From NCBI GenBank assembly GCA_024742285.1, contig JANSYR010000012.1, forward strand, positions 179,686 to 243,685: a stretch of 64,000 nucleotides of DNA. Reading direction: 5' to 3'. Made by a program: the position numbers and the translations under genes. This document shows, one piece after another, positions 1-64,000 of this stretch. This DNA comes from a bacterium (GTDB lineage: Bacteria > Myxococcota_A > UBA9160 > UBA4427). Positions within the stretch are counted from its first letter, which is position 1. Each line of letters begins with the position of its first letter. The notes beneath the pieces were generated by a model. That model was given only the letters and a program-made list of their open reading frames with translations, did not search any database and was not told the DNA's origin.

Positions 1-630
1 AACGGGGGGCATGTGTCGCTCGGTGCGAGCAATGCACCGCTCCGCGGGGAGAAGTCGACCGTCTTCGAGGGCGGCATTCGCGTCCCGGCCGCCCTGCGCT
101 GGCCCGCAGGACTTCGCGGCGGGAGGACGGTCGAGCAGACGCTTACGGTGATGGACGTGTTTCCCACGCTGCTCGCGGCGGCGGGTGTCGAGGACGCCGG
201 GACCGCGCAGCTCGACGGCTTCGATCGGTGGGCCCAGATCGAGGGCGCCGAGCCCGAGGCGCCGGGAGAGATCTTCTTCGGCGCGAACGGCGTGCTCGGA
301 CGCCAGGAGGCGATCCGAGCCGGCCGTTGGAAGCTGATCCGCGATCGCGGCTTCGGAACCGGACCGCCGGAGATCCTGCTCTTCGACGTCGAAGCCGATC
401 CGCTCGAGAAGGTGGATCGAGCGGCCGACGAAGAGACGCGGGTCGCCGACCTCGAAGCGCGCCTCGATCGCTGGGTGGCCCTGCATCCCCCGGGCGGCAC
501 GCTCGGCGTCCACTGGCCCCACCCGAGCTGGATCCCCCCGAGCGACTACAACGCGGCGCTGCGACGAGACACGCCGGTGGGCACCTCGGGCGAGGCGACG
601 CCGCGGCGGCCGGCCCCCTCTCGCGACTGA
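1..630 (+). CDS. Sulfatase, C-terminal part (partial at window start)
   Basis: The reading frame is open from the first base. The first codons read Asn-Gly-Gly-His and continue into an LRGEKSTVFEGGIRVP segment, the typical arylsulfatase region after the DNGG motif in which a Lys/Glu pair and the GGIRVP turn close the active site. Sulfatases hydrolyse sulfate esters; the substrate cannot be read from this part. The N-terminal half, with the formylglycine Cys/Ser signature, lies outside the window. About 209 residues are visible, including the small C-terminal alpha/beta domain with the usual 'WKLI' and 'LFDVEADPLE' motifs and a Pro/Arg-rich tail. Family assignment is secure; export and substrate are unknown. 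Confidence 0.85.
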   Translation, partial: NGGHVSLGASNAPLRGEKSTVFEGGIRVPAALRWPAGLRGGRTVEQTLTVMDVFPTLLAAAGVEDAGTAQLDGFDRWAQIEGAEPEAPGEIFFGANGVLGRQEAIRAGRWKLIRDRGFGTGPPEILLFDVEADPLEKVDRAADEETRVADLEARLDRWVALHPPGGTLGVHWPHPSWIPPSDYNAALRRDTPVGTSGEATPRRPAPSRD

Positions 631-871
631 AGACATCTCCGAGCAGGGAATCCGATCGAGCGAACAGGGAGCTCCGGGAGCAAACGAGGGGTTCGATGGT
701 CCCCGCTCCTGATTCGCGTGGGGGTAGGACGTCCAGGCTGCGGTTTCGCCACCACCGCTGGGTCCGTTTCCGACTAGCGTGGGCTCGTGCGCGTGCTCGG
801 AGACGCGGGGCGCGGCGCGTCTCGGACCGACCGCCTACCATCGCTCGGGTCTCAGGAAAGGAGTGCGCCAC

Positions 872-1618
872 GTGATTCGTCGAAGTCGCATCGCAGCGTG
901 GGTCGGCCTCGCGCTGATCCCTTTCAGGGGCTCGACCGCCGTCGCGGACCCGGGGGTGTTCCGGGCGACGTTGGATCGGCCGGCGCCGAGAGAGAGCTAT
1001 TCCGGTCGTGCGGACGTGAGTGGCACCGAGCTGGTCGGGCTGATGCTCGGGGCGCCGGCCGTACTCAGCTTCCCTCCCGAGGTCACGGTCGTGCAACCGA
1101 CGCCCGGTGAACCGTCGCGGCTCTGCATTCGGGTCGTCACGCGAGACGGTCTCTTCTGGTCCGACAATCCCTTCGACATTGCGGCGTCGCCGTCGGCCTC
1201 CGTCGTCGCTGGGCCGATTTCCGTCGACGAGCGCCGACTGCTGTCGCGTTATTCGCCCGAGCAGGTGCTGGTGCGCGCTGCGGTGCCGCAGGGCGGGAAG
1301 TGCAGCGACCTGTCCGCGGTGCGGGTGTACGCGCCGGCGCGCGGAGACGACGCGGGGGGCGACGTGCTGCGCGTCCAGCTGAATACGCACGGGCTCCAGG
1401 CACACGCGCGGCTGCTCACGCGTGAAGACACGCCCGAGGTCATCAGCTCGACGGCGTGTGGCTCGGTCGACAAGGAAGTGGCGGTCGCGGCGGATCGGGA
1501 GTGCGTGCTCGACGTCTCCAGCCCGAAGGCAACGGGGCTGGTCGACCTGCACGTCGTGATCCTCTCGCTCGAACGTCGACACCTCCACTATCCCGTGCGA
1601 CTTCCCGGCCGGCCGTGA
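872..1618 (+). CDS. Secreted protein of unknown function
   Basis: I chose the GTG at 872 because a purine-rich AGGAAAGGAG lies about 9 nt upstream and the protein then begins with a signal peptide (MIRRSR, a hydrophobic stretch, then STAVADP). The product is about 248 residues with four or more Cys in the mature part, consistent with an exported, disulfide-bonded beta-rich protein. I recognise no family. Its stop overlaps the start of the next gene by 4 nt (GTGA), so it probably forms a translationally coupled three-gene unit with the membrane protein and the trypsin-like protein that follow. Confidence 0.6.
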   Translation: MIRRSRIAAWVGLALIPFRGSTAVADPGVFRATLDRPAPRESYSGRADVSGTELVGLMLGAPAVLSFPPEVTVVQPTPGEPSRLCIRVVTRDGLFWSDNPFDIAASPSASVVAGPISVDERRLLSRYSPEQVLVRAAVPQGGKCSDLSAVRVYAPARGDDAGGDVLRVQLNTHGLQAHARLLTREDTPEVISSTACGSVDKEVAVAADRECVLDVSSPKATGLVDLHVVILSLERRHLHYPVRLPGRP

Positions 1619-2748
1619 GCGACGACCGACCGGGATCGATGTGGGTTCGGATCCGACGCCGACTCCGTCCCTGCTGCGCCTGGTGCGCGCGCGCGGCCGA
1701 GCGCTCCTGGCGTCGGGCGGGTCGCGATATCTGTGACGCCATCGGCGACATGCTGCGGCTCTCCCCGATGCTCGTGTTCGTCGTGGGAGCGGCGTTCCTG
1801 ACGCTCGTCCTCTTGCCACGGCCCCAGACCATCATGGCGATCGAGGCCGGGACCGAGACGGTCGCCTTCGAAGTGGACAATCCGCAGGCGGCGACGATCG
1901 GATCGGTCACCGGTCTCGTGTCGGTCGTGCGTCCGAACGCCGACGTCTTCGAAGACGCGGCGACGCCAGAATGTCGCAAGGGTCGTCTCGAGCCCTCGCT
2001 CGGCACGCGCATCCGCTATCGCCGCACCTCCGACTCGCGGACCGAGATCGTCGTCGAGACGCTCGGTGTCGAAGGCGTCGCAACCCGGTTCGTTCCGGAG
2101 AGCGGCGCCGTCGCGATGCTTGGTCCGGGTAGCCTGATCGTGATCGAGTCGGACGGGAAGCGCTCGACCTGCCGCGCCGACATGCCGCCGCTGCCGATCT
2201 GGGGCGCCGCGGAGATCGGAGACGAGGGCGTCATCGTGGGCGGGTCGGGTCGCGCCGGCGCCTTGATCTCCGCCACGGTCAAGATCTACGCCCGCGCGCT
2301 GGAACGGATCGGCCCCTTCCGATTCGCCCCGGGGCTGTACCTCGCAGGCGAGATCGACGTCCTGCCCGGTTCGCGCATCGTCGAGGACCACCCGGTCGAG
2401 GGACGCCGGCCGGCGGCCTGGGTCGGCTCGGCGCGCATCGATTCGTTTCGAAGGGACGAGCTGTCCGTCGCCGTGACGACGAGCTCGCCGACGCTGAATC
2501 TCTATCGGGCGGGCTTCGAAGGGGCGGACACGCTGGCCGTGAGCGCGCTGGTCCAACAGTTCAAGGACCCCGGCGTCGTGCGCATCCAGTTCATGCTGGG
2601 CGTGCTCTTCGCGGCGGTGAATTTCTTGTTCGGATTCCTACGGACGGCCGACGTGGCCGAGGCCGTGGACGGCGCGGCGAACGCTGAGCGGCGGGACGCC
2701 TCACGCGACTCGGACCGGGCCGAGGGGAGGGATCGAGATGATGATTGA
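1615..2748 (+). CDS. Membrane-anchored protein of unknown function, two TM segments
   Basis: The start is either the GTG at 1615, overlapping the previous stop, or the ATG at 1639 in the same frame. The protein has an Arg/Cys-rich cytoplasmic N-terminus, a TM helix around residues 42-63 (MLRLSPMLVFVVGAAF...), a domain of about 270 residues that should be periplasmic, a second TM near the C-terminus (FMLGVLFAAVNFLFGFL) and a charged cytoplasmic tail. The central domain is rich in short beta-type sequence, but no catalytic motif is evident. It overlaps the downstream trypsin-like gene by 11 nt, so the two products may act together at the envelope. Function unknown. Confidence 0.6.
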   Translation: MSDDRPGSMWVRIRRRLRPCCAWCARAAERSWRRAGRDICDAIGDMLRLSPMLVFVVGAAFLTLVLLPRPQTIMAIEAGTETVAFEVDNPQAATIGSVTGLVSVVRPNADVFEDAATPECRKGRLEPSLGTRIRYRRTSDSRTEIVVETLGVEGVATRFVPESGAVAMLGPGSLIVIESDGKRSTCRADMPPLPIWGAAEIGDEGVIVGGSGRAGALISATVKIYARALERIGPFRFAPGLYLAGEIDVLPGSRIVEDHPVEGRRPAAWVGSARIDSFRRDELSVAVTTSSPTLNLYRAGFEGADTLAVSALVQQFKDPGVVRIQFMLGVLFAAVNFLFGFLRTADVAEAVDGAANAERRDASRDSDRAEGRDRDDD

Positions 2749-3904
2749 CGCGCGCGTCGTGCGCCTGTCGACGATCGCACTTCCGCTCGTGGCCTGTCTT
2801 CTCGCGACGCCGACGTTCGCCGAGCTGGTGGGGGTCCGGCTCTCGAGCGCAGACAGTGGTCAGGGTTGGCTCTTCGGTCCGCCGAGCGACGGACACTGCT
2901 GGCTCGCGACACCGGCCCACGTGCTGCGGCGGGCCGACGGGGCGCTCGAGCGCGGCATCGTCGGCTTTCGAGACGGCACCGAGGCCCAGATCGCCGACGA
3001 GCCGGTCCAGCCCGTTCCCGCGATCGACCTCGCGTTCGCGCGCGTTCCCTCCGCTGGACCGTGCTTCAGCCGTCTCGGGTTGCCCGAGGCGACGCGCCTG
3101 ATCGAGGCGGCCGAGGACGTCCAGCTCAAGGCGATGAGCGGGGGAAACGTGAAGGGTTTCGTCGTCACGACCGTCGAGCACGACGCGCGCCGCGGCTACG
3201 TGACCGTCCGCTCGCGCAGCGAGGGCGACCGGCTGATGAAGGGGTTCAGCGGCGCGGTCCTCGAGGACACACAGTCGGGGATCGGCATGTCGAACGTCCC
3301 GCTCGCGATGCTGCTGAGCGTCTGCACGCCGAACGATGTCGTCGACCCGTTCGCCGAGTCCGACGCACCGACCTGTGACGGCGCGAGCCGCTACGGCATC
3401 GCGCTTCGTTTCGATCGGATCCGGTCGGTCTTCGACACCCACGTCGGCTCGCGCCCGGTCGCTGGGTCGCCGTCCGGCGGCGGTGTCGTCGCCGGCGGAG
3501 GCGGCGCGAAGACCGTCCGCCTGCTCGGAACGCGCGGACGCACCGTCGACGCCGAATCCGGACCGGGCAACGCGATCGACGCCCCGGACCTGGGCGCGTG
3601 CTGGTCCGCGACGACGGATCCGAAGCGGCGCATCGCGCTTCGTATCGCGCCGAATGCGCCGATCTCACGCATCTCCGTACGCGCATGTGCCTACGACGCG
3701 ACCGGTCTGCCGGACGGCGTCCAGATCAAGCGGCGAACGACGGGCGACCGCGACTGGTCGAGCGTGCGCTACTGCCGTCGAGGCGCCGCGGGCGTGCCCG
3801 CGATCGCGTGCGCCTTCGCCCCCTTCGCCGCCGACGAGGTCGAGCTCGAGTTCCATCGTCGCGGCGGCGACAAGATGTCGATCGGCTACGTCGAGATCGA
3901 GTAG
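2738..3904 (+). CDS. Secreted trypsin-like serine peptidase-like protein
   Basis: The protein is 388 residues with a clear signal peptide (residues 1-28, ending ATPTFA). The mature N-terminal domain looks like a minimal chymotrypsin fold. His61 lies in WLATPAHVL, matching the TAAH motif; Asp97 lies in AIDLAFARV, matching DxALL/DIAL; Ser171 lies in MKGFSGAVL, matching the GxSG nucleophile. All three triad residues are present and in order. A Gly-rich linker (about 235-260) leads to a C-terminal beta-rich domain of about 130 residues that resembles a carbohydrate/F5-8-type module. The triad supports a protease, but the match is by motif only. It is last in the three-gene unit. Confidence 0.6.
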   Translation: MMIDARVVRLSTIALPLVACLLATPTFAELVGVRLSSADSGQGWLFGPPSDGHCWLATPAHVLRRADGALERGIVGFRDGTEAQIADEPVQPVPAIDLAFARVPSAGPCFSRLGLPEATRLIEAAEDVQLKAMSGGNVKGFVVTTVEHDARRGYVTVRSRSEGDRLMKGFSGAVLEDTQSGIGMSNVPLAMLLSVCTPNDVVDPFAESDAPTCDGASRYGIALRFDRIRSVFDTHVGSRPVAGSPSGGGVVAGGGGAKTVRLLGTRGRTVDAESGPGNAIDAPDLGACWSATTDPKRRIALRIAPNAPISRISVRACAYDATGLPDGVQIKRRTTGDRDWSSVRYCRRGAAGVPAIACAFAPFAADEVELEFHRRGGDKMSIGYVEIE

Positions 3905-3919
3905 CCACGCTTCGCGTGG
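3905..3919. terminator. Short hairpin between convergent genes
   Basis: A 6-bp perfect stem (CCACGC / GCGTGG) with a 3-nt loop starts directly after the stop of the trypsin-like gene and 16 nt before the end of the converging gene. There is no T-run on either side, so termination is only a suggestion. Confidence 0.25.
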
Positions 3920-3934
3920 GCCGCGCCGGCCACC

Positions 3935-4603
3935 TCAGAGCAGGTCGAGCACCGCGGTCGCGCGCGTGTTGTACGGGCACGACAGCAGTCCCACCAGCTT
4001 CCCGTCGTCGCCGAGCTCGGCTGAAAGGGAGCAGTTGGCGTAGTGGGTGACGGCGCACTTGCTCGTCATGGTGAGTTCATCGCCCGAAATGGTTCCGGAG
4101 AACGAGTAGGCGTCGTTGGGCGTCGCAACGCCGACCATGCAGGCTCCCTTGATCTTGCCGGTCGAGTAGTCGTACTCCAGGACGCGCATCGGCATCACGC
4201 TGGAATAGCCGGCGAGCATCTTGGCGTGATTCTTGTACTGGCTCCTCACCGCTTTGATCTTCTGCTCGGATTGTCCGGCCTCCTCGAGGGCTTTCTCGAA
4301 CCCCGGCGATCGACTCAGCTTGAAGCTGAGCGTCTCGCGCCCCTTGAGCGCGCCGCGCAAGGCGAGCGTGCGGAGATCCGAATCCGTGCTCTGGAGCGCG
4401 GTGCGAAGCGCGACGCGTCGGATCGTCGCGTTCTCGGACTGGACCGCCTCTTCGTAGGTCACGAGTCGGATGATCGGATCGGGATCGTTCAGTCCGTCGG
4501 AGAGCGCGACGAGCTGGTCGCGCATGGATTGTGCCGAAGCGGTTCCGGCGGTGACGAAGAGGACGACGAGCAGAACGGTCGTCCGGGCGGCGGAAGCGGG
4601 CAT
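3935..4603 (-). CDS. Secreted protein with HEAT-like helices
   Basis: The ATG at 4603 is preceded by AGAGGAG at good spacing and gives a classical signal peptide (MPASAARTTVLLVVLF, then TASAQ). The mature 200 residues begin with helical segments containing 'DPDPIIRLVTYEEA' and 'ATIRRVALRTAL', like HEAT or armadillo-type repeats, followed by a beta-rich domain with several Cys. No enzyme motif is seen. The open frame extends upstream of 4603, but that extension lacks a signal peptide and covers the separate degraded gene at 4708-4948. Function unknown. Confidence 0.6.
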   Translation of the reverse strand: MPASAARTTVLLVVLFVTAGTASAQSMRDQLVALSDGLNDPDPIIRLVTYEEAVQSENATIRRVALRTALQSTDSDLRTLALRGALKGRETLSFKLSRSPGFEKALEEAGQSEQKIKAVRSQYKNHAKMLAGYSSVMPMRVLEYDYSTGKIKGACMVGVATPNDAYSFSGTISGDELTMTSKCAVTHYANCSLSAELGDDGKLVGLLSCPYNTRATAVLDLL

Positions 4604-4680
4604 CGATGGGCTCCTCTGCGGGTTCCGGAGCCCAACGCTTAGCAGCCGAGAGGCCAGCCTGCCGCGCCCAGGTCGACCCG

Positions 4681-4691
4681 CCCCCCCCCCC
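4681..4691. repeat. Run of eleven C
   Basis: An uninterrupted homopolymer of 11 C lies between the secreted-protein gene and the degraded gene. Such runs are prone to slippage and sequencing error. Confidence 0.8.
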
Positions 4692-4707
4692 GCGATACGG
4701 ACAGCGC

Positions 4708-4948
4708 CTACTGCTCGATGCCAGCACGCGTGTCCTCCAGCCACGCCGGCAGCTCGATTCGGGGGATTCGGGAGTCGCTCCGCGCCGCGCTCGGCGACCG
4801 TCTCGTCGAAGCCTTCGGGATCGGCCGGGAACGATCGCGGGTCGCCCATCATGACCTCGAAGCGCTCGACGCCTTCGAGGCCCGCGATGAAGGGGCCTAA
4901 GGGGGCGCCCTGCTCGAGGGTGATGGGCATGAGGGCGGTGCACTTCAT
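4708..4948 (-). pseudogene. Possible frameshifted small gene (remnant)
   Basis: From the ATG at 4948 the minus strand reads a coding-like segment (MKCTALMPITLEQGAPLGPF, continuing to 'GFDETVAERGAE') with the GC-rich third positions typical here. Near 4790 the plausible protein moves to another frame, ending SRIPRIELPAWLEDTRAGIEQ-stop at 4708. The two halves read well only if one frameshift is assumed. I recognise no family. It could be a decayed gene or an assembly indel. Confidence 0.3.
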
Positions 4949-5033
4949 CCACGCGCGCGGAACGGTCGACGACGGTATCGGCCTCGCTTCCCGCAGAGCG
5001 CGAACGCGACCGCAGTGGGTCTTCAACGAGCTG

Positions 5034-8000
5034 CTAGCGCACGCACGGGCTCTCGAGGGGGTCATTGGCATAGTCGGCGTCGAAGGTGATGGAGACGGTC
5101 ACGATCCGTCCGGGGTCGACCGAGCTCGCCAGTTGCCCGCTCATGACGCCCGTGGCCATCTCGCCGTCCGAGCTCGTGATGGAAATCGAGGGCGCGGCGA
5201 GGCCCAGACTGGCGCCGAGGCTCGGGTTCCACGAGAAGCTCTCGCCGAAGGGAGGGGGGCTCGGGATCTGGACGGACATGCTGCTGATCGTGCCCGGCAG
5301 ATCCCCCACGCGCGCGGCCGCAAGACTCGCCGTGAAGAAGGGACTCGGGAAGCCGCCGCCGATCACGTCGCCGAAGCTCGAAACGTCGACGACGGAGATC
5401 TCCCAGTCGCTGTCGAGGTCGATCGTCGCGAGCGTGCCGCCGAAGCTGCCGACTGCTGCACCCGAGGCGTTCGCCTGGAAATCGCACGCCTCGATGACGT
5501 GCTCGAGCGGCTCCGCGTAGCTGTTCCCGATCTCGACCGGAAGGCTTCCCAACGTCGGTGGAAAACGCAGCTTGGGGTCGATTCGTAGCGTCTCCCCTGG
5601 CTCGAGGTCCTCGGGCAGAAAGACCCGCATCGGCATCGTACTTCGCCAGCGATAATCCTCGGGTGGCCCGACGGCCACCATCGTGTCCTGAGAAAGGGGC
5701 AGATCGCTCTCCAGATTCACACCGTCCCGATCGGCGCTGATGAAGCTGATGGTCTCGAGGAACTCGTCGGGGTCGCCCGGAACGATCAGGTCCTCGAGCT
5801 CGAAGCCCTGGACTTCGATCGTGAATCCGAAGCCGTCCGCTGGTAGTCCGTCGCCCAGGGTCCCCGTGAAGTCCTTCGGCAGAACGGTGCCGTCGGTTCC
5901 GGCGGGCAGGAGCGTGTCGGGGTCGAGAATCGTGAGGATTTCGCGGAGGCGTTGGTCGGCACCATCGAAGGCGTAGAGCAGCTCTGCGGGTTTCTCGTTC
6001 TCGTCGATCCAGGCGGTCAAGTCGGCGGCATCGATATCGCCGTCGCCGTCGGGTCCGCCTTCGATGTCCACCCAGTCGCAATCCGGGTTGACCTGCGGAT
6101 CCTCTCCCAGGCAGGACTCCGCCTCCTCGACGGTCGTGTCGAAGCAGAAGCCTTCTTCGCAGGCGATCTCCCATGCGCGCGAGGTGCGCAGCCCCTTGTC
6201 GAGTGCGAGCTCGAAGATCCGCTCTGCCGCAGAGGTGGAGACGTTGTCGTGAACGTACTCGTCCCAGCCCAGGAACACGGAGTGTCGACCCATCAACGTG
6301 TTCTGGAATCCCGGAACGCGACTGCTTCGACAGGCATCGAGCCAGACGAAGGCGTTCTCGAGCGCCTGAGGGTAGTGCTGCGTGAAGAAGTCGGGCGTCG
6401 CGTCGACAGAGAAGCGCCATCTCGAAGGCTCGCCCTGCGCCGCGATATTCTTCCAGGCACAGCCGATTCCTACGACAGGATTCGCGCCGGGCAGATTCGG
6501 GCGCGCCGCCTCCCTCAAGTCGGCGCAGTCGATTGCGAACCCACCCAGCGAGAGCGTTTGCATCGACAGCCGCGTGCCGTTGATCTCGCCCGAGATGGCG
6601 TCGCCGTGGGTGGAGACGAAGATCGCGTCGAAGTCGTCCCAGCCCACGTAGTCGTCGATCGTGACCTGATCGTCCACGTGGTAGACGATCTCCCCGTATT
6701 CGGGAAAGCTCGCCAGGGCGGCATTCGCGGCGACATCCGAGTCGTAGTTGAACTGGAAGGAGAAGGGCGCAAGGACGAGCGCGCGCTTCTCGCGATCACG
6801 ACGCCCCTCCTGGTCTCGATCTCGCCCGACGACGCGGTGTCCCAGGGGCCGGCTCGTTCCCGGGAAGGAGGGGACGATCGGGTCCGTCGAGACGAAGGGC
6901 TCGCCGACCGGTCGAGACTGCGTCCGCGCGGCCTGTGCATCGTGGAAAACGATGGGTGGCGCGCCGACGAGCCGGAAGGCCAGCGTATGGCCTTCGAGAA
7001 ACACGTTCGCGACGTCGGGCTCCGCCGCGATGAACGTTCCGACCTGAGAGAGACTCGCGCCCGCGTCGAGCATCGAGGCAGCCTGGGATCCGATCTCGTC
7101 CATGCGATCGGCCATGGCATCCGGAACCGTCGAGAGATCGCAGGGGTAGGCGTCGCGAACGCAGTCGAAGAGGGGCCCCGCATACTGGAAGGGCGGACCC
7201 ACGACGTCGCCGAAAGCGGCGACGACCGCAGTCAGGTCGTCGGCGTCGACATCGCCATCCTCGTCGACATCCGCGGCGTCGCAGGGCGGACCCGCGGCTG
7301 GGTCGACGCCCTGGCAGGTGGCGACGAGAGACACGTCCTGCACGTTCACGAAGCCGTCGAGATTGGTATCGGGGTCCGCCAGCGCCGAACCGGCCAAGAC
7401 CAGGCCGGCCAGGGTCGAGAACGCCATCGGAGAACGCGTTGCCCGCGAGCCGCTCCGCCGCTGAGTCGCGCGCGCCCGCGCCAGGAGGCCGAGAAGCACG
7501 AGCCCGGCGCTCGAGGCGATCAGGAAGCCGGGCTCCGGGACCTGGATCGTCGCGTTCCGTGCCTCGAGCAGGGGGATGCGTTCGCCGCCGGCCCCGGCCA
7601 GCACGACGTCTCCGAGGACGAGTTCCGTGACTCCCTGACCCGGGCCGGCCATCAGGCTGAGCGTCAGGAGCAGGCCGCTGGTCGTCGACTCCGAAGCGGT
7701 CGCACTCGCGACGGCGAAGTTCACGTCGGGCGCCTGGGTGTCGTTCTCGAGCAGGATCGCTCCGCCGCCGAAATAGCCCTCGTCGCTCGCTTGTTGCGGG
7801 AGAAGCAGCTGCGAATCGAAGTCGAGATCGAGCTCGATCCCGGCGACGCCCGACTCGGGAGCGATCTGGCTGATCCGAACCGCCACGTCGAACACTTCGC
7901 CGGGGGAAACCGATCGGCTCGGCTGTACACCGGGAGCTCCCGGATCTGCATCGACTTCGATGACGACCGCGACGGCCGGCGCTGCGAGGAGCAGGAGCGC

Positions 8001-8120
8001 GCCGCTCCACACGAGGAAGGCGACGGCGCTTCTCGACCCCCGCAGAAGACGAGCAACGCACGACGGGAGGGCGCGCGATGAACGCGCCCGGCAGGCTCGA
8101 CGAGTCGATCTTCGGGTCAT
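5034..8120 (-). CDS. Large exported protein: cohesin-like/PEP-CTERM module joined to dockerin-caspase-fold module
   Basis: The ATG at 8120 has GGAG 7 nt upstream. Numbering from it: a signal peptide (about 33-53); a beta-rich cohesin-like domain with 'ELDLDFDSQLLL'; a VPEP motif, TM helix and Arg tail at about 193-222 that look like a PEP-CTERM sorting end; then, with no stop, an internal Met (ATG at 7427) and a second signal-like stretch ending GSALADPD. Next come dockerin-like calcium loops (DTNLDGFVNVQD, DEDGDVDADD), then a caspase-fold region with His505 in VSTHGD and Cys597 in WLDACRSS, the expected dyad of clan CD (C25/C14-like) peptidases. Another DGDGDIDAADL loop and a long C-terminal beta region follow. 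It is about 1028 residues. It may be a true fusion or two genes joined by loss of a stop. Confidence 0.75.
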   Translation of the reverse strand: MTRRSTRRACRARSSRALPSCVARLLRGSRSAVAFLVWSGALLLLAAPAVAVVIEVDADPGAPGVQPSRSVSPGEVFDVAVRISQIAPESGVAGIELDLDFDSQLLLPQQASDEGYFGGGAILLENDTQAPDVNFAVASATASESTTSGLLLTLSLMAGPGQGVTELVLGDVVLAGAGGERIPLLEARNATIQVPEPGFLIASSAGLVLLGLLARARATQRRSGSRATRSPMAFSTLAGLVLAGSALADPDTNLDGFVNVQDVSLVATCQGVDPAAGPPCDAADVDEDGDVDADDLTAVVAAFGDVVGPPFQYAGPLFDCVRDAYPCDLSTVPDAMADRMDEIGSQAASMLDAGASLSQVGTFIAAEPDVANVFLEGHTLAFRLVGAPPIVFHDAQAARTQSRPVGEPFVSTDPIVPSFPGTSRPLGHRVVGRDRDQEGRRDREKRALVLAPFSFQFNYDSDVAANAALASFPEYGEIVYHVDDQVTIDDYVGWDDFDAIFVSTHGDAISGEINGTRLSMQTLSLGGFAIDCADLREAARPNLPGANPVVGIGCAWKNIAAQGEPSRWRFSVDATPDFFTQHYPQALENAFVWLDACRSSRVPGFQNTLMGRHSVFLGWDEYVHDNVSTSAAERIFELALDKGLRTSRAWEIACEEGFCFDTTVEEAESCLGEDPQVNPDCDWVDIEGGPDGDGDIDAADLTAWIDENEKPAELLYAFDGADQRLREILTILDPDTLLPAGTDGTVLPKDFTGTLGDGLPADGFGFTIEVQGFELEDLIVPGDPDEFLETISFISADRDGVNLESDLPLSQDTMVAVGPPEDYRWRSTMPMRVFLPEDLEPGETLRIDPKLRFPPTLGSLPVEIGNSYAEPLEHVIEACDFQANASGAAVGSFGGTLATIDLDSDWEISVVDVSSFGDVIGGGFPSPFFTASLAAARVGDLPGTISSMSVQIPSPPPFGESFSWNPSLGASLGLAAPSISITSSDGEMATGVMSGQLASSVDPGRIVTVSITFDADYANDPLESPCVR

Positions 8121-8370
8121 CACGGTTCTCCGGGTTCGACGGTTTCGATCGCCGCGGGCAGGCGACGATGGGTCGGCGTCACGGTCGATGGGATGGAGCC
8201 TACCCTCGCCCGATCGAGGGTCGTATGAACCGGTTCACACAATCGTGATCGTGCCGGAAGCCGGGGTCGGTCAGAGCACGCACACCCCTTTCGCTGAGAC
8301 CGGAAATACCCCAGGGCGTGTCCGCGATCTGATAGGATCGTCGAGTCGGCACGCGAGAGGAGGCTCGATC

Positions 8371-9171
8371 ATGAACGGGGTCCACTTCAGCGAGAGGTCC
8401 CGGGTCTCCGCGTTGCTGCGCTCGCTGGCGATCGTCGTGGTTGCGAGCTGCGCCATTGCGGGCCCGGCGGTCGCGCAGCTCCTCGTCCCGATCGATTCGG
8501 TCGCGAACGTGAGCGGCTCGATCACCAGCACGGTCGGCAACTGGTCCGATGCGCAACAGTCTCCCGATCTCGCGCCCAACATCCAGGTCCAGCAAGTGAT
8601 CACGAGTCTGGGGGCCAACAGTCTCGTCAGCGCGAGCCAGAATCTCGCCCTCGACCTGATTCGGGTCGAAACCGGCTTCTTGGCCAGGACGAGCGGCTCG
8701 ACTTCGAACGTCGCGATCGACCACGACTACACGCTCCGCTTCAGCCTCACGTCGGCGGCGACCTTCGAGTTTCGCAACGGGAACAACACCGGCGGCTTTC
8801 CCATCGCCTTCGCGCCCGATCCCGGCACGACCGCCTCGCTCGTCTACCGCCTCGAAGATGAAGGCGGATCCGTGATCTTCAGCTACGAGGCACCCAACGT
8901 GGCGAGCGGCGTGGCCGGGGTCTACGCGTCGGGGACCGTGCCCGCCGGGACCTATCTCTTCTCGGTCGTCGGTTCTGCGGAAGCCCTGGGCGACCCATGC
9001 TGTGTATTTCAGAATGCCCAGCCGCGCGGGAACGTGGCCCTCGATTTCGAGCCCGCACCCGACCCTCCGAGCGTGTCGGGTCTGGGCGTCATCGCGAGTT
9101 CGTTTCTCCTCGTCGCCCTCGTGGTCGTTGCCGCCTTCGCAGGGGAACGCCGGCGGGCGTTCAGCGACTGA
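8371..9171 (+). CDS. Exported protein with exosortase-like C-terminal anchor
   Basis: The ATG at 8371 is preceded by GAGAGGAGG. The 266-residue product has a signal peptide (to about residue 36, AGPAVAQ), a beta-rich mature domain, and a C-terminus made of a Pro-rich spacer, a single TM helix (SSFLLVALVVVAAF) and a short Arg-rich tail. That tripartite end resembles the PEP-CTERM class of sorting signals, although the motif reads PAPDPPS rather than PEP. A CC pair lies near residue 210. The likely role is a surface or secreted structural protein; no enzyme motif was seen. Confidence 0.6.
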   Translation: MNGVHFSERSRVSALLRSLAIVVVASCAIAGPAVAQLLVPIDSVANVSGSITSTVGNWSDAQQSPDLAPNIQVQQVITSLGANSLVSASQNLALDLIRVETGFLARTSGSTSNVAIDHDYTLRFSLTSAATFEFRNGNNTGGFPIAFAPDPGTTASLVYRLEDEGGSVIFSYEAPNVASGVAGVYASGTVPAGTYLFSVVGSAEALGDPCCVFQNAQPRGNVALDFEPAPDPPSVSGLGVIASSFLLVALVVVAAFAGERRRAFSD

Positions 9172-9354
9172 ATCACCTGGCGGGCGAGCGGCGGGCGCTA
9201 CTCGGGTTCGCGTCATAGAGCCGAGGAGTCGAGGAACCGAGAGCAGTCCGGGCCTGGCGCCTGAAGTCGCGAGTCGAATCGACGGCGCAAGCGAACGGCT
9301 GAACTTGCCAACAGAGAAATCCGGCGATCGGCGGCCGGTCGACACGCGTTCCCA

Positions 9355-9660
9355 CGGTTCGCATCATCGAACGCGCGTCGCGCAAGACCCCGCGGATCCA
9401 CGCCTACTCCCCAATCGGAACTCAACGGCGTGGAGAGAGCCTCTGAAGAGAAGGACTCGGGGGCGAAGCGCTTCGAAGCGTACGTCGCCGAGCGCCCGCA
9501 AGCGACGACGATGGCGGTGGGGGGAGTCCAGGGCGAACTCGTCTCCAACGGCCGTTCCCTGTCCTGCAGGGAAGGAACGGGGAGCTTCGGCCGTTTCGGC
9601 ACCAACGACGTCGACGCAGGGCATCCGCAAGCGGTCGGGGCGACCGGCCGCGATGTCACA
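9355..9660. repeat. Dispersed repeat, copy A
   Basis: This stretch aligns by eye with 12395-12625. Shared blocks include GCGCAAGA(C/G)CCCGCGGATCC, GAGAGC then a few bases then CTGAA-AGAAG-ACTC, ATGGCGGTGGGGGGAG, (G)TCGTCTCC and a TTCCCTG / GGGAA / AACRGGGA block in the same order. It has no coding sense I can support. Its AAGGACTC...GGCGG core also resembles the sequence beside the tRNA-Ser gene at 49441-49460. The identity of the repeat family is unknown. Confidence 0.6.
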
Positions 9661-10068
9661 CCGTGGCCGTTCGGCCGCCCAGCAGCGAGAATCGTTGCAG
9701 GGGGGGCGATCCGACGGACGCGCCGAACTCGTCGTACGCGAAGAGGACGGCCTCGCCGGAGCGAGCGTCGCCATCCTCGTCGAAGAGCAGGGAGTCGAGA
9801 ACGCGCTCGTCGACGGGATACGGGAATTCGATCTGCATCTGTTCGGCGGAATCGAGGAGATCGTCGTAGGCGCCGCGGTATACCCGACGCCGGCCGCGCT
9901 GCCCTGCTCCGGGTCATTCAGCCGGATTTCGTCCGAAGCCGTGAACTGCGCGTCGCAGAGAACGGGCGGACCGCTGACGGCGAGGTTCAACTGATCGGCG
10001 TTCAGGAGATCGAGTTCGAGGGCCCGGTCTCCTGGTACGCGAGCATACTCCGTCGACGTCGAGCCCAT
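9656..10068 (-). pseudogene. Frameshifted ORF, unknown product
   Basis: On the minus strand an ATG at 10068 opens a frame ending in LNDPEQGSAAG. Near 9880 the sense passes to another frame (YRGAYDDLLDSAEQMQIEF..., ending LLGGRTATV-stop at 9656). Both halves have acidic, protein-like composition and coding-type third positions, so a single frameshift is the simplest reading. No family is recognised. It is flanked by repeat A and an amidase remnant, so decay is plausible. Confidence 0.35.
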
Positions 10069-10099
10069 GGAACGGTCGATGTGTGCATGCGCCGCGGAG

Positions 10100-10350
10100 G
10101 CCCGTCCGGGAATCCCCGCGACGACGACGCGTTCATGGCGACCGCGAGCGCGGCCTCGGTCTTCACCGCGCTCTTCAACATGACCGGACAGCCGGCCATG
10201 TCCACGCCACGCCCGACGACCGATTCGGGCTTCCCGGTCGGCGTGATGTTCGCCGGCCGGCACGGGGACGAAGCGACGCTCTACCGTCTGACAGGCCAGC
10301 TCGAACGGGCGCAGCCCTGGATCGACCGAAGTCTGCCGGAGCTCGTCTAA
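10100..10350 (+). pseudogene. Amidase (GatA-like) C-terminal remnant
   Basis: The last 80 or so codons before the TAA at 10350 contain FTALFNMTGQPAMSTP and GFPVGVMFAGRHGDEATLYR, the hallmark C-terminal segment of amidase-signature enzymes that close over the Ser-cisSer-Lys site. Nothing upstream encodes the Gly/Ser-rich signature or the catalytic Lys; the sequence there is the frameshifted ORF and repeat A. This is the 3' end of a deleted gene. It lies 41 nt upstream of the alpha/beta hydrolase start, so the lost amidase may once have been in the same transcription unit. Confidence 0.7.
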
Positions 10351-10391
10351 CCTTGGATCGCGGGCGATCCGCCCGGCCCAGAGGAGACCGC

Positions 10392-11246
10392 ATGCCGGAC
10401 TACAGCTTCGAAGCGACCAGCCGATTCGTGGACCTTCCCGAAGGACGACTCCACTACCACGAAGCAGGCGACGGCCCCTGCGTCCTCCTGCTCCATGGGT
10501 CTGGCCCGGGGGTGCGCGGCTGGGCGAACTTCGAGAAGAACCTGCCGGTGTTCGCCGAATCGTTCCGGTGCCTGATCATCGACTTTCCTGGCTACGGCGA
10601 CAGCGACGCGGTGGCGGGTGATCCGATGTCGACGTGCGTCGGCGCGGCGGTGGGACTGCTCGACGCGCTCGGAATCGACCGCGCCCACCTGATCGGGAAC
10701 TCGCTCGGCGGTGTGATCGGCTCCCTCGTCGCGGCGCAGCATCCGGAGCGGGTCGACCGCTTCGTGAGCATCGGTGGCATGGGCATGAACGTCTTCTCGC
10801 CATTCCCCGCCGAAGGCATGCGGCTCCTGTCGGCCTTCGCGGAGGAACCCAGCCGGGAGCGGCTGATCGACTGGCTCCACTCCATGGTCTACGACCCCGC
10901 GCTCGTGACCGACGCGCTGATCGAAGAGCGCTTCGCGCAGGCGATGGAGCCGAAGACGCTCGCCACCACGCAGGCCATCTACACGAAGCAGGCGCTCGGC
11001 GCGATCGCGCAGGGGCGGCGCACGAACCCGACGGCGGCCCTGGCCCATCTCGCCGCCATCCAGGCGCCGACGCTGCTCACCTGGGGTCGGGACGACCGCG
11101 TGACGCCGCTGGACGGAAGCCTGGTTCCGATGCGCCTCGTGCCGAACTGCGAGCTCCACGTCTTTCCGGACTGTGGCCACTGGGTGATGATCGAATGCAA
11201 GGAGGGATTCGAGTCCCTCGTGCTGTCCTTCCTGCAGCGGAGCTGA
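10392..11246 (+). CDS. Alpha/beta hydrolase, meta-cleavage-product hydrolase type
   Basis: The ATG at 10392 has GAGGAG upstream. The 284-residue protein shows the oxyanion HGSGPG motif (residues 35-40), the nucleophile elbow GNSLGG with Ser104, an acid in GRDDRVTP (Asp235) and His263 in CGHWVMIE, a complete triad. The HGSGPG variant and overall length resemble BphD/HsaD/XylF-like C-C hydrolases that cleave ring-fission products of aromatics or steroids, but substrate prediction is inference. An SDR gene follows 77 nt downstream on the same strand, suggesting a small catabolic unit. Probably cytoplasmic; no signal peptide. Confidence 0.8.
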   Translation: MPDYSFEATSRFVDLPEGRLHYHEAGDGPCVLLLHGSGPGVRGWANFEKNLPVFAESFRCLIIDFPGYGDSDAVAGDPMSTCVGAAVGLLDALGIDRAHLIGNSLGGVIGSLVAAQHPERVDRFVSIGGMGMNVFSPFPAEGMRLLSAFAEEPSRERLIDWLHSMVYDPALVTDALIEERFAQAMEPKTLATTQAIYTKQALGAIAQGRRTNPTAALAHLAAIQAPTLLTWGRDDRVTPLDGSLVPMRLVPNCELHVFPDCGHWVMIECKEGFESLVLSFLQRS

Positions 11247-11323
11247 GCGCTGCGGGCGCAGGGTGCCGCGAATCGCGGCGGAGCCGATTCACACACTCCC
11301 TCGACCTCCGAGAGGAAGACCTC

Positions 11324-12028
11324 ATGAAAGCCTGTGTCCTCACCGGCGCCGGTGGCGCCATCGGCGGCGCGATCGCGCGCTCCCTCGTCGACGATGGCTG
11401 GCGAGTCCTCGGCCTCGACCTCGCCTTCCGCGACGACGACGGGGAGCCGCCGCCCCTGTCCGAACGCGTCGTCTGCGACCTGACCGACGAGGCCCGGCTC
11501 CGGGACTGCCTGCGCGCCCTCGCCGAGGTCGAGCCCGTTCGCGGCCTCGTCAACTGCGCGGGGCACTATCCCGTCGAGGCATTCGCGGAGAGCGACTCGA
11601 CCTCCTGGCGCCAGCAGATCGACGTGAACTTTCTCGCCCCCGCGATCACCTGTCACGCTCTGCTCCCCGGGATGATCGACGCGGGATGGGGACGCATCGT
11701 GAACATCACCTCGGACTCGAGTCGAACCGGCGCGTCGCGCCTGGCGGTCTACGCGGGGACCAAGGGCGGGCTGCTCAGCTTCTCGAAGAGCCTCGCCCAG
11801 GAGGTCGGCCGAACGGGCGTGACGGTCAACTGCGTATCGCCGGGCACGATCGAGGTCCCGACCACCGACCTGGACATGGCCGCCAAGCTCGCCCGCAAGA
11901 TCCCGGTCGGCCGCCTCGGCGTCCCCGACGACGTGGCTGCCGCCGTGGCGTTCCTGATGAGCGACGCCGCCGAGTACATCACGGGCGAAGTCCTGTCCGT
12001 CGGGGGCGGACTCACGATGGCGAGCTGA
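11324..12028 (+). CDS. Short-chain dehydrogenase/reductase
   Basis: The ATG at 11324 is preceded by AGAGGAAG. The 234-residue protein is a classical SDR: the cofactor loop TGAGGAIGG (7-15), NCAG (77-80), a catalytic Ser in NITSDSS (about 130-133), Tyr143-x3-Lys147 (YAGTK), SPGTIEVP after the active site, and the C-terminal ITGEVLSVGGG segment. It should oxidise or reduce a hydroxyl/keto group with NAD(P); an Asp (LGLDLA) at the end of beta-2 suggests NAD(H). The neighbouring hydrolase suggests catabolism of a ring or lipid compound. Confidence 0.88.
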   Translation: MKACVLTGAGGAIGGAIARSLVDDGWRVLGLDLAFRDDDGEPPPLSERVVCDLTDEARLRDCLRALAEVEPVRGLVNCAGHYPVEAFAESDSTSWRQQIDVNFLAPAITCHALLPGMIDAGWGRIVNITSDSSRTGASRLAVYAGTKGGLLSFSKSLAQEVGRTGVTVNCVSPGTIEVPTTDLDMAAKLARKIPVGRLGVPDDVAAAVAFLMSDAAEYITGEVLSVGGGLTMAS

Positions 12029-12076
12029 TCGGCGACGGGCCTCACGAGCGCACCGTGGGATTCGCCGGACGGGCGT

Positions 12077-12376
12077 CTACGGCGCGTTCGTCGCGGCGTC
12101 GAAGATCGCCCGTCGAAGATCCGTCAGATAGACCCGCATGCGCGTGTGGTTCTGCGGTCCGAGCCGCATCAGCTGTTTGTCGAGCGGGGGCACCGCCTCG
12201 AGCGCCGTGTCCGCGTACGGGTAGAGCACCGTGGGCTGGACGAGCACCGGGTTGCGTGGCGGCTCGGGCGCCTCGAGGGCGCGGTCGATCGCCTCGATCA
12301 CGATCGCGCGCGGCGCCTCCTGGGTCCCGAGTTCGCGGAGAGCCGCCCCGAGGATCGGCTCGATTTGCGCGATCAA
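12077..12376 (-). pseudogene. DUF3014-like protein, C-terminal fragment
   Basis: The C-terminal half contains YPYADTALEAVPPLDKQLMR and LGPQNHTRMRVYL, which resemble the conserved end of DUF3014 proteins (a K.LLRMGP.N motif preceding a helix). Full-length members are two to three times longer and have an N-terminal TM region. Here the frame runs into repeat B at about 12395, and the ATG at 12376 is just the first available start. I read it as a gene truncated at its 5' end by the repeat. Confidence 0.5.
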
Positions 12377-12394
12377 CGCCGCCCCCCCTGTCCG

Positions 12395-12625
12395 CTATCG
12401 CGAACGTCGCTCGCGCAAGAGCCCGCGGATCCCTGGCTCTTTCTCGACCGCTAGCTCAGTGCGACAGAGAGCGTCTCTGAAAAGAAGTACTCAATGGCGG
12501 TGGGGGGAGGCTGGTGCGAAGTCGTCTCCGAGGACGCTTCCCTGCTCAACGGGGAAAGAACAGGGAAGCCCGCCCGATTTGCGCGGCGCAAATGCCGGAC
12601 CAGCAGAGAATCCAGCGCAGAACCA
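12395..12625. repeat. Dispersed repeat, copy B
   Basis: This is the diverged sister of the repeat at 9355-9660, in the same orientation. It contains AAAAGAAGTACTCAATGGCGG at about 12480-12500, which matches the island-side flank plus the last six tRNA bases at 49443-49463 with one or two differences. It abuts the truncated DUF3014 gene. Confidence 0.6.
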
Positions 12626-12851
12626 GCCGGCTGGAAAGGAATTCCCTACGGGCTCGAACAGGGAACTCCAGAGGCGGAACAGAAAATCGATACGCGTATA
12701 GGAATAGTATGCGGCGTTCTCGCCACCGCCGATATCGGCGATTCTGATAGATGCCGTCCAGTCGGAGAGCAAACGGCCCTTGATGGGGAACTCACCGGCG
12801 CCGCTTCTTTCGAGTATTATGCGACGACTCCGCGCGAGGGGATAGCAACAT

Positions 12852-13982
12852 ATGCGTCTGTCTATCAGTATCATCATCCTTCTCGTCGTTGCTTCTTCAG
12901 CGGCGGCTGACATCTCGTCCGGGTCCGTGGAGGTGGTTTCCGGATCCGTTTCTTCAACTTGCGACATCACCGACGGCACCGGTGCGGCGCCAGACCCCAC
13001 GATCGTATTCGCGGTCGAAGGGAACGGCTTCCGTACCGCACACGTCTCCGGTCGTTCGAGCCTCTGGATGCTTGGTGGCGAGCCGCTCCGGTTGACCGGA
13101 TCAGATTCCGCCACAGTCTATCTGGGAGGGGTAGTCTCGCAGGGTGTTAGCCATACGATTGCGGATGACGCGTCGCTAATCGCCGCCTGTGGTGTGCACC
13201 CGGGGCTGGATGCTGCGCCCAACAATGGGTCGGGTGGTTCGATTTTCATCTATGAGGACGCCACGATCTCGCCATTCGGCGTGGATCTAGGAGATGATGC
13301 ATATCTCCTGATGCTGGGAGGCACCGTTGCAAACGTCCTGGAGAACGGCGTGGATGCCGCCGGGGACGGAAGTTTCGCTCGTATCGAAGGCGGTACGATC
13401 ACTGGCGGACAAGCTTCGCTGCGGGCTCTGCGAACTGCCGAGGTGCTCATCCTCGGTGGAACTTTCAACGGTGACTTCATCATCAATGACGACGCCAGAG
13501 TGACTGTCGTCGGCTCCGGATTCAACTTTCCTTTCGGGACGATCGTCGGTGGGGCAGGCGGTACGCCGAGTGGAACTCTTACAGGCACGCTCGCCGACGG
13601 TTCGGTCATCTCGGTCGACTTCAGCCTGGAGGACCATGAGAGTCGACTCGTCTTGCAATCGGGCACGCACCAACCGAGCCATCCGACGAACCTTCTCTGC
13701 AATGCGTCGGATGCGTCAATCGACGGCGACGACGACGGTTTGCTCGACGTCTTCGAAACGGCGACAGGCGTGTTCGTATCCATCTTCGATACGGGGACCA
13801 GCGCTTTGCTGCCGGACTCGGATAGCGACGGGATCAACGACGGAGACGAGGTGGCAAGAGGTTCGAACCCCAATAGTCCGCCCGCTGCCGTTCCGCTGTC
13901 GTCGATGTTGGGGTTGCTGATCGTCTCGGCTTGCGCACCAGCCGCTGGACTGTACTTGCTGAGGGACCTCAAGCGATCCTAG
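12852..13982 (+). CDS. Exported calcium-repeat protein with sorting-type C-terminus
   Basis: The 376-residue product starts at an ATG with GAGGGG upstream and has a short signal peptide (MRLSISIIILLVVASSAAA). The mature part is beta-rich, with recurring 'GGT' turns (IEGGTITGG, LGGTFNGD) suggesting a beta-helix-like or autotransporter-like repeat. Near the end are Asp-rich loops (DGDDDGLLDVFE, PDSDSDGINDGDE) typical of thrombospondin type 3 calcium-binding repeats. The last 30 residues form a VPLS motif, TM helix and basic tail, like exosortase or related sorting signals. A strong terminator follows immediately. Confidence 0.65.
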   Translation: MRLSISIIILLVVASSAAADISSGSVEVVSGSVSSTCDITDGTGAAPDPTIVFAVEGNGFRTAHVSGRSSLWMLGGEPLRLTGSDSATVYLGGVVSQGVSHTIADDASLIAACGVHPGLDAAPNNGSGGSIFIYEDATISPFGVDLGDDAYLLMLGGTVANVLENGVDAAGDGSFARIEGGTITGGQASLRALRTAEVLILGGTFNGDFIINDDARVTVVGSGFNFPFGTIVGGAGGTPSGTLTGTLADGSVISVDFSLEDHESRLVLQSGTHQPSHPTNLLCNASDASIDGDDDGLLDVFETATGVFVSIFDTGTSALLPDSDSDGINDGDEVARGSNPNSPPAAVPLSSMLGLLIVSACAPAAGLYLLRDLKRS

Positions 13983-13987
13983 AAGCC

Positions 13988-14006
13988 CCGCCCAAAAGGG
14001 CGGTTT
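13988..14006 (+). terminator. Rho-independent terminator
   Basis: A 6-bp GC stem (CCGCCC / GGGCGG) with an AAAA loop is followed by TTT and lies 6 nt after the stop of the exported calcium-repeat gene. Confidence 0.6.
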
Positions 14007-14236
14007 CGGCATCGGAATCGCTTCTTCCGCATCTGCCCGTAGTGTGCCAGAGCACAGCCGACGAATTTCGCGAGCAGATTCAACGCGCTGAGAACACGGT
14101 GGGAGCTCCGACCTCAGACGATTCTGGCACGCCCTGGCCGGGCTAGCGTTAGTCTCTGGGTCGCGACTCGACCGTCTCGTCTACGAGGAATCGTCGACCC
14201 GACGGGAAGCCGCAGTAATCTACAAGTCGAGCGTAA

Positions 14237-15661
14237 ATGCTGGAGGCTGAAATGGGCCCGAGGCCGCTTTGTTTCGTCGTCATGCCCTTCGGCAAGAAGC
14301 CCGATCCTACGGGTCGAGGCATGATCGATTTCGATCGGATCTACTCCCAGTCGCTGGCTCCAGCGATCGAAGACGCCGGGCTCGAGCCGATTCGTGCGGA
14401 CCATGAGCGTACGGGCGGAGTGATTCACAAGCCGATGTTCGAGCGGTTGCTCTTGTGTGATTTCGCGATCGCCGATCTGACGACCGCGAACGCGAACGTC
14501 TTCTACGAACTGGGAGTTCGTCACACCGCGAGGCCGGCGACGACCTTGACGATCTTCGCGGATCATCAACCCATTCCGTTCGACGTGAACTTTCTGAGTT
14601 CCGTTGCCTACGACCTCGGTGAGAACAATCGTTTCGGCGACGAACAGGCGACGGCACTTCGGACGGTCGTTGCCGACAAGTTGGTGGATCTGCGGAGTCT
14701 GGCTGCCAAGCAGTCCGCCGTCGACAGCCCGCTCTTCCAGCTATTGGACGAGTGGCGGCCCAGCGACATCGCCCGATTGAAGGCCGACGTTTTCCGAGAT
14801 CGCGTACAGCTGAACGAGACGTACAAGCAGCAGCTAGGGGCCATACGTGAGAAGGCAAAGAATGAGGAGTCGCGTCAAGACGCCATGGACGAGCTCGCCG
14901 AGATTCGAGGAGGCCTTCCGTCCTTCGATGCCGTCGACGCGGGGACGACGATGGATCTCATGCTCACCTATCGCGCCCTCGAGGACTGGGATGGGATGAT
15001 CGCGGTCGTCGAGGACATGCCGCAGACGCTCAAACGTCAGGTGTTCGTGCGTGAGCAGCTGGGCTTCGCGCACAATCGCCGGGCTGGCGAAACGAAGAAT
15101 CCGGCGGATCGAGCAGAAGCTCTGAGAGTTCTTTCCGAAGTCGAGGACCAGCAGGGACCCAGCTCCGAGACCTGCGGGCTGATCGGGCGCATCCACAAGG
15201 ACAGCTGGAACGCGGCCCTCGAGGCGGGCGATCCTCTCGGCGCCGCGGGGCACTTGAAGATGGCGATCGCGGCCTACACCCGCGGATTCATGGCGGATCA
15301 ACGGGATGCCTACCCCGGAATCAATGCCATCACGCTACTCGACATCAAGGGAGACGAGCCGTCGTTGAGGCAGAAGGAGAGACTCCTGCCCGTCGTCCGG
15401 TTCGCGGTCGAGCAGAGACTCGAGGGTCGTCAGCCGGACTATTGGGATCATGCGACGATGCTGGAGTTGTCTGTCCTGGGGGGCGACGCCGAGTCGGCGA
15501 ACGAGAGTCTGGCCGATGCGCTCGCGGTGATCAGGGAGACGATGGAGCCTCGGTCGACGGCGAACAACTTGAGGATGATTCGGCGAGCGCGCGAGGAGCG
15601 CGGTGAGTTGCAGGACTGGCTGGGGCAGGTGATCGAGGAGCTGGAGAAGAGGGCCGGTTGA
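14237..15661 (+). CDS. Deoxyribosyltransferase/TIR-like domain plus TRAFs-binding (DUF4071-like) domain protein
   Basis: This is a 474-residue cytoplasmic protein. Residues 10-125 carry the nucleoside 2-deoxyribosyltransferase/TIR-like pattern CFVVMPFG, FDRIY, a CDFAIADLT strand and NANVFYELG with the conserved Glu91. Such domains cleave or bind nucleotides in many conflict systems. Residues 230-470 are helical and contain the GFMADQRDAYPGINAITLL segment that marks the TRAFs-binding/DUF4071 family. The pairing is known in predicted prokaryotic immune and apoptosis-like systems. It converges on the AAA+/RelA-like gene, 69 nt away. Catalysis is not proven by the motif. Confidence 0.75.
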   Translation: MLEAEMGPRPLCFVVMPFGKKPDPTGRGMIDFDRIYSQSLAPAIEDAGLEPIRADHERTGGVIHKPMFERLLLCDFAIADLTTANANVFYELGVRHTARPATTLTIFADHQPIPFDVNFLSSVAYDLGENNRFGDEQATALRTVVADKLVDLRSLAAKQSAVDSPLFQLLDEWRPSDIARLKADVFRDRVQLNETYKQQLGAIREKAKNEESRQDAMDELAEIRGGLPSFDAVDAGTTMDLMLTYRALEDWDGMIAVVEDMPQTLKRQVFVREQLGFAHNRRAGETKNPADRAEALRVLSEVEDQQGPSSETCGLIGRIHKDSWNAALEAGDPLGAAGHLKMAIAAYTRGFMADQRDAYPGINAITLLDIKGDEPSLRQKERLLPVVRFAVEQRLEGRQPDYWDHATMLELSVLGGDAESANESLADALAVIRETMEPRSTANNLRMIRRAREERGELQDWLGQVIEELEKRAG

Positions 15662-15730
15662 CGGACATTCGCCGTCTCGATCGACTTTGCGCCGGGACGG
15701 CGGAGGGTCGTCCGAGCTGATCGTCCCGAC

Positions 15731-18502
15731 TCATCCGTCGCCGTTGCTCGGAATCCCGCCCCACTCGGGGAAGCGCTCGGTCAACCCGTCTCGAAGCACC
15801 TGCTGGGCCTCGCCGAGTCCGCTCGGCGCGAATCGACTTCCCGCGATCCGATCCAGCGACTCGATCGTCGTCTGGATCATGAACCCCGCCCGCGAGCACG
15901 CGATCCCCCGCCGAAGGGCTTCGAGGCTCTCGATCGGATCGTCTCGCAGTAGGGTGAACTTACCGAGATCGAACCACGCCCACGGCAGATTGATTTCTGC
16001 CGCGGCCTGGTCACGGCAGCGCGCAGTCGCGCGCTCGATGTCCATCGCCCGGGCGCTCGGGAAGTCGACGTCCGGCGTGAGCGCCATCTCCATCTCGAGC
16101 AACCCCCACAGAGCATAGGGGTCACCCGGATCGAGCGTATGGGCGCGCCCGTAGTATTCACGCGCGCGTTCTCCCTCTCCGCTGCGCTTGAGCGTTCCGG
16201 CGAGTGAGGCCATCGCGTCGGGGTCCGCATGCACGTCGGCCGCGGCCCGTGTGAGTAGGGCCTGACCCCTCTGGTGAGCAGCGGACTCGGGTTCGAGCCG
16301 GTGCTTCTGGCAGATCGCGACGCCCATGTCACGCAACGCGGGTTGGTATCCCGCCTCCGCATGCGACTCGAGGGTCTCGATCGCGCGGTCCCAATCCTCG
16401 ATGCTGATCGCGAGCTTGGCGAGACGCACGGCGACGCTGGGGTCGGGATCGTATTCGAGGACCTTGTCGAGGATGTCGATCTCGCGAAGGGTCTCTTCGA
16501 GGGTCAGCTGCGCGGGGTAGGTCGTTCGGTAGGTGCGGAAACCGGCGCGAAGTCGCGAGAAGGAGACGTCGACTGCCTGGAGGACCCGCGAGAGTTCATC
16601 GAGCTCCTGGCGCCAGCGTTCGGGAAGCGGCAGCGGAACGTCTCGGCCCATCTCGTGATTCACGTTCGCCCAGGCATCTTCCAGAACGGTCCGTACCTCG
16701 ATCTCGGCTTCGAGCCCGCAGACTTCGTTCGGCACCTTCACGCCGAGCACGCTCTCGGCGGCCTTCGCTCGCGTTTCGTCGAGGCTGACGACGAGGCGCA
16801 CGGGATGGTATCCCGAGCCGAGCACCTGAGCGGCGACGTCGCTCTGGTCGATGCTCTTCGATTCGACCTCGAAGTAGCGCTCGATGAAATGAACGATCCG
16901 GGTCGCTTGTTCGCGAGTGTGGACCACCACCCTTCCTCCGCACAGGTCGGGCAGCGCCTCCACCAGGTCGCCGCTGCGCTGGAGAATCTCGGCAACCCGC
17001 GCGACCGACTTCGCGCGCGTTTCGATCAGTGAAAGGGGCGCATGGTCGCGTACGCCCGCTTCGAGGATGCGTTCCAGGACACCTGCGAACCGCTCGTACC
17101 GAGGGCGGATCCGGTTGAACCGACGGATCTCGTTGTCGAGCGAGTGCTGGGCCTCGTGCTGCGATCGCCGTTCGCCACTGATCCCGGCATCGGAGACGGA
17201 TCGGGTGTTCGCGCCCGGAAGCGGCGAGTCCCCACGGATCTCCCAGGCCTCGTAGAGCGCATCGGCATCCGGGCTCAGGTCCCCGTAGCGAAGGGCATAG
17301 GTCGTTTCGAGCAGTCCCTGGAGTTCGCGGACACTGCCTGGCCAGCTGTGAGCGGACAGGATCGAGATGATTTCGGAAGACAGCCTGGCGTCGGGTTGCT
17401 GGGTCACCTTCTCGCGCCAGATCTCCTGCGCATGGGCTTCGATGTCATCGCGACGCTCGGCGAGGCCCGGGACTCGAATGACCACTCGAGCCAGACGTTG
17501 GGCCAGGTCATCGCGGAACTCGCGATGCCGCGCCATCGCGAAGAGCTCCCGGTTCGTGCTCGCGATCATGCGCGCCGACACCGGGATGTTCTCTCGACCG
17601 CCGATGCGCCGGACGGTGCCCTCCTCGAGCGCCCGCAGGATCTTTGCCTGGTGTGGAAGGCTCAGCTCACCGACTTCGTCGAGGAGAAGAGTTCCTCGCT
17701 CCTTGCTGGCGAGCTCCCAGAGCCCGACGCGCGCGGCGACCCCCGTTGCCGCATCGGGTGCGACACCGAAGAGTTCTGCCTCGAACATGTCGGGTGCGAT
17801 CGCCGCGCAGTTCACGTCGACGAACCTGCCCCCCGCGGCGCCTCTCCCGAGATGGTGGATCGCCTTCGCGACGACTTCCTTGCCCGCACCGGTGGGGCCG
17901 AGGATCAAGACCGGAACGTCGGCGAACTCCCGGGCATTCGCGGCAACCTCGATCAATCGCCTGACCTTCTGAGCCGCAGGAGATTTGCCCTTGAAGGTCT
18001 CCCGCCAATCCATCGTGCCTTCGGCCCACTCGTCGAGTCGGGCCTCTCCCTGGTGGGCAGGCTGGTCCGGGAAACCCTCCGTAGGCTCACCGTGCTCACG
18101 AACGTCATCGGGAGCCTCGGCTGCCAGTTCGTCGAAGAGATCCTGTGAAACGCCGAGGAAGTGAAGGCTTCGATCCCCGGCCCGCTCTTCCTTCAGAAGA
18201 AAGTTGCGGACACTCGTCAGGAGCTTCGCGGCCGTCTTGTAGTTTCCGTCGAGCGCGACCGGCTTCTCTCCCTTGAGATACGCAGCCAGGCCCTTCCTGG
18301 GGTCGCGTGCCTTGAGCGGAGCGATCCGACCGCTCGCCCCCTTGGATCGCATGAGCCTTCCTAGTGCCGACGTCTCCATCACGAAGATCAACGGGCGCGG
18401 ACCGGACTCGAGGAGCACGTCGATCCGATCGGCCTCGACCGGGCAGATCCGAAGCGTTTCGGTCGTCTCTTCTCTGGAAAGCTCGAGGGCGAACTCGCTC
18501 AT
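15731..18502 (-). CDS. NtrC-type AAA+ / RelA-SpoT-like synthetase / TPR fusion
   Basis: This 923-residue protein has four parts. Residues 1-165 are unrecognised. Residues 170-410 are an NtrC-type AAA+ domain with Walker A GPTGAGKE (202-209), Walker B TLLLDEVGEL and WPGSVREL; the sigma-54 loop is degenerate (ELFGVAPDAATG in place of GAFTGA), so it is unlikely to act as an ordinary sigma-54 activator. Residues about 470-670 match RelA/SpoT nucleotidyltransferases (IETRAKSVARV, LPDLCGGRVVV, GYHPVRLVV, EAEIEVRTVLEDAWANVNHE). The rest is TPR-like. A stress-alarmone or toxic nucleotide product is predicted by family. It is transcribed divergently from the tagging operon. Confidence 0.75.
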   Translation of the reverse strand: MSEFALELSREETTETLRICPVEADRIDVLLESGPRPLIFVMETSALGRLMRSKGASGRIAPLKARDPRKGLAAYLKGEKPVALDGNYKTAAKLLTSVRNFLLKEERAGDRSLHFLGVSQDLFDELAAEAPDDVREHGEPTEGFPDQPAHQGEARLDEWAEGTMDWRETFKGKSPAAQKVRRLIEVAANAREFADVPVLILGPTGAGKEVVAKAIHHLGRGAAGGRFVDVNCAAIAPDMFEAELFGVAPDAATGVAARVGLWELASKERGTLLLDEVGELSLPHQAKILRALEEGTVRRIGGRENIPVSARMIASTNRELFAMARHREFRDDLAQRLARVVIRVPGLAERRDDIEAHAQEIWREKVTQQPDARLSSEIISILSAHSWPGSVRELQGLLETTYALRYGDLSPDADALYEAWEIRGDSPLPGANTRSVSDAGISGERRSQHEAQHSLDNEIRRFNRIRPRYERFAGVLERILEAGVRDHAPLSLIETRAKSVARVAEILQRSGDLVEALPDLCGGRVVVHTREQATRIVHFIERYFEVESKSIDQSDVAAQVLGSGYHPVRLVVSLDETRAKAAESVLGVKVPNEVCGLEAEIEVRTVLEDAWANVNHEMGRDVPLPLPERWRQELDELSRVLQAVDVSFSRLRAGFRTYRTTYPAQLTLEETLREIDILDKVLEYDPDPSVAVRLAKLAISIEDWDRAIETLESHAEAGYQPALRDMGVAICQKHRLEPESAAHQRGQALLTRAAADVHADPDAMASLAGTLKRSGEGERAREYYGRAHTLDPGDPYALWGLLEMEMALTPDVDFPSARAMDIERATARCRDQAAAEINLPWAWFDLGKFTLLRDDPIESLEALRRGIACSRAGFMIQTTIESLDRIAGSRFAPSGLGEAQQVLRDGLTERFPEWGGIPSNGDG

Positions 18503-18926
18503 GCCTGCTCGCTTGCGTGGCCTGGAGGCTCCGAAGGATCGACCCGAAAGACGGGGTCGCGCTTCGACCCGCTCATGATCGCACTTTCGGTGGGGCTCGC
18601 CCCTCGACTCGCAGGGAGGCGTCCGGTCCCCCGGTCTGCGCGGCCCCAGACATCAGAGCCCGGGCCGTACTCGCGACTCGAAAGAGGTGTTGCCAGAGCT
18701 TCGGCGTGTCGCCGCGGGTGAGCGGGTGACGCGGTCTCGCGTGGTGCGCGCGAGCTCGACACTTCTCTACTCGAACTCAACTGGACTCAACCCGCTCGTG
18801 CGCAAAGTCCTTGCGTATCGCGCACTTCCCGCGTTGGTACGTGCCGTGCATAGAGAGGGTGAGAACGGCCAGCCCGCGAGTCCTATCCGGCTTCGCTCGC
18901 GGCGCGTCGCATACGGAGAAAACGGA
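18503..18926. promoter_or_regulatory. Divergent intergenic region
   Basis: This 424-bp space separates the divergent AAA+/RelA-like gene and the RING-first operon, so promoters for both should lie here. The frame of the RING gene is open further upstream to 18687, but that extension is Arg/Ser-rich and not protein-like. I see no clear -10/-35 or operator palindrome. Confidence 0.4.
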
Positions 18927-19553
18927 ATGGCGCAGCTCTTCGTTCCCAGCACGATCGAAGACGGATCTCAGGATTGGTCGGTTCTGCCGTTGCCGGTGAA
19001 TCTCTACCGGCTCTCCTCTTCGAGCTCGAAGTCCCGTCTCGATTCAAGGCCGAAGCGGCTCGTCGAGTCACTCACGATCGATGCTGTCGAGTCAGTGGAC
19101 GCCGAACGGATCGCCAGCGATGGAGCGCTCCTGATCCGGTATGGCGAGTCGCCCCGCGAGTCGAAGGCGTCGACGCCAGCGGTCGCGTCGGGGGGCTGGG
19201 CGATTCTCTGGGAGCCGGGAAATCGGATCAGCATCAACGGCGTCGCGACCGCGACGGGTGTCGCCATCCTGCGGAATCGCGATGAGATCGCTCTCGATGG
19301 TGGTTCCCGGCTGTACTTCTCGACCGAGCGTCTGGCGGCGGTCGAGACCTACGTCGACGCGGACTCGCCTCGTTGTCCCCGATGCACTCTGCCGATTGAG
19401 CGCGGTGAGCGCTACGTGCGATGTCCCGGCTGCAGCGTGCTTCACCACCAGGAGTCGGATCGGGAGTGCTTCACCTACTCGTCCACTTGCGCGCTCTGCG
19501 ACCAGCCGACCTCGCTCGATACCGGCTTTCGCTGGTCGCCGGAGGGGCTCTAG
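18927..19553 (+). CDS. Prokaryotic RING-type zinc finger protein (E3-like candidate)
   Basis: I chose the ATG at 18927, with GGAGAAAACGG upstream. The product has 208 residues. The middle (about 85-140) is a beta-rich segment, GWAILWEPGNRISING and ILRNRDEIALDG, reminiscent of an FHA or similar beta-sandwich. The C-terminus (about 146-190) holds a binuclear treble-clef pattern: CPRC, then CPGC, VLHH, a further Cys and CALC, the spacing of Prok-RING_1-type fingers. RING fingers recruit E2 enzymes; a prokaryotic E3 or substrate-adapter role is inference from the adjacent E1 and E2 genes. Its stop abuts the E1 start, so the two are coupled. Confidence 0.75.
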   Translation: MAQLFVPSTIEDGSQDWSVLPLPVNLYRLSSSSSKSRLDSRPKRLVESLTIDAVESVDAERIASDGALLIRYGESPRESKASTPAVASGGWAILWEPGNRISINGVATATGVAILRNRDEIALDGGSRLYFSTERLAAVETYVDADSPRCPRCTLPIERGERYVRCPGCSVLHHQESDRECFTYSSTCALCDQPTSLDTGFRWSPEGL

Positions 19554-20717
19554 GTGTCGACGCGGGGAAACGCATTGGCTGGCTCTCTCGCCGCGACGCT
19601 CGAGGCGATCGAGGTCCACAAGCTGGTCTCGGGGCAGGGCCTGCAGTCCATCGCGGGGAACGAGGTGCTCTTCGACGCCAGCGTCCCGACGCATCTGGTG
19701 ACGCGCCTCGTCCGCAATCCGGATTGTCGGTTCTCGCACGAGCGATTCGAGTTGCGCGACGCCCGGATCCGGACCCTGGGCGAGGCCCTCGCGCTGGTGC
19801 CGGGACCGCTTGCCGACAAGCGCCTCTGGGTCCCCGACGATTCCTTCGTCTCGCGGCTCGTCTGCGTCGCCTGCGCTGCCGAGGCGAAGCTCTGTTGCCT
19901 TCGCGGCTCGATCGGGGAGGATGGGACCGCTTGCCCGGACTGCGGGCAGCCTCGGGCGATTCGGGGATTCGACCTGCGAGAGCGGGTGCTGGGGCGTGAT
20001 CTCCGTTCCGAAGACCTCGCCCGGCCGCTCGCGGAGCTCGGTCTCCGCGAGCACGAGGTCTTCGGTGTCGAGTCGGCGTCGTCGGGGCCTCGATACTTCG
20101 TCCTCGCGGATAGTCGGCTGCCGGCGAACGACGCGTCGGGCGTGACGCTCTTGATCGCGGGGCTGGGCAACATCGGCTCCTTCCTCGTTCCGCTCGTGGC
20201 GAGGATGGAGCCCATCGCGCGCCTCGTGCTCGTCGACCCGGACGTCTACGAGCCGGACCAGCAGCTCGGTCAGGACGTCGGGGCCGCCGCAGCCGGTCGT
20301 CCGAAGGTCGAGGTCCAGGCCGAGCGCGCGCTCGCGATCCGGCCCGAGCTCGAGCTCGAGACCTTCGCCGAGCGGGTCGAACGGCTGCCTCTGGGCAAGC
20401 TCCGGGGCGCCATCGTGGCGAGCTGCCTCGACAGCCGCGCAGCCCGCCTCCAGCTCGCCTCGCGCGTCTGGCGCGTCGGGAGCCCCTTCGTCGACGCAGC
20501 CGTCGGCGGCGGATCGAGTCTCCTCGTTCGAACGAACGCCTACCGGCCGGGGCCTGACGTCGCCTGCTTCGAATGTGAACTCGACGAGACCGACTACGCG
20601 TCGCTCGATCAGGTCTTTCCCTGCGAGGGGGCGGCCCCCGGTTCGGAGGACGACGGGCCGCACGCGTTCTCCGTCGAATCCGAAACCCAGCCCTCTGCGG
20701 GCTCCGCAACCGTCTGA
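19554..20717 (+). CDS. E1-like ThiF/MoeB-family adenylating enzyme
   Basis: The GTG at 19554 follows the RING stop codon directly. Residues 1-190 are an N-terminal extension with a probable zinc site (LVCVACAAEAKLCC, then ACPDCG). Residues 195-330 are the Rossmann-type ThiF/E1 core: GLGNIGSFLV, then LVLVDPDVYEPDQQLGQDVG with the acidic ATP/Mg residues, and ASCLDSRAAR. E1 enzymes adenylate the C-terminal Gly of a ubiquitin-like protein and usually pass it to a Cys. Cys residues in DVACFECELDE are candidates for that or for zinc binding. At 387 residues it is shorter than fused E1s. The E2 starts 14 nt downstream. Confidence 0.82.
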   Translation: MSTRGNALAGSLAATLEAIEVHKLVSGQGLQSIAGNEVLFDASVPTHLVTRLVRNPDCRFSHERFELRDARIRTLGEALALVPGPLADKRLWVPDDSFVSRLVCVACAAEAKLCCLRGSIGEDGTACPDCGQPRAIRGFDLRERVLGRDLRSEDLARPLAELGLREHEVFGVESASSGPRYFVLADSRLPANDASGVTLLIAGLGNIGSFLVPLVARMEPIARLVLVDPDVYEPDQQLGQDVGAAAAGRPKVEVQAERALAIRPELELETFAERVERLPLGKLRGAIVASCLDSRAARLQLASRVWRVGSPFVDAAVGGGSSLLVRTNAYRPGPDVACFECELDETDYASLDQVFPCEGAAPGSEDDGPHAFSVESETQPSAGSATV

Positions 20718-20731
20718 CCCGAGGTCGAACC

Positions 20732-21244
20732 GTGGACGAGATTCTGAACTCCTTCTTGAAGAGCCAGCGCGAGGAAGGCCTCCGGCTCGCCGCCGAGAGC
20801 GATCTCCTCGAGCTGATCCCCGCGGACGACAGCTGCTTCGTCGCGATCTTCTCGTGCAAGGGGCTGGTGCGCGCCGCGGAGGGCGAGGTTCGCGAGCGCG
20901 ATCACTTCGAGGTCGGTATCCGCTTTCCAGAGGACTACCTGCGGTACGTCGATCCGAGCGTGGTCCTCACCTGGCTCTCTCCGTCCGAGATCTGGCACCC
21001 GAACATCCGCGCCCCCTTCATCTGTCTCGGCCACATCGCGCCGGGGACGCCGCTCGTCGATCTCCTCCATCGGTGCTTCGAGATCATCACCTTCGACAAC
21101 GTCACCATGCACGAGGGCGACGCGTTGAACCCGCACGCGTGCGCGTGGGCTCGGCACAACCGCGAGCGCTTTCCGGTCGACACGCGCCCGATCAAACATG
21201 GCTCGTCGAACGCGGGCGTCGAGTTCCTGGAGGTGGGATCGTGA
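20732..21244 (+). CDS. E2-like ubiquitin-conjugating enzyme fold protein
   Basis: The 170-residue protein has the UBC-fold landmarks in order: an N-terminal helix, a beta-meander ending in FEVGIRFPEDYL, the HPN motif (WHPNI, residues 88-92) and Cys98 in FICLG, seven residues after the HPN Asn, followed by APGTPLVDLL, which matches the helix after the E2 active site. The HPN Asn and Cys are both retained, so it should form a thioester with the ubiquitin-like protein encoded two genes downstream. It overlaps the next gene by 4 nt. Confidence 0.82.
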   Translation: MDEILNSFLKSQREEGLRLAAESDLLELIPADDSCFVAIFSCKGLVRAAEGEVRERDHFEVGIRFPEDYLRYVDPSVVLTWLSPSEIWHPNIRAPFICLGHIAPGTPLVDLLHRCFEIITFDNVTMHEGDALNPHACAWARHNRERFPVDTRPIKHGSSNAGVEFLEVGS

Positions 21245-21972
21245 TTCGCTCCGTGGAACGACGCGAGGACGGTTGGGTGGTTCGCGACGGTCCCTTGCCG
21301 AACGCTGCGGCTTCTCGCCCCGGCGGCAGCGATCTCGCCGAGCTGCTCGTCGAGACGAGTGATGCGCCCGGTCCCGACTTCAAGGTCGTGGCCGATGGCG
21401 CGTCGGGGCTCCGGCTCCGAGCCGAGCGGCACGAGTCCGATACGCCGACCACGGCGGGTTCGCTCGATTTCCGCGCCGGACGCGAGCACGACGGCGCGGA
21501 TGCGAAGAGCTGTCCGGCTTCCTTCGATCTCGAGGGTCTGTGCCGCGAGGCGGGCTGGCCCTTCGAGGCTCGTTCCGACGGCGCGCTGGTGGTCGATCTC
21601 GGTGTCCGCGACGCCTACGTGCCGGCAGTCGTCGAGGCGCGCTCCTCTGTCCTGTCCGTCGAGGCGCCACTCGTCTCGAACCTTCCGGGCGAGGGGGCGC
21701 GGCGCAAGGCCGTAGCCGCGCTCCTGCTGCGGGCCAACGGAGCCTTTCGGATGGTGTGCGGTCGGATGCGTTCGTGCGGCGAGCGCTGCGAGGCGCTTCT
21801 CGAAGCGAAACTGCCCGCGACCGCGAACGCGTCGGAGCTGGAAGTTGCGCTCGGTTCCGTTGCGATTGCGGCCAGGCACTGTGCGATCGAGGCGCGGATG
21901 CTCGCAACCGACGAACGGGTCGCGCGGGCCTATCTGCAGATCAGTGGCGAGGTCGGCGGGGACGCACCGTAG
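21241..21972 (+). CDS. Operon protein of unknown function, possibly YbjN/CesT-like
   Basis: It starts at a GTG overlapping the E2 stop (GTGA), giving 243 residues. The C-terminal half (about 100-235) has a beta-rich start (EARSDGALVVDLG, VLSVEAPLV) and ends in two long helices, a pattern reminiscent of YbjN or secretion-chaperone-like folds, but I cannot match a conserved motif and the call is weak. Several Cys (MVCGRMRSCGERC) cluster before the first helix. Tight coupling to E2 and its place before the ubiquitin-like gene suggest a partner or adapter. There is no catalytic signature. Confidence 0.6.
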   Translation: MIRSVERREDGWVVRDGPLPNAAASRPGGSDLAELLVETSDAPGPDFKVVADGASGLRLRAERHESDTPTTAGSLDFRAGREHDGADAKSCPASFDLEGLCREAGWPFEARSDGALVVDLGVRDAYVPAVVEARSSVLSVEAPLVSNLPGEGARRKAVAALLLRANGAFRMVCGRMRSCGERCEALLEAKLPATANASELEVALGSVAIAARHCAIEARMLATDERVARAYLQISGEVGGDAP

Positions 21973-22036
21973 GTGGGTTCCAGGCTTCGCCGGCCATACC
22001 GGGCGGAAACGTCCACAACAGAAGGAGGAAATGGAG

Positions 22037-22318
22037 ATGGAATCAGCAACCGCAACGCTGGATCTCTTCGCTCGCGACATGACCGGGCAGAAGCGATTCC
22101 GGCTGAGCAAGGTGCCGTTGAAGGCGAGCGTCGGCGAGATCGTTCGCGGCGCGGTCGCCCGCATGGGCCTCAGCGTGGAGGATCGCGACGGTCGCGAGCT
22201 CGACTACCGCGCCCGCAGCGAGCGGGAAGGACGGCAGATCCAGAACTCGGAGCGCGTCGGCGACGCACTTCGCCCCGATGACGAGATCGTCCTGACGCCT
22301 CGAATCAGTGCCGGCTGA
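22037..22318 (+). CDS. Ubiquitin-like beta-grasp modifier
   Basis: There are two in-frame ATGs, at 22031 and 22037. The AAGGAGGAA is only 2 nt from the first and about 8 nt from the second, so 22037 is preferred. The 93-residue protein has a beta-grasp-like order: beta hairpin (ATLDLFARDMTGQKRFRLSK), a helix starting VGEIVRGAVARMG, further strands with 'GRELDYRA', and the final strand DEIVLTPRI. It ends SAG with a single terminal Gly rather than GG, already exposed, so no maturation cut is needed in principle. Placed between E2 and JAB, it is the expected conjugated modifier. Confidence 0.72.
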   Translation: MESATATLDLFARDMTGQKRFRLSKVPLKASVGEIVRGAVARMGLSVEDRDGRELDYRARSEREGRQIQNSERVGDALRPDDEIVLTPRISAG

Positions 22319-22409
22319 GAGCTGGAGGGTCCTGGCTCGCGCGTCGAGCGAGTCAGGGCCCGAGGAGTCGGGATTCGCGAATCGAATCGGTCAGGAGAGG
22401 GCCTAGACC

Positions 22410-23498
22410 ATGTCCGGAGCAGAACGAACGGCGAGTGCAACGACGCCCCTGCGCGGGTCCCAGAGCAGGGGCTATCGCTACGCAATCGAGTACATGAAGC
22501 AGGACGGCACGCATCTCGGTGTCGTTCCGATCGAGCCCGACTTCGAGCCGACGATCGATTGGACCTACTTCCTCGGAGTTCGGCGTGCCGAACTGCCCGC
22601 CGTGGTCGACTCGGCGGAGGGGGTGGTTTCGCCGCTTTGGAGCAACGAGCTGGGCGAGCCCTATTGCCACGGCTTCCGGGTCGAGGTGACGAAGCGAGGC
22701 GGGGGCCGGGTGGTCCACTGCGATTTTCCGGAGAGCTTCTTTCAGCGCCTTGCGGACGCTGGATCGGCAGAGTGGTTCGAGAAGGGCGATCTCGAGCCCG
22801 GTGAGCGATACGCCTACCGGGTCTGTGCCTACCCGATCGCCTCCGATCTGTCCGAGGGCCGCCCCGTTGATTCCGCGCTGGAGGCCGCAGCCTCGTTCGA
22901 GGTCGAAGCCGTCCCGGAGCCGATTCCGCTCGTCGAGAGTCGTCTCGAAACGTTCGCGGAACGGGCAGAAGCCGACGAAGTGCACGTCGAAGGCGAGATG
23001 CCCGTCTTCATCGTCCGCTCCGTGATCGACGAGGCGTGTGATCTCGCGCGAAGCGCGGGTCGGAACGAGACCGGCGGCATCCTCATCGGCCACATCCACC
23101 AGGACCCGACGAAGCCCGAGGTGTTCGTCGAGATCACCGCGCAGATCCCTGCACGACATGCCGAAGCCTCCGAGTCGAGCTTCTCCTTCACGCACGACAC
23201 CTGGTGCGCGGCGGACGCCGCAGTCCAGCTTCGCGGGCGCGGCGAGTCGTTTCTCGGTTGGTGGCATTCGCACCCTCGCTGGTGCAATCCGGAGTGCCCC
23301 GAGACGCGCCGGAAGGATTGCGTTCTGGCGCGCCCCTTTTTCAGTGCGGACGACATCCATCTGCATCGCGTCTGCTTCCCGCATCCGTATCAGGTTTCGC
23401 TGCTGATCAGCGATCTCCCCGAGTCCGGACCGTCCCCGGCGCTCTTCGGCTGGCAGGCAGGGGCGATCTCGGCGCGTGGCTACTTCGCGATGCCGTGA
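22410..23498 (+). CDS. JAMM/JAB-domain metallopeptidase (deconjugase candidate)
   Basis: This is a 362-residue protein. The C-terminal JAB domain (about 195-362) carries all the zinc-site elements: Glu220 in NETGGILIG, His286 and His288 in GWWHSHP, Ser312 and Asp315 in FFSADD. The HSH and SxxD parts are separated by an insert with three Cys (WCNPECPETRRKDC), possibly a small additional metal or disulfide site. The first 190 residues are a separate domain, without a family I can name. In ubiquitin-type systems JAB enzymes trim or remove the modifier. It sits 91 nt after the ubiquitin-like gene. Confidence 0.85.
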   Translation: MSGAERTASATTPLRGSQSRGYRYAIEYMKQDGTHLGVVPIEPDFEPTIDWTYFLGVRRAELPAVVDSAEGVVSPLWSNELGEPYCHGFRVEVTKRGGGRVVHCDFPESFFQRLADAGSAEWFEKGDLEPGERYAYRVCAYPIASDLSEGRPVDSALEAAASFEVEAVPEPIPLVESRLETFAERAEADEVHVEGEMPVFIVRSVIDEACDLARSAGRNETGGILIGHIHQDPTKPEVFVEITAQIPARHAEASESSFSFTHDTWCAADAAVQLRGRGESFLGWWHSHPRWCNPECPETRRKDCVLARPFFSADDIHLHRVCFPHPYQVSLLISDLPESGPSPALFGWQAGAISARGYFAMP

Positions 23499-23568
23499 GA
23501 GAGATGCGAAGCCCGTCCAGTTCATCGAAAAGAATCGAGCCGAGAGACCCCAACCCCAGGAGTAGAAG

Positions 23569-25161
23569 ATGCCCAGGCTCCAGCGAAACCAGACCCCCGA
23601 CAGCTCGCTACCGACACCGACGGCGCTCCTCGAGGAGAACCAGCAGCTGATGGCTGCGCTCGAACAGGCGCAAGCGACGCAGACGAAGCTGCGCGAGCTG
23701 ATCGAACAGATCACGGCCGCCCCCTGGTTCCCGGCTCTCTTCCAGAAGCTGGTCGATACGCCACAGGGGATGCGCGCGATGGTTTGGGTGGGGGCGATGC
23801 CACGCCTCGTCAATTTGCACCCCTCCGTCGACGGTCCGACGTTGCCCTCGGGCAGCAACGTCTACCTCGATCACGAGCAGGCGACGCTGATGGCGGCAGC
23901 GAAGGGGGCCTTCGTGACGCCCACCGAGTCGGCGACCTTCGAGCGGCTCACGCAGGACGGACGGGTCGTCGTACGTTCGCGAGACGAGGAGATCGTTCTC
24001 GAACGAGCGGCTTGTCTCGACGATCGCGAGTTCCGATCGGGTAGCAAGGTGCTCTTCGATCGGCCCTCGCGGATCGCGCTCGAGACGATGGATGGAGTAG
24101 AGGGCAAACAGTATCAGCTCGAGGATCTCGGTGAACTCTCCCGCGGCGATGTCGGGGGCCATGCGCAGACCCTCGACGATCTGATCTCGCTGTTCTCGGC
24201 GAGTCTCGTCGAGCCCGAGTTGGCACGTCTCTATCGGATGACCGGCCGACGCGCCGCACTCATGTACGGTCCGCCCGGGTGTGGCAAGACGTTGATGGCC
24301 AAGACCGCGGCTGCCGAGATCCAGCGCATGACGGGCAAGCGCTGCCGGTTCGCGGTGGTCCGGCCCGGGGAGTTCGAGAGCAGCTACGTCGGCGAATCCG
24401 AGGCCAACATCCGCGCCTGTTTCCGGTCGCTTCGCGAGGCTGCGGGCGACGACATGGCCGTTCTCTTCCTCGACGAGATCGAGTCGATCGGTCGGATCCG
24501 GGGCGGCGCCGGTGGACGTCACCAGGATCGCTTCCTGGCCGCTCTGCTCGCGGAGATCGACGGCTTCTGCGAGCGCGGGAAGGTGTCGATCCTCGCGGCC
24601 ACCAACCGCCGCGACCTGCTCGACCCGGCGCTTCTGTCGCGGCTCGCGGATACCCAGATCGCCGTTCCGCGCCCGAACCTCCAGGCCGCACGCGAAATCC
24701 TCGCGATCCAGCTGCCGGTCTCGCTCCCCTACTACGAGATGGCTGAGGCGGAAGCGGACGGGCAGTCCGCGGCAGAGGCGCGGAGCCGCGTGATCGAGAC
24801 GGCGATCTCGCGTCTGTACCCCCCGAACGCGGACAACGAAGTGTCCCGCCTCACGCTTCGTGACGGGACCCAGCGGACCGTCCACGCGCGGGAGCTCATG
24901 AGCGGCCGACTCCTCGATCAGATCGCCCTCTCCATCCGCGAAAAGGCCTTCCGCCGGCATGTCGCTGGAGACGACGGCGGTCTCCGCATCCCGGATGCGC
25001 TCGCCGCGGTGGAGACCTGCCTCGCCGAACTCTCGACGACGCTCACCGTCCACAACGCGCGCGCCTATCTCGACGACCTGCCGCAGGACGTCGACGTCGT
25101 GCGCGTCGAGCCGATTCGCACCAAGCCCGAACGGAGGCACCGCTACTACAATGCCGCCTGA
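23569..25161 (+). CDS. ARC/Mpa-like proteasome-type AAA+ ATPase
   Basis: The start has AGGAG upstream. The 530-residue layout mirrors Mpa/ARC: a coiled coil at about 18-50 (ALLEENQQLMAALEQAQ), an OB-like interdomain (about 85-170), then one AAA+ module with Walker A GPPGCGKT (234-241), the pore-loop region SSYVGESEANI, Walker B AVLFLDEIESIG and sensor ATNRRDLLDPAL. Such hexamers bind Pup-tagged proteins through the coiled coil and unfold them. The C-terminus reads HRYYNAA and lacks the HbYX-type tail (GQYL in Mpa) used to dock on the 20S core, and no 20S genes are seen here. It overlaps the Dop-like gene by 11 nt. Confidence 0.85.
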   Translation: MPRLQRNQTPDSSLPTPTALLEENQQLMAALEQAQATQTKLRELIEQITAAPWFPALFQKLVDTPQGMRAMVWVGAMPRLVNLHPSVDGPTLPSGSNVYLDHEQATLMAAAKGAFVTPTESATFERLTQDGRVVVRSRDEEIVLERAACLDDREFRSGSKVLFDRPSRIALETMDGVEGKQYQLEDLGELSRGDVGGHAQTLDDLISLFSASLVEPELARLYRMTGRRAALMYGPPGCGKTLMAKTAAAEIQRMTGKRCRFAVVRPGEFESSYVGESEANIRACFRSLREAAGDDMAVLFLDEIESIGRIRGGAGGRHQDRFLAALLAEIDGFCERGKVSILAATNRRDLLDPALLSRLADTQIAVPRPNLQAAREILAIQLPVSLPYYEMAEAEADGQSAAEARSRVIETAISRLYPPNADNEVSRLTLRDGTQRTVHARELMSGRLLDQIALSIREKAFRRHVAGDDGGLRIPDALAAVETCLAELSTTLTVHNARAYLDDLPQDVDVVRVEPIRTKPERRHRYYNAA

Positions 25162-26737
25162 ACTTCGACGACTTCGGTCGGTCCCCAAGCTCGTGGGGGC
25201 CGACTTCGAGCTCGGCAACTTCATCCTCGGCCTCGAGGCCCGCGATGGGACAGGACGCGAAGCCTCTCGCGCGCTGCTCGCCGAGGTCGATGGCGTCCCC
25301 GCGAAGAACCGCTCCTACCGCTCCTCAAGCAGCGTCGTGTCCTACGACGGGTTCGGCGGGGAGTACGGTGGGGCTTACGGCTACGGCTGGGGCGACTGGT
25401 ACGGGGGGAGCGCGCGCGATCCCCAGGATCAGGGCCGGGTCTTCCTCGAGAGCAACGGCGCAAGCGTCTACATCGACCTGGATCATCTCGAATGTGCCGT
25501 GCCGGAGGTGCTGAGCGCCTTCGACCTGGCTGCGGCGTCGGCGGCCATGCTTCGGATCGCGCGCGAGGCACAGGTGCGCGCCAACGAGAAGCTCCCGGCC
25601 GGGCAGAGCTTGCAGGTCTTGATCAACAACTCCGACTCGCTCTCTCACAGCTACGGGTCGCATCTCAACTTTCTCGTCAGCCGCGCTGCCTGGGAGGACA
25701 TCCTCGAGCGTCGCCCCCATTTCTTGCAGTTCCTCGCGACTCACCAGCTGTCTTCGATGATTTACTCCGGGCAGGGGAAGGTGGGCTCCGAGAACGGCCG
25801 TCCCGACGTGAACTACCAGATCTCCCAGCGCGCGGACTTCCTCGAGACGGTCGCAGCGACGCAAACCACGTTTCGTCGTCCGATCGTGAATGCCCGGGAC
25901 GAGACGCTTTGCGGCGATAGCGGCGAGCTCGCGCGTCTGCACTGCATCAGCTTCGACAACACTCTCTGCTTCGGGGCCAGCATCCTCAAGGTCGGCGCGA
26001 TGCAGATCGTGCTCGCGATGATCGAGGCCGAGGACGTCGACACCCGGTGCTCGGTCGACGACCTCGTCGGCGCCGCCGTCGCATGGAGCCACGATCCGAG
26101 CCTCGAACGGCGTGTTCGCCGGGTCGAGGGCGGGGAAGCGACGGCGATCGAAACGCAGCAGCGGATCCTCGAGCACGCGTTCGCCCATCGAGATCGCCAC
26201 GGCTTCGAGACCGTGCCGCGCGCCGACGAGATCCTGGCGCTCTGGGACGACACGCTCTCGAGGCTCGCGGGCGGCGACCGCGACGCGCTCGCGGGCCGCA
26301 TCGATTGGATCCTCAAGGAGCGGATCCTCGAGCGTGCGCTCGAGCAGCGCGATGATCTCGACTGGAAGTCGCCGGAGCTCAAGTACCTCGATCAGATCTA
26401 CAGCAGCCTCGATCCCGAGGAAGGTCTCTTCTGGCCCCACCTGCGTTCGGGGCTGGTGGAGCGCTGGATCAGCGAGGAAGAGATCGAGCGCTTCCTGCAC
26501 GAGCCGCCCGAGAACACGCGCGCGTGGACCCGCGCGATGGTTCTGCGCCGCTTCGAGCGGCACGAGATCCTGAAGGTCGACTGGGACGAGATCACGATCC
26601 TGCTCGATACGAGGACCGGGCGGCAGGAGTTCACGCTCCGCCTCGATGACCCGCTCGGATTCACCCGCGCCACTTCCGAAGCGCTCTTCGAGCGCGAAAC
26701 CCAAACCCCAGAAGGAGACTCCAATGCGAACGCGTGA
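25151..26737 (+). CDS. Dop-like member of the PafA/Dop (glutamine synthetase-related) family
   Basis: The ATG at 25151 overlaps the ATPase stop. The 528-residue protein shows the family order: GADFELGN near the N-terminus (the nucleotide/Mg Glu loop, GxExE in classical members), NGASVYIDLDHLE (equivalent of NGARxYVDHAHPE with the conserved Asp), SYGSHLNFLVSR, SGQGKVG, and YQISQRADF, TQTTFRRPIVNARDE, RLHCISFDN. These are hallmarks of Pup deamidase/depupylase and ligase enzymes. It aligns better with Dop than PafA at the Asp loop, but carries a Gly/Tyr-rich insert at about 66-86. Since the neighbouring Pup-like protein ends in Gln, a deamidase is expected. Confidence 0.82.
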   Translation: MPPELRRLRSVPKLVGADFELGNFILGLEARDGTGREASRALLAEVDGVPAKNRSYRSSSSVVSYDGFGGEYGGAYGYGWGDWYGGSARDPQDQGRVFLESNGASVYIDLDHLECAVPEVLSAFDLAAASAAMLRIAREAQVRANEKLPAGQSLQVLINNSDSLSHSYGSHLNFLVSRAAWEDILERRPHFLQFLATHQLSSMIYSGQGKVGSENGRPDVNYQISQRADFLETVAATQTTFRRPIVNARDETLCGDSGELARLHCISFDNTLCFGASILKVGAMQIVLAMIEAEDVDTRCSVDDLVGAAVAWSHDPSLERRVRRVEGGEATAIETQQRILEHAFAHRDRHGFETVPRADEILALWDDTLSRLAGGDRDALAGRIDWILKERILERALEQRDDLDWKSPELKYLDQIYSSLDPEEGLFWPHLRSGLVERWISEEEIERFLHEPPENTRAWTRAMVLRRFERHEILKVDWDEITILLDTRTGRQEFTLRLDDPLGFTRATSEALFERETQTPEGDSNANA

Positions 26738-26933
26738 CCTGAACCAGAACGACCAGCGGAATGTGACCCCCGACACCGGGGCCGCTCCGACGGGCGCCGG
26801 ACCGTCGGCGATCGACGAGACCCGGCGCCGCGCGCAGCGGTTGCTGGACCTCGCCGACGACACGATCAGCCAGGCGCTGTCCCAGAACAGCGAGCGGTTC
26901 CTCGCCCAGAACCGCCAGCAGGGAGGTCAGTAG
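26724..26933 (+). CDS. Pup-like small protein modifier ending Gly-Gly-Gln
   Basis: The ATG at 26724 has GAAGGAG 8 nt upstream and overlaps the Dop-like gene by 14 nt. The 69-residue protein is highly polar and low in hydrophobic residues: a disordered Asn/Pro/Gly-rich first half, a helical segment from about 31 to 61 (DETRRRAQRLLDLADDTI), and the end FLAQNRQQGGQ. Actinobacterial Pup has about 64 residues, the same disorder-helix layout and the same GGQ end, which Dop converts to GGE before ligation by PafA. Composition, size, terminus and flanking Dop/PafA-like genes all agree. This is the clearest sign of pupylation here. Confidence 0.85.
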   Translation: MRTRDLNQNDQRNVTPDTGAAPTGAGPSAIDETRRRAQRLLDLADDTISQALSQNSERFLAQNRQQGGQ

Positions 26934-26935
26934 AC

Positions 26936-29434
26936 ATGATGGACGAGACCCTCTTCGGAATGGAGACCGAGTTGGCCTTCTCCGCCTTGCGAATCGGCGA
27001 GGAAGACCCGAACCAGGAGATCCTGTTCGATCTCCCGCGGCCCATGCATTCCGCCGTCTCGTCCACCGTTGCAGATCTGCTCGTCGCCGACTTCTTCAAG
27101 CTGGCCGACGAGCAGATCTGCTCCCTTCGCGACTATCAGACCAACGGGATCTATCTCGCCAACGGGTCGCGCCTCTATTTGGACGCGGGTCGTCACCCCG
27201 AGTTCTGCACGCCGGAGTGCCGAAGCCCTGAAGAGCTCGTACGGTGGCAGCTCGCCGGCGAGCGGATCCTCGCGGGGCTCGTCGAAGATCTCGCCATCCT
27301 GCGCCCCGACCACGCCTTCGCCCTGTTTCGCTGCAACGTCGACTACGGCGGGATGCAGAGTACGTGGGGCTGCCATGAGAGCTACCAGCATCGATCCGAC
27401 GAAGTGCAGATGAGCCGACATCTGATCCCGCATCTCGTCTCACGAATCATCTACACCGGCGCGGGCGGGCTCAACAACCGCATCGACCGCCCGCAGTTCC
27501 TCATCTCGCCGCGCGTTCCCCACCTGATGCACACGGTCGGAGCAGACTCTCAGCACGAGCGCGCGCTCTATCACACGAAGGACGAACAGCTCGGGGAGAG
27601 CGACTTCCACCGCCTCCACCTCATCTGCGGCGAGAGCAACTCGTCGCAGCTTTCGACCTACCTCAAGTTCGGCACGACGGCGCTGATCGTGCGCCTGATC
27701 GAGGCCGGGCTCTGCGAGGGAGGGGAGCTGGGTTTCGATCGGCCCCTCGAGGTGATGAACCGGATCGCGCGCGACGTTCGTTGCGAGAAAGAGAGCCGCG
27801 TCTCGGGCGGTCGGCGTCTCACGGCGATCCAGATTCAGCGCGAGTACCTCGCGATGGTGGAGGAGCAGCTCGATGCGGACTTCATGCCCGATTGGGCTCC
27901 GCGCGTCTGCGAGCGCTGGCGCGAGGCGCTCGACGACCTCGAGAACGACTCGCCTTCGCTCTCGACGCGTCTCGACTGGAAGATCAAGCACGCTCTCTTC
28001 GAGGACCGCCTCGAGCGACGAGGCACGTCGTGGAGCGAGCTGACGAGATGGGAGGGGCTCGGAGCCGAGCTCTGCGAGATCGACACGCGGTTCGGAGAGC
28101 TCGGATCGGCGGGTCTTTTCCGACGCCTCGACGAGGCTGGGGCACTCGAGCATCGCCTGTCGGAGCTCGGCAGCGTCGAGGAGGCGATGGAATCGGCGCC
28201 GCCCGGCGGGAGGGCGGAGGTCCGCGGTCGTGCGATCCGGGAGCTCCGAGAGAAGGACGACTCCGGTCGCTACCGCTGTGGATGGGAAGCCATTCTCGAC
28301 GACGAGGAGGGCCGCACCTTCGACATGTCCGATCCCTTCGGCCGGAACGCAGAATGGCGCGACGCCGATCTGGGCTGGCGGCGGCGCTCTCCGCATTCCC
28401 GCTTCCGCCACAACCTGCTCGACGAGCTGAACCAGGGCGTCGGTCTTTACAGCGGCTGCATGTTCAGCGACGCAGTCGAGCGACTCGCTGCAGTCGCCCA
28501 ACGCGCCCGGGCTGCTGGGGAGCACGAGATCGAGTCTCAGGCGCGTTTCTGGTCGGCGTCGGCCTATCACGACGCCGGACGGCTTCGGCAGGCGGAACGT
28601 GTGCTCTCGCCGATTCTGGAGACCGTCGTGGAGAACGCCAGCCTCGAAACGGCCTGCCGCGTGCTGACGCGACACGCCGTGATCCTGATCGACGGACCGG
28701 CCGAGCGCTCCCGGATCGAGGAGTCGATCGCGCGAGCGCGGCGTTGCATGGAGGAGGGCGACGGCGTCCGCGGCGCTTCGCGGATCGCGCTGGCGGAGGC
28801 ACGGCTATTTGGCGCGATCGGAGACTACGGCTCGGCGATCCTGCGAATGGAGGAGGCGCTCCGGCTCGAACGAGACGACTACATCTCGTTCGCCAGGAGC
28901 TCTCACCAGCGCTGGATGATCTACTACCTCCTGCGAGTGAAGCGGTTGGATCGGGCCAACTTCTACCTCGAGGAGTGGTTCGACGAGGTCAAGCGGGGCG
29001 TCGGACGCCCCGAGAGCCGGATCATGTTCCATTGCGCCGAGTCCCTGATCGCGCGCGCTCGGGGAGATCACGACCGCGCCTTCGAGCGCGCTCGCGATGC
29101 GGTCGAGCACGCCGAGGGCGCCGATCGCAATCGCTACCGAACGAGCGCGAGATGCGCTCTCGTCGAGAGCGCGATCGAGGTCGGCGATCTCAATGCCGCG
29201 CGGCCGCACGTCGAGGCCCTCGAGAGGTGGGAGGAAATCGAGATCGGGGAGCAGCATTGCGACGTCCACCTCGTCACGGCGGCCTACCACCGGGCTGTGG
29301 AGGGACGGGAACGTGAGGCCAAGGCCGTGCTCGCGGAGGCGGCCGCGCTGGGTGTCGCTCGTCGGATGGATCGCCTGCTGGGCACGCGCCATCACGAGAG
29401 GGAGATGGGGGAGGGGTTGCGGCCTGTGGGGTAG
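26936..29434 (+). CDS. PafA-like Pup ligase with long helical-repeat C-terminal extension
   Basis: The gene starts 2 nt after the Pup stop, with GGGAGG inside the Pup gene. Residues 7-13 (FGMETEL) match the GxExE loop of PafA. NGSRLYLDAGRHPEF (76-90) matches the PafA form NGGRLYLDxGxHPE, with Asp83 at the catalytic position. WGCHESYQHR, YTGAGGLN and the ISPR...HTKDEQL...RLHLICGE run follow in family order to about residue 330. Actinobacterial PafA has about 450-480 residues. Here about 350 additional residues form helical TPR-like repeats (YHDAGRLRQAERVL, AIGDYGSAILRMEEAL), probably for substrate or partner binding. It should ligate the Pup-like protein to lysines. Confidence 0.84.
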   Translation: MMDETLFGMETELAFSALRIGEEDPNQEILFDLPRPMHSAVSSTVADLLVADFFKLADEQICSLRDYQTNGIYLANGSRLYLDAGRHPEFCTPECRSPEELVRWQLAGERILAGLVEDLAILRPDHAFALFRCNVDYGGMQSTWGCHESYQHRSDEVQMSRHLIPHLVSRIIYTGAGGLNNRIDRPQFLISPRVPHLMHTVGADSQHERALYHTKDEQLGESDFHRLHLICGESNSSQLSTYLKFGTTALIVRLIEAGLCEGGELGFDRPLEVMNRIARDVRCEKESRVSGGRRLTAIQIQREYLAMVEEQLDADFMPDWAPRVCERWREALDDLENDSPSLSTRLDWKIKHALFEDRLERRGTSWSELTRWEGLGAELCEIDTRFGELGSAGLFRRLDEAGALEHRLSELGSVEEAMESAPPGGRAEVRGRAIRELREKDDSGRYRCGWEAILDDEEGRTFDMSDPFGRNAEWRDADLGWRRRSPHSRFRHNLLDELNQGVGLYSGCMFSDAVERLAAVAQRARAAGEHEIESQARFWSASAYHDAGRLRQAERVLSPILETVVENASLETACRVLTRHAVILIDGPAERSRIEESIARARRCMEEGDGVRGASRIALAEARLFGAIGDYGSAILRMEEALRLERDDYISFARSSHQRWMIYYLLRVKRLDRANFYLEEWFDEVKRGVGRPESRIMFHCAESLIARARGDHDRAFERARDAVEHAEGADRNRYRTSARCALVESAIEVGDLNAARPHVEALERWEEIEIGEQHCDVHLVTAAYHRAVEGREREAKAVLAEAAALGVARRMDRLLGTRHHEREMGEGLRPVG

Positions 29435-29716
29435 CCGTGAGGCAAGCATCTGGGCCGGGGCGAACAGCTGGCACCCGAGAGGGCGATCTGACACCGGAAT
29501 GACCCGGAAGAGGTGTGCTTCTGGTCGAGATGCGTCGGGCATCGTCACTCCTCGGAATCGACTAAGATCGACCTTGCTGCTCATCTCCAAGGGTGACCGA
29601 CAGCGTACGGCGCGCGTTCGCCCTGGATGAGTGCAGCCTCGACCTGGCCAGAGGCTCTCCGATGATGGTGCTAGCGTCTTTCGAGTAGCCGTCCGATCCT
29701 ATCCGGAGCGCTGAGC

Positions 29717-32413
29717 ATGGCGACGACGACGAAGCCCGGCCCGCTCGTCACCCTAGTCACGGGTGACGTCACGATGGATTGGAACGTCGCGCACATCCGC
29801 CGCCAATCCGTCGCCTCTATCAGCTGGAGCGGTGAGGATGTGGCTCGTCTCTGCTGGCAACGCGGTGGTGCGGCTCTCGTGGCTGATCTGGTTTCGGCCG
29901 TCGCTTCGCGCGTCGCGAAAACGAGTTCGCTCGAGATCGAGCTGCACTCGGTGGCCGCACCGAGTGAGGCACCGAGTCCGGCGGAGACAGGCTTCACGCG
30001 CTCGCATGCCCGATGGTCGCCCTTCAGTGATGGCAAGGCGGACAATCGAAAGCGCTGGCGTGTCTCGGATTTTCTCGGTCTGGACGTCATCTCCTCGGAA
30101 TCGACGGTGGGGAACGGCTCGTGCGCACGAGTGGATCGCGACGAGCCTGGCGCCCCCGAGATCGTCGTCCTCGACGATGCCGACCTGGGCTTTCGCGACG
30201 ATCGCGATCTCTGGCCGAAAGCCATCGTCGACTCCGAGCAGCGTCCCTGGATCGTGCTGAAGATGTCCAGACCCGTGGCGAGTGGGCGGCTCTGGGACGA
30301 GCTCATTCGTTATCACGCCGAGCGACTGATCGTGATCGTCACGATCGGAGACCTGCGGCGAACCGCAGTGCAGGTGAGTCATGGGGTCTCCTGGGAGGAG
30401 ACGGCTGAGGACCTCACCTGGGAGCTCACGTTCAACCCCGACGTCAACGGCCTATCGCGCTGCGCCCACGCCATCGTTTCGCTCGACACTGCCGGTGCGA
30501 TGCTGCTCACGGGTGGCACGGAGCAGCCCGCCAGGGCGGAGCTTCTCTTTGATCCGAAGTGCATGGAAGGCGAGTGGACTGAAGGGCGGCGGGGGGGAAT
30601 GATCGGCAACACGGCGACGCTCACGGCGGCGATCGTCCGATCGTTGTTTCTCGACCCTGAAGAGCCCGATCTTGTTGCCGGGATCCGAGCCGGCATTTCG
30701 GCCATGCGCGACCTTTTTGAGCTGGGATACGAGGCTGGAGACCCCAGCCGCCCCGAGCTTCGGTTCCCCATCGACCGAATCGCCGACCGAATCTGTAGTG
30801 CGACCGATCATGAACGCACCGGAGCAGAGGCTCTCGCGATTGCGACGGTGCAGCCGCCCCTCCGCGAGCAGCGGATCTCGCGGAATCTCGCTGCAGGCAC
30901 AGCCACCGAAGATCGCGACGGCGAGTGGCGGATCCTCGCGCAGGCTCACGGCGGCGACCTCGATCGTCTCGCCGCCGAGATCGTGCTCCATGGACTCGAG
31001 CATACGCTTCGGGGGATCCCCCAAGCCCGATTCGGCGGGCTCCGAACCGTCGACCGGCGAGAGATCGAGGCTCTCCGCTCGATTGGTGGCCTGATCACCC
31101 AGTACTGCAGAGGTCGGGAAACCCGGCCACTTTCCTTCGCCATCTTCGGGCCGCCGGGTGCAGGGAAGTCCTTTGCCGTGAAGCAAGTCGCCGAGTTCGT
31201 TCAGCCGGGAACGATCGAGCCGGTCACGTTCAACCTATCGCAGCTCGACGGTCCTTCCGATCTCCTGGGAGCCTTCCACCAGGTCCGCGACATCAGTCTG
31301 AAGGGGAAGCTTCCGCTCGTCTTCTGGGACGAGTTCGACACCAGTCTCGCCGGAGATCCGCTCGGGTGGCTTCGCTACTTCCTTGCGCCGATGCAGGACG
31401 GAGAGTTCCAGGAAGGTCAGATCACGCATCCGATCGGTCGTGTGATCTTCGCCTTCGCGGGTGGAACCGCGGAGCGGATGAGTGCGTTCGGCAAAGGCGT
31501 TCCGGCCGAGCGGCAGAAGGCCCTCAAGCTCCCGGACTTCACGAGCCGCCTTCGCGGCTTCCTCGACGTCCTCGGACCAAATCGTCAGACGACGACTCGA
31601 AGCACGGACCCCTACTTCGTCATCCGGAGAGCGATCCTGCTTCGGTCGCTCTTCGAGAGGGTGACGGGGCAGGTCATCCGCAATGGAGAGCTCCAGATCG
31701 ATCGGGGCGTGCTGCGTGCACTGCTCCGCGTCGAGACCTATCGGCACGGTGCGCGCTCGATCGAGTCTCTGCTTTCGACGAGCCTGCTCGTCGGCGAGAG
31801 CCGCTTCAATCGCTCCTCGCTGCCTCCGGAGGCTCAGCTCGACCTCCACGTCGACGCGCAGGAGTTTCTGGCGCTCGTCCACCTGCTCGAGCTCGAAGGG
31901 GAGCTGCTGGACGGCGCTGCCCGCGCGATCCACGATGGCTTCTGCCGCAGTCGCGAGGCCGACGGGTATCGGTTCGGGGAGAAGACCGACGATGCGGCGA
32001 TGACGCATAGCGCGCTCAGGCCCTTCGACGAGCTTCCGCTGAACGAGCAGGAGCAGAATCGCGACGCGGCGCGCGACATCCCCCGCAAGCTGGCGACGCG
32101 TCGCTACGTGATGATGCCCGACCGTCGCGACGAATCACGCTTCGAGTTCCCGAATGATGACCTGGACGCGCTCGCCGCGGCCGAGCACCAGCGTTGGATG
32201 GACAAGAAACTCGTGGACGGGTGGACCCCGGCGCCCGAGCTCGAGGTGCCCGACAAGGACAATAAGCGGCATCCGGATCTGGTTCCCTACGAGGATCTCT
32301 CCGACAAGGAGCAGGAGAAGGACCGGGAGCAGATTCGCGAGCTCGTCGATGTCCTTGCGGCGGTTGGGTACACGGTTGTGCGCCTCCGGGATCGCGATCC
32401 AGGAACCAACTGA
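29717..32413 (+). CDS. AAA+ ATPase with C-terminal RyR domain
   Basis: The ATG at 29717 has CCGGAG upstream. The 898-residue protein begins with a domain (about 8-330) whose opening LVTLVTGDVTMDWN and later GGMIGNTATLTAAIV faintly resemble the PfkB/ribokinase fold. An AAA+ module follows, with Walker A GPPGAGKS (478-485), Walker B LPLVFWDEFD and an FAFAGGT sensor strand. Residues about 790-895 form a RyR domain (AAEHQRWMDKKLVDGWTPAP, HPDLVPYEDLSDKEQEKDRE), a module found in ryanodine receptors and in bacterial conflict proteins, thought to bind ligands. It precedes a SLOG/TM gene by 264 nt, and the two probably work as sensor and effector. Confidence 0.75.
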   Translation: MATTTKPGPLVTLVTGDVTMDWNVAHIRRQSVASISWSGEDVARLCWQRGGAALVADLVSAVASRVAKTSSLEIELHSVAAPSEAPSPAETGFTRSHARWSPFSDGKADNRKRWRVSDFLGLDVISSESTVGNGSCARVDRDEPGAPEIVVLDDADLGFRDDRDLWPKAIVDSEQRPWIVLKMSRPVASGRLWDELIRYHAERLIVIVTIGDLRRTAVQVSHGVSWEETAEDLTWELTFNPDVNGLSRCAHAIVSLDTAGAMLLTGGTEQPARAELLFDPKCMEGEWTEGRRGGMIGNTATLTAAIVRSLFLDPEEPDLVAGIRAGISAMRDLFELGYEAGDPSRPELRFPIDRIADRICSATDHERTGAEALAIATVQPPLREQRISRNLAAGTATEDRDGEWRILAQAHGGDLDRLAAEIVLHGLEHTLRGIPQARFGGLRTVDRREIEALRSIGGLITQYCRGRETRPLSFAIFGPPGAGKSFAVKQVAEFVQPGTIEPVTFNLSQLDGPSDLLGAFHQVRDISLKGKLPLVFWDEFDTSLAGDPLGWLRYFLAPMQDGEFQEGQITHPIGRVIFAFAGGTAERMSAFGKGVPAERQKALKLPDFTSRLRGFLDVLGPNRQTTTRSTDPYFVIRRAILLRSLFERVTGQVIRNGELQIDRGVLRALLRVETYRHGARSIESLLSTSLLVGESRFNRSSLPPEAQLDLHVDAQEFLALVHLLELEGELLDGAARAIHDGFCRSREADGYRFGEKTDDAAMTHSALRPFDELPLNEQEQNRDAARDIPRKLATRRYVMMPDRRDESRFEFPNDDLDALAAAEHQRWMDKKLVDGWTPAPELEVPDKDNKRHPDLVPYEDLSDKEQEKDREQIRELVDVLAAVGYTVVRLRDRDPGTN

Positions 32414-32677
32414 ACAGGCTCGGCGGGGCTATTTCCCGGGTTCGTTGGATTGGGCCATGCGCGTTCCCGGAGCTTCCGTGTGACAGGTGTCAGGGGCATC
32501 GTTCCTCGTCGAGGCCTCTCGCGCCCTTCGAAGCCTTCTCGTGAGCTTCTGCGCTGGGTGCAGTCGCCGGTCTCCCTTCGATGGTTGGCCGCATCTTCGG
32601 CATAATGAGTAGGGCTTGCCGTCAGGGGTGCCCGGCTCGTTCGGTCGCCGGCTCCGTCTCATTTCACACGTGGTGCC

Positions 32678-34306
32678 ATGTCCGAGGATTCCATTTCTGT
32701 TCCCTACGTCGTCCCGATCTGGCTGGTCGGATTCGCGGGACATCGTCCCTCGAACTCGAAAGGGCGTTCGGGTCAGGAGCTCGAGCAATGCTCGGCCGCG
32801 ATCCGTACAAAGCTTCGGGAGCTGGCCCAGCAGGCGGAGCGAGCCTGTGGCACGATCGAACTCGTCAGCGGCGCGGCCAGCGGAGCTGACCTCGTCGCGA
32901 TCGCTGCCGCCGATGATCTAGAGATTCCCGTTCATCTGCTGCTTCCCCTCGACGAGGAATCCTTCTTCCAGGATTTCGCCGATTCGCCGGACGACTTGTC
33001 GAAGGCGAAGCGATACATCGAACGTGCACACGATCCTGGTTCGGGCTGGACGATCCGTGTCGCGGATGGGGACCAGAAACGACCCGACTGCTATCACGAC
33101 GCGAGCCTACAGCTCCTCGAGATCGTGAATGTGCTCGTCGCCGTCCTCAGGCCGGGAGAGGCCGACGGCGACCGGATGGGAGGAACGGCCGAGACGGTTC
33201 GGCTCGCGAACGCCGATCACATGGACCTTCCGACCATTCTGATCGATCCTGAGAATGGTGGATCGGTCTACAAAGACGTCGACCTTCCCGTCTCGACCGC
33301 TGGCGCGACCTACAGACTTCTCCGAGACATCAATGGTGATTTGAGTAGCTCGGCCGCTCATTCGGGCGGATATGATGGGCAGCGGGGACTCGGGGCGGAA
33401 GAATCCGTTTGGCAGATCTTTCGCTCTCTCGACAACGTGGCGAACGCCTCAGGCCAGACATACCGGGGATCTCTTCGGGCTTCTGTCCTCCTCCATTTTT
33501 TCGCAACCGCGTGCGCAGCGATCGTCGCTTCGTTCTCAGCTCTCTTCATCGACGCATTGGTCGTCGTTCCCAAGCTCCTCACGACGCTAGAGCTCCTGCT
33601 CGTGCTGGCCGCACTGCTTCTCCTGGGGCGCACGCACAGACTTGGTACGAACCCGACGTGGCGACGATCGCGATTCGCAGCTGAGCTCGCAGACGGTCTC
33701 ATCTGCAGCGCGGCGCTTACCGACCCCCTTCGCCCGCGGATCGCGCGTCATGACAACACGTGGAACCTCTTCGCCGTATCTCTCGCGCTTCGCGCGAACC
33801 GGGAGCAGCGTCAGCGCCTCGCGGACCTCGATCATGTCAGACGGATTGGTCGATTGTTCGAGGAGTACGGTAGGAAGCGCTTGGAGTATCAACGCGATCA
33901 GTACTTCGGTGAGCAACAGAAATATTCTCTCGTCAGTTTCCAGCGGTGGAGCCTTGTCTCCAGGCTGACCTCAGTTGGCGCGATCGGCGTCATTGCGCTT
34001 GCCCTCATGTTGAAGGTCGGCGCACCGACCTTCTCCGCCACCCCGGTCGGGTCCTTCGCAGTGCTCTTCCTGCCGATCCTGCTGCCTCTCGTGGCCGGGC
34101 TGGCATCCACGATGATCATCTCACTCGACGCCGGGCGTCGCTCTGCGCGATATGAGGAGGTCCTGCAGCGCCTGGATCATTTTCTCAGCATCCGGGACGG
34201 ACTGCGTACGGAGTCGTCGATGCGCCTCTTCGTCGAGCGCGCCGAGCACGTACTCGAGGACGAGCTGGTGGAGTGGCACGCGACTGCGTCGTCGGTCAAT
34301 CACTGA
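32678..34306 (+). CDS. SLOG-domain protein with four TM segments
   Basis: The N-terminal 200 residues carry a SLOG-like Rossmannoid (WLVGFAGHRP, LVSGAASGADLVAIAAADDL, IPVHLLLPLDEESF), the nucleotide-derivative-binding fold of DprA/LOG/TIR-related proteins. Then follow a TM pair (about 265-315: LLHFFATACAAIVASFSALF and LLLVLAALLLLG), a cytoplasmic loop of about 110 residues, and a second TM pair (about 430-480). SLOG fused to TM helices is a recognised arrangement in predicted conflict systems, where ligand sensing triggers a membrane effector. No partner nucleotide cyclase is seen, but the RelA-like protein could provide a nucleotide signal; that is speculative. Confidence 0.7.
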   Translation: MSEDSISVPYVVPIWLVGFAGHRPSNSKGRSGQELEQCSAAIRTKLRELAQQAERACGTIELVSGAASGADLVAIAAADDLEIPVHLLLPLDEESFFQDFADSPDDLSKAKRYIERAHDPGSGWTIRVADGDQKRPDCYHDASLQLLEIVNVLVAVLRPGEADGDRMGGTAETVRLANADHMDLPTILIDPENGGSVYKDVDLPVSTAGATYRLLRDINGDLSSSAAHSGGYDGQRGLGAEESVWQIFRSLDNVANASGQTYRGSLRASVLLHFFATACAAIVASFSALFIDALVVVPKLLTTLELLLVLAALLLLGRTHRLGTNPTWRRSRFAAELADGLICSAALTDPLRPRIARHDNTWNLFAVSLALRANREQRQRLADLDHVRRIGRLFEEYGRKRLEYQRDQYFGEQQKYSLVSFQRWSLVSRLTSVGAIGVIALALMLKVGAPTFSATPVGSFAVLFLPILLPLVAGLASTMIISLDAGRRSARYEEVLQRLDHFLSIRDGLRTESSMRLFVERAEHVLEDELVEWHATASSVNH

Positions 34307-34578
34307 TCGAGCGAGCTAGGAACGCTAGAACTTGGATAGCGCGTGTTTGGATGGTCGCTGAAGCGACCGCTCAACCGATCCTCGGCGCTCGTGGAAGAGC
34401 ATGATTGAGATCGTCTTCGGCGCGATCGGCTGTCCGTCCAGATACATATCTGGATCACCGAGATTGATTCTTCGCAGAGCGGCTTCGGCAGCCGCCACGC
34501 CTAAGTCGTGGTTATCCGCCCAGATTGCCCCGTTCAGATCGAAGATCGACTGGCAGGTTTGCGGCGGGACTCCTCCGT

Positions 34579-37500
34579 TTATCGGCGCTGCGAACCCTCT
34601 AAAGCGATCAGCTGAAAGTGAGTAGATCCGGAAACTCCTGCCCAGGTTCGCCCGTCAGGTAGAGCGGCGAAATGGCGACGAGGCGATTCAGCAAACCACG
34701 CGATCGGCGTATCATGAAGACGCCGACGGATCACAAGGTCCATATCCTGGGTTGCCGCCACGAACACTCCATGGCTGGGCCTTGACCAGTCCGGGACGAT
34801 GTCTGTATCACTATCAAACTGTTCGATCGCTTGACCCGATCGGACGTCCCAGACGATCACGGAGTTTTCCAGGTCTCGCGAGATTATGCGGGTACCGTCT
34901 GGGCTGATCGATACGTGCATCACGCCGCGTGCGTGGCCTACGAGAACGGACTGTATGCTCCCCGTTCTCGCATCCCAGACACGAACGGTTCGGTCCAGAG
35001 AGCCGGAGACGATGAAACATCCGTCCGGGCTGTATGCCACGCATCGGACCGAGTCTTCATGACCCAACAGGGCTGCATATTGATGTCCGCTGTCTGTATC
35101 CCATATCCGTACAGATTTGTCGGTCGAGCCCGACGCGGCACGGTCGCCGCGCGGGCTGCCCGCGACGGTCCAGACCTCACCCTGATGCCGGCGGAAGACA
35201 ACCCGTTCTTCTCCACGACTGATCGTCCAAACACGCGCGGTCTTATCCATGGAGCCCGAGACTATGGTTGTGCCGTCTGGACCAAACGACGCACTTGTGA
35301 CCTCGTGACTGTGTCCGCGAAGAACTTCATTAGTTCTTCCGGTCCGCGCATCCCAGATTCGAATCGTTCGATCCCGAGACCCAGTTGCGACTCGTGCCCC
35401 ATCCGGACTGATCGTCATACTTCGCACGGAGTCTTCATGTCCAATGAGCTGCGCGTGCTGACGACCGATCTCAGAGTCCCAAACGCGCGCGGTAGAGTCC
35501 GAAGAGCCAGAGGCGAAACGATCACCGTTGCCAATGAACGATACGGAGTTCACGCCTCGCTCATGACCGCGGAAAATGGCCTGGGTCTCTCCTGTGGTCG
35601 CATTCCAGGTGCGCACGGTCTTGTCCAGTGAGCCTGAGATGATGCGGGTTCCGTCGGGACTGAACGACGCGCTCATCACGCCGCGATCGTGTCCTCGGAG
35701 GCATGCCATCAAGTCTCCGGTCTCGACATCCCACAAGCGAAGGGTGTTATCACGAGATCCCGAGACTATTCGTGCGCTGTCAGGGCTGAACGAGACGCTC
35801 GTTACCGAGTCTTCGTGGCCGCGAAGAACTAGCTCGATCCTTCCTGTTTGCGCATTCCAGATGCGCACCGTGCTATCCCACGATCCGGAAGCGATGCGCT
35901 TTCCGTCGGAACTCATGGAGACGCTGGTCACGCCGCGATCGTGACCCTTAAGTACAGAACATCGCTCCCCGGTATCGGCGTCCCATACGCATACTGTCTT
36001 GTCCCAGGAACCTGATACGACGCGACTGTCATCCGGATTGAAACAAACGCTTGCTACATATCCCTCGTGACCCTCGATTACCGTTCTTGCCGCCTTCGCT
36101 TCGACATCCCAGACGCATACCGTGTTGTCCCAAGAGCCAGAAACGACCGCAGATTGATTGTGGCTGAATGAGACACATTCCACTTGTTGATCGTGGCCTT
36201 GCAGGACTGCATGCGTGTCTCCTGTCTCAGCGTTCCAGATTCGAACGCTATTGTCGTCGGAGCTCGACGCAATCCGGGAGCCGTCCCTGTCGGCAGAGAC
36301 ACTCGTTACCGACCGTCCGTGTCCGCGGAGGACGGCGAGCTGATCGGTACCCAGATGAACCGATGGCGGGCGCATCGCCCGCAGCCAAATAAATCCGGGA
36401 GCTGCGGCCTCTCTTTCTGTCCGCCATCGTTCGAGCAGATTGCTGAGATTCTCCCCAGCGCTTGCCGCAGCAAGCCCCGTACTCGCTTCCGCTTCGTAGT
36501 ACGACTCGGCTTCAACGCTGTCGTACCACCAGCAGCTGTTCCATAGGCTTTGAAAAAGTCCTTGTGGATAGTCAGCAGCATGCCTTGCTATGAAGTGAAC
36601 GTCGCGGCCGAGAGCTTTCGAAAGCAGGGTGACGACCCGGTGCGTCCGATGTGACTTCGGGAGAGCCTCTGACGTCCGGCGAAAATCCGCGACAAGCTCG
36701 AAGATCTGCCCCGCAGTGGTTCGCCTCTCCAAATACTGGAGGTCAAGCAGGATCGATACCAGACTCTCCCAGTCCCCGGTATTCAGCAGATGCGCCGGAA
36801 GATGTCTCAAGGCGTAAGGCGACATTCCGTCCACCCCGGCCATGTACTCCTTCCAACAGGCTGCGGCGAGTTGGATCTCTGCTTCTGTCTCGTCGCACCA
36901 GAACTCGCCTGCAGCCTGTCGGTTCACCAACCAGTCACGAATCGATTTGTGGAACAGCTGATAGCAATCGTCATCCGCGTCGCGATTCGCTTCCAGGAAG
37001 GCTCTGAGTTCCAAGAGATACTGATTCGCAGTTTCGGCCGACTCGTCAATCACACCGCGAATCGTCGAGAAGGGCAGCGGGGCACGTGCCGCCACAAACG
37101 CTCTCAGAAGTGGGCGGATCCTCGTGTTGTAGACCGCGATGTCTGCGTATCGGCGTGCGAAACTCACGGCATAGAAATCCTCGAGCTCGGGCATTAGTTG
37201 CCCAAGGTCATCGAGTTCGAGGGTTCCCTGTTCCAACTCGTCGAGTACCAACTTCGCGTACAGAAAGAGTCCGGAGGCCAATTCCTCTACGCGGTTGATG
37301 ATCAGATCGCGGATCGCTGCCGGTTCGTCGCGTACAGAACCGCTGGCGACACGCGCGCTGATGTAGTCGATAAGGTCCAACTTGTTTTCGTTGCGGCTTG
37401 CCATCAGCTCGAGTACGTCGAACGTCCGGAGGCGCTTCACGACCGAGTCTTCTGGCCGCGTCGTGGCGATGATGCGCAACCAAGGTGGAAGGTCAGGGGC

Positions 37501-38574
37501 CTGTTGCACGATTACGTCCAGTACGGACTCCTGACCTGGCCTTCCCTCGGAAGCTTCGTCTCTTCCTGCGCCCACCCTCGACCATGCGTCTGCTTCGTCG
37601 AGGGAGTCGACAATGATGAGAAAAGGAGCTGCGGGCGGAGGCAAAGCAGTGGTCGGTTCTACGATGAGTTGCCTGAACGCGTCTGACGCCGAGGAGCGTC
37701 GGCGCTCTGGCTCCCTCACCGCAAGCACCGCATCGTATCCAGGCAATCGGGCGTGAAGCTGCGCTACCAAGGCGGCGACGAACTGCTGGGGATCAAGCGA
37801 CGCCGTATTCTGTCGAATGCAGAAATGCAGAGCGACGACGTCACTACGGCGGGTCAAAGCTGCCGCGATCGCGCTTTTGCCGAGGCCCGGCGCGGCGACC
37901 ACGACAAACGCGCGTTTCTTCGAGTTCTCCAGCCATCGATCGATCTCGGATCTCAGCCACACGCGCCCCACGAAATTCTGCGTGAACTTCGCGATCTCTA
38001 CCGAGAAATCTATCGGTGATACCCCGCCGACCATAGAAAGTAGTGGGGCTTTCAGTGCGTGCTCGTCGCCGTCCAAGAACCGAAGCAGGGCTGATAGACC
38101 CGTCTCGTACCTTTCCGAGAAATCGACCCAGTTTCGGCGGGCCAAGAGCAGTGTCGGCTTCACGTTCGAATCGGACTCGATTCGGATTGGCACCACCTGC
38201 CTGTTTTCATTGATCGCGTAGACGATCTCGTCTCGGCAAACGCTGTCTTCTTCGACCGAACGCGGTGACATGATCGCCGCCACTACGCGAGACGACTGGA
38301 TCCCTCGCTCGATTCTTACGTCGAAGTCAGCCCCTGATTCGATGCTCTCCAAGTCGAGCCACACCGATTGGCCGTGTTTCTTCAAGTCCCGCGCCAAGCG
38401 CTCCGCGAACCCGCGCGCGTCCTTTCGGCCATAGCTGAGAAAAACCGATTCGCTCTTGCGCGTCCCCGACTCCCCCGATGATGGCTTGGGCTCGCGCGGA
38501 AGTTGACCGTGTGTCCCGCAGACCCAGAAATCCCCGATCTGGGTGGCTTGGCGCTGACACCGGGGGCAGATCAT
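34579..38574 (-). CDS. TIR-NACHT-WD40 receptor-like protein with N-terminal zinc ribbon
   Basis: I chose the ATG at 38574 (GGAGG 9 nt upstream; MICPRC start) over the in-frame ATG at 38622. The product has 1331 residues. Residues 1-22 hold CPRC...C, a small zinc-ribbon-like start. The TIR domain (43-165) has SVFLSYGRKD and a candidate catalytic Glu at about 116 (CRDEIVYA), as in NAD-cleaving TIRs. The NACHT/STAND NTPase has a P-loop APGLGKS (228-234) and FLIIVDSLDEAD. A helical linker leads to at least 12 WD40 blades of about 42 residues (SGSWDKTVCVWD, SGSRDNTLRLWD), unusually similar to each other. The WD40 part should recognise a ligand, the NTPase oligomerise and the TIR act. Confidence 0.88.
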   Translation of the reverse strand: MICPRCQRQATQIGDFWVCGTHGQLPREPKPSSGESGTRKSESVFLSYGRKDARGFAERLARDLKKHGQSVWLDLESIESGADFDVRIERGIQSSRVVAAIMSPRSVEEDSVCRDEIVYAINENRQVVPIRIESDSNVKPTLLLARRNWVDFSERYETGLSALLRFLDGDEHALKAPLLSMVGGVSPIDFSVEIAKFTQNFVGRVWLRSEIDRWLENSKKRAFVVVAAPGLGKSAIAAALTRRSDVVALHFCIRQNTASLDPQQFVAALVAQLHARLPGYDAVLAVREPERRRSSASDAFRQLIVEPTTALPPPAAPFLIIVDSLDEADAWSRVGAGRDEASEGRPGQESVLDVIVQQAPDLPPWLRIIATTRPEDSVVKRLRTFDVLELMASRNENKLDLIDYISARVASGSVRDEPAAIRDLIINRVEELASGLFLYAKLVLDELEQGTLELDDLGQLMPELEDFYAVSFARRYADIAVYNTRIRPLLRAFVAARAPLPFSTIRGVIDESAETANQYLLELRAFLEANRDADDDCYQLFHKSIRDWLVNRQAAGEFWCDETEAEIQLAAACWKEYMAGVDGMSPYALRHLPAHLLNTGDWESLVSILLDLQYLERRTTAGQIFELVADFRRTSEALPKSHRTHRVVTLLSKALGRDVHFIARHAADYPQGLFQSLWNSCWWYDSVEAESYYEAEASTGLAAASAGENLSNLLERWRTEREAAAPGFIWLRAMRPPSVHLGTDQLAVLRGHGRSVTSVSADRDGSRIASSSDDNSVRIWNAETGDTHAVLQGHDQQVECVSFSHNQSAVVSGSWDNTVCVWDVEAKAARTVIEGHEGYVASVCFNPDDSRVVSGSWDKTVCVWDADTGERCSVLKGHDRGVTSVSMSSDGKRIASGSWDSTVRIWNAQTGRIELVLRGHEDSVTSVSFSPDSARIVSGSRDNTLRLWDVETGDLMACLRGHDRGVMSASFSPDGTRIISGSLDKTVRTWNATTGETQAIFRGHERGVNSVSFIGNGDRFASGSSDSTARVWDSEIGRQHAQLIGHEDSVRSMTISPDGARVATGSRDRTIRIWDARTGRTNEVLRGHSHEVTSASFGPDGTTIVSGSMDKTARVWTISRGEERVVFRRHQGEVWTVAGSPRGDRAASGSTDKSVRIWDTDSGHQYAALLGHEDSVRCVAYSPDGCFIVSGSLDRTVRVWDARTGSIQSVLVGHARGVMHVSISPDGTRIISRDLENSVIVWDVRSGQAIEQFDSDTDIVPDWSRPSHGVFVAATQDMDLVIRRRLHDTPIAWFAESPRRHFAALPDGRTWAGVSGSTHFQLIALEGSQRR

Positions 38575-38897
38575 CGATCGCGGCCTCCGTTGGTTGACAC
38601 GCTGCGCGGCGACATGAGGCATCCGGATTGTTCAATGCGTCGTGAACGCATCTGCATCTGAGACACGTAGCCCTCCGGTTGGGGCCCATAATCGATGCGC
38701 GAAGTATAGCGCCGGTCCGATCTCGCAAGTGGTGGCGATCCGATATCGGCGGAGCGACTCTGTAGGTCACGGCTCGGAGCGTTCACCTTGCGAACGCGGC
38801 ATCGGACGCGATAGAGCCTGGGGTCGTCGCTGTCGGAACGGGCTCGAAAGCGTGCGCTTGAGAGTCTGGCGACCCGACGACTACGATTGGAAGCCGA
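38575..38897. promoter_or_regulatory. Divergent intergenic region between TIR-NACHT-WD40 and FtsA-like genes
   Basis: A space of 323 bp separates two divergent genes, so both promoters should be here. No clear operator palindrome or consensus promoter was found by eye. Confidence 0.35.
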
Positions 38898-40136
38898 ATG
38901 AAACGGAAAGACGGAGTCATTGTCGGGATCGACATCGGGACGACAAGGATCTGTGTGGCCGTAGGCGAAGAAACGGAGGCTGGTCTCGACATCATCGGTG
39001 TTGGGACTCATCCGAGCCAGGGAGTGCGAAGGGGCGTCGTAGTCGACTCAGACGCGGCCGCCGGATCGATCAAGCAAGCGATTGAGCAAGCCGAAGCGAT
39101 GTCTGGCTGCGAGATCACGTCAGCATATGCGGGTATCTCCGGAAGTCACATTCAATCATTCAATTCCCACGGGATCGTCGCGGTCAAGGATCGAGAGGTT
39201 CGCGATGGAGATGTCAGACGCGTCATCGACGTGGCCAAGGCTACTTCCATTCCGATGGATCGCGAGGTCATTCATGTGATTCCGCAAGAGTTCATCCTCG
39301 ATGACCAGGATGGGATCCGTGAGCCACTAGGAATGACCGGAGTTCGCCTCGAGGTGAAGGTCCATATCGTTACGGCTCACGTGACCGCAGCGCAGCAGGT
39401 AACAGAGTGCTGTAACCGAGCCGGGATCAATGTGGCTGATGTCGTGCTCGGAGCAGGAGCGACCGCATCTTCGGTTCTTTCGGATGACGAACGCGAGCTA
39501 GGCGTGTGCATGCTCGACATCGGTGGGGGTACCACCGATATTGCGGTCTTCGGTGGCGGTTCGGTCAAACACACTTCGGTTCTGGACATGGGCGCTTGCG
39601 ATTTCTCGGAAGACATCGCAGCCAATCTAGGAACGTCATTCGAGGTCACGGATCGCTGCAAGGAGGAGTCGAGCTTCGTGTCGGTAGTCGACTCCGCGGA
39701 CGTCGCTGACCTCACGGAGTCGAGCGTAGGTGGAGATGAGGAACGTGAAGTCGCCCGCCATGCGATGCGCCAGACGATTGATGCTCGTGCAGGGCAGGTC
39801 TTGACGGAGGCGCTGTCGAGGCTGTCTGAGGACGGCTTCGACGATCGAAATTTGTGCGGGGTTGTACTTACTGGTGGTGGGGCAGAGCTCGCAGGGCTTC
39901 TGGAGAGAGCCGAGAAGGAGTTCGGGCTTCCGACGCGAATCGGATCAGTGATCAAGGTATCTAGCTCCGGAAACCTCGAGCTGGATCCGACATGGGCAAC
40001 GGCGGTTGGACTCGCGCTGTTTGGTACGTGGCAACAGCGAACGAGTCGCTCAAGCCGTTTCCGAATTCGGGATGAATCGATCTTTGGGCGAGTGAAGCAG
40101 CGGATGCGCGACTGGTTTTTCGCCGAGTTTGACTGA
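38898..40136 (+). CDS. FtsA-like actin-family ATPase (paralog in accessory island)
   Basis: The 412-residue protein aligns throughout with FtsA: phosphate-1 loop GIDIGTTRICV, GVGTHPSQGVRRGVVV (1C-subdomain entry), GSHIQSFNSHG, HVIPQEFILDDQDGI, phosphate-2 LDIGGGTTDIAVF, adenosine loop VVLTGGGAELAG, and a terminal amphipathic helix FGRVKQRMRDWFFAEF resembling the FtsA membrane-targeting helix. The usual division-cluster neighbours (ftsQ, ftsZ, mur genes) are absent. Instead it lies between a TIR-NACHT receptor and a second FtsA-like gene. It is probably a repurposed paralog; the housekeeping ftsA should be elsewhere. Confidence 0.82.
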   Translation: MKRKDGVIVGIDIGTTRICVAVGEETEAGLDIIGVGTHPSQGVRRGVVVDSDAAAGSIKQAIEQAEAMSGCEITSAYAGISGSHIQSFNSHGIVAVKDREVRDGDVRRVIDVAKATSIPMDREVIHVIPQEFILDDQDGIREPLGMTGVRLEVKVHIVTAHVTAAQQVTECCNRAGINVADVVLGAGATASSVLSDDERELGVCMLDIGGGTTDIAVFGGGSVKHTSVLDMGACDFSEDIAANLGTSFEVTDRCKEESSFVSVVDSADVADLTESSVGGDEEREVARHAMRQTIDARAGQVLTEALSRLSEDGFDDRNLCGVVLTGGGAELAGLLERAEKEFGLPTRIGSVIKVSSSGNLELDPTWATAVGLALFGTWQQRTSRSSRFRIRDESIFGRVKQRMRDWFFAEFD

Positions 40137-40855
40137 TCGAGAGTGGGTACGCAGCGCCGCGGTCGAATCAGATTCGTCGACTCTTGCGAGCCCTCGACAG
40201 TGTGCGATTAGTTGGCCGAACTCAGGGAATGGAAGATTCAGTTTGCCGGACGAGATGCCGATTATGCGTCTCGGCTTGCATCTCCCGAATGGGATCGTCT
40301 GGCTCAGCCGGGATTGGGCGTTCAAGGTGTCTTTTCGGTACAGCCGGTATCTGCTATCTGCGAATCCGATAGCGAGCGACCTGCCGCGCAGAGAGTGCAC
40401 TTCTCTGGGCGCGCTTCAGTAGGCCCTCCGCTTCCGCATGTTCGGCGGGCTCGACCGGGTAGGACGCGAAGTCGTTCAGGGCGGAGGCGAGCCTGGTTGG
40501 CGGGGCCTTCGTTGGGAATTCGGGGGTACGCCGGTCCGGCCGGGCGGCTCCCTATAGGTTGCATCCGCACGCAGGTGCTCCACAAGGTTGTCGCGTCAGA
40601 CCGCGATTCTCAGTTGCGTCCGGCCGTGCTGCCGGGAGGATTCGAGTCCGAGGCCCCGGTTGGGAAGGCTCGGCTCCTTCCGGTTGAATCCCCCGTCATC
40701 GACGAGCCAATCGGGTCCGCGCCGATCGAGCGGCTGAAAGCAGATTGCCCGCAGGGGGCGGGAGATCCCCGACCACTGTACCTTTCGACTGATACGGCGG
40801 CGTGCAACTCGTGCCGATGGGTCGCGTCGCGAATTTGCGGGTACCCGTACGCATC
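40137..40855. other. Intergenic space between the two FtsA-like genes
   Basis: About 720 bp holds no ORF with convincing protein-like composition on either strand. A small GC-rich segment around 40430-40560 is Pro/Arg/Gly-rich in all frames. I see no repeat, tRNA or terminator that I can support. Confidence 0.4.
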
Positions 40856-43033
40856 ATGGAACCTCTCTTCGTTGCATGGGATTTCGAGGCTCGTGGCGTT
40901 CGGGACTATCTCGACGCCTTCTACCGGCTGAGAGATTCGTACGAGCTCGACCCGATGATTCCCAGCGTTGGAGGTGTCGCTCCGGGGCTGATCTGGGAGG
41001 AGTCGATCCAAGCCAACATCCGGTCCGCTCGCTTCTTCGCGGCGTTTCTCGACCTGCCGAATGTGAATACTGCCATGGAGCTGGGGTTCGCATTGTCCGC
41101 CCCCGGCGATCGTCGTGTTCTCCAGACGTATCGCGGCGCGACACGACCGGAATGGCTCTCGAGCCGTCCCTTCAGTCTATACGCGCAGGAGCGGGCGCCC
41201 GACGTACCGTTCAGCGCGCGCGACGGTTCGGGCTTCGATCGACTCATCATCGAGCGAAGCGCGCCGCCTCCCCCTTCCGGACGGCGCGGAATACCCAACC
41301 GGACTATCCTTCTCTGTCCTCGGGAAACCGGAGGGGATCGTGTTGCGCTCGTTGCGCACGCAGCGATCGACGAGCTCGAGATCGTCGATTCGTCAGACCT
41401 CGATCATGCGGCGCTCGTACACCTTCTGCGTTCCGCGGATAGCGTGATCTGGGCAATTCCGCCGGCGCTGGACCACGAGCGGGACGGCGCGGCCAACGCT
41501 GGCATGGCCTTCATTGCGGGCTATGCCCTCGGATTGGGACTCGACCTGCGGGTGCTTGTTCCCTCGCAGGGTGTCCGACCGATCGCGGACGTGGAGAGCT
41601 TCAGAGGGGCCAGGCACGAGGATCTCGGCCAGTTCCTCGACTTCGTCGTTCAGTGGGCCGAGGAGTTTCGCGACGAGCGGAGAGTCGCTCGTGTCTCGTC
41701 GACGAATCCGGACGAAAGCTACTCGGACCCCGCCTCGCTGACGAACGCGCCCTTGCCGATTGCGCAAATTCGCCCCCGACGATCGACTTCCTCGCGGCGG
41801 GCCCTGGGCACTGTCGCAGCGGGACTGGACATCGGGACCAGCAAAATCTGCGTGGTCGCCGTCGATGGTGAGTGCGAGGGTGACGTCGCGAGCGTAGTCG
41901 GGGTCGGGACGCATCCCTCTCGGGGACTCCGGAAGGGAGTAGTCGTCGACATCGAGGCGACGATCGAGTCCGTTCGCGCAGCGGTCGAAGAGGCCGAGTT
42001 GATGGCCGACTGCGAGATTCGCGAAGTCTGCGTCGGAATCGCTGGGGGGCACATCCGTGCAATCAACTCCCGAGGATCGGCGCCGATCCGGACCGGCGAA
42101 GTGACTGAGCGCGACGTCCAGAGCGTCTTCGAGGCAGCCAAGGCGGTCGCCGTCCCGCTGGATCGTGAGATATTGCTCGCCCTTCCGCAGGAGTATCTCG
42201 TCGACGGGGAGTCGGTTCGGGGCAACCCGGTCGGCAAACTGGGGGAGGGATTGGAAGTTCGTCTTCATATCGTTTCGGGAGCCGTGACGGCAGCAACCAA
42301 CCTCGTGAAGATCGCAAACAAGGCCGGTCTCGACGTCTCAGACATCGTGCTGGACCCGATGGCGTCCTCCGCCGCGGCGTTGACCGAGAACGAGCGGGAT
42401 CTAGGCGTATGTCTGATCGACATCGGCGGCGGGACCGCGGACATCGCACGCTTCTCCCGTGGGGCGATCGAACATTCTGCCGTTCTCGGCATGGGCGGAT
42501 ATCAGATGTCGAATGACATTGCGGTCGGTCTTCGTACTCCGTTCGATGAAGCAGAGCGGATCAAGAAGAGGTTCGGCTCCGCCTCCGCGCGGCATGTCGA
42601 GGGTGAAGACGTCATTCGCCTGGCATCAGTCGGAGGACGTCCGCCGCGTGAGATCTCACGAAGAATACTCTGCGAGATCATTGAATCTCGTGTCGAAGAG
42701 ATCCTCGGACTGTGCCGGAGCGAGATTCTCATGGATCGACTCCAGGACGACCTGGGCGCCGGCATCGTGCTCACCGGAGGGGCCTCGAAGCTCCCAGGAA
42801 TTGGGGACTTCGCGGGCAAGCTCTTCGAGGCGCCCGTTCGGATCGGATCGCCGTGCAACGTCGGTGGACTCACCGACGTCGTGAACGGTCCCATGTACTC
42901 GACGGGTGTTGGACTCGCGTTGCATGCCCGATCGCTGCGTCCGTACCGACCGCGATTTCCCGTTCGGGGCAATTGGTCGTTCAGTCGAGTGCTCGATCGA
43001 ATGCGTGATTGGTACAACCAGGAGTTTGACTGA
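40856..43033 (+). CDS. Deoxyribosyltransferase/TIR-like domains fused to FtsA-like actin ATPase
   Basis: The ATG at 40856 gives the natural domain start; in-frame starts at 40802 and 40817 exist, and no candidate has a good ribosome site. Residues 3-110 resemble a nucleoside deoxyribosyltransferase/TIR-like fold (LFVAWDF, ESIQANIRSARFFAAFLD, NVNTAMELGFAL with Glu75). Residues 148-275 may be a second, similar unit (TILLCPRE, a SADSVIWAI strand, AGMAFIAGYALGLGLDLRVL). From about 321 to 725 it is FtsA: GLDIGTSKICVV, GVGTHPSRGLRKGVVV, ALPQEYLVDG, LIDIGGGTADIARF, VLTGGASKLPG and the amphipathic end FSRVLDRMRDWYNQEF. I know of no standard family with this fusion. Confidence 0.75.
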   Translation: MEPLFVAWDFEARGVRDYLDAFYRLRDSYELDPMIPSVGGVAPGLIWEESIQANIRSARFFAAFLDLPNVNTAMELGFALSAPGDRRVLQTYRGATRPEWLSSRPFSLYAQERAPDVPFSARDGSGFDRLIIERSAPPPPSGRRGIPNRTILLCPRETGGDRVALVAHAAIDELEIVDSSDLDHAALVHLLRSADSVIWAIPPALDHERDGAANAGMAFIAGYALGLGLDLRVLVPSQGVRPIADVESFRGARHEDLGQFLDFVVQWAEEFRDERRVARVSSTNPDESYSDPASLTNAPLPIAQIRPRRSTSSRRALGTVAAGLDIGTSKICVVAVDGECEGDVASVVGVGTHPSRGLRKGVVVDIEATIESVRAAVEEAELMADCEIREVCVGIAGGHIRAINSRGSAPIRTGEVTERDVQSVFEAAKAVAVPLDREILLALPQEYLVDGESVRGNPVGKLGEGLEVRLHIVSGAVTAATNLVKIANKAGLDVSDIVLDPMASSAAALTENERDLGVCLIDIGGGTADIARFSRGAIEHSAVLGMGGYQMSNDIAVGLRTPFDEAERIKKRFGSASARHVEGEDVIRLASVGGRPPREISRRILCEIIESRVEEILGLCRSEILMDRLQDDLGAGIVLTGGASKLPGIGDFAGKLFEAPVRIGSPCNVGGLTDVVNGPMYSTGVGLALHARSLRPYRPRFPVRGNWSFSRVLDRMRDWYNQEFD

Positions 43034-43159
43034 TTCATGTCGCTCGAGCGCGAGTCGGAGAAGCGCCGCATGACCACAGGAGCCGAATTAGGCATTCGCG
43101 ACATGTAGAAGCGACGAGACTTCAGTCGTTCCGGTACGGTGCCAAGACTCGATCGACGC

Positions 43160-43575
43160 CTACGCTGCTATCGCGTAGTAGCGAAGTATTCCGCCGAGAC
43201 TTTCACGCCACTCGACCGGACTGCTACGGGCAAGATCATCGTCGCGCCGGTCGATCAGTCGGTTGCCGATCCCCTTGTGGTTCCGCTTTCGGTGATAGCG
43301 CTCGACGTACTCGCTGACGACTCGGCGAAGGATCGCGTTCCCCGATCGGAATCACCTGGGCGACGCACTCGGACTTCGCCGATCGAACGAACCGCCCTGC
43401 GTATGCGTTCAGATTGGGGCTTTGGACAGGGAGCTCCACGGGATCGATGCCTGCGCGTCTCGGAGATTCAGCGAACGCGCGAGTGAACAGCGGGTCGCGA
43501 CCGTGGATCAAGTATCGGCAATCCAACAGAAAGCCGTCTTCGCGATCGACCAGATTCCGGGTGATTCGCTGCATC
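43160..43575 (-). pseudogene. Decayed transposase (integrase-core type), 3' part
   Basis: On the minus strand one frame reads [20 protein letters not shown] and [20 protein letters not shown], close to the rve-type core 'RD..FT.AF...P.ANA.AERWV.S...E'. Around 43320 the sense passes to another frame, [20 protein letters not shown], ending at the TAG at 43160, which matches the usual C-terminal HY..ERPHQGLGNRL segment. A frameshift and the missing N-terminal half make it non-functional. The intact IS3-type element begins right at its truncated side. Confidence 0.7.
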
Positions 43576-43643
43576 TGACATGCCCCCGGAGAACTGAGGC
43601 GTTTTGAATTCCAATCCGCCGATGGATACGATTGGCGGACTGG

Positions 43644-43910
43644 ATGAAGCGCAGCAGATTCAGTGAAGAGCAGATCGTCGACGCGTTGAAGCGGGTCGAG
43701 AACGGCCGAGGGATACCAGAACTCGTTCGAGAGCTCGGGATCACGGAGACGACCTTCTGCCGATGGCGCCGGAAGTACGGCGGCATGGAGGTCTCGGACC
43801 CGCGGCGGCTGAAGGAGCTCGAGGAAGAGAACCGGAAGCGCAAGCTGATGGTGGCCGACCAAGCGCTCGGCATCGTCGCGCTCAAAGACTTCGTCTCGAA
43901 GAAATGGTGA
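43644..43910 (+). CDS. IS3-family transposase OrfA
   Basis: This 88-residue protein has the helix-turn-helix layout of IS3 Orf[18 protein letters not shown], then [20 protein letters not shown] as the DNA-recognition helix pair, and a leucine-zipper-like tail [20 protein letters not shown]. The ATG at 43644 is preferred; an upstream TTG at 43632 would add four residues. Its end overlaps the OrfB start (ATGGTGA), as expected for the programmed or coupled OrfA-OrfB arrangement. Intact, but it cannot act alone because OrfB is broken. Confidence 0.85.
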
Positions 43911-44725
43911 AGCCGAAGGCCGAGAGAGCGGCGGTTCACCGTGCGCAGGAGGCCCACGGTCTCAGCGAACGCCGTGCCTGGCGACTGGTCGGGATCGGAT
44001 GTCGGAGCTTGAACTACCAGGCTCGTCCGGATCGCGACGGGGAACTCCGCGAGCGGCTGCAAGAGCTGGCGTCGAAGTGGCGTCGGTTCGGCTATCGCGG
44101 CCTGCGTCGTCTCTTTAGGTGAGAGGGCTGGGAGATCAACCAGAAGCGCGCCTACCGGGTCTATCGCGAGATTGGGCTACAGGTGCGTCGACGGAAGCGG
44201 AGGCGTCTCAAGCGGGCTCCGCGCGGCCCCATGCCGCTGCCCTCGTCTCGCAACGAGGTCTGGGCGATGGACTTCGTCCACGACGCCCTGGTCGACGGCC
44301 GCAGGATCCGCGCGCTTACGATCGTCGATCTCTGCACGAGAGAGGCGCCGTGGATCGAGTTCTCGACCTCGATCCCGGGGGACCGAGTCGTTCGCATGCT
44401 CGCGCGGCTCGGGGAAGTCCATGGACTTCCCCGGCGGATCACATGCGACAACGGTCCCGAGTTCGTGAACCTTGCGCTCACGACCTGGGCAGAGGATCGT
44501 GGGATCGATCTTGACTACATCGAGCCCGGGGAGCCAGCGCAAATCGCCTTTGCCGAGAGCTTCTACGGGACGCTCCGAGGCGAATGCCTGAACGAGCACG
44601 GGTTCACGAGTCTTCGCGCTGCCCGGCGGAAGTTCGAGGCATGGCGGAGGCGTAAGAACGAGTAACGACCTCACGGCTCATTGGGCGAGCTGACGCCGAG
44701 GGAGTTCGCAGCAGGGCTGGCATAG
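43904..44725 (+). pseudogene. IS3-family transposase OrfB with two in-frame stops
   Basis: A single frame from the ATG at 43904 encodes the full OrfB: HTH_21-type start ([20 protein letters not shown]), then the DDE core with Asp in VWAMDFVHDAL, Asp in ITCDNGPEF and Glu in IAFAESFYGTLRGECLN, and the end RPHGSLGELTPREFAAGLA-stop at 44725. Two nonsense codons interrupt it: TGA at 44120-44122 (where CGA is expected before EGWEIN) and TAA at 44663-44665 (before RPHGSL). No frameshift is needed to join the pieces, so the inactivation is by point mutation and recent on this scale. Confidence 0.82.
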
Positions 44726-44843
44726 CGACTGCCCCAGTTGATAGGGGCACGTCAGAACGAGCACGCGATTGGGCACGAAGTCAGAGCGGACCGCCTCAGC
44801 CAGCACCGCGAGCATGTAGACTGTCGAGCGCAAGCGGGCCCAG

Positions 44844-47800
44844 ATGTCCTCTCAAACTCCGCGGGGGGCGTCTCGAGTCAACCCGTCGACGAGTGAACGC
44901 ATGGCGATTCGCAGGATCTTCCTCTCATACTCACGCGACGATGACGAACCATTCGTTCGGCGACTATTCGACGATCTCACTGATGCAGGATTCGACGTCT
45001 GGTTCGACCGCGAGTCCATCGAATCGCGAGCGCTGAGCTTCTACCAGGAAATCCAGGACGCGATCTCGCGATGTGACCGTCTGCTCCTGGTGCTCGGTCC
45101 GAACGCCGTGAAATCGGACTACGTCAACCAGGAGTGGCGATTCGCACTCGAGACCGGCACATGCGTGAACCCGATCCTGCGCGCCGGTCGACCCGACAGC
45201 AACGACGACGCCTACGTTCTCGTCCCTGAAGAACTCTTTTTTCTCCACGTGGAAGACTTTCGAAGCGACGCCGACTACGCAGTCGCGCTGCGTAGTCTGA
45301 CTCGGCAGCTGTCGGAGCCGTTGCCAGACATCGGAAAGCTGGTCGCCGTTCCGACACTGCCCGGCACGGTCGTCCGCAATCGCGAGCGTTTGACGGAACT
45401 TCGCGATCACCTCCTCCTTGCAGTCAGAACGCCGACGGTCGAAAGCGGAGAAGAGATGCGCATCAGCATCCACGGGATGGGTGGTATCGGGAAGAGTGTG
45501 CTGGCAAACTCTCTTGCGAGAGACCACGAGGTCAGACTTGCTTTCCCCGACGGAGTGTATTGGATTCCGGTTGGCCGGAGCCCGAGACTCCTTGACCTCC
45601 AGCGCCAGCTGATCGTCGCGCTGGGAGACGACACCGCCGTCGACGACATTCCCTCCGCGCTCCAGCGGCTCCGCGAACTCATCTCGGATCGGAGACTGCT
45701 CTTGATCCTGGACGACGTCTGGGAGCGTGCGCACGCAGAGGCATTCGACATCGTCGCTCCGCGCTCCAGGCTTCTGCTGACGACGCGGGATGCAGGTTTT
45801 TCCGCCGCATTCGCGGGGAAGTCGTACGCCGTTCAGTCCCCCAGCCAGGAGGAAGCGGTCTCGATTCTTGCGAGATCGTCCGAACAGTCTGCCGGGCAAC
45901 TGCCCGAGGCGGCGCGCGACGTCGCGGAGGCCTGCGGAAGGTTGCCTCTCGCTTTGTCTCTCTGTGGCGGCATGGCGAGAAAGGGCGCGCCGTGGGATCG
46001 GATCCTTCGACTCCTGAGAGATGCGCGCCTCGAGCTCGTCAGGGACCGGCATCGAGTTCAGGCGTCGCATCAGAATCTCTGGAATGTGATCGAAGTCAGT
46101 GTCCGTGAGCTCGAGGCCGATGAACAGGACCGCCTCGCCGAACTCGCCACTTTTCTTGGTAACCAAGGGACGCCCGAGGCGGCCGTCGCAACCTTGTGGT
46201 CCCACAGCGGCGAGCTCGACGAACTCTCGACCGGGGACCTGCTGGACGAACTGCGGGACCGCTCTCTCGTGCGGCTCGACCTTCCGGTGTCGGTCGAGGA
46301 TGAACGACTCGGCCGAGTGGTGTTCGTCCACGATCTCGTCTTTAATTTCTCGAGCCGGAAACTCACGGATAGACTCGGCGAGCATCGTTCTCCGGATGAT
46401 TCGCTGCTCGAAGCGTATCGATCGAACTGCCCGAACGGTTGGAGCTCGGGCCCGAACGATGGCTACTACTTCGAGAATCTTCCGCGCCATCTTCATCTGT
46501 CGGGTCGGGGCGAGGAACTGGGCGACGTCCTGCTCGACATGGACTTCGTGGAGGCCAAGCTCTCCGCAACGGGCGTCTGGCCCTTGACGCAAGACTACGA
46601 TCTCGCACTCGGGGGATCGGAGGGCGAGAGGGGCCGTGAACTCCGGGTGTTGCAGCGAGTTCTCGAGTTCTCCTCCCAAGCACTCACCGAGGATCCCGCC
46701 TTTCTGCGCGGCCAGATCATCGGGCGCGCACTCCGAATGGAGAGCCCGGTACATTCGCGACTGATCGAACGTACGACTGCGATGCGCGGCGCACCCTGGC
46801 TTCGACCCGTCCTCCCGGCGCTGCACTCACCCGAGGATGGCGCTCGGCGTGTCTTCTCCGGTCATAGCGGAGACGTAAGGTGCGTCGCGATGAATCGGGA
46901 CGCGACACGCTTCGTCTCCGGAGGTGGAAGGCTCGGCGACGGCTGGATCTGGCAATGGGATCTGGACTCCGGACTGGGCGAACCGGTCTGCCGCCAGTTC
47001 GGAGGCGTACGGTCGATTGCGTTGACCCCGGACGGATCGACCGCGATGTGGACATCCGGACAAAGCGAGGATCTGGCGATCATCGTCTGGAATCTCGACG
47101 CGAAATCGCTCGTTCGGCGGATGATTGGTCACGAGAAAGGGATCGAGGCTCTGGTCGTTTCACCAGACGCCGAGCGCGTCGCCTCGGGTTCGTGGGACGA
47201 GACGATTCGTATATGGGATCTGAGGTCGGGAGAACTGATCGCCACACTCTCCGCACACGGAGGCCCGGTCACGTCCCTCTCCATGAGCGCGGACGGGAGG
47301 TGGCTCGCTTCGGGCTCGCACGACAAGACCGTCAAGATCTGGTCCATGGACACCCTCTCGGTCGTGGCCTCGATCGGCCAAGAGAGCAGGGCCTCCAGCG
47401 TCCAGATCTCGCCGGCGGGTGACAAGATCCTCGTGGGAGGGGCGAACGGGACGATTCGAGTCTCTCGAATCGAAACGGGAGAGATCTGCGACGAGCTGAT
47501 GGGCCACACCCGAGAGGTCACTTCGATCGCGGTCGACGCCTCGGGTCGACTTGCGGTCTCGGGTTCGCGGGACGAGACCATTCGGGTGTGGGATCTCGAT
47601 CAGGGCGCAACGACCCACACGATACGAGAAGGCTACGGCGTCAATGCGATCGCGCTCGACCCGAACGGCCAGTTCGTGCTGAGCGCATCACAGTCCCGGG
47701 TCATTCGGATGTGGGATCTCCCCGATGATTCGAGGGGGCGGACCGATGTCGGCGTGGGCGACTCACGGGTCGGCTGCGTTGCCGTGACCCGAGATGGCTC

Positions 47801-48809
47801 GACTGTGTTGTCGGGGTCGGATGACGGTCGTGTCACGATCGTGCACACGAACGACGGTTCGCGACGGAGGCAACTCGATGCGCATTCGCACGGTGTCGGC
47901 TCGGTCGCAGCGACTCTCGACGGCCGGCGAGTCCTCTCGGGCGCGTCGAAACGCTCCGTCCATGCGAGGATCGTCGAGAAACACGAGACCGACCCGGTTA
48001 GGATTTGGGACCTGGAATCGGGCGAACTGCTCTCGGAAGTACCACTCGCAAGAGTCGACTTCGGCGTCGAGGCCATCCTTCCGACAGCGGACGGCCGGCG
48101 GGCTGTGGTTCAAACGAGCGGCGGACGCCTGATCCTCCTGGATTTGGAGCCGGGCACGATTCGCTCTCAAACCGAGATGTTCTCGAGCGGGATGATGTGT
48201 GTCGCGGCGAGCGACGACGGGAACGTGGCCGTTGCCGGATATGGGCATGGCTCACTGAAGGTGTTCGATCTGAACCAGGGCGCGGAGATCTGGTCCGGGT
48301 TCGCGCACGAGTACGGCGTTCGCGCCGTGGCGATTTCGAGCGATGGCTGCCGAGCGGTCTCGGCCGGAGGAGACGACACGATTCTCGTGTGGAATCTACA
48401 TCGCGATGCGCCCTATGCCTTTGCAGAACGTGCTGCCACGCTCACTGGCCACACCGATACGATCTGGTCGCTCGAAATGATCGACGAAGACCGACGCGCT
48501 TTGTCTTCCTCGACGGATGGCACGCTTCGGATCTGGGATCTCGATCGGTACGAGCAAGATGCGATTCTCGAGGGAAGCCGCTCGTGGTCTTCGGGTTGGC
48601 CGATGCACTGCGTTGCCCCGGAAGTTCGAGCCGCCGCCTCGTTCGGCGACAGGACGATTCACCTCTGGGACTTGGAGCGCGCGGCACACGTGGCGGCCTT
48701 TCGAACGGATACCGATATTGGATCGATCGAGATCGATGCAAACGGCCGAACCATCGTGGCCGCGGGACGGGACGGGACGCTGATCGTTCTCGCGGTCGAA
48801 GACGCTTAG
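44844..48809 (+). CDS. TIR-NB-ARC-WD40 receptor-like protein
   Basis: The product is 1321 residues from the ATG at 44844; the in-frame ATG at 44901 (residue 20) would remove a disordered start. The TIR domain (22-160) has RIFLSYSRDD and Glu97 in NQEWRF, the expected NADase position. The NTPase is of NB-ARC type, not NACHT: P-loop GMGGIGKS (211-218), LLLILDDVWE, RLLLTTRD and GRLPLALSLCGG, all in the order of plant NLRs and Apaf-1. From about 670 onward are some 14 WD40-type blades (SGSWDETIRIWD, SGSHDKTVKIWS), more divergent than in the other receptor. It reads away from the FtsA fusion. Confidence 0.87.
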   Translation: MSSQTPRGASRVNPSTSERMAIRRIFLSYSRDDDEPFVRRLFDDLTDAGFDVWFDRESIESRALSFYQEIQDAISRCDRLLLVLGPNAVKSDYVNQEWRFALETGTCVNPILRAGRPDSNDDAYVLVPEELFFLHVEDFRSDADYAVALRSLTRQLSEPLPDIGKLVAVPTLPGTVVRNRERLTELRDHLLLAVRTPTVESGEEMRISIHGMGGIGKSVLANSLARDHEVRLAFPDGVYWIPVGRSPRLLDLQRQLIVALGDDTAVDDIPSALQRLRELISDRRLLLILDDVWERAHAEAFDIVAPRSRLLLTTRDAGFSAAFAGKSYAVQSPSQEEAVSILARSSEQSAGQLPEAARDVAEACGRLPLALSLCGGMARKGAPWDRILRLLRDARLELVRDRHRVQASHQNLWNVIEVSVRELEADEQDRLAELATFLGNQGTPEAAVATLWSHSGELDELSTGDLLDELRDRSLVRLDLPVSVEDERLGRVVFVHDLVFNFSSRKLTDRLGEHRSPDDSLLEAYRSNCPNGWSSGPNDGYYFENLPRHLHLSGRGEELGDVLLDMDFVEAKLSATGVWPLTQDYDLALGGSEGERGRELRVLQRVLEFSSQALTEDPAFLRGQIIGRALRMESPVHSRLIERTTAMRGAPWLRPVLPALHSPEDGARRVFSGHSGDVRCVAMNRDATRFVSGGGRLGDGWIWQWDLDSGLGEPVCRQFGGVRSIALTPDGSTAMWTSGQSEDLAIIVWNLDAKSLVRRMIGHEKGIEALVVSPDAERVASGSWDETIRIWDLRSGELIATLSAHGGPVTSLSMSADGRWLASGSHDKTVKIWSMDTLSVVASIGQESRASSVQISPAGDKILVGGANGTIRVSRIETGEICDELMGHTREVTSIAVDASGRLAVSGSRDETIRVWDLDQGATTHTIREGYGVNAIALDPNGQFVLSASQSRVIRMWDLPDDSRGRTDVGVGDSRVGCVAVTRDGSTVLSGSDDGRVTIVHTNDGSRRRQLDAHSHGVGSVAATLDGRRVLSGASKRSVHARIVEKHETDPVRIWDLESGELLSEVPLARVDFGVEAILPTADGRRAVVQTSGGRLILLDLEPGTIRSQTEMFSSGMMCVAASDDGNVAVAGYGHGSLKVFDLNQGAEIWSGFAHEYGVRAVAISSDGCRAVSAGGDDTILVWNLHRDAPYAFAERAATLTGHTDTIWSLEMIDEDRRALSSSTDGTLRIWDLDRYEQDAILEGSRSWSSGWPMHCVAPEVRAAASFGDRTIHLWDLERAAHVAAFRTDTDIGSIEIDANGRTIVAAGRDGTLIVLAVEDA

Positions 48810-48841
48810 CCATCGTCCGGGTGCCCGCTGAAGCAGTCGGC

Positions 48842-48865
48842 TCGTGTCGCGTGCGACACGACTTT
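48842..48865 (+). terminator. Possible terminator hairpin
   Basis: A 9-bp perfect inverted repeat (TCGTGTCGC / GCGACACGA) with a 2-nt spacer is followed by CTTT, 33 nt after the NB-ARC receptor stop. The loop is very tight, so the real stem would be shorter. Confidence 0.4.
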
Positions 48866-49456
48866 GGCGTGACGGGCTGTGTGTTCGGGAGACCCTCCGG
48901 GGATCGATCCGGCTAGATTGCGAGGTTCGCAGGCCTGCGGGCCAGCATAGGGAGCGGCACGACAACCCGGGGCAGGTCACCGAGACGAGGCGGGTGGCAT
49001 CCGCGTGAATGGTCATTCGAGAGATGCTATCCGGATCAGACTACGAACGTCGGTGTCTGATACTCGGCCATGCTCGGGCTGGTATCGATATCCAGATCGG
49101 CACCTAAGCTCGAACTTTCTATCGACGAGGGTTCGCGAAGCCCGCCGCTCGAAGGACGCGCCGACGACCGATCGGGAGAAAGCGCGCTTCGCCCCTGACG
49201 AATACCAAATACGGCTCTGCCCGCCGCGGAGCGGCGAATTTCCTTCCAGTCTCCGCGAGGGCGAATGTCGCGACACAGGCTCCCAGCCGGCCAATTTCGC
49301 CGCAGAGATCTCCGGTCTGTGCTTGCCAGGAATCCGGGTCCGCTCGCTGTCTCCGGTTGGCTGCGGAAAACCGCACCCCGCGAAATCGCCGCGCACCCCT
49401 CGGCGTCGCCGCCTTCGCGACCCGGTCGCCATGAGCCTCCGTAAAGAAGGACTCAA
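48866..49456. other. Non-coding space at the tRNA-side edge of the island
   Basis: Frames on both strands are open but Arg/Ser/Pro-rich and unlike proteins. The last 20 bases before the tRNA (AAAGAAGGACTCAATGGCGG, including the tRNA CCA end) recur with small changes in repeats A and B. There is no integrase gene or other mobile gene here. Confidence 0.4.
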
Positions 49457-49548
49457 TGGCGGAGAGGGTGGGATTCGAACCCACGGAAGGCTTGCACCTT
49501 CACCTGATTTCGAGTCAGGCACGTTCAACCGAGCTCCGCCACCTCTCC
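49457..49548 (-). tRNA. tRNA-Ser(CGA)
   Basis: On the minus strand the 92-nt sequence folds as a class II tRNA. The acceptor GGAGAGG pairs with CCTCTCC; discriminator G and a genomically encoded CCA follow; the anticodon loop is CTCGAAA with anticodon CGA; the variable arm is long (AGGTGAAGGTGCAAGCCTTCC region); and the T loop is GGTTCGAATCC. The long variable arm and CGA anticodon identify serine (UCG codons). Its 3' end faces the accessory island. Confidence 0.95.
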
Positions 49549-49721
49549 GCGGGCGCGTAGGCTAGCAGGATTCCGTCATTCTTCGCACGCCGGGTGCCCG
49601 CGGAATCGTTGCAAATCCCCGGATTTCTGGGGGATTCGCCGCCCCCGAACCCTCGTGCTAGCCTGCGCGCTCTCCGAGAACCGGGGCGCGCTCCCGGTAA
49701 TAGAAGAAGGACCGACTCGAT

Positions 49722-49964
49722 TTGGCACGTGATGATTTGATCCAGGCGACCGGAAGCGTCGACAAGATTCTCGGCGGCGGCCGCTATCAGATCACGCTCG
49801 AGAACGGCCAGGTCGTGACGGCCCAGCTCTCGGGCCGCATGCGCCGATTCCGCATCCGCGTGATCCCCGGCGACCGCGTGACGGTCGGCCTCTCGCCCTA
49901 CGACCCGACCCATGGCTTCATCACCTTCCGTCTCAAGGAAGGGCAGTCGGCGCCCGGCCAGTAG
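49722..49964 (+). CDS. infA: Translation initiation factor IF-1
   Basis: This 80-residue S1/OB-fold protein has the conserved IF-1 landmarks: DDLIQATGSV, YQITLENGQVVTAQLSGRMR, IRVIPGDRVTVGLSPYDPT and GFITFRLK. It starts at a TTG at 49722, with AGAAGAAGG 11 nt upstream; no in-frame ATG or GTG precedes the conserved first residues. IF-1 binds the ribosomal A site and assists IF-2/IF-3 at initiation. It is followed 27 nt later by an acyltransferase-like gene, and it marks the return to core-genome sequence after the island. Confidence 0.93.
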   Translation: MARDDLIQATGSVDKILGGGRYQITLENGQVVTAQLSGRMRRFRIRVIPGDRVTVGLSPYDPTHGFITFRLKEGQSAPGQ

Positions 49965-49991
49965 GGCCGCGCCGGCGACGCGCCGCGCGCG

Positions 49992-50645
49992 ATGGCGAGC
50001 TTCGCGACCCGCGCGCGACTGAAGGCGATCCAGGCCTGCGACCGCCTGCGTCTTCGCGCTCGCGTGAGACGGACGCCCGGGCTCGAGATGGATCCCGAGG
50101 CGAGCACGAACTTCGTGTCCTCGCACTTCGCGATCGCGCCCGGCGGTCGCCTCGTGATCGGTCCCCGCGTCTACACCGAACGTCTCTCGCGCGGGGTCCA
50201 CATCTCCGTCGCCGAGGGCGCGAGCGTCGAGATCGGCGCCGACACCTGGCTTCGTTCGGACCTCGGACCGGTGATCCTCTTCGCGTTCCCCGGCGCGCGG
50301 ATCACGATCGGCAAGGAGGGCTTCCTGAACGGCTGCCATCTGAGCGCCAAAGCAGGGCTCTCGATCGGGGATCGAGTCTGGATCGGTCCCGGCTCGCGGG
50401 TCTTCGATGCCGACCAGCACGATCTCGACGCTGACCGGAAGGAGCGGATCGAGCCGGTCACGATCGCGGACCACTGTTGGATCTCGTCGGACGTGACGGT
50501 CCTTCGCGGGGTCGAGATCGGGGAGCAGTCGGTGGTCGGGGCGCGCTCGCTGGTCGCGAAGTCGATCCCGCCCCACTCGCTCGCGATCGGATCGCCCGCC
50601 GCGGCGGCGGGCAAGGTCGGCGACCGGACGAAGGTCGAGATCTAG
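49992..50645 (+). CDS. Hexapeptide-repeat (left-handed beta-helix) acyltransferase-like protein
   Basis: This is a 217-residue protein with imperfect hexapeptide turns along the second half (VEIGADTWLRSDLG, ITIGKEGFLNG, LSIGDRVWIGPGSRV, VTIADHCWISSDVTVL, VEIGEQSVVGARSLV) and the terminal 'AIGSPAA' typical of maltose/galactoside O-acetyltransferase-like enzymes. A His in DADQHDLD sits where the catalytic His of this family lies. The N-terminal 50 residues are basic and helical. It probably acetylates a sugar or surface polymer using acetyl-CoA; substrate unknown. Confidence 0.8.
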   Translation: MASFATRARLKAIQACDRLRLRARVRRTPGLEMDPEASTNFVSSHFAIAPGGRLVIGPRVYTERLSRGVHISVAEGASVEIGADTWLRSDLGPVILFAFPGARITIGKEGFLNGCHLSAKAGLSIGDRVWIGPGSRVFDADQHDLDADRKERIEPVTIADHCWISSDVTVLRGVEIGEQSVVGARSLVAKSIPPHSLAIGSPAAAAGKVGDRTKVEI

Positions 50646-50666
50646 CGGGAACGGTTCGCGCTTCGC

Positions 50667-51425
50667 CTAGCGTCGGCAGTCGGCGCCGGGGGGCGCGTAG
50701 ACGACGCGACCGTCGCCCCCGAAGATGCAGCTTCCGCGCGAACCCGATGGCTTGCTCGCACGCGAGCCCGACGGCTTGCTCGGAGAGCGACGAGCGGCGG
50801 GCCGCACCACGGTCGCGTTCGGCGTGTCGCTCCGAGCCGCCGGAGCCTGGGCGCCACCCACGCGACGGGGGTTGCCCGGGCGAGCACGCGCCGCTCTGGC
50901 GGCGGGCGCCGCCGGCTGGGCGTCGCCCCGGCACGCGGCGCCACGCGGCCGGAAGATCACTTCGCCTCGGGTTCCGTACATGCAGGACTTGCCGAGGGTT
51001 CGCGCGCCGTAGTCGACGACCTCCTCGGCCTCCTCGCCGTCCGTGGACGCGGCTTCCGGTTCCGTCGACGCGTCCGCGGTCGCGCTCGTCGTGCCCGTCG
51101 TCGCGATCGCGTCGTCGGCCGCGCGGGTCGTAGTCGAGTCGCTTCCGGGGGAGCGGAAGGTCGGTCGGGACGTGGTCACGGTGGATCGGTTGGTGGCGGT
51201 CCCGCTCGTCTTGCGGCTGCCGAGATCGCCCCCGCGTCGTTCGCTGCCTCCCCGGTTGACCGTCCCCCCGCCGCGCTTCATGCCGCTCGCTCCCGGACGA
51301 AGGGCCGACTGGGCGTCGGCGTCCCGGATCGGGGCGAGCGGAGAGGCGAGCGCCGAGGCAACGGCGAAGATCAGGAGCGGGCGCAGGCGCCGGTGGTTTC
51401 GGACGGAGAGGGCGCGGCGTAACAT
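50667..51425 (-). CDS. Exported low-complexity protein with duplicated Cys motif
   Basis: I chose the ATG at 51425; it gives a basic start then a signal peptide (LLIFAVASALASPLAPI...DAQS). The mature 210 residues are Ser/Thr/Arg/Ala-rich and probably disordered. Two copies of a short motif lie at about 150-170 and at the very C-terminus: SCMYGTRGEVIFRPRGAAC and SCIFGGDGRVVYAPPGADC, each with two Cys about 17 residues apart, suggesting two small disulfide-closed units. A run of repeated KPSGSR precedes the second. Function unknown. Confidence 0.55.
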   Translation of the reverse strand: MLRRALSVRNHRRLRPLLIFAVASALASPLAPIRDADAQSALRPGASGMKRGGGTVNRGGSERRGGDLGSRKTSGTATNRSTVTTSRPTFRSPGSDSTTTRAADDAIATTGTTSATADASTEPEAASTDGEEAEEVVDYGARTLGKSCMYGTRGEVIFRPRGAACRGDAQPAAPAARAARARPGNPRRVGGAQAPAARSDTPNATVVRPAARRSPSKPSGSRASKPSGSRGSCIFGGDGRVVYAPPGADCRR

Positions 51426-51618
51426 TTTCCGGTCATCGGGTCGCCGATCGATCACCGAAAGCCATTCGCGAACAAGCGCGGGTCGATTGCCGATCCCGTG
51501 CCGGCGTTGCGCGGACGAGACGGGTCGCCGAGGCCCGTTATGCGAAGCTTGCAGTGTTCTCCGAACGGGCGAGACTTTCGGCCACCGATCGATCCCGGAA
51601 GCGGGGAGGAGGGGCGCG

Positions 51619-53370
51619 ATGAGAAGGGGACACTGGGCCGGCTGGACACTCGGAGTCGCGCTGCTCGCGCTCGCTTGCGCGGGCGATTCGGCGCACGGGC
51701 CGCACGACCATGCGGACCACGACCACGACCAGGCGCAAGCCGCCGACGCGCACGGCCACGGCGGCAAGGACCACGCGCACACCCACGTGCCCCGCCGCGT
51801 CGTTCCGGACGGCGCCGGGGCCCCGCTCTTCAATGACCTCGGCGATTTCTCCCGCCCCGTCGACGCGGAGGGCCTGGCGCCGAAGTACTTCACGCAAGGT
51901 CTCGTCCTCGCCTACGGCTTCAATCACGCGGAGGCCCACCGCTCCTTCAAGGAGGCCTCGGCTCAGGACCCGACCTGCGGGATCTGCGCCTGGGGCGAGG
52001 CGCTCGTGCTCGGACCGAACATCAACAAGCCGATGGATCCCGCGGATGCGCCGGTGGCCTGGGAGGCGGTTCAGCGCGCGATCGCGCTCCGGGACGGAGC
52101 GAGCCCGGTGGAGGCCGCGCTGATCGACGCGCTGGCGATGCGCTATGCGGAAACGGCGCCGGCGGACCGAAGCGGACTCGACCTCGCCTACGCGAACGCG
52201 ATGCGCGAAGTCGCGGCGCGCTTCCCCGCGGACGACGACGTCCAGACGCTCTTCGCCGAAGCGCTGATGGATACGATGCCCTGGGACTACTACGTGGACC
52301 CCGATACGGCGAGGCCCGCGACGGACGAGGTCGTCACCGCCCTCGAGACCGTGATGGCCCGGAGTCCCGAGCACATCGGCGCGCTCCACCTCTACATCCA
52401 CGCGGTCGAGCCCTCGAACACGCCGAATCGCGGCGAGCAGGCGGCGGATACCCTCGGGCCCCTCTCGCCGGGCGCCGGCCACCTCGTCCACATGCCGTCC
52501 CACATCTACCTGCGGATCGGTCGCTACGCGGACGCGTCGGCGGCGAACGAGAAGGCGGCGGCGGCGGACGAGTCCTACATCACCCAGTGTCGCGCCCAGG
52601 GTTTCTACCCGGCGGCCTACTACCCCCACAACGTCCACTTCCTCTACGCCTCCGCGGCCTTCGAGGGGCGGAGCGAAGTCTCGATCGCGGCGGCCCGGAA
52701 GCTCTCGGCGAACATGACGCCGGAGATGGTGGCGGCGGTTCCGATCGTCGAGGAGTTCGTGCCGATGGAGCTCTACGCGCTCGCGCGCTTCGGGCGCTGG
52801 CAGGACATCCTGGAGTCGCCTCGCCCTCGCGAGGAGTGGCGCTACGCGACCGGTGCGTGGCACTACGTTCGGGGCATGGCGAGCGCGGCGACCGGTGCGG
52901 TCGAGCGCGCCCGGGCGGAGCTCGCGGAGGTCGAAGCCCTGGCCGAGGCCGAGGACATGAAGGGGCTCACCTTCGCGTCGGGCTCCACGCCGTCGCAGCT
53001 GCTCACGATCGGCGCGCGGATCCTCGCGGCGCGGATCGCGGGGGAGGCCGGAAAGTGGTCCGACGCGGTCCCGTTGCTCGAGCAGGCCGTCGCCCTCCAG
53101 GACGCGCTCCCCTATACCGAGCCGCCGCCCTGGTACTTCCCCACGCGCGAGGCGCTCGGGAACGCGCTGCTCGAGAGCGGCCGGCACGGCGACGCGGAGG
53201 CCGTCTTCCGCAAGGAGCTCACGAAGACGCCGCGCAACGGCTGGTCCCTCGCCGGGCTCGTCACGAGCCTCGCGGAGCAGGGCAAGGCGGACGACGCGCG
53301 GGCCGCCGAGGCCGAGCGCGCCTCGGTCTGGGAACACGCGGACATCACGCTGCCGGGGCCGGTCTTCTAG
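51619..53370 (+). CDS. His-rich TPR lipoprotein
   Basis: The ATG at 51619 has GGAGGAGGGG upstream. The 583-residue protein starts with a lipoprotein signal (LLALACAG, Cys at about residue 20) followed by a strongly His/Asp-rich stretch (HGPHDHADHDHDQ, then HGHGGKDHAHTH), a likely metal-binding tail. The rest is helical TPR-like sequence containing FNHAEAHRSFKEA, CGICAWGEALVLG, a HLYIHAVE segment and HMPSHIYLRIGRY. Proteins with this core occur in many environmental genomes as periplasmic TPR proteins of unknown role. A part in metal handling is inference from the His-rich tail. Confidence 0.75.
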   Translation: MRRGHWAGWTLGVALLALACAGDSAHGPHDHADHDHDQAQAADAHGHGGKDHAHTHVPRRVVPDGAGAPLFNDLGDFSRPVDAEGLAPKYFTQGLVLAYGFNHAEAHRSFKEASAQDPTCGICAWGEALVLGPNINKPMDPADAPVAWEAVQRAIALRDGASPVEAALIDALAMRYAETAPADRSGLDLAYANAMREVAARFPADDDVQTLFAEALMDTMPWDYYVDPDTARPATDEVVTALETVMARSPEHIGALHLYIHAVEPSNTPNRGEQAADTLGPLSPGAGHLVHMPSHIYLRIGRYADASAANEKAAAADESYITQCRAQGFYPAAYYPHNVHFLYASAAFEGRSEVSIAAARKLSANMTPEMVAAVPIVEEFVPMELYALARFGRWQDILESPRPREEWRYATGAWHYVRGMASAATGAVERARAELAEVEALAEAEDMKGLTFASGSTPSQLLTIGARILAARIAGEAGKWSDAVPLLEQAVALQDALPYTEPPPWYFPTREALGNALLESGRHGDAEAVFRKELTKTPRNGWSLAGLVTSLAEQGKADDARAAEAERASVWEHADITLPGPVF

Positions 53371-53410
53371 CCCCGGTTCCGGCCGCCCGGCGCGTGGTAC
53401 CGTCGACACC

Positions 53411-54337
53411 ATGCCGCTCAAACTCGCGATCTTCGGACAGGCGCCCTTCGGGCGCGACGTGACCACTCGTCTGGCGGAGGCCGGCCACGAAATCGTGGGC
53501 GTCCACGTGCCGCCCGACGGCGGAGGGCGGCCGGACCCCCTCGCCGCAGCCGCGGAAGAGAACGGCTGGCCGCTCTTCCGCTACAAGGGCTATCGCCGCA
53601 AGGGCGTCGCGATCCCCGAGCGGGTCGACGAGTACCTCGCGCTCGGCGCGGACCTGAACGTCATGCCCTTCACGACCGTGCTCCTACCGCCGGAGATCAC
53701 CGACGCGCCGAAGCACGGATCCGTCTGCTTCCACCCCTCGATCCTGCCCGCGTTCCGCGGCGGCGCCGCGCTGTCCTGGCAGATCTTCGAAGGTGCGACC
53801 GAGTCGGGGATCTCGATCTTCCAGCCCGACGAAGGCGTCGACACCGGCCCGCTCTACCTCCAGAAGCGCGGCGTGCCGATCGAGCCGACGGATACGATGG
53901 CGAGTCTCTACTTCGACAAGCTCTATCCGATGGGCGTCGACGGAATGGTCGAGGTCGTCGACGCGATCGGCGCCGGGAGCGCGACGCTCACGCCGCAGGT
54001 CGAAGAAGGCGCCAGCCATCAGGGCCTGGTCGATGATGCGGTTGCGCGCCTCGATCTCGGCTGGGACCTCGCGAAGGTCGAGCAGCGGATCCGAGGCTGT
54101 GACCCGAGTCCGGGGGCGTGGCTCGAGCAGGGCGGGGCGCCGATCCGCCTCTTCGGGTGCTCGGTCGAGTCCCGCTCGGATTCCGGCGAGACGCCGGGCA
54201 CCGTGCTCTCGGTCGGCGACGACGGTCTCGTGCTGGCCGTGCGGGGCGGCTCGCTTCGGATCCAGAAGGTGCGGGGGGCGGCCGGGAAGGTCGCCGCGGC
54301 GGAATCCGGACTCGTCGCCGGCGATGTGCTCGCCTGA
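53411..54337 (+). CDS. Formyltransferase/10-formyl-THF hydrolase-like protein
   Basis: The 308-residue protein has the formyltransferase N-domain: KLAIFGQAPFG, VGVHVPPDG, then CFHPSILPAFRGGAALSW with His108 and DEGVDTGPLYLQK with Asp144. The spacing and the CFHPS form resemble the hydrolase domain of 10-formyltetrahydrofolate dehydrogenase (His106/Asp142 there) more than methionyl-tRNA formyltransferase. The C-terminal 100 residues form the usual beta-barrel (GTVLSVGDDGLVLAVRGGSL, then GLVAGDVL). It probably moves or removes a formyl group with folate; the acceptor is uncertain. Confidence 0.8.
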   Translation: MPLKLAIFGQAPFGRDVTTRLAEAGHEIVGVHVPPDGGGRPDPLAAAAEENGWPLFRYKGYRRKGVAIPERVDEYLALGADLNVMPFTTVLLPPEITDAPKHGSVCFHPSILPAFRGGAALSWQIFEGATESGISIFQPDEGVDTGPLYLQKRGVPIEPTDTMASLYFDKLYPMGVDGMVEVVDAIGAGSATLTPQVEEGASHQGLVDDAVARLDLGWDLAKVEQRIRGCDPSPGAWLEQGGAPIRLFGCSVESRSDSGETPGTVLSVGDDGLVLAVRGGSLRIQKVRGAAGKVAAAESGLVAGDVLA

Positions 54338-54835
54338 GCGCGCCCTCGCGTCCGCCAGGCGTGCGCCGCGGGCGGCCCGGCCCTGTCCCCTCGGGGCAAG
54401 GCCTGGTCGCCGCTTCGTCCCCCGGGTCGGGGCTCGATTTTCCCTCTAGGTCCGCTAATTTGCGCGCCCAGCAGGTCCCCCCGTCTCGCTGATTCCCCCG
54501 TGGACCCCGCACTGGCTCCGAGCCAGCTCCAATCCAGTCTCGAACCCGATCGCGTCGGATCCCGTCCGGCGATCGGTGCCCCTGATCTCGCGACCCGCCG
54601 TAGCCGACACGCGGCGGAGGATCCGGGACTCAAGGGCGATCGTCGACTGGTCGTAAGAGGGCACGCGGAAGGCGCAGCGAGTCGGCAAGAGACCGGCAGC
54701 AGGCGGCCCGGTCCAACACGGAGCGCGGCGCTCGGGCCACCTGAAGATTCGGGTACATCTACCGCTCGCAACGGGCGGAGATCAGGGCAGAAAGCCAGGA
54801 GGAGGCGCGAAGAAGGCGCCTCGAAGGAAGACAGC
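54338..54835. promoter_or_regulatory. Long leader region upstream of fusA
   Basis: About 500 bp separates the formyltransferase-like gene from the EF-G start. The fusA frame is open from 54500, but the extension ([11 protein letters not shown]...) is not conserved EF-G sequence. GC-rich inverted segments occur around 54370-54400. A promoter and untranslated leader are expected here; no specific riboswitch was recognised. Confidence 0.35.
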
Positions 54836-56941
<2,106 letters not shown>

Positions 56942-56973
56942 TCTCGCTACGGACCCCGGTCCGAGAAAACGAA

Positions 56974-57008
56974 AGCCCCCGCGGCCCGAAGGTCGCGGGG
57001 GCTTTTTC
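56974..57008 (+). terminator. Strong rho-independent terminator of fusA
   Basis: A stem of 13 pairs (AGCCCCCGCGGCC / GGTCGCGGGGGCT, one G-T) with loop CGAA is followed by TTTTT, starting 33 nt after the EF-G stop. Confidence 0.92.
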
Positions 57009-57113
57009 GTGTCCACGCGTGTGACTCCGGCCGCGCCGGGAGGAGGGCGCGGCCGGATGCGGGCGGCGACGTGGACCGACGCGGCAGCGCCCGCTCTCGA
57101 CTATCGTCGTGGG

Positions 57114-58298
57114 ATGGAAGCGCCCCCTCGGATCTTCGACTGCGACAACCACTACTACGAGGCCCCCGACGCGTTCACGCGGCACGTTCCGGTCGAAATG
57201 CAGGCGCGCTGTGTCCAGTGGGCCGAGGTCGACGGGCGAAAGCGACACGTCGTGGGCGGCAGGCTCGACTTCTCGGTCGCGAACCCCCTCTTCGATCCGG
57301 TCGGGCCCGCGGGCTCCCTCCACGAGTACTACCGCGGCAACCCGGCCGGCGTACCGGCTCGGGACCAGATGCGTGGCAACCTCGAGCCCCAGCCCGCGTA
57401 CTACCGCGACCCGCAGGCGCGCCTCGCGAAGATGGACGCCCAGGGCGTCGATTCGACCTGGCTCTTTCCGACCCTCGGCATCCTCTACGAGGAGCCGCTC
57501 AAGGAGGACGTGGACGCCGTCGCCACCCTCTTCGAGGGCTTCAACCGGTGGCTGCTCGAGGACTGGGGCTTCAACTACCGGGACCGAATCTTCTCCGCGC
57601 CCTACATCACGCTGGCCGACCCGGCCCGTGCGGAGCGGGAGCTCGAGTGGGCCCTCGGGCACGATGCCCGGATGTTCGTCATGCGACCCGCGGCGGTCTT
57701 CACCCGCGAAGGCCCGCGCCCGCCGGGAGATCCGATCTTCGACGGCTTCTGGGCTCGCGTGAACGAGTCCGGGATCACCGCCGTCATCCACACCGGCAAC
57801 TCCGGTTACTCGACGAACGGCTACTCGAGCGACGGATTCGGCCGCGCCTCGATCGGCATGAGCCGTCGGCCTTCGGTCAAGAACCTCGTTCTCGCGCGGG
57901 CGGCGAGCGACTACCTCTTCTCGCTCGGATGCGATCTGCTCTTCGAGCGCTTCCCGAACGTGCGGCTCGCCTCGATCGAGAACGGATCGAGCTTCCTCGG
58001 CGACCTCTTCCACAACTTGGAGCAGGCGGCCGCCCGGAACCCCTGGCATTTCGCCGAGGATCCGGTCGCGCTCCTGCGGGACCGGGTGTGGATGAGCCCC
58101 TTCTGGGAGGACGACCTGATGGACGTCCTCGACCGGATGGGCCCGGACCACGTGATCTTCGGCTCGGACTGGCCCCACATGGAGGGCCTGCCGGAACCGC
58201 AGGACGTCCTGGAAGAGATCGAAGCGCTTCCAGGAGACGTCGCGGATCGATTCCTGTTCGGGAATACCGCCGCCCTCAACGAGTGGCGGCCCGTCTAG
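57114..58298 (+). CDS. Amidohydrolase-2 family metal-dependent hydrolase
   Basis: I start at the ATG at 57114, directly before the family-typical opening RIFDCDNHYYE (the DxDxH metal site position). The 394-residue TIM-barrel protein contains VIHTGN at the strand-5 His, a FPNVRLASIENG strand and HVIFGSDWPHMEG, with the catalytic Asp and the WPH turn, then FLFGNTAALN at the end. This matches the amidohydrolase_2/ACMSD-like family, common in catabolic clusters for aromatic or terpenoid acids; decarboxylase or hydrolase activity cannot be told apart here. Confidence 0.85.
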   Translation: MEAPPRIFDCDNHYYEAPDAFTRHVPVEMQARCVQWAEVDGRKRHVVGGRLDFSVANPLFDPVGPAGSLHEYYRGNPAGVPARDQMRGNLEPQPAYYRDPQARLAKMDAQGVDSTWLFPTLGILYEEPLKEDVDAVATLFEGFNRWLLEDWGFNYRDRIFSAPYITLADPARAERELEWALGHDARMFVMRPAAVFTREGPRPPGDPIFDGFWARVNESGITAVIHTGNSGYSTNGYSSDGFGRASIGMSRRPSVKNLVLARAASDYLFSLGCDLLFERFPNVRLASIENGSSFLGDLFHNLEQAAARNPWHFAEDPVALLRDRVWMSPFWEDDLMDVLDRMGPDHVIFGSDWPHMEGLPEPQDVLEEIEALPGDVADRFLFGNTAALNEWRPV

Positions 58299-58307
58299 GG
58301 GCGCTCG

Positions 58308-58838
58308 CTACCGAAGCAGCTTCTTCAGCATCGCGGCGCGCGCCGGGTTGCTGTAGCTGACGCCACCCGAAGCCGACTCGCCGTCGGTCGAGGCACCGGT
58401 TCCGAGCAGTCGCGACGACACCAGCGTGTTGCGGGTTCGGACGAGCTCTCCGGAGCTCGCCGGCTCGTTGCGGGGCGCGGGCTCCCGGACCTTGACTGCG
58501 GGCTTCCGCGTCGACGGCGTCGCGGCCTTCTTCGCCGTGGCCTTTCTGGTCGACTTCTTCTTTCCCGCAGCCTTCCTCTTCGTCGCCTTCTTCTTGGCGG
58601 TCTTCTTCCGGGTCGACTTCTTGGCCGCCTTCTTCTTGGCGGCCTTCTTCCGCGTGGCCTTCCTGGCCGCCTTCTTCCTGGAGGCCTTCTTGCCCGCCTT
58701 CTTGGCGGCGCGCTTGGCGGTCTTCTTCTTCGCGGCCTTCTTCTTCGAAGCCTTCCTGGCCTTGGTCTTGGCCTTCTTCGCCTTGCGCGCGGCCTTCTTC
58801 TTCGTGGACTTCTTCGCCGTCTTCTTGCGTGCTGCCAT
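58308..58838 (-). CDS. Histone H1-like Lys/Ala-rich DNA-binding protein
   Basis: This is a 176-residue protein whose first 110 residues are almost only Lys, Ala, Arg, Thr and Ser in AAKK-type repeats (KKAAKKKTAKRAAKKAG). The C-terminal 60 residues are ordinary polar sequence ending MLKKLLR. Such AKKA proteins occur in myxobacteria, chlamydiae and other lineages as H1-like nucleoid proteins or as tails; they bind DNA by charge. Translation on the other strand over the same region is Phe-rich and is a shadow. Confidence 0.8.
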   Translation of the reverse strand: MAARKKTAKKSTKKKAARKAKKAKTKARKASKKKAAKKKTAKRAAKKAGKKASRKKAARKATRKKAAKKKAAKKSTRKKTAKKKATKRKAAGKKKSTRKATAKKAATPSTRKPAVKVREPAPRNEPASSGELVRTRNTLVSSRLLGTGASTDGESASGGVSYSNPARAAMLKKLLR

Positions 58839-58881
58839 GGGTCTTCTCTCCCCGCCGTTCAGAGCGGCGGAACGTAGCGGA

Positions 58882-59412
58882 TCAGCGCTCGCTCGGAAGT
58901 GCTTTGAGGGTCCCGAGATACGCTCTCCACTCGCTTCGGATCGCGACGACGTCGGATCGGCGGACGCCGATCGTGGTGGCGATCTCGAAGATCTCGTTGT
59001 CCTCGACGGTCGTGATCGTGTCGTCCGCAGCCGCGACGGCGTAGAGGCATCGCAACAGGCGAAGCCGCTCCTCGGTTTCGGTCATGTCGCGGAAGGCACG
59101 GGCGACGAGGTGGTCGTCGGTCCCGCCGTGGGCGTCGGTCACGCGGATCGCCGCCCGGGCGAGCACGGCGGCGGTTTCGGGGGCGAGCCCGCCGAAGGTG
59201 ACGAGGCGCTCGGCCATCGCCGCCTCCTCGCTCTCCTCGGTTCGCAGGTCGGCACTCGCGACGCGCGCCAGGAGATAGGCGAACGCGGCCGCGAGCCGCG
59301 CTTCGGCGGGCTCCATCGACTCGAGGCTCGCGCCGAGCTCGACGAGGCTCGCGGGTTCGGCCTCGCGGCCGGCCGAGCCGCCGCCGAGACCCAGGAATCG
59401 CATCAGGGACAT
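58882..59412 (-). CDS. TerB-like (DjlA N-terminal-like) protein
   Basis: The 176-residue protein has the helical TerB pattern: AAAFAYLLARVASADLRTEE (first acidic metal-site helix) and, later, LRCLYAVAAADDTITTVEDN followed by EIFEIATTIGV (second acidic helix-loop). TerB domains bind metal ions and occur in tellurite-resistance and co-chaperone proteins. Here it stands alone without ter genes. It lies 43 nt from the H1-like gene on the same strand and may be cotranscribed with it. Confidence 0.8.
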   Translation of the reverse strand: MSLMRFLGLGGGSAGREAEPASLVELGASLESMEPAEARLAAAFAYLLARVASADLRTEESEEAAMAERLVTFGGLAPETAAVLARAAIRVTDAHGGTDDHLVARAFRDMTETEERLRLLRCLYAVAAADDTITTVEDNEIFEIATTIGVRRSDVVAIRSEWRAYLGTLKALPSER

Positions 59413-59535
59413 CGTCTCCTCCCGGTCGAAGACGCGTGATCTCGCCTCGACCGCTCGGAATCTCTAGGCTTGCCGCGCGCCGGGCGCAACTGCTCGGTCG
59501 CTCCCACCCTGAACCTCGGACGAGGAACGAACCCG

Positions 59536-59898
59536 ATGGCCCTGCCGACCGACGACACGATCCTGCTCCTCCACAACCCGAAGGGCTCGAAGAGCCGTGC
59601 GACCCTCGCGCTCCTCGAGGAGAAGGGCGCGACCTTCGAGACGCGACTCTATCTGGAGGATCCGCTCGCGGAGGATGAGCTGCGGGAGCTCGGCAGGCGC
59701 CTCGGGCGCGCCCCGGTCGAGTTCACCCGGACCAAGCAGGCGGAGTTCGCGGAGGCCGGTCTCACGAAGGATTCCTCCGGAGACGAGATCCTCGCCGCGA
59801 TGGCGAAGGCGCCCATCCTGATGGAACGGCCCGTCGTCCTCCGCGGCGACCGCGCCGCGATCGGCCGCCCGCCCGAGGACGTGCTGGCGCTGCTCTGA
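59536..59898 (+). CDS. ArsC/Spx-family protein lacking the catalytic cysteine
   Basis: The 120-residue protein starts at the ATG at 59536. It fits the ArsC/YffB thioredoxin-like family throughout: ILLLHNPKGSKSRATLALLE, a LYLEDPLAEDELREL region, DEILAAMAKAPILMERPVVL with the conserved Arg, and IGRPPEDVLALL. Normal members have Cys where this has Gly17 (HNPxCSKSR), so it cannot reduce arsenate or form the usual mixed disulfide through that residue. No other Cys is present. A binding or regulatory role, or a redundant paralog, is possible. Confidence 0.85.
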   Translation: MALPTDDTILLLHNPKGSKSRATLALLEEKGATFETRLYLEDPLAEDELRELGRRLGRAPVEFTRTKQAEFAEAGLTKDSSGDEILAAMAKAPILMERPVVLRGDRAAIGRPPEDVLALL

Positions 59899-59943
59899 CG
59901 CGTCGTCTCGAACCCCGCCGAGCGCCCGCAGGCGGCGGAGCAG

Positions 59944-60876
59944 TCAGACTTCGGGGATCACTTCCGTCGCCAGTCGCTGGCACTGGTCGATCATCTCGTC
60001 GGCCGTCCGGGCCATCGGGATCGCGATGAACTTGGTCACACCGTTCTCGCAGAACTCACGGACGCGCGCGAGGACGGTCCCGGCCTCGCCGACGGCCTGC
60101 ATCCGCTGGATGCGGTCGCGCATGGCGACGGCGACCGGATCCGTGGACTTCGTGGCGGCGGAGGGAAGCGGCGAGGGCGCGTCGCCTTCGCCCAGCCGGA
60201 AGAGGATCGTCGCGCCGTAGTGGTCGTCCGGGATCGGCCGCCCGATCCGGGCGCACTCGGCCTTGATGCCGGCGACGGTCTCGCCCGCCTCTTCGGGTGT
60301 CTGGAGCGGGGCGAGCCAGCCGGTGCCGTAGCGCGCGGTTCGCCGGATCGCGGGCTTCGAGGAGCCGCCGAGCCAGAGCGGCAGGGGCTGCTGCTTCGGT
60401 CGTGGATTGATCGTCGCGCCCTTGAGTGAGTAGTGCTCGCCCTCGAAGTCGACGTTCTCGCCGGTCCAGAGCCGCGTCATCACCTCGAGCGCCTCGTCCA
60501 TCTTCTTGCCTCGCCCGGCAGGGCTCCGGCCGGTCGCCTCCCACTCCGGAGCGTCGCCCCGGCCGACGCCGACGGTCGGGAGGAAGCGGCCGTCGGACAG
60601 GATGTCGAGCGTCGCGCACTGACGGGCGAAGGTGACGGGATCCCGGAAGGGGAGGACGACGGCGTTCGTCCCGAATTTGAGGCGCCGCGTCGCACCGGCG
60701 ATCACGGACAGGAGCGTCATCGGCTCGAAGGCGGGCTCGCGAGACACGACGCGATCCGATTGCCAGATGGAATCGATCGGCGAGTCCTCGCAGACGTCGA
60801 GCCAGCGGCGGAAGTCGTCGATGGTTTCGAAGGGGAAGCCGCCGAGCCCGAGCCCGACGCCGATTCGAACGGCCAT
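59944..60876 (-). CDS. Luciferase-like monooxygenase family (F420/flavin-dependent) oxidoreductase
   Basis: The 310-residue TIM-barrel protein has the LLM hallmarks: DSIWQSDRV, LKFGTNAVVLPFRDP, LDILSDGRFLPTVGVG, EALEVMTRLWTGENVDFEGEHY, PLPLWLGGSSKPAIRRTARYGTGW. The family uses reduced flavin or F420 to oxidise hydride donors or carbonyl compounds. The cofactor cannot be fixed from motif alone. It is 7 nt upstream in space from the methyltransferase gene on the same strand and may share a transcript with it. Confidence 0.87.
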   Translation of the reverse strand: MAVRIGVGLGLGGFPFETIDDFRRWLDVCEDSPIDSIWQSDRVVSREPAFEPMTLLSVIAGATRRLKFGTNAVVLPFRDPVTFARQCATLDILSDGRFLPTVGVGRGDAPEWEATGRSPAGRGKKMDEALEVMTRLWTGENVDFEGEHYSLKGATINPRPKQQPLPLWLGGSSKPAIRRTARYGTGWLAPLQTPEEAGETVAGIKAECARIGRPIPDDHYGATILFRLGEGDAPSPLPSAATKSTDPVAVAMRDRIQRMQAVGEAGTVLARVREFCENGVTKFIAIPMARTADEMIDQCQRLATEVIPEV

Positions 60877-60883
60877 GGATGAG

Positions 60884-61675
60884 TCACTCCTCGTCGGGCT
60901 TGCGGGCGCGGATCACGAAGCGGTCGGTCGCGCCGCGCAGGCCGGGGGCGAAGACGCCCCGGGTTCGGTCGTCTTCGGGGTGGCGAAGAACGTCGCTGGT
61001 TGCCTCGATCACGAAGCCCGCGCGCTCGAGAGCGGCGATCACGCGTGCTTCGTCGATCCGATGGAGCTTCGCGTTGAGCACCTCCCGGCCGGGGTCGCCG
61101 GCGTGGTCGATCACTCCGAGCAGGCCGCCAGGACGGAGTGTTTTCCGGAGCGTGCCGAGGACGGCGTGCGCGACGTCCTCTCCGCGACCGTCGATGATGT
61201 CGTGCAGATTGAGCGCGGTGATCGCCGCGTCGAGACTCCCCGGTTCGAGCCCGAGCGCGTCGAGCTCCGCATCGAGCCGGACGACGTTCGGAAGCCGCCC
61301 CTCGGCCAGGCGCGCGGTCATCGCCCGGTCGTTCATCCCCTCCCGCATCTGCAGCACGAACGCGATGTTCTGCGCGTAGACGCGCCCCTCCGGACCAACG
61401 GCTTCCGAGAGGACCTCGGTGTAGTACCCACCGGAGGCGAGCACGTCCATCACCCGCATGCCCTCCTCGATCCCGAGGAAGGTCAGCACGGCGGCCGGAC
61501 GGCGGCCCGCGTCACGCGCCTTGTCGGCGTCGGATCGTGCGCCCGTCGCGAGTCGGATCCCGAGGTCGGTCGCGCGGGTGTCCCCGTCGTTCGCCGCCGG
61601 GTGCGCACCGCCGCATCCGAAGAGCACGAGGAGGAGCAGGGCCGCCAGGGGGGATCGGAATCTTTCGACGGGCAT
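60884..61675 (-). CDS. Lipoprotein-type predicted SAM-dependent methyltransferase
   Basis: The ATG at 61675 has CCGGAGG upstream. The 263-residue protein begins with a lipoprotein signal (LLLLVLFGCGG) and continues with a Rossmann-type methyltransferase: GIEEGMRVMDVLASGGYYTEVLSEAVGPEG as the SAM loop, LDAAITALNLHDI, LRKTLRPGGLLGVIDHAG. Exported methyltransferase-like proteins of this type (COG4798-like) are common and uncharacterised. The lipobox plus an intracellular-type cofactor site is a known puzzle of the family. Confidence 0.82.
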   Translation of the reverse strand: MPVERFRSPLAALLLLVLFGCGGAHPAANDGDTRATDLGIRLATGARSDADKARDAGRRPAAVLTFLGIEEGMRVMDVLASGGYYTEVLSEAVGPEGRVYAQNIAFVLQMREGMNDRAMTARLAEGRLPNVVRLDAELDALGLEPGSLDAAITALNLHDIIDGRGEDVAHAVLGTLRKTLRPGGLLGVIDHAGDPGREVLNAKLHRIDEARVIAALERAGFVIEATSDVLRHPEDDRTRGVFAPGLRGATDRFVIRARKPDEE

Positions 61676-61862
61676 CGGGCCTCCGGGCGCGGGCAATGAA
61701 CGAAGCCAGCGCGAGCCTATGCTACGCCGTCGGGGGGATCGAGGCAGCGCCGTCGCAGCGCGTGCGCAGCGGTCTCGCAGCCGCCGCGCACCGCGCACGC
61801 GACCCCGTACCGCGCATCACATCGACGGGAAGATTCCCGTGACGCGCGACGATGTATGGAAC

Positions 61863-62162
61863 ATGGATGCCCTCGGGATCGCCCTGACCGGAATGCAGAG
61901 CGCCGGCGTGCGTGTCGCCGTGTCCGCCCACAACGTGGCGAACACGCTGACCGAGGATTTCCGTCCGCAGCGCGTCGTCCAGAGCTCGCTGCCGGGCGGT
62001 GGAGCCGCGGCGCGCGTCCAGCAGGCGGATCGCCCCGCGCCCGTGAGCCTCGCTCGGGAAGTCGTCGGCCAGATGCAGGCGAGCGTGCAGTACGACGCCT
62101 CCGCGCGCGTCTTCGCGGTCGGGGCGGAGATGAAAGGCAGCCTGATCGACCTGCTGGGCTAG
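61863..62162 (+). CDS. Small flagellar-rod/FlgC-like protein
   Basis: The protein is 99 residues, starting MDALGIALTGMQSAGVR with AVSAHNVANTLTEDFRP, the classical N-terminal 'flg_bb_rod' segment (ANNIANxNT) of rod and hook proteins. It ends with EVVGQMQASVQYDASARVFA and a DLLG tail, matching the C-terminal coiled part (M..Q..Y.AN...). The central domain is reduced to about 25 residues, so it is a minimal rod-type subunit. No flagellar genes surround it. It could be an orphan or a repurposed protein. Confidence 0.65.
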   Translation: MDALGIALTGMQSAGVRVAVSAHNVANTLTEDFRPQRVVQSSLPGGGAAARVQQADRPAPVSLAREVVGQMQASVQYDASARVFAVGAEMKGSLIDLLG

Positions 62163-62191
62163 GCGACCGGCGCGGCCGGGCGCGACCCGTC

Positions 62192-63187
62192 TCAGGACAG
62201 CGCGCCGCCGCAGCTCGACCCCGCGCCGGCCGTGCAGCCGAAGCAGTGGCTCGCGGTGGCGATCGTCTGGTCGTCCAGGTCGGCCAGGGTCTCGAGGTCG
62301 AAGATCGTCCGTGGGGCACCCGGGATCTCGAGCGCCAGGGCCTGATTGAAGTCGCAGTCGTAGATCCGCCCGCGATGGTCGACGCTCAGCTGGTGTCGAC
62401 ACATCAGGCCGGGGACGGTCGCGGCGTTGAAGTTCGCGATCAGCAGATCCATGTACTCGCGATCTCGGCCGTCCCGGGCGAGGGCGTGGGCGAAGCGCTT
62501 GATCGGCATGTTCGTGATCGTGAGCAGCGCGTCGAAGACGATCCCGAACTCGCGCTCGAGGGCCTCGCGATAGTCGGCCTCGAGGCTTTCCTGAGGCGGC
62601 GGGAGCGAAGGGCCGACCGGGTTGTAGACGAGGTCGAGGCGGAGCGCGCCCTCGTCCTCGCTCTTGCCGTAGCCGAGTGCATTCAACGCCTGGAGCGCAC
62701 GGATGCTCCCGTCGAAGACGCCGCGCCCGCGCTGGGCCTCGACGTTCTCGAGGCTGTAGCAGGGCAGGCTCGCGACGACGTCGACGCCTGCGTGCGCGAG
62801 GAACTCGGCGGTGTCCGCCTGGCCCGGCTCGTGGAGGATCGTCAGGTTGCAGCGATCGATGACCCGGCAGCCGAGGGCGCGGGCGCCGGCGACGAGCCTC
62901 CGGAAGTCCGGGTGCATCTCCGGCGCGCCGCCGGTCAGGTCGAGGGTGTCGACGCCGGGGCTTCGTTCGAGGAGCTCGAGGATCCGGTCGACGCCGCGTT
63001 CGTCGAGGGCTTCCTCGCGCTTGGGCCCCGATTCGACGTGGCAGTGATGGCACGCGAGGTTGCAGCGCAGCCCGATGTTCACCTGGAGCGTCGTGGTGCG
63101 CGCGCGGCGGAGCGGCGCGCAGCCGGCCGCCCGGAGGTGGGCATCGAAATCGGCGACGTCGCTGGATCGTTCGAGGGATACGGACAA
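62192..63187 (-). CDS. Arsenosugar biosynthesis-type radical SAM protein (ArsS-like)
   Basis: The protein carries the radical SAM cluster motif CNLACHHCH (Cys42, Cys46, Cys49 counted from a TTG start at 63187, with GGAG 8 nt upstream), GGAPEMHPDFRRL, DRCNLTIL, FLAHAGVDVVASLPCYS, VYNPVGPSLPPPQE and a C-terminal DUF3641-type region with GLMCRHQLSVDHRGRIYDCDFNQ and CFGCTAGAGSSCGG, typical of ArsS. The upstream ATG at 63337 would add 50 Arg-rich residues. ArsS makes the adenosylated dimethylarsenic step; no arsM is seen nearby. Confidence 0.85.
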   Translation of the reverse strand: MSVSLERSSDVADFDAHLRAAGCAPLRRARTTTLQVNIGLRCNLACHHCHVESGPKREEALDERGVDRILELLERSPGVDTLDLTGGAPEMHPDFRRLVAGARALGCRVIDRCNLTILHEPGQADTAEFLAHAGVDVVASLPCYSLENVEAQRGRGVFDGSIRALQALNALGYGKSEDEGALRLDLVYNPVGPSLPPPQESLEADYREALEREFGIVFDALLTITNMPIKRFAHALARDGRDREYMDLLIANFNAATVPGLMCRHQLSVDHRGRIYDCDFNQALALEIPGAPRTIFDLETLADLDDQTIATASHCFGCTAGAGSSCGGALS

Positions 63188-63335
63188 GGTTGAGCTCCGG
63201 CGCGGAGGATAGACGCGTTTCGACGGATGGGGTGCGCGCTCCTCTTCTTGTACGGCGATCGTCGCTCTCCGGTTGCGCGCGCCGAGACGTGGACCGTAGT
63301 CTGCACCCGGCACGCATCGTGCGATGTCGGTCTGC

Positions 63336-64000
63336 ATGCCGACGCTGCACGTCCCTCGCCGCCCACCTCACTGCCCCAACCCCGACTGTGATTTCCATGC
63401 AAATCCAGCCGGTTGGCGATTTCAGAAGAAGGGCTTCTACGAACGAGAGGCACGGCCGCGCCGGATCCAGCGGTACCGCTGTACGCACTGCGGCCGCTAC
63501 TTCAGTTCACAGACCTTCTCTCCGTCCTACTGGCTGAGGCGCGGCGATCTCCTCGAGGACGTGTTTCACCTCCTCGTGAGCTGTGCGGGCTTCCGCCAGA
63601 TCGCCCGGGCCAAGCGCGTCTCGCACTCGACTGTTCGCCGGCTGAGTGATCGATTGGGCCGACACTGCCTTCTGTTCCACGAGTCTCTGAGGCCGAGAAC
63701 GTGCCCGCAAGAGCCGCTGGTCCTGGACGGCTTCCGGACTTTCGAGCACAGCCAGTACTGGCCGCTGGACCTGAACCTGGTCGTGGGAAGAAGCCTCTTC
63801 GTCTACGGCTTCAACGAGGCCGAGCTTCGTCGAAGCGGCACGATGAGGCCCTCTCAGGCCGTGAAACGGCAGATCCTGGAGAAGAAGTATGGGTGTCCGG
63901 ACCCCCAGGCGACGCGGAAGCGGGTGGAGGAGCTGCTTCGCCGAGTCGTTCCTCCGAAGGGCATCGTGGAGCTCCATTCAGACGAGCACCAGGCCTATCC
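63336..64000 (+). CDS. Zinc-ribbon transposase-like protein (partial at window end)
   Basis: The frame opens at the ATG at 63336 (another in-frame ATG at 63324) and runs off the window end without a stop, giving over 220 residues. The N-terminus has two Cys pairs: CPNPDC and, after about 38 residues, CTHC, in RYRCTHCGRYFSSQTF, a transposase-type zinc ribbon. A helix-turn-helix region follows (FRQIARAKRVSHSTVRRLSDRLG), then a possible catalytic core with LVLDGFRTFE and, at the edge, LHSDEHQAYP. The layout resembles IS1/IS1595-type or related DDE transposases; the C-terminal catalytic residues are beyond the window. Confidence 0.65.
   Translation, partial: MPTLHVPRRPPHCPNPDCDFHANPAGWRFQKKGFYEREARPRRIQRYRCTHCGRYFSSQTFSPSYWLRRGDLLEDVFHLLVSCAGFRQIARAKRVSHSTVRRLSDRLGRHCLLFHESLRPRTCPQEPLVLDGFRTFEHSQYWPLDLNLVVGRSLFVYGFNEAELRRSGTMRPSQAVKRQILEKKYGCPDPQATRKRVEELLRRVVPPKGIVELHSDEHQAY

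What the first reader, a model, noticed from the sequence alone, without database searches (positions are those of the whole stretch)
18927..29434. One operon combining a ubiquitin-type conjugation set with a complete pupylation set
Ten same-strand genes with overlaps or short gaps encode RING, E1 (ThiF), E2 (HPN plus Cys98), an unknown, a ubiquitin-like protein, JAMM peptidase, ARC/Mpa-like ATPase, Dop-like, Pup-like (GGQ) and PafA-like proteins. The two tagging chemistries, thioester C-terminal Gly and glutamate gamma-carboxyl ligation, are usually in separate genomes or loci. Co-transcription suggests mixed tags or sequential marking for the same ATPase.
Basis: partly seen in the sequence, partly recalled or inferred. 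Interest (0 to 1): 0.95.

Follow-up and report, generated by a model that had tools for sequence, protein, structure and literature searches.

The report
Operon joining ubiquitin-like and Pup tagging
One tight ten-gene cluster in this bacterium encodes both a ubiquitin-type and a Pup-type protein-tagging machinery plus an unfoldase-type ATPase, and similar clusters recur in distant bacteria, most of which have no detectable 20S proteasome, so the two tags likely work together on the same proteins without one.

Summary
In detail: ten same-strand genes (18927-29434, gaps -14 to +91 nt) encode RING, E1, E2, a chaperone-like protein, a ubiquitin-like protein (Ubl), JAMM peptidase, ARC/Mpa-like ATPase, Dop-like, Pup-like (GGQ) and PafA-like proteins. 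Both refutation tests passed: the 69-aa protein is Pup by profile (best PDB hit Pup, E=1.8e-5) and the Ubl is a beta-grasp (AlphaFold pLDDT 90.6). The unknown gene has a YbjN/CesT chaperone fold. The order is complete in five genomes, window included; partial or divergent copies exist in ten more. Searching with the Dop-like protein found ten further genomes: nine carry Ubl-conjugation genes on the same contig, and the tenth runs off its contig. The host also has a canonical Pup-proteasome locus, but 13 of 15 carrier genomes show no 20S, and the ATPase lacks the GQYL tail. The Pup family is nearly lysine-free; the Ubl keeps one lysine. I favour sequential tagging read by a proteasome-independent unfoldase (inferred). 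The coupling itself is in print in one sentence (Kaur et al. 2020: Thermofonsia, Planctomycetes); I found no anatomy in the passages I saw.

The parts
18927..19553 (+). RING-type protein (208 aa), predicted E3; RING-like zinc site near the C-terminus
   Evidence: Prok-RING_1 E=0.0047, below cut-off; C150, C153, C166, C169, H174, C181, C188, C191 invariant in the 4 rows aligned
19554..20717 (+). E1-like ThiF/MoeB/UBA5-type adenylyltransferase (387 aa) with an N-terminal CxxC...CxxC region
   Evidence: ThiF E=2.5e-16; MoeB/ThiF/UBA5 among the best PDB relatives; C104, C107, C127, C130, C338, C341, C357 invariant in 18 rows
20732..21244 (+). E2-like enzyme (170 aa), HPN motif and Cys98
   Evidence: UQ_con 0.0095, below cut-off; PDB E2 2pwq E=0.0018; HPN and Cys98 invariant in 4 of 4
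21241..21972 (+). Chaperone-like protein (243 aa); C-terminal half has the YbjN / class-I type III secretion chaperone fold
22031..22318 (+). Ubiquitin-like modifier (95 aa, 93 from the second ATG), ends Ala-Gly
   Evidence: beta-grasp model pLDDT 90.6; PDB matches Ub/SUMO/ISG15/C. subterraneum Ub/bacterial Ubl; 1171 homologues
22410..23498 (+). JAMM/JAB metallopeptidase (362 aa) with a three-Cys insert between HSHP and SxxD
   Evidence: Prok-JAB 3.4e-8; E220, H286, H288, S312, D315 and C292, C296, C304 invariant in 4 of 4
23569..25161 (+). ARC/Mpa-like AAA ATPase (530 aa), tail HRYYNAA, no GQYL
   Evidence: pup_AAA TIGR03689 1.9e-72, below its cut-off; match to ARC/Mpa in PDB over residues 20-485; tails
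25151..26737 (+). Dop-like enzyme (528 aa), GADxE in place of GxExE
   Evidence: Pup_ligase 7e-93; Dop model 256 vs PafA 220.5 bits; Dop side of tree; residues
26724..26933 (+). Pup-like modifier (69 aa), ends GGQ, no lysine
   Evidence: PDB Pup E=1.8e-5 with profile A3; 199 homologues; not matched by PF05639
26936..29434 (+). PafA-like ligase (832 aa) with a C-terminal TPR-like extension
   Evidence: Pup_ligase 1.5e-89; TPR_19 0.046, below cut-off; PafA side of tree

Best explanation
This ten-gene cluster encodes a ubiquitin-type conjugation set and a Pup-ligation set side by side with one ARC/Mpa-like ATPase, and the two tags likely act in sequence on the same proteins. Proposed steps, all inferred from families and residues: (1) E1, E2 and RING attach the Ubl through its C-terminal Gly to substrate lysines, with the YbjN/CesT-like protein presenting clients. 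(2) The Dop-like enzyme deamidates the Pup C-terminal Gln where needed and later removes Pup; the PafA-like enzyme ligates Pup through the gamma-carboxylate to a lysine of the Ubl-marked complex. The near lysine-free Pup would end the chain. (3) The ATPase binds Pup by its N-terminal region and extracts or unfolds the client, without a 20S partner in most hosts. (4) JAMM trims or recycles the Ubl. Shown: gene content, order, conservation, catalytic residues, folds, and no 20S found in 13 of 15 carrier genomes.
For: Gene order shared by distant genomes. Searches with the Dop-like alignment returned three of the genomes it was built from plus ten new ones; nine of the ten have Ubl-conjugation genes (at least E1 and JAMM) on the same contig and the tenth, G639, runs off its contig. 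Active-site sets are present in E2, JAMM, Dop-like and PafA-like proteins. Pup-like family: 119 of the 120 listed (of 199 found) end GG[EQ] and 98 lack lysine, versus 7-14 Lys in each of 30 canonical Pups from the host and its relatives up to order. Ubl Lys19 is Lys in 107 of the 120 listed (of 1171). No 20S in 13 of 15 carriers, HslV found in 12 of those 13. GQYL ends 4 of 4 canonical Mpa rows and 0 of 14 hybrid-locus ATPases.
Against: No expression, binding or mass-spectrometry data. Ubl sets with an ARC-like ATPase (L023, L024) or another AAA ATPase (L026-L028) occur without Pup genes found beside them, so the halves can be separated. In G380 the PafA-like gene is on another contig and not behind Pup. 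Lys19 could serve Ubl chains or folding, and the listed Ubls are not all known to come from hybrid operons. Two divergent Pups have five lysines each. Clade placement rests on 83/83 support, and the PafA-like clade groups with the TM-type ligases (96/97). Most carriers are drafts whose completeness was not told.
Confidence: 0.5

Rival explanations
1. Parallel tags: the two systems are co-expressed and share the ATPase or a stress signal, but mark different substrates and never meet on one protein.
For: Ubl sets with an ARC-like ATPase exist without Pup genes beside them (L023, L024), so the Ubl half can work alone; each half carries its own removal enzyme, JAMM and Dop-like.
Against: The Dop-like gene was not seen away from Ubl-conjugation genes where the contig was long enough: 9 of 10 newly found genomes linked, one runs off.
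Confidence: 0.25
2. Control layer: the PafA-like/Dop-like pair pupylates the Ubl enzymes (E1, E2, RING or the Ubl itself) as an on-off switch and not as a mark for an unfoldase.
For: Conserved Ubl Lys19; no 20S in most carriers; the Dop-like gene is kept also where Pup already ends in Glu (G639, G821, G822), so removal of the tag matters.
Against: An ARC/Mpa-like ATPase sits between the halves, which suggests that tags are read by an unfoldase.
Confidence: 0.12
3. Proteasomal route: the ATPase feeds tagged proteins to a 20S proteasome, as Mpa does.
For: The window's host and G377 have a canonical 20S locus; the ATPase aligns with ARC/Mpa over residues 20-485.
Against: No 20S in 13 of 15 carriers; no GQYL tail in 14 of 14 hybrid-locus ATPases.
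Confidence: 0.1
4. Chance neighbours or assembly error.
For: None found.
Against: Same order in five genomes, window included, at 30-64% identity, with more divergent copies.
Confidence: 0.01

Closest known systems
[quoted passage not shown] 2020 eLife (PMC7159879; passages seen)
   Same: A Ubl-conjugation system coupled with Pup conjugation, in bacteria that include planctomycetes.
   Different: That sentence names Thermofonsia and Planctomycetes and, in the passages seen, gives no anatomy. Here Myxococcota and a further class, gene by gene, with proteasome absence, Pup lysine loss, the Glu-to-Asp change and the chaperone-like gene.
Canonical Pup-proteasome system (Mpa-Dop-Pup-PrcB-PrcA-PafA), present elsewhere in this same genome (L008)
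   Same: Homologous Dop, Pup, PafA and ATPase; Pup ends GG[EQ].
   Different: No 20S genes in the operon, no GQYL tail, lysine-free Pup, GADxE in Dop-like, TPR-like extension on PafA-like, Ubl set attached.
Bil operons and other bacterial Ubl systems (BilABCD as described in PMC11354881, passages)
   Same: Ubl, E1, E2 and JAMM in one operon; Ubl fold close to 8tyx, a bacterial Ubl.
   Different: Single Ubl domain, one E1 adenylation domain, a RING protein, an ARC/Mpa-like ATPase and a Pup set.
FtsH-ternary Ubl systems (Kaur et al. 2020, passage)
   Same: E1, E2, RING and JAB with a Ubl; called related to the Pup-coupled one by the authors.
   Different: There Ubl and E2 are combined in one protein with EAD1, alongside MoxR-vWA and FtsH; here Ubl and E2 are separate genes.
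TM-type Pup ligase systems of Plesiocystis and Rhodopirellula (Iyer et al. 2008, PMC2588565, section 3 parts 1-2 of 3)
   Same: Pup and Pup ligase without linked proteasome genes; in the tree the PafA-like clade groups with two insert-bearing ligases of that sort (96/97).
   Different: Those ligases carry four TM segments in an insert; the operon's two show no insert of that size in the alignment.

Membership tests
Pup | C-terminal G[EQ] on a 50-90 residue protein next to a PafA gene (Iyer et al. 2008) | tested here: met
   69 aa, GGQ, 2 nt before the PafA-like gene; 119 of the 120 listed family members end GG[EQ], one ends GDE
Pup | Sequence homology to Pup | tested here: met
   Profile A3 against PDB: best hit Pup 7px9 E=1.8e-5. 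A canonical-Pup HMM reaches E<1e-3 for only 19 of 120 family members, the window's own not among them, with the best of 804 background ORFs at E=2
Pup | Match to Pfam PF05639 | tested here: not met
   No hit at E<=1 for the protein; the own-genome scan finds only the canonical locus above cut-off
Dop | Mg-binding and catalytic residues Glu8, Glu10, Tyr92, Asp94, Glu99, His155, His241 (PMC8599861 passages; matched here by motif) | tested here: inconclusive
   6 of 7 identical in 5 of 5 rows; Glu8 is Asp in 5 of 5
Dop | Dop-loop of 40-65 residues before beta2 with conserved Trp47 (PMC8599861 passages) | tested here: inconclusive
   Motif-to-Asp stretch is 63-94 residues versus 83 in own Dop and 51 in own PafA, but one of five has no Trp and the loops do not align clearly
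Dop | NCBIfam TIGR03688 cut-off (492.3 bits) | tested here: not met
   256 bits: related, but outside the curated equivalog
PafA | GhExE motif and catalytic Asp | tested here: met
   Gly8, Glu10, Thr11, Glu12 and Asp83 invariant in the 5 rows of A12
PafA | NCBIfam TIGR03686 cut-off (551.3 bits) | tested here: not met
   226.7 bits, and the Dop model scores slightly higher, 234.2; the tree puts it on the PafA side at 83/83
ARC/Mpa proteasomal ATPase | OB region and AAA domain, with full-length alignment to ARC/Mpa | tested here: met
   OB and AAA profiles; ARC/Mpa match over residues 20-485. The coiled coil was not tested on its own
ARC/Mpa proteasomal ATPase | C-terminal GQYL/HbYX for 20S docking (role recalled; tail seen in 4 canonical Mpa) | tested here: not met
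   0 of 14 hybrid-locus ATPases
Ubiquitin-like modifier | beta-grasp fold with C-terminal Gly | tested here: met
   Model and fold matches; Ala92 120/120, Gly93 118/120; Ala-Gly are the last two residues in 100 of 120
E2 | HPN and catalytic Cys | tested here: met
   4 of 4 rows and 11 of 11 E2 hits, one of them (L025) from a locus without Pup genes
E2 | Pfam UQ_con cut-off | tested here: not met
   16 of 27 bits
RING E3 | Pfam Prok-RING_1 cut-off | tested here: not met
   17.3 of 29.1 bits; eight candidate zinc ligands invariant in 4 rows
JAMM/JAB peptidase | E, HxH, SxxD zinc motif | tested here: met
   4 of 4 rows
Bil operon | Ubl with two tandem ubiquitin-like domains and an E1 with inactive plus active adenylation domains (PMC11354881) | tested here: not met
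   Single-domain Ubl, single ThiF domain
FtsH-ternary Ubl system | Ubl combined with E2 and EAD1 in one protein | tested here: not met
   Separate genes
Any of these | Actual Ubl or Pup ligation to lysine | not testable with these tools
   Needs biochemistry

The most novel reading that the evidence does not exclude
The two tags are built into one hybrid mark: PafA-like ligates the lysine-free Pup onto Lys19 of the Ubl already joined to a client, giving a client-Ubl-Pup conjugate that a proteasome-independent ARC-type unfoldase reads. It would be a third way of writing protein fate, beside ubiquitin chains and plain pupylation.
Probability: 0.2. Interest if true: 0.9.

Novelty: new variant of a known kind. 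Interest (0 to 1): 0.66.

Why it matters
Ubiquitin-type and Pup-type tagging are described as convergent solutions with different enzymes and chemistry (Iyer et al. 2008). A conserved operon that holds both makes it directly testable whether they can act on one protein, whether Pup can work without a proteasome, and what an ARC-type ATPase does on its own. The set is small (ten genes) and could be rebuilt in a laboratory E. coli strain, which has no Pup-proteasome system (stated in PMC7947786, passage).

Tried and rejected
Chance or assembly error: rejected by the conserved order. Proteasome docking as the default: not favoured, see rivals. Flanking genes as part of the system: the window's flanks (sigma-54 activator with RelA/SpoT-like region, TPR-S protein, AAA-RyR, and a membrane protein with a sub-threshold SLATT_3 match) are not shared, since Pfam on ten flanking proteins of seven other loci gave unrelated families or none; only L010 also has a sigma-54 activator on the opposite strand upstream, with one gene between. 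FHA-like N-terminus of the RING protein: an impression only; neither Pfam nor the PDB sequence search supports it. ATPase kinship: the tree leaves open whether the ATPase is nearer to Mpa or to the Ubl-only type, with long branches meeting; five of 14 hybrid loci (L110, L111, L117, L118, L119) and one of five Ubl-only loci (L024) were missed by the script's motif filter and are absent from it. Conserved ATPase tail: Tyr at -5 in 10 of 14 hybrid-locus rows (Ala at -2 in 9 of those 10), not in L078, L111, L117 or L119; its likeness to ssrA tags was noticed, not tested. PADLOC gave only generic E1-E2, JAB and AAA matches and a stray Cas2 hit at 0.0038. Viral contigs: one weak E1 hit. Direct comparison of the Ubl and Pup-like profiles: no relation. 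Literature: 10 searches; only PMC7159879 mentions the coupling in what I saw. Burroughs 2011 and 2015 are not held, so a fuller earlier description there cannot be excluded. 20S check: unassigned Ntn-type proteins in G380, G821 and G822 (L091, L132, L133) did not match own PrcA or PrcB.
Full report
1. What is there. Window 18927-29434 holds ten genes on the + strand with gaps of -14 to +91 nt. Pfam places E1 (ThiF), JAMM, AAA and two Pup_ligase proteins with significance; RING and E2 are sub-threshold, and the Ubl, the Pup-like and the fourth protein have no accepted Pfam hit. NCBIfam: ATPase to pup_AAA at 244.7 of 504.75 bits, Dop-like to Dop 256 of 492.3, PafA-like ambiguous between Dop 234.2 and PafA 226.7; all are below the equivalog cut-offs. 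The promoter and terminator scan is uninformative.

3. Enzymes. In an alignment of 5 Dop-like, 4 PafA-like and the host's own Dop and PafA, the positions I match by motif to Glu10, Tyr92, Asp94, Glu99, His155 and His241 (numbering and roles from PMC8599861, passages) are identical in all 11 rows; Glu8 is Asp in 5 of 5 Dop-like rows and Glu in the other six. By motif the Asp also shows in eight more loci (L110-L112, L114-L118). The tree puts the Dop-like clade (100/100) with Dop and the PafA-like clade (95/91) on the PafA side, each side at 83/83; the PafA-like clade groups with two insert-bearing ligases (96/97), and one of its rows is a long branch. The TPR-like extension of PafA-like is in the window and L009, but not in L010 or L077.

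4. The host has its own pupylation. Contig C22 carries Mpa (ending GQYL), Dop, Pup (93 aa, ends GGE, lysine-rich), PrcB, PrcA and PafA. Canonical Pup scores above cut-off in 55 of 60 genomes, own included. So the window's set is a second, separate one.

5. Conservation. All ten genes in order: window, G377 (L009, labelled Myxococcota; the same contig as G294), G378 (L010), G778 (L112) and G761 (L115). G379 has the order across two contigs (L011, L077), its fourth gene not matched by tblastn. G821, G822 and G595 show all but a recognisable fourth gene; their Pups were read by eye. G736 runs from E1 to Dop-like and ends with its contig; its PafA-like gene was not recovered. G639 shows ATPase to PafA-like at a contig end. 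G380 is spread over three contigs (RING-E1; ATPase-Dop-like-Pup; PafA-like), and there PafA-like does not follow Pup. G599, G437 and G534 are divergent (27-29% in Dop-like): E1, JAMM, Dop-like and PafA-like in all three, E2 in two and the ATPase in two, no Ubl recognised; G599 has two tandem Pup-like genes. Identities to the window are 43-64% (G377) and 34-50% (G378); in G778 and G761 the best tblastn pieces go down to 30%.

6. Test of linkage. The E1 search led to the first genomes, so they cannot test linkage. Searching 297 genomes of the class of G380 and 148 of the class of G378 with the Dop-like alignment gave 6 and 7 genomes, of which G378, G379 and G380 were sources of the alignment. 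Of the ten new ones, nine have Ubl-conjugation genes on the same contig; G639 runs off. The reverse does not hold: of 8 genomes with this E1 family among 377 of the phylum, 2 have the hybrid operon (G000, G294) and 6 do not have Pup_ligase genes on the contig of the Ubl locus. L023 keeps an ARC-like ATPase and a second E1. The Pup module thus looks added to, or lost from, a Ubl-ATPase core (inference).

7. No proteasome needed. Of 15 carrier genomes (three of them divergent), 20S alpha/beta genes were found in two (G000, G377). In the other 13 the PF00227 hits are HslV (12 of 13; G761 has none), Anbu-like or unassigned proteins. Twelve of the 13 have only the operon's Dop-like/PafA-like genes (in G736 only Dop-like); G534 has a third. 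No hybrid-locus ATPase ends GQYL (0 of 14); 4 of 4 canonical Mpa do. Completeness of the genomes reached by locus was not told, so absence is provisional.

8. Tags and lysines. In the loci, 15 Pup-like proteins keep a terminal Gln/Glu although Gly-Gly becomes SA, PG or SG in seven; most of these 15 were found by a GG[QE] pattern or by eye, so that count is not blind. Lysine is 0.33% of residues in the Pup-like family, 3.1% in the Ubl family and 1.2% in the E1 family (120, 120 and 43 proteins); 30 canonical Pups of the host and its relatives have 7-14 lysines each. Two divergent Pups have five. The Dop-like gene is kept where Pup already ends in Glu, so depupylation and not only deamidation should matter (inference). 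In L113-L115 the Ubl runs on past Ala-Gly, so there JAMM may also mature it (inference).

9. Prior art. Kaur et al. [quoted passage not shown] Iyer et al. 2008 (section 3, parts 1-2 of 3) and the paper on Dop and PafA evolution (PMC7947786, passages) describe Pup outside actinobacteria without a Ubl link in what I read. I therefore rate this a new variant of a known kind, and mark a proteasomal degradation reading as doubtful for hosts without 20S.

10. Verdict. Gene assignments and the conserved partnership are well supported (about 0.9). The shared-substrate, sequential mechanism is the best fit but unproven (0.5), and a true hybrid Ubl-Pup mark is possible (0.2).

Noticed in passing
window 15734-18502 (-): Divergent sigma-54 activator fused to a RelA/SpoT-like region and TPRs, a possible regulator or conflict protein just upstream of the operon.
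   Followed up: partly
window 14237-15658 (+): TPR-S sensor plus MAP3K TRAF-binding-like protein; link to conflict systems is recalled.
   Followed up: no
window 29717-34306 (+): AAA-RyR protein, then a membrane protein with a sub-threshold SLATT_3 match (a SLOG part is my impression); not conserved with the operon in the loci looked at.
   Followed up: partly
L117 1400-2600 (-): Two tandem Pup-like genes ending GPGQ and EPGQ between the Dop-like and PafA-like genes.
   Followed up: no
L113-L115: Ubl proteins with extensions after the Ala-Gly, suggesting precursors.
   Followed up: no
window 23283-23321: Three invariant cysteines inserted in the JAMM domain between HSHP and SxxD, perhaps an extra metal site.
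   Followed up: no
L023 10568-19200: Ubl locus with two E1-like genes, ARC-like ATPase and a Ubl-like ORF but no Pup genes found.
   Followed up: partly
L080 55-1983; G342 C133: Third Pup_ligase homologues with an insert, grouped in the tree with the PafA-like clade; they resemble the TM-type ligases of Iyer et al. 2008.
   Followed up: partly
C-terminal tails of hybrid-locus ATPases: Tyr at -5 in 10 of 14 and a tail such as RYLRAA that recalls ssrA-type tags (likeness recalled; tails); meaning unknown.
   Followed up: no
L116 157-1900 and 3469-4622: Dop-like and JAMM reading frames are each split in two overlapping pieces; sequencing error or decay, only described.
   Followed up: no
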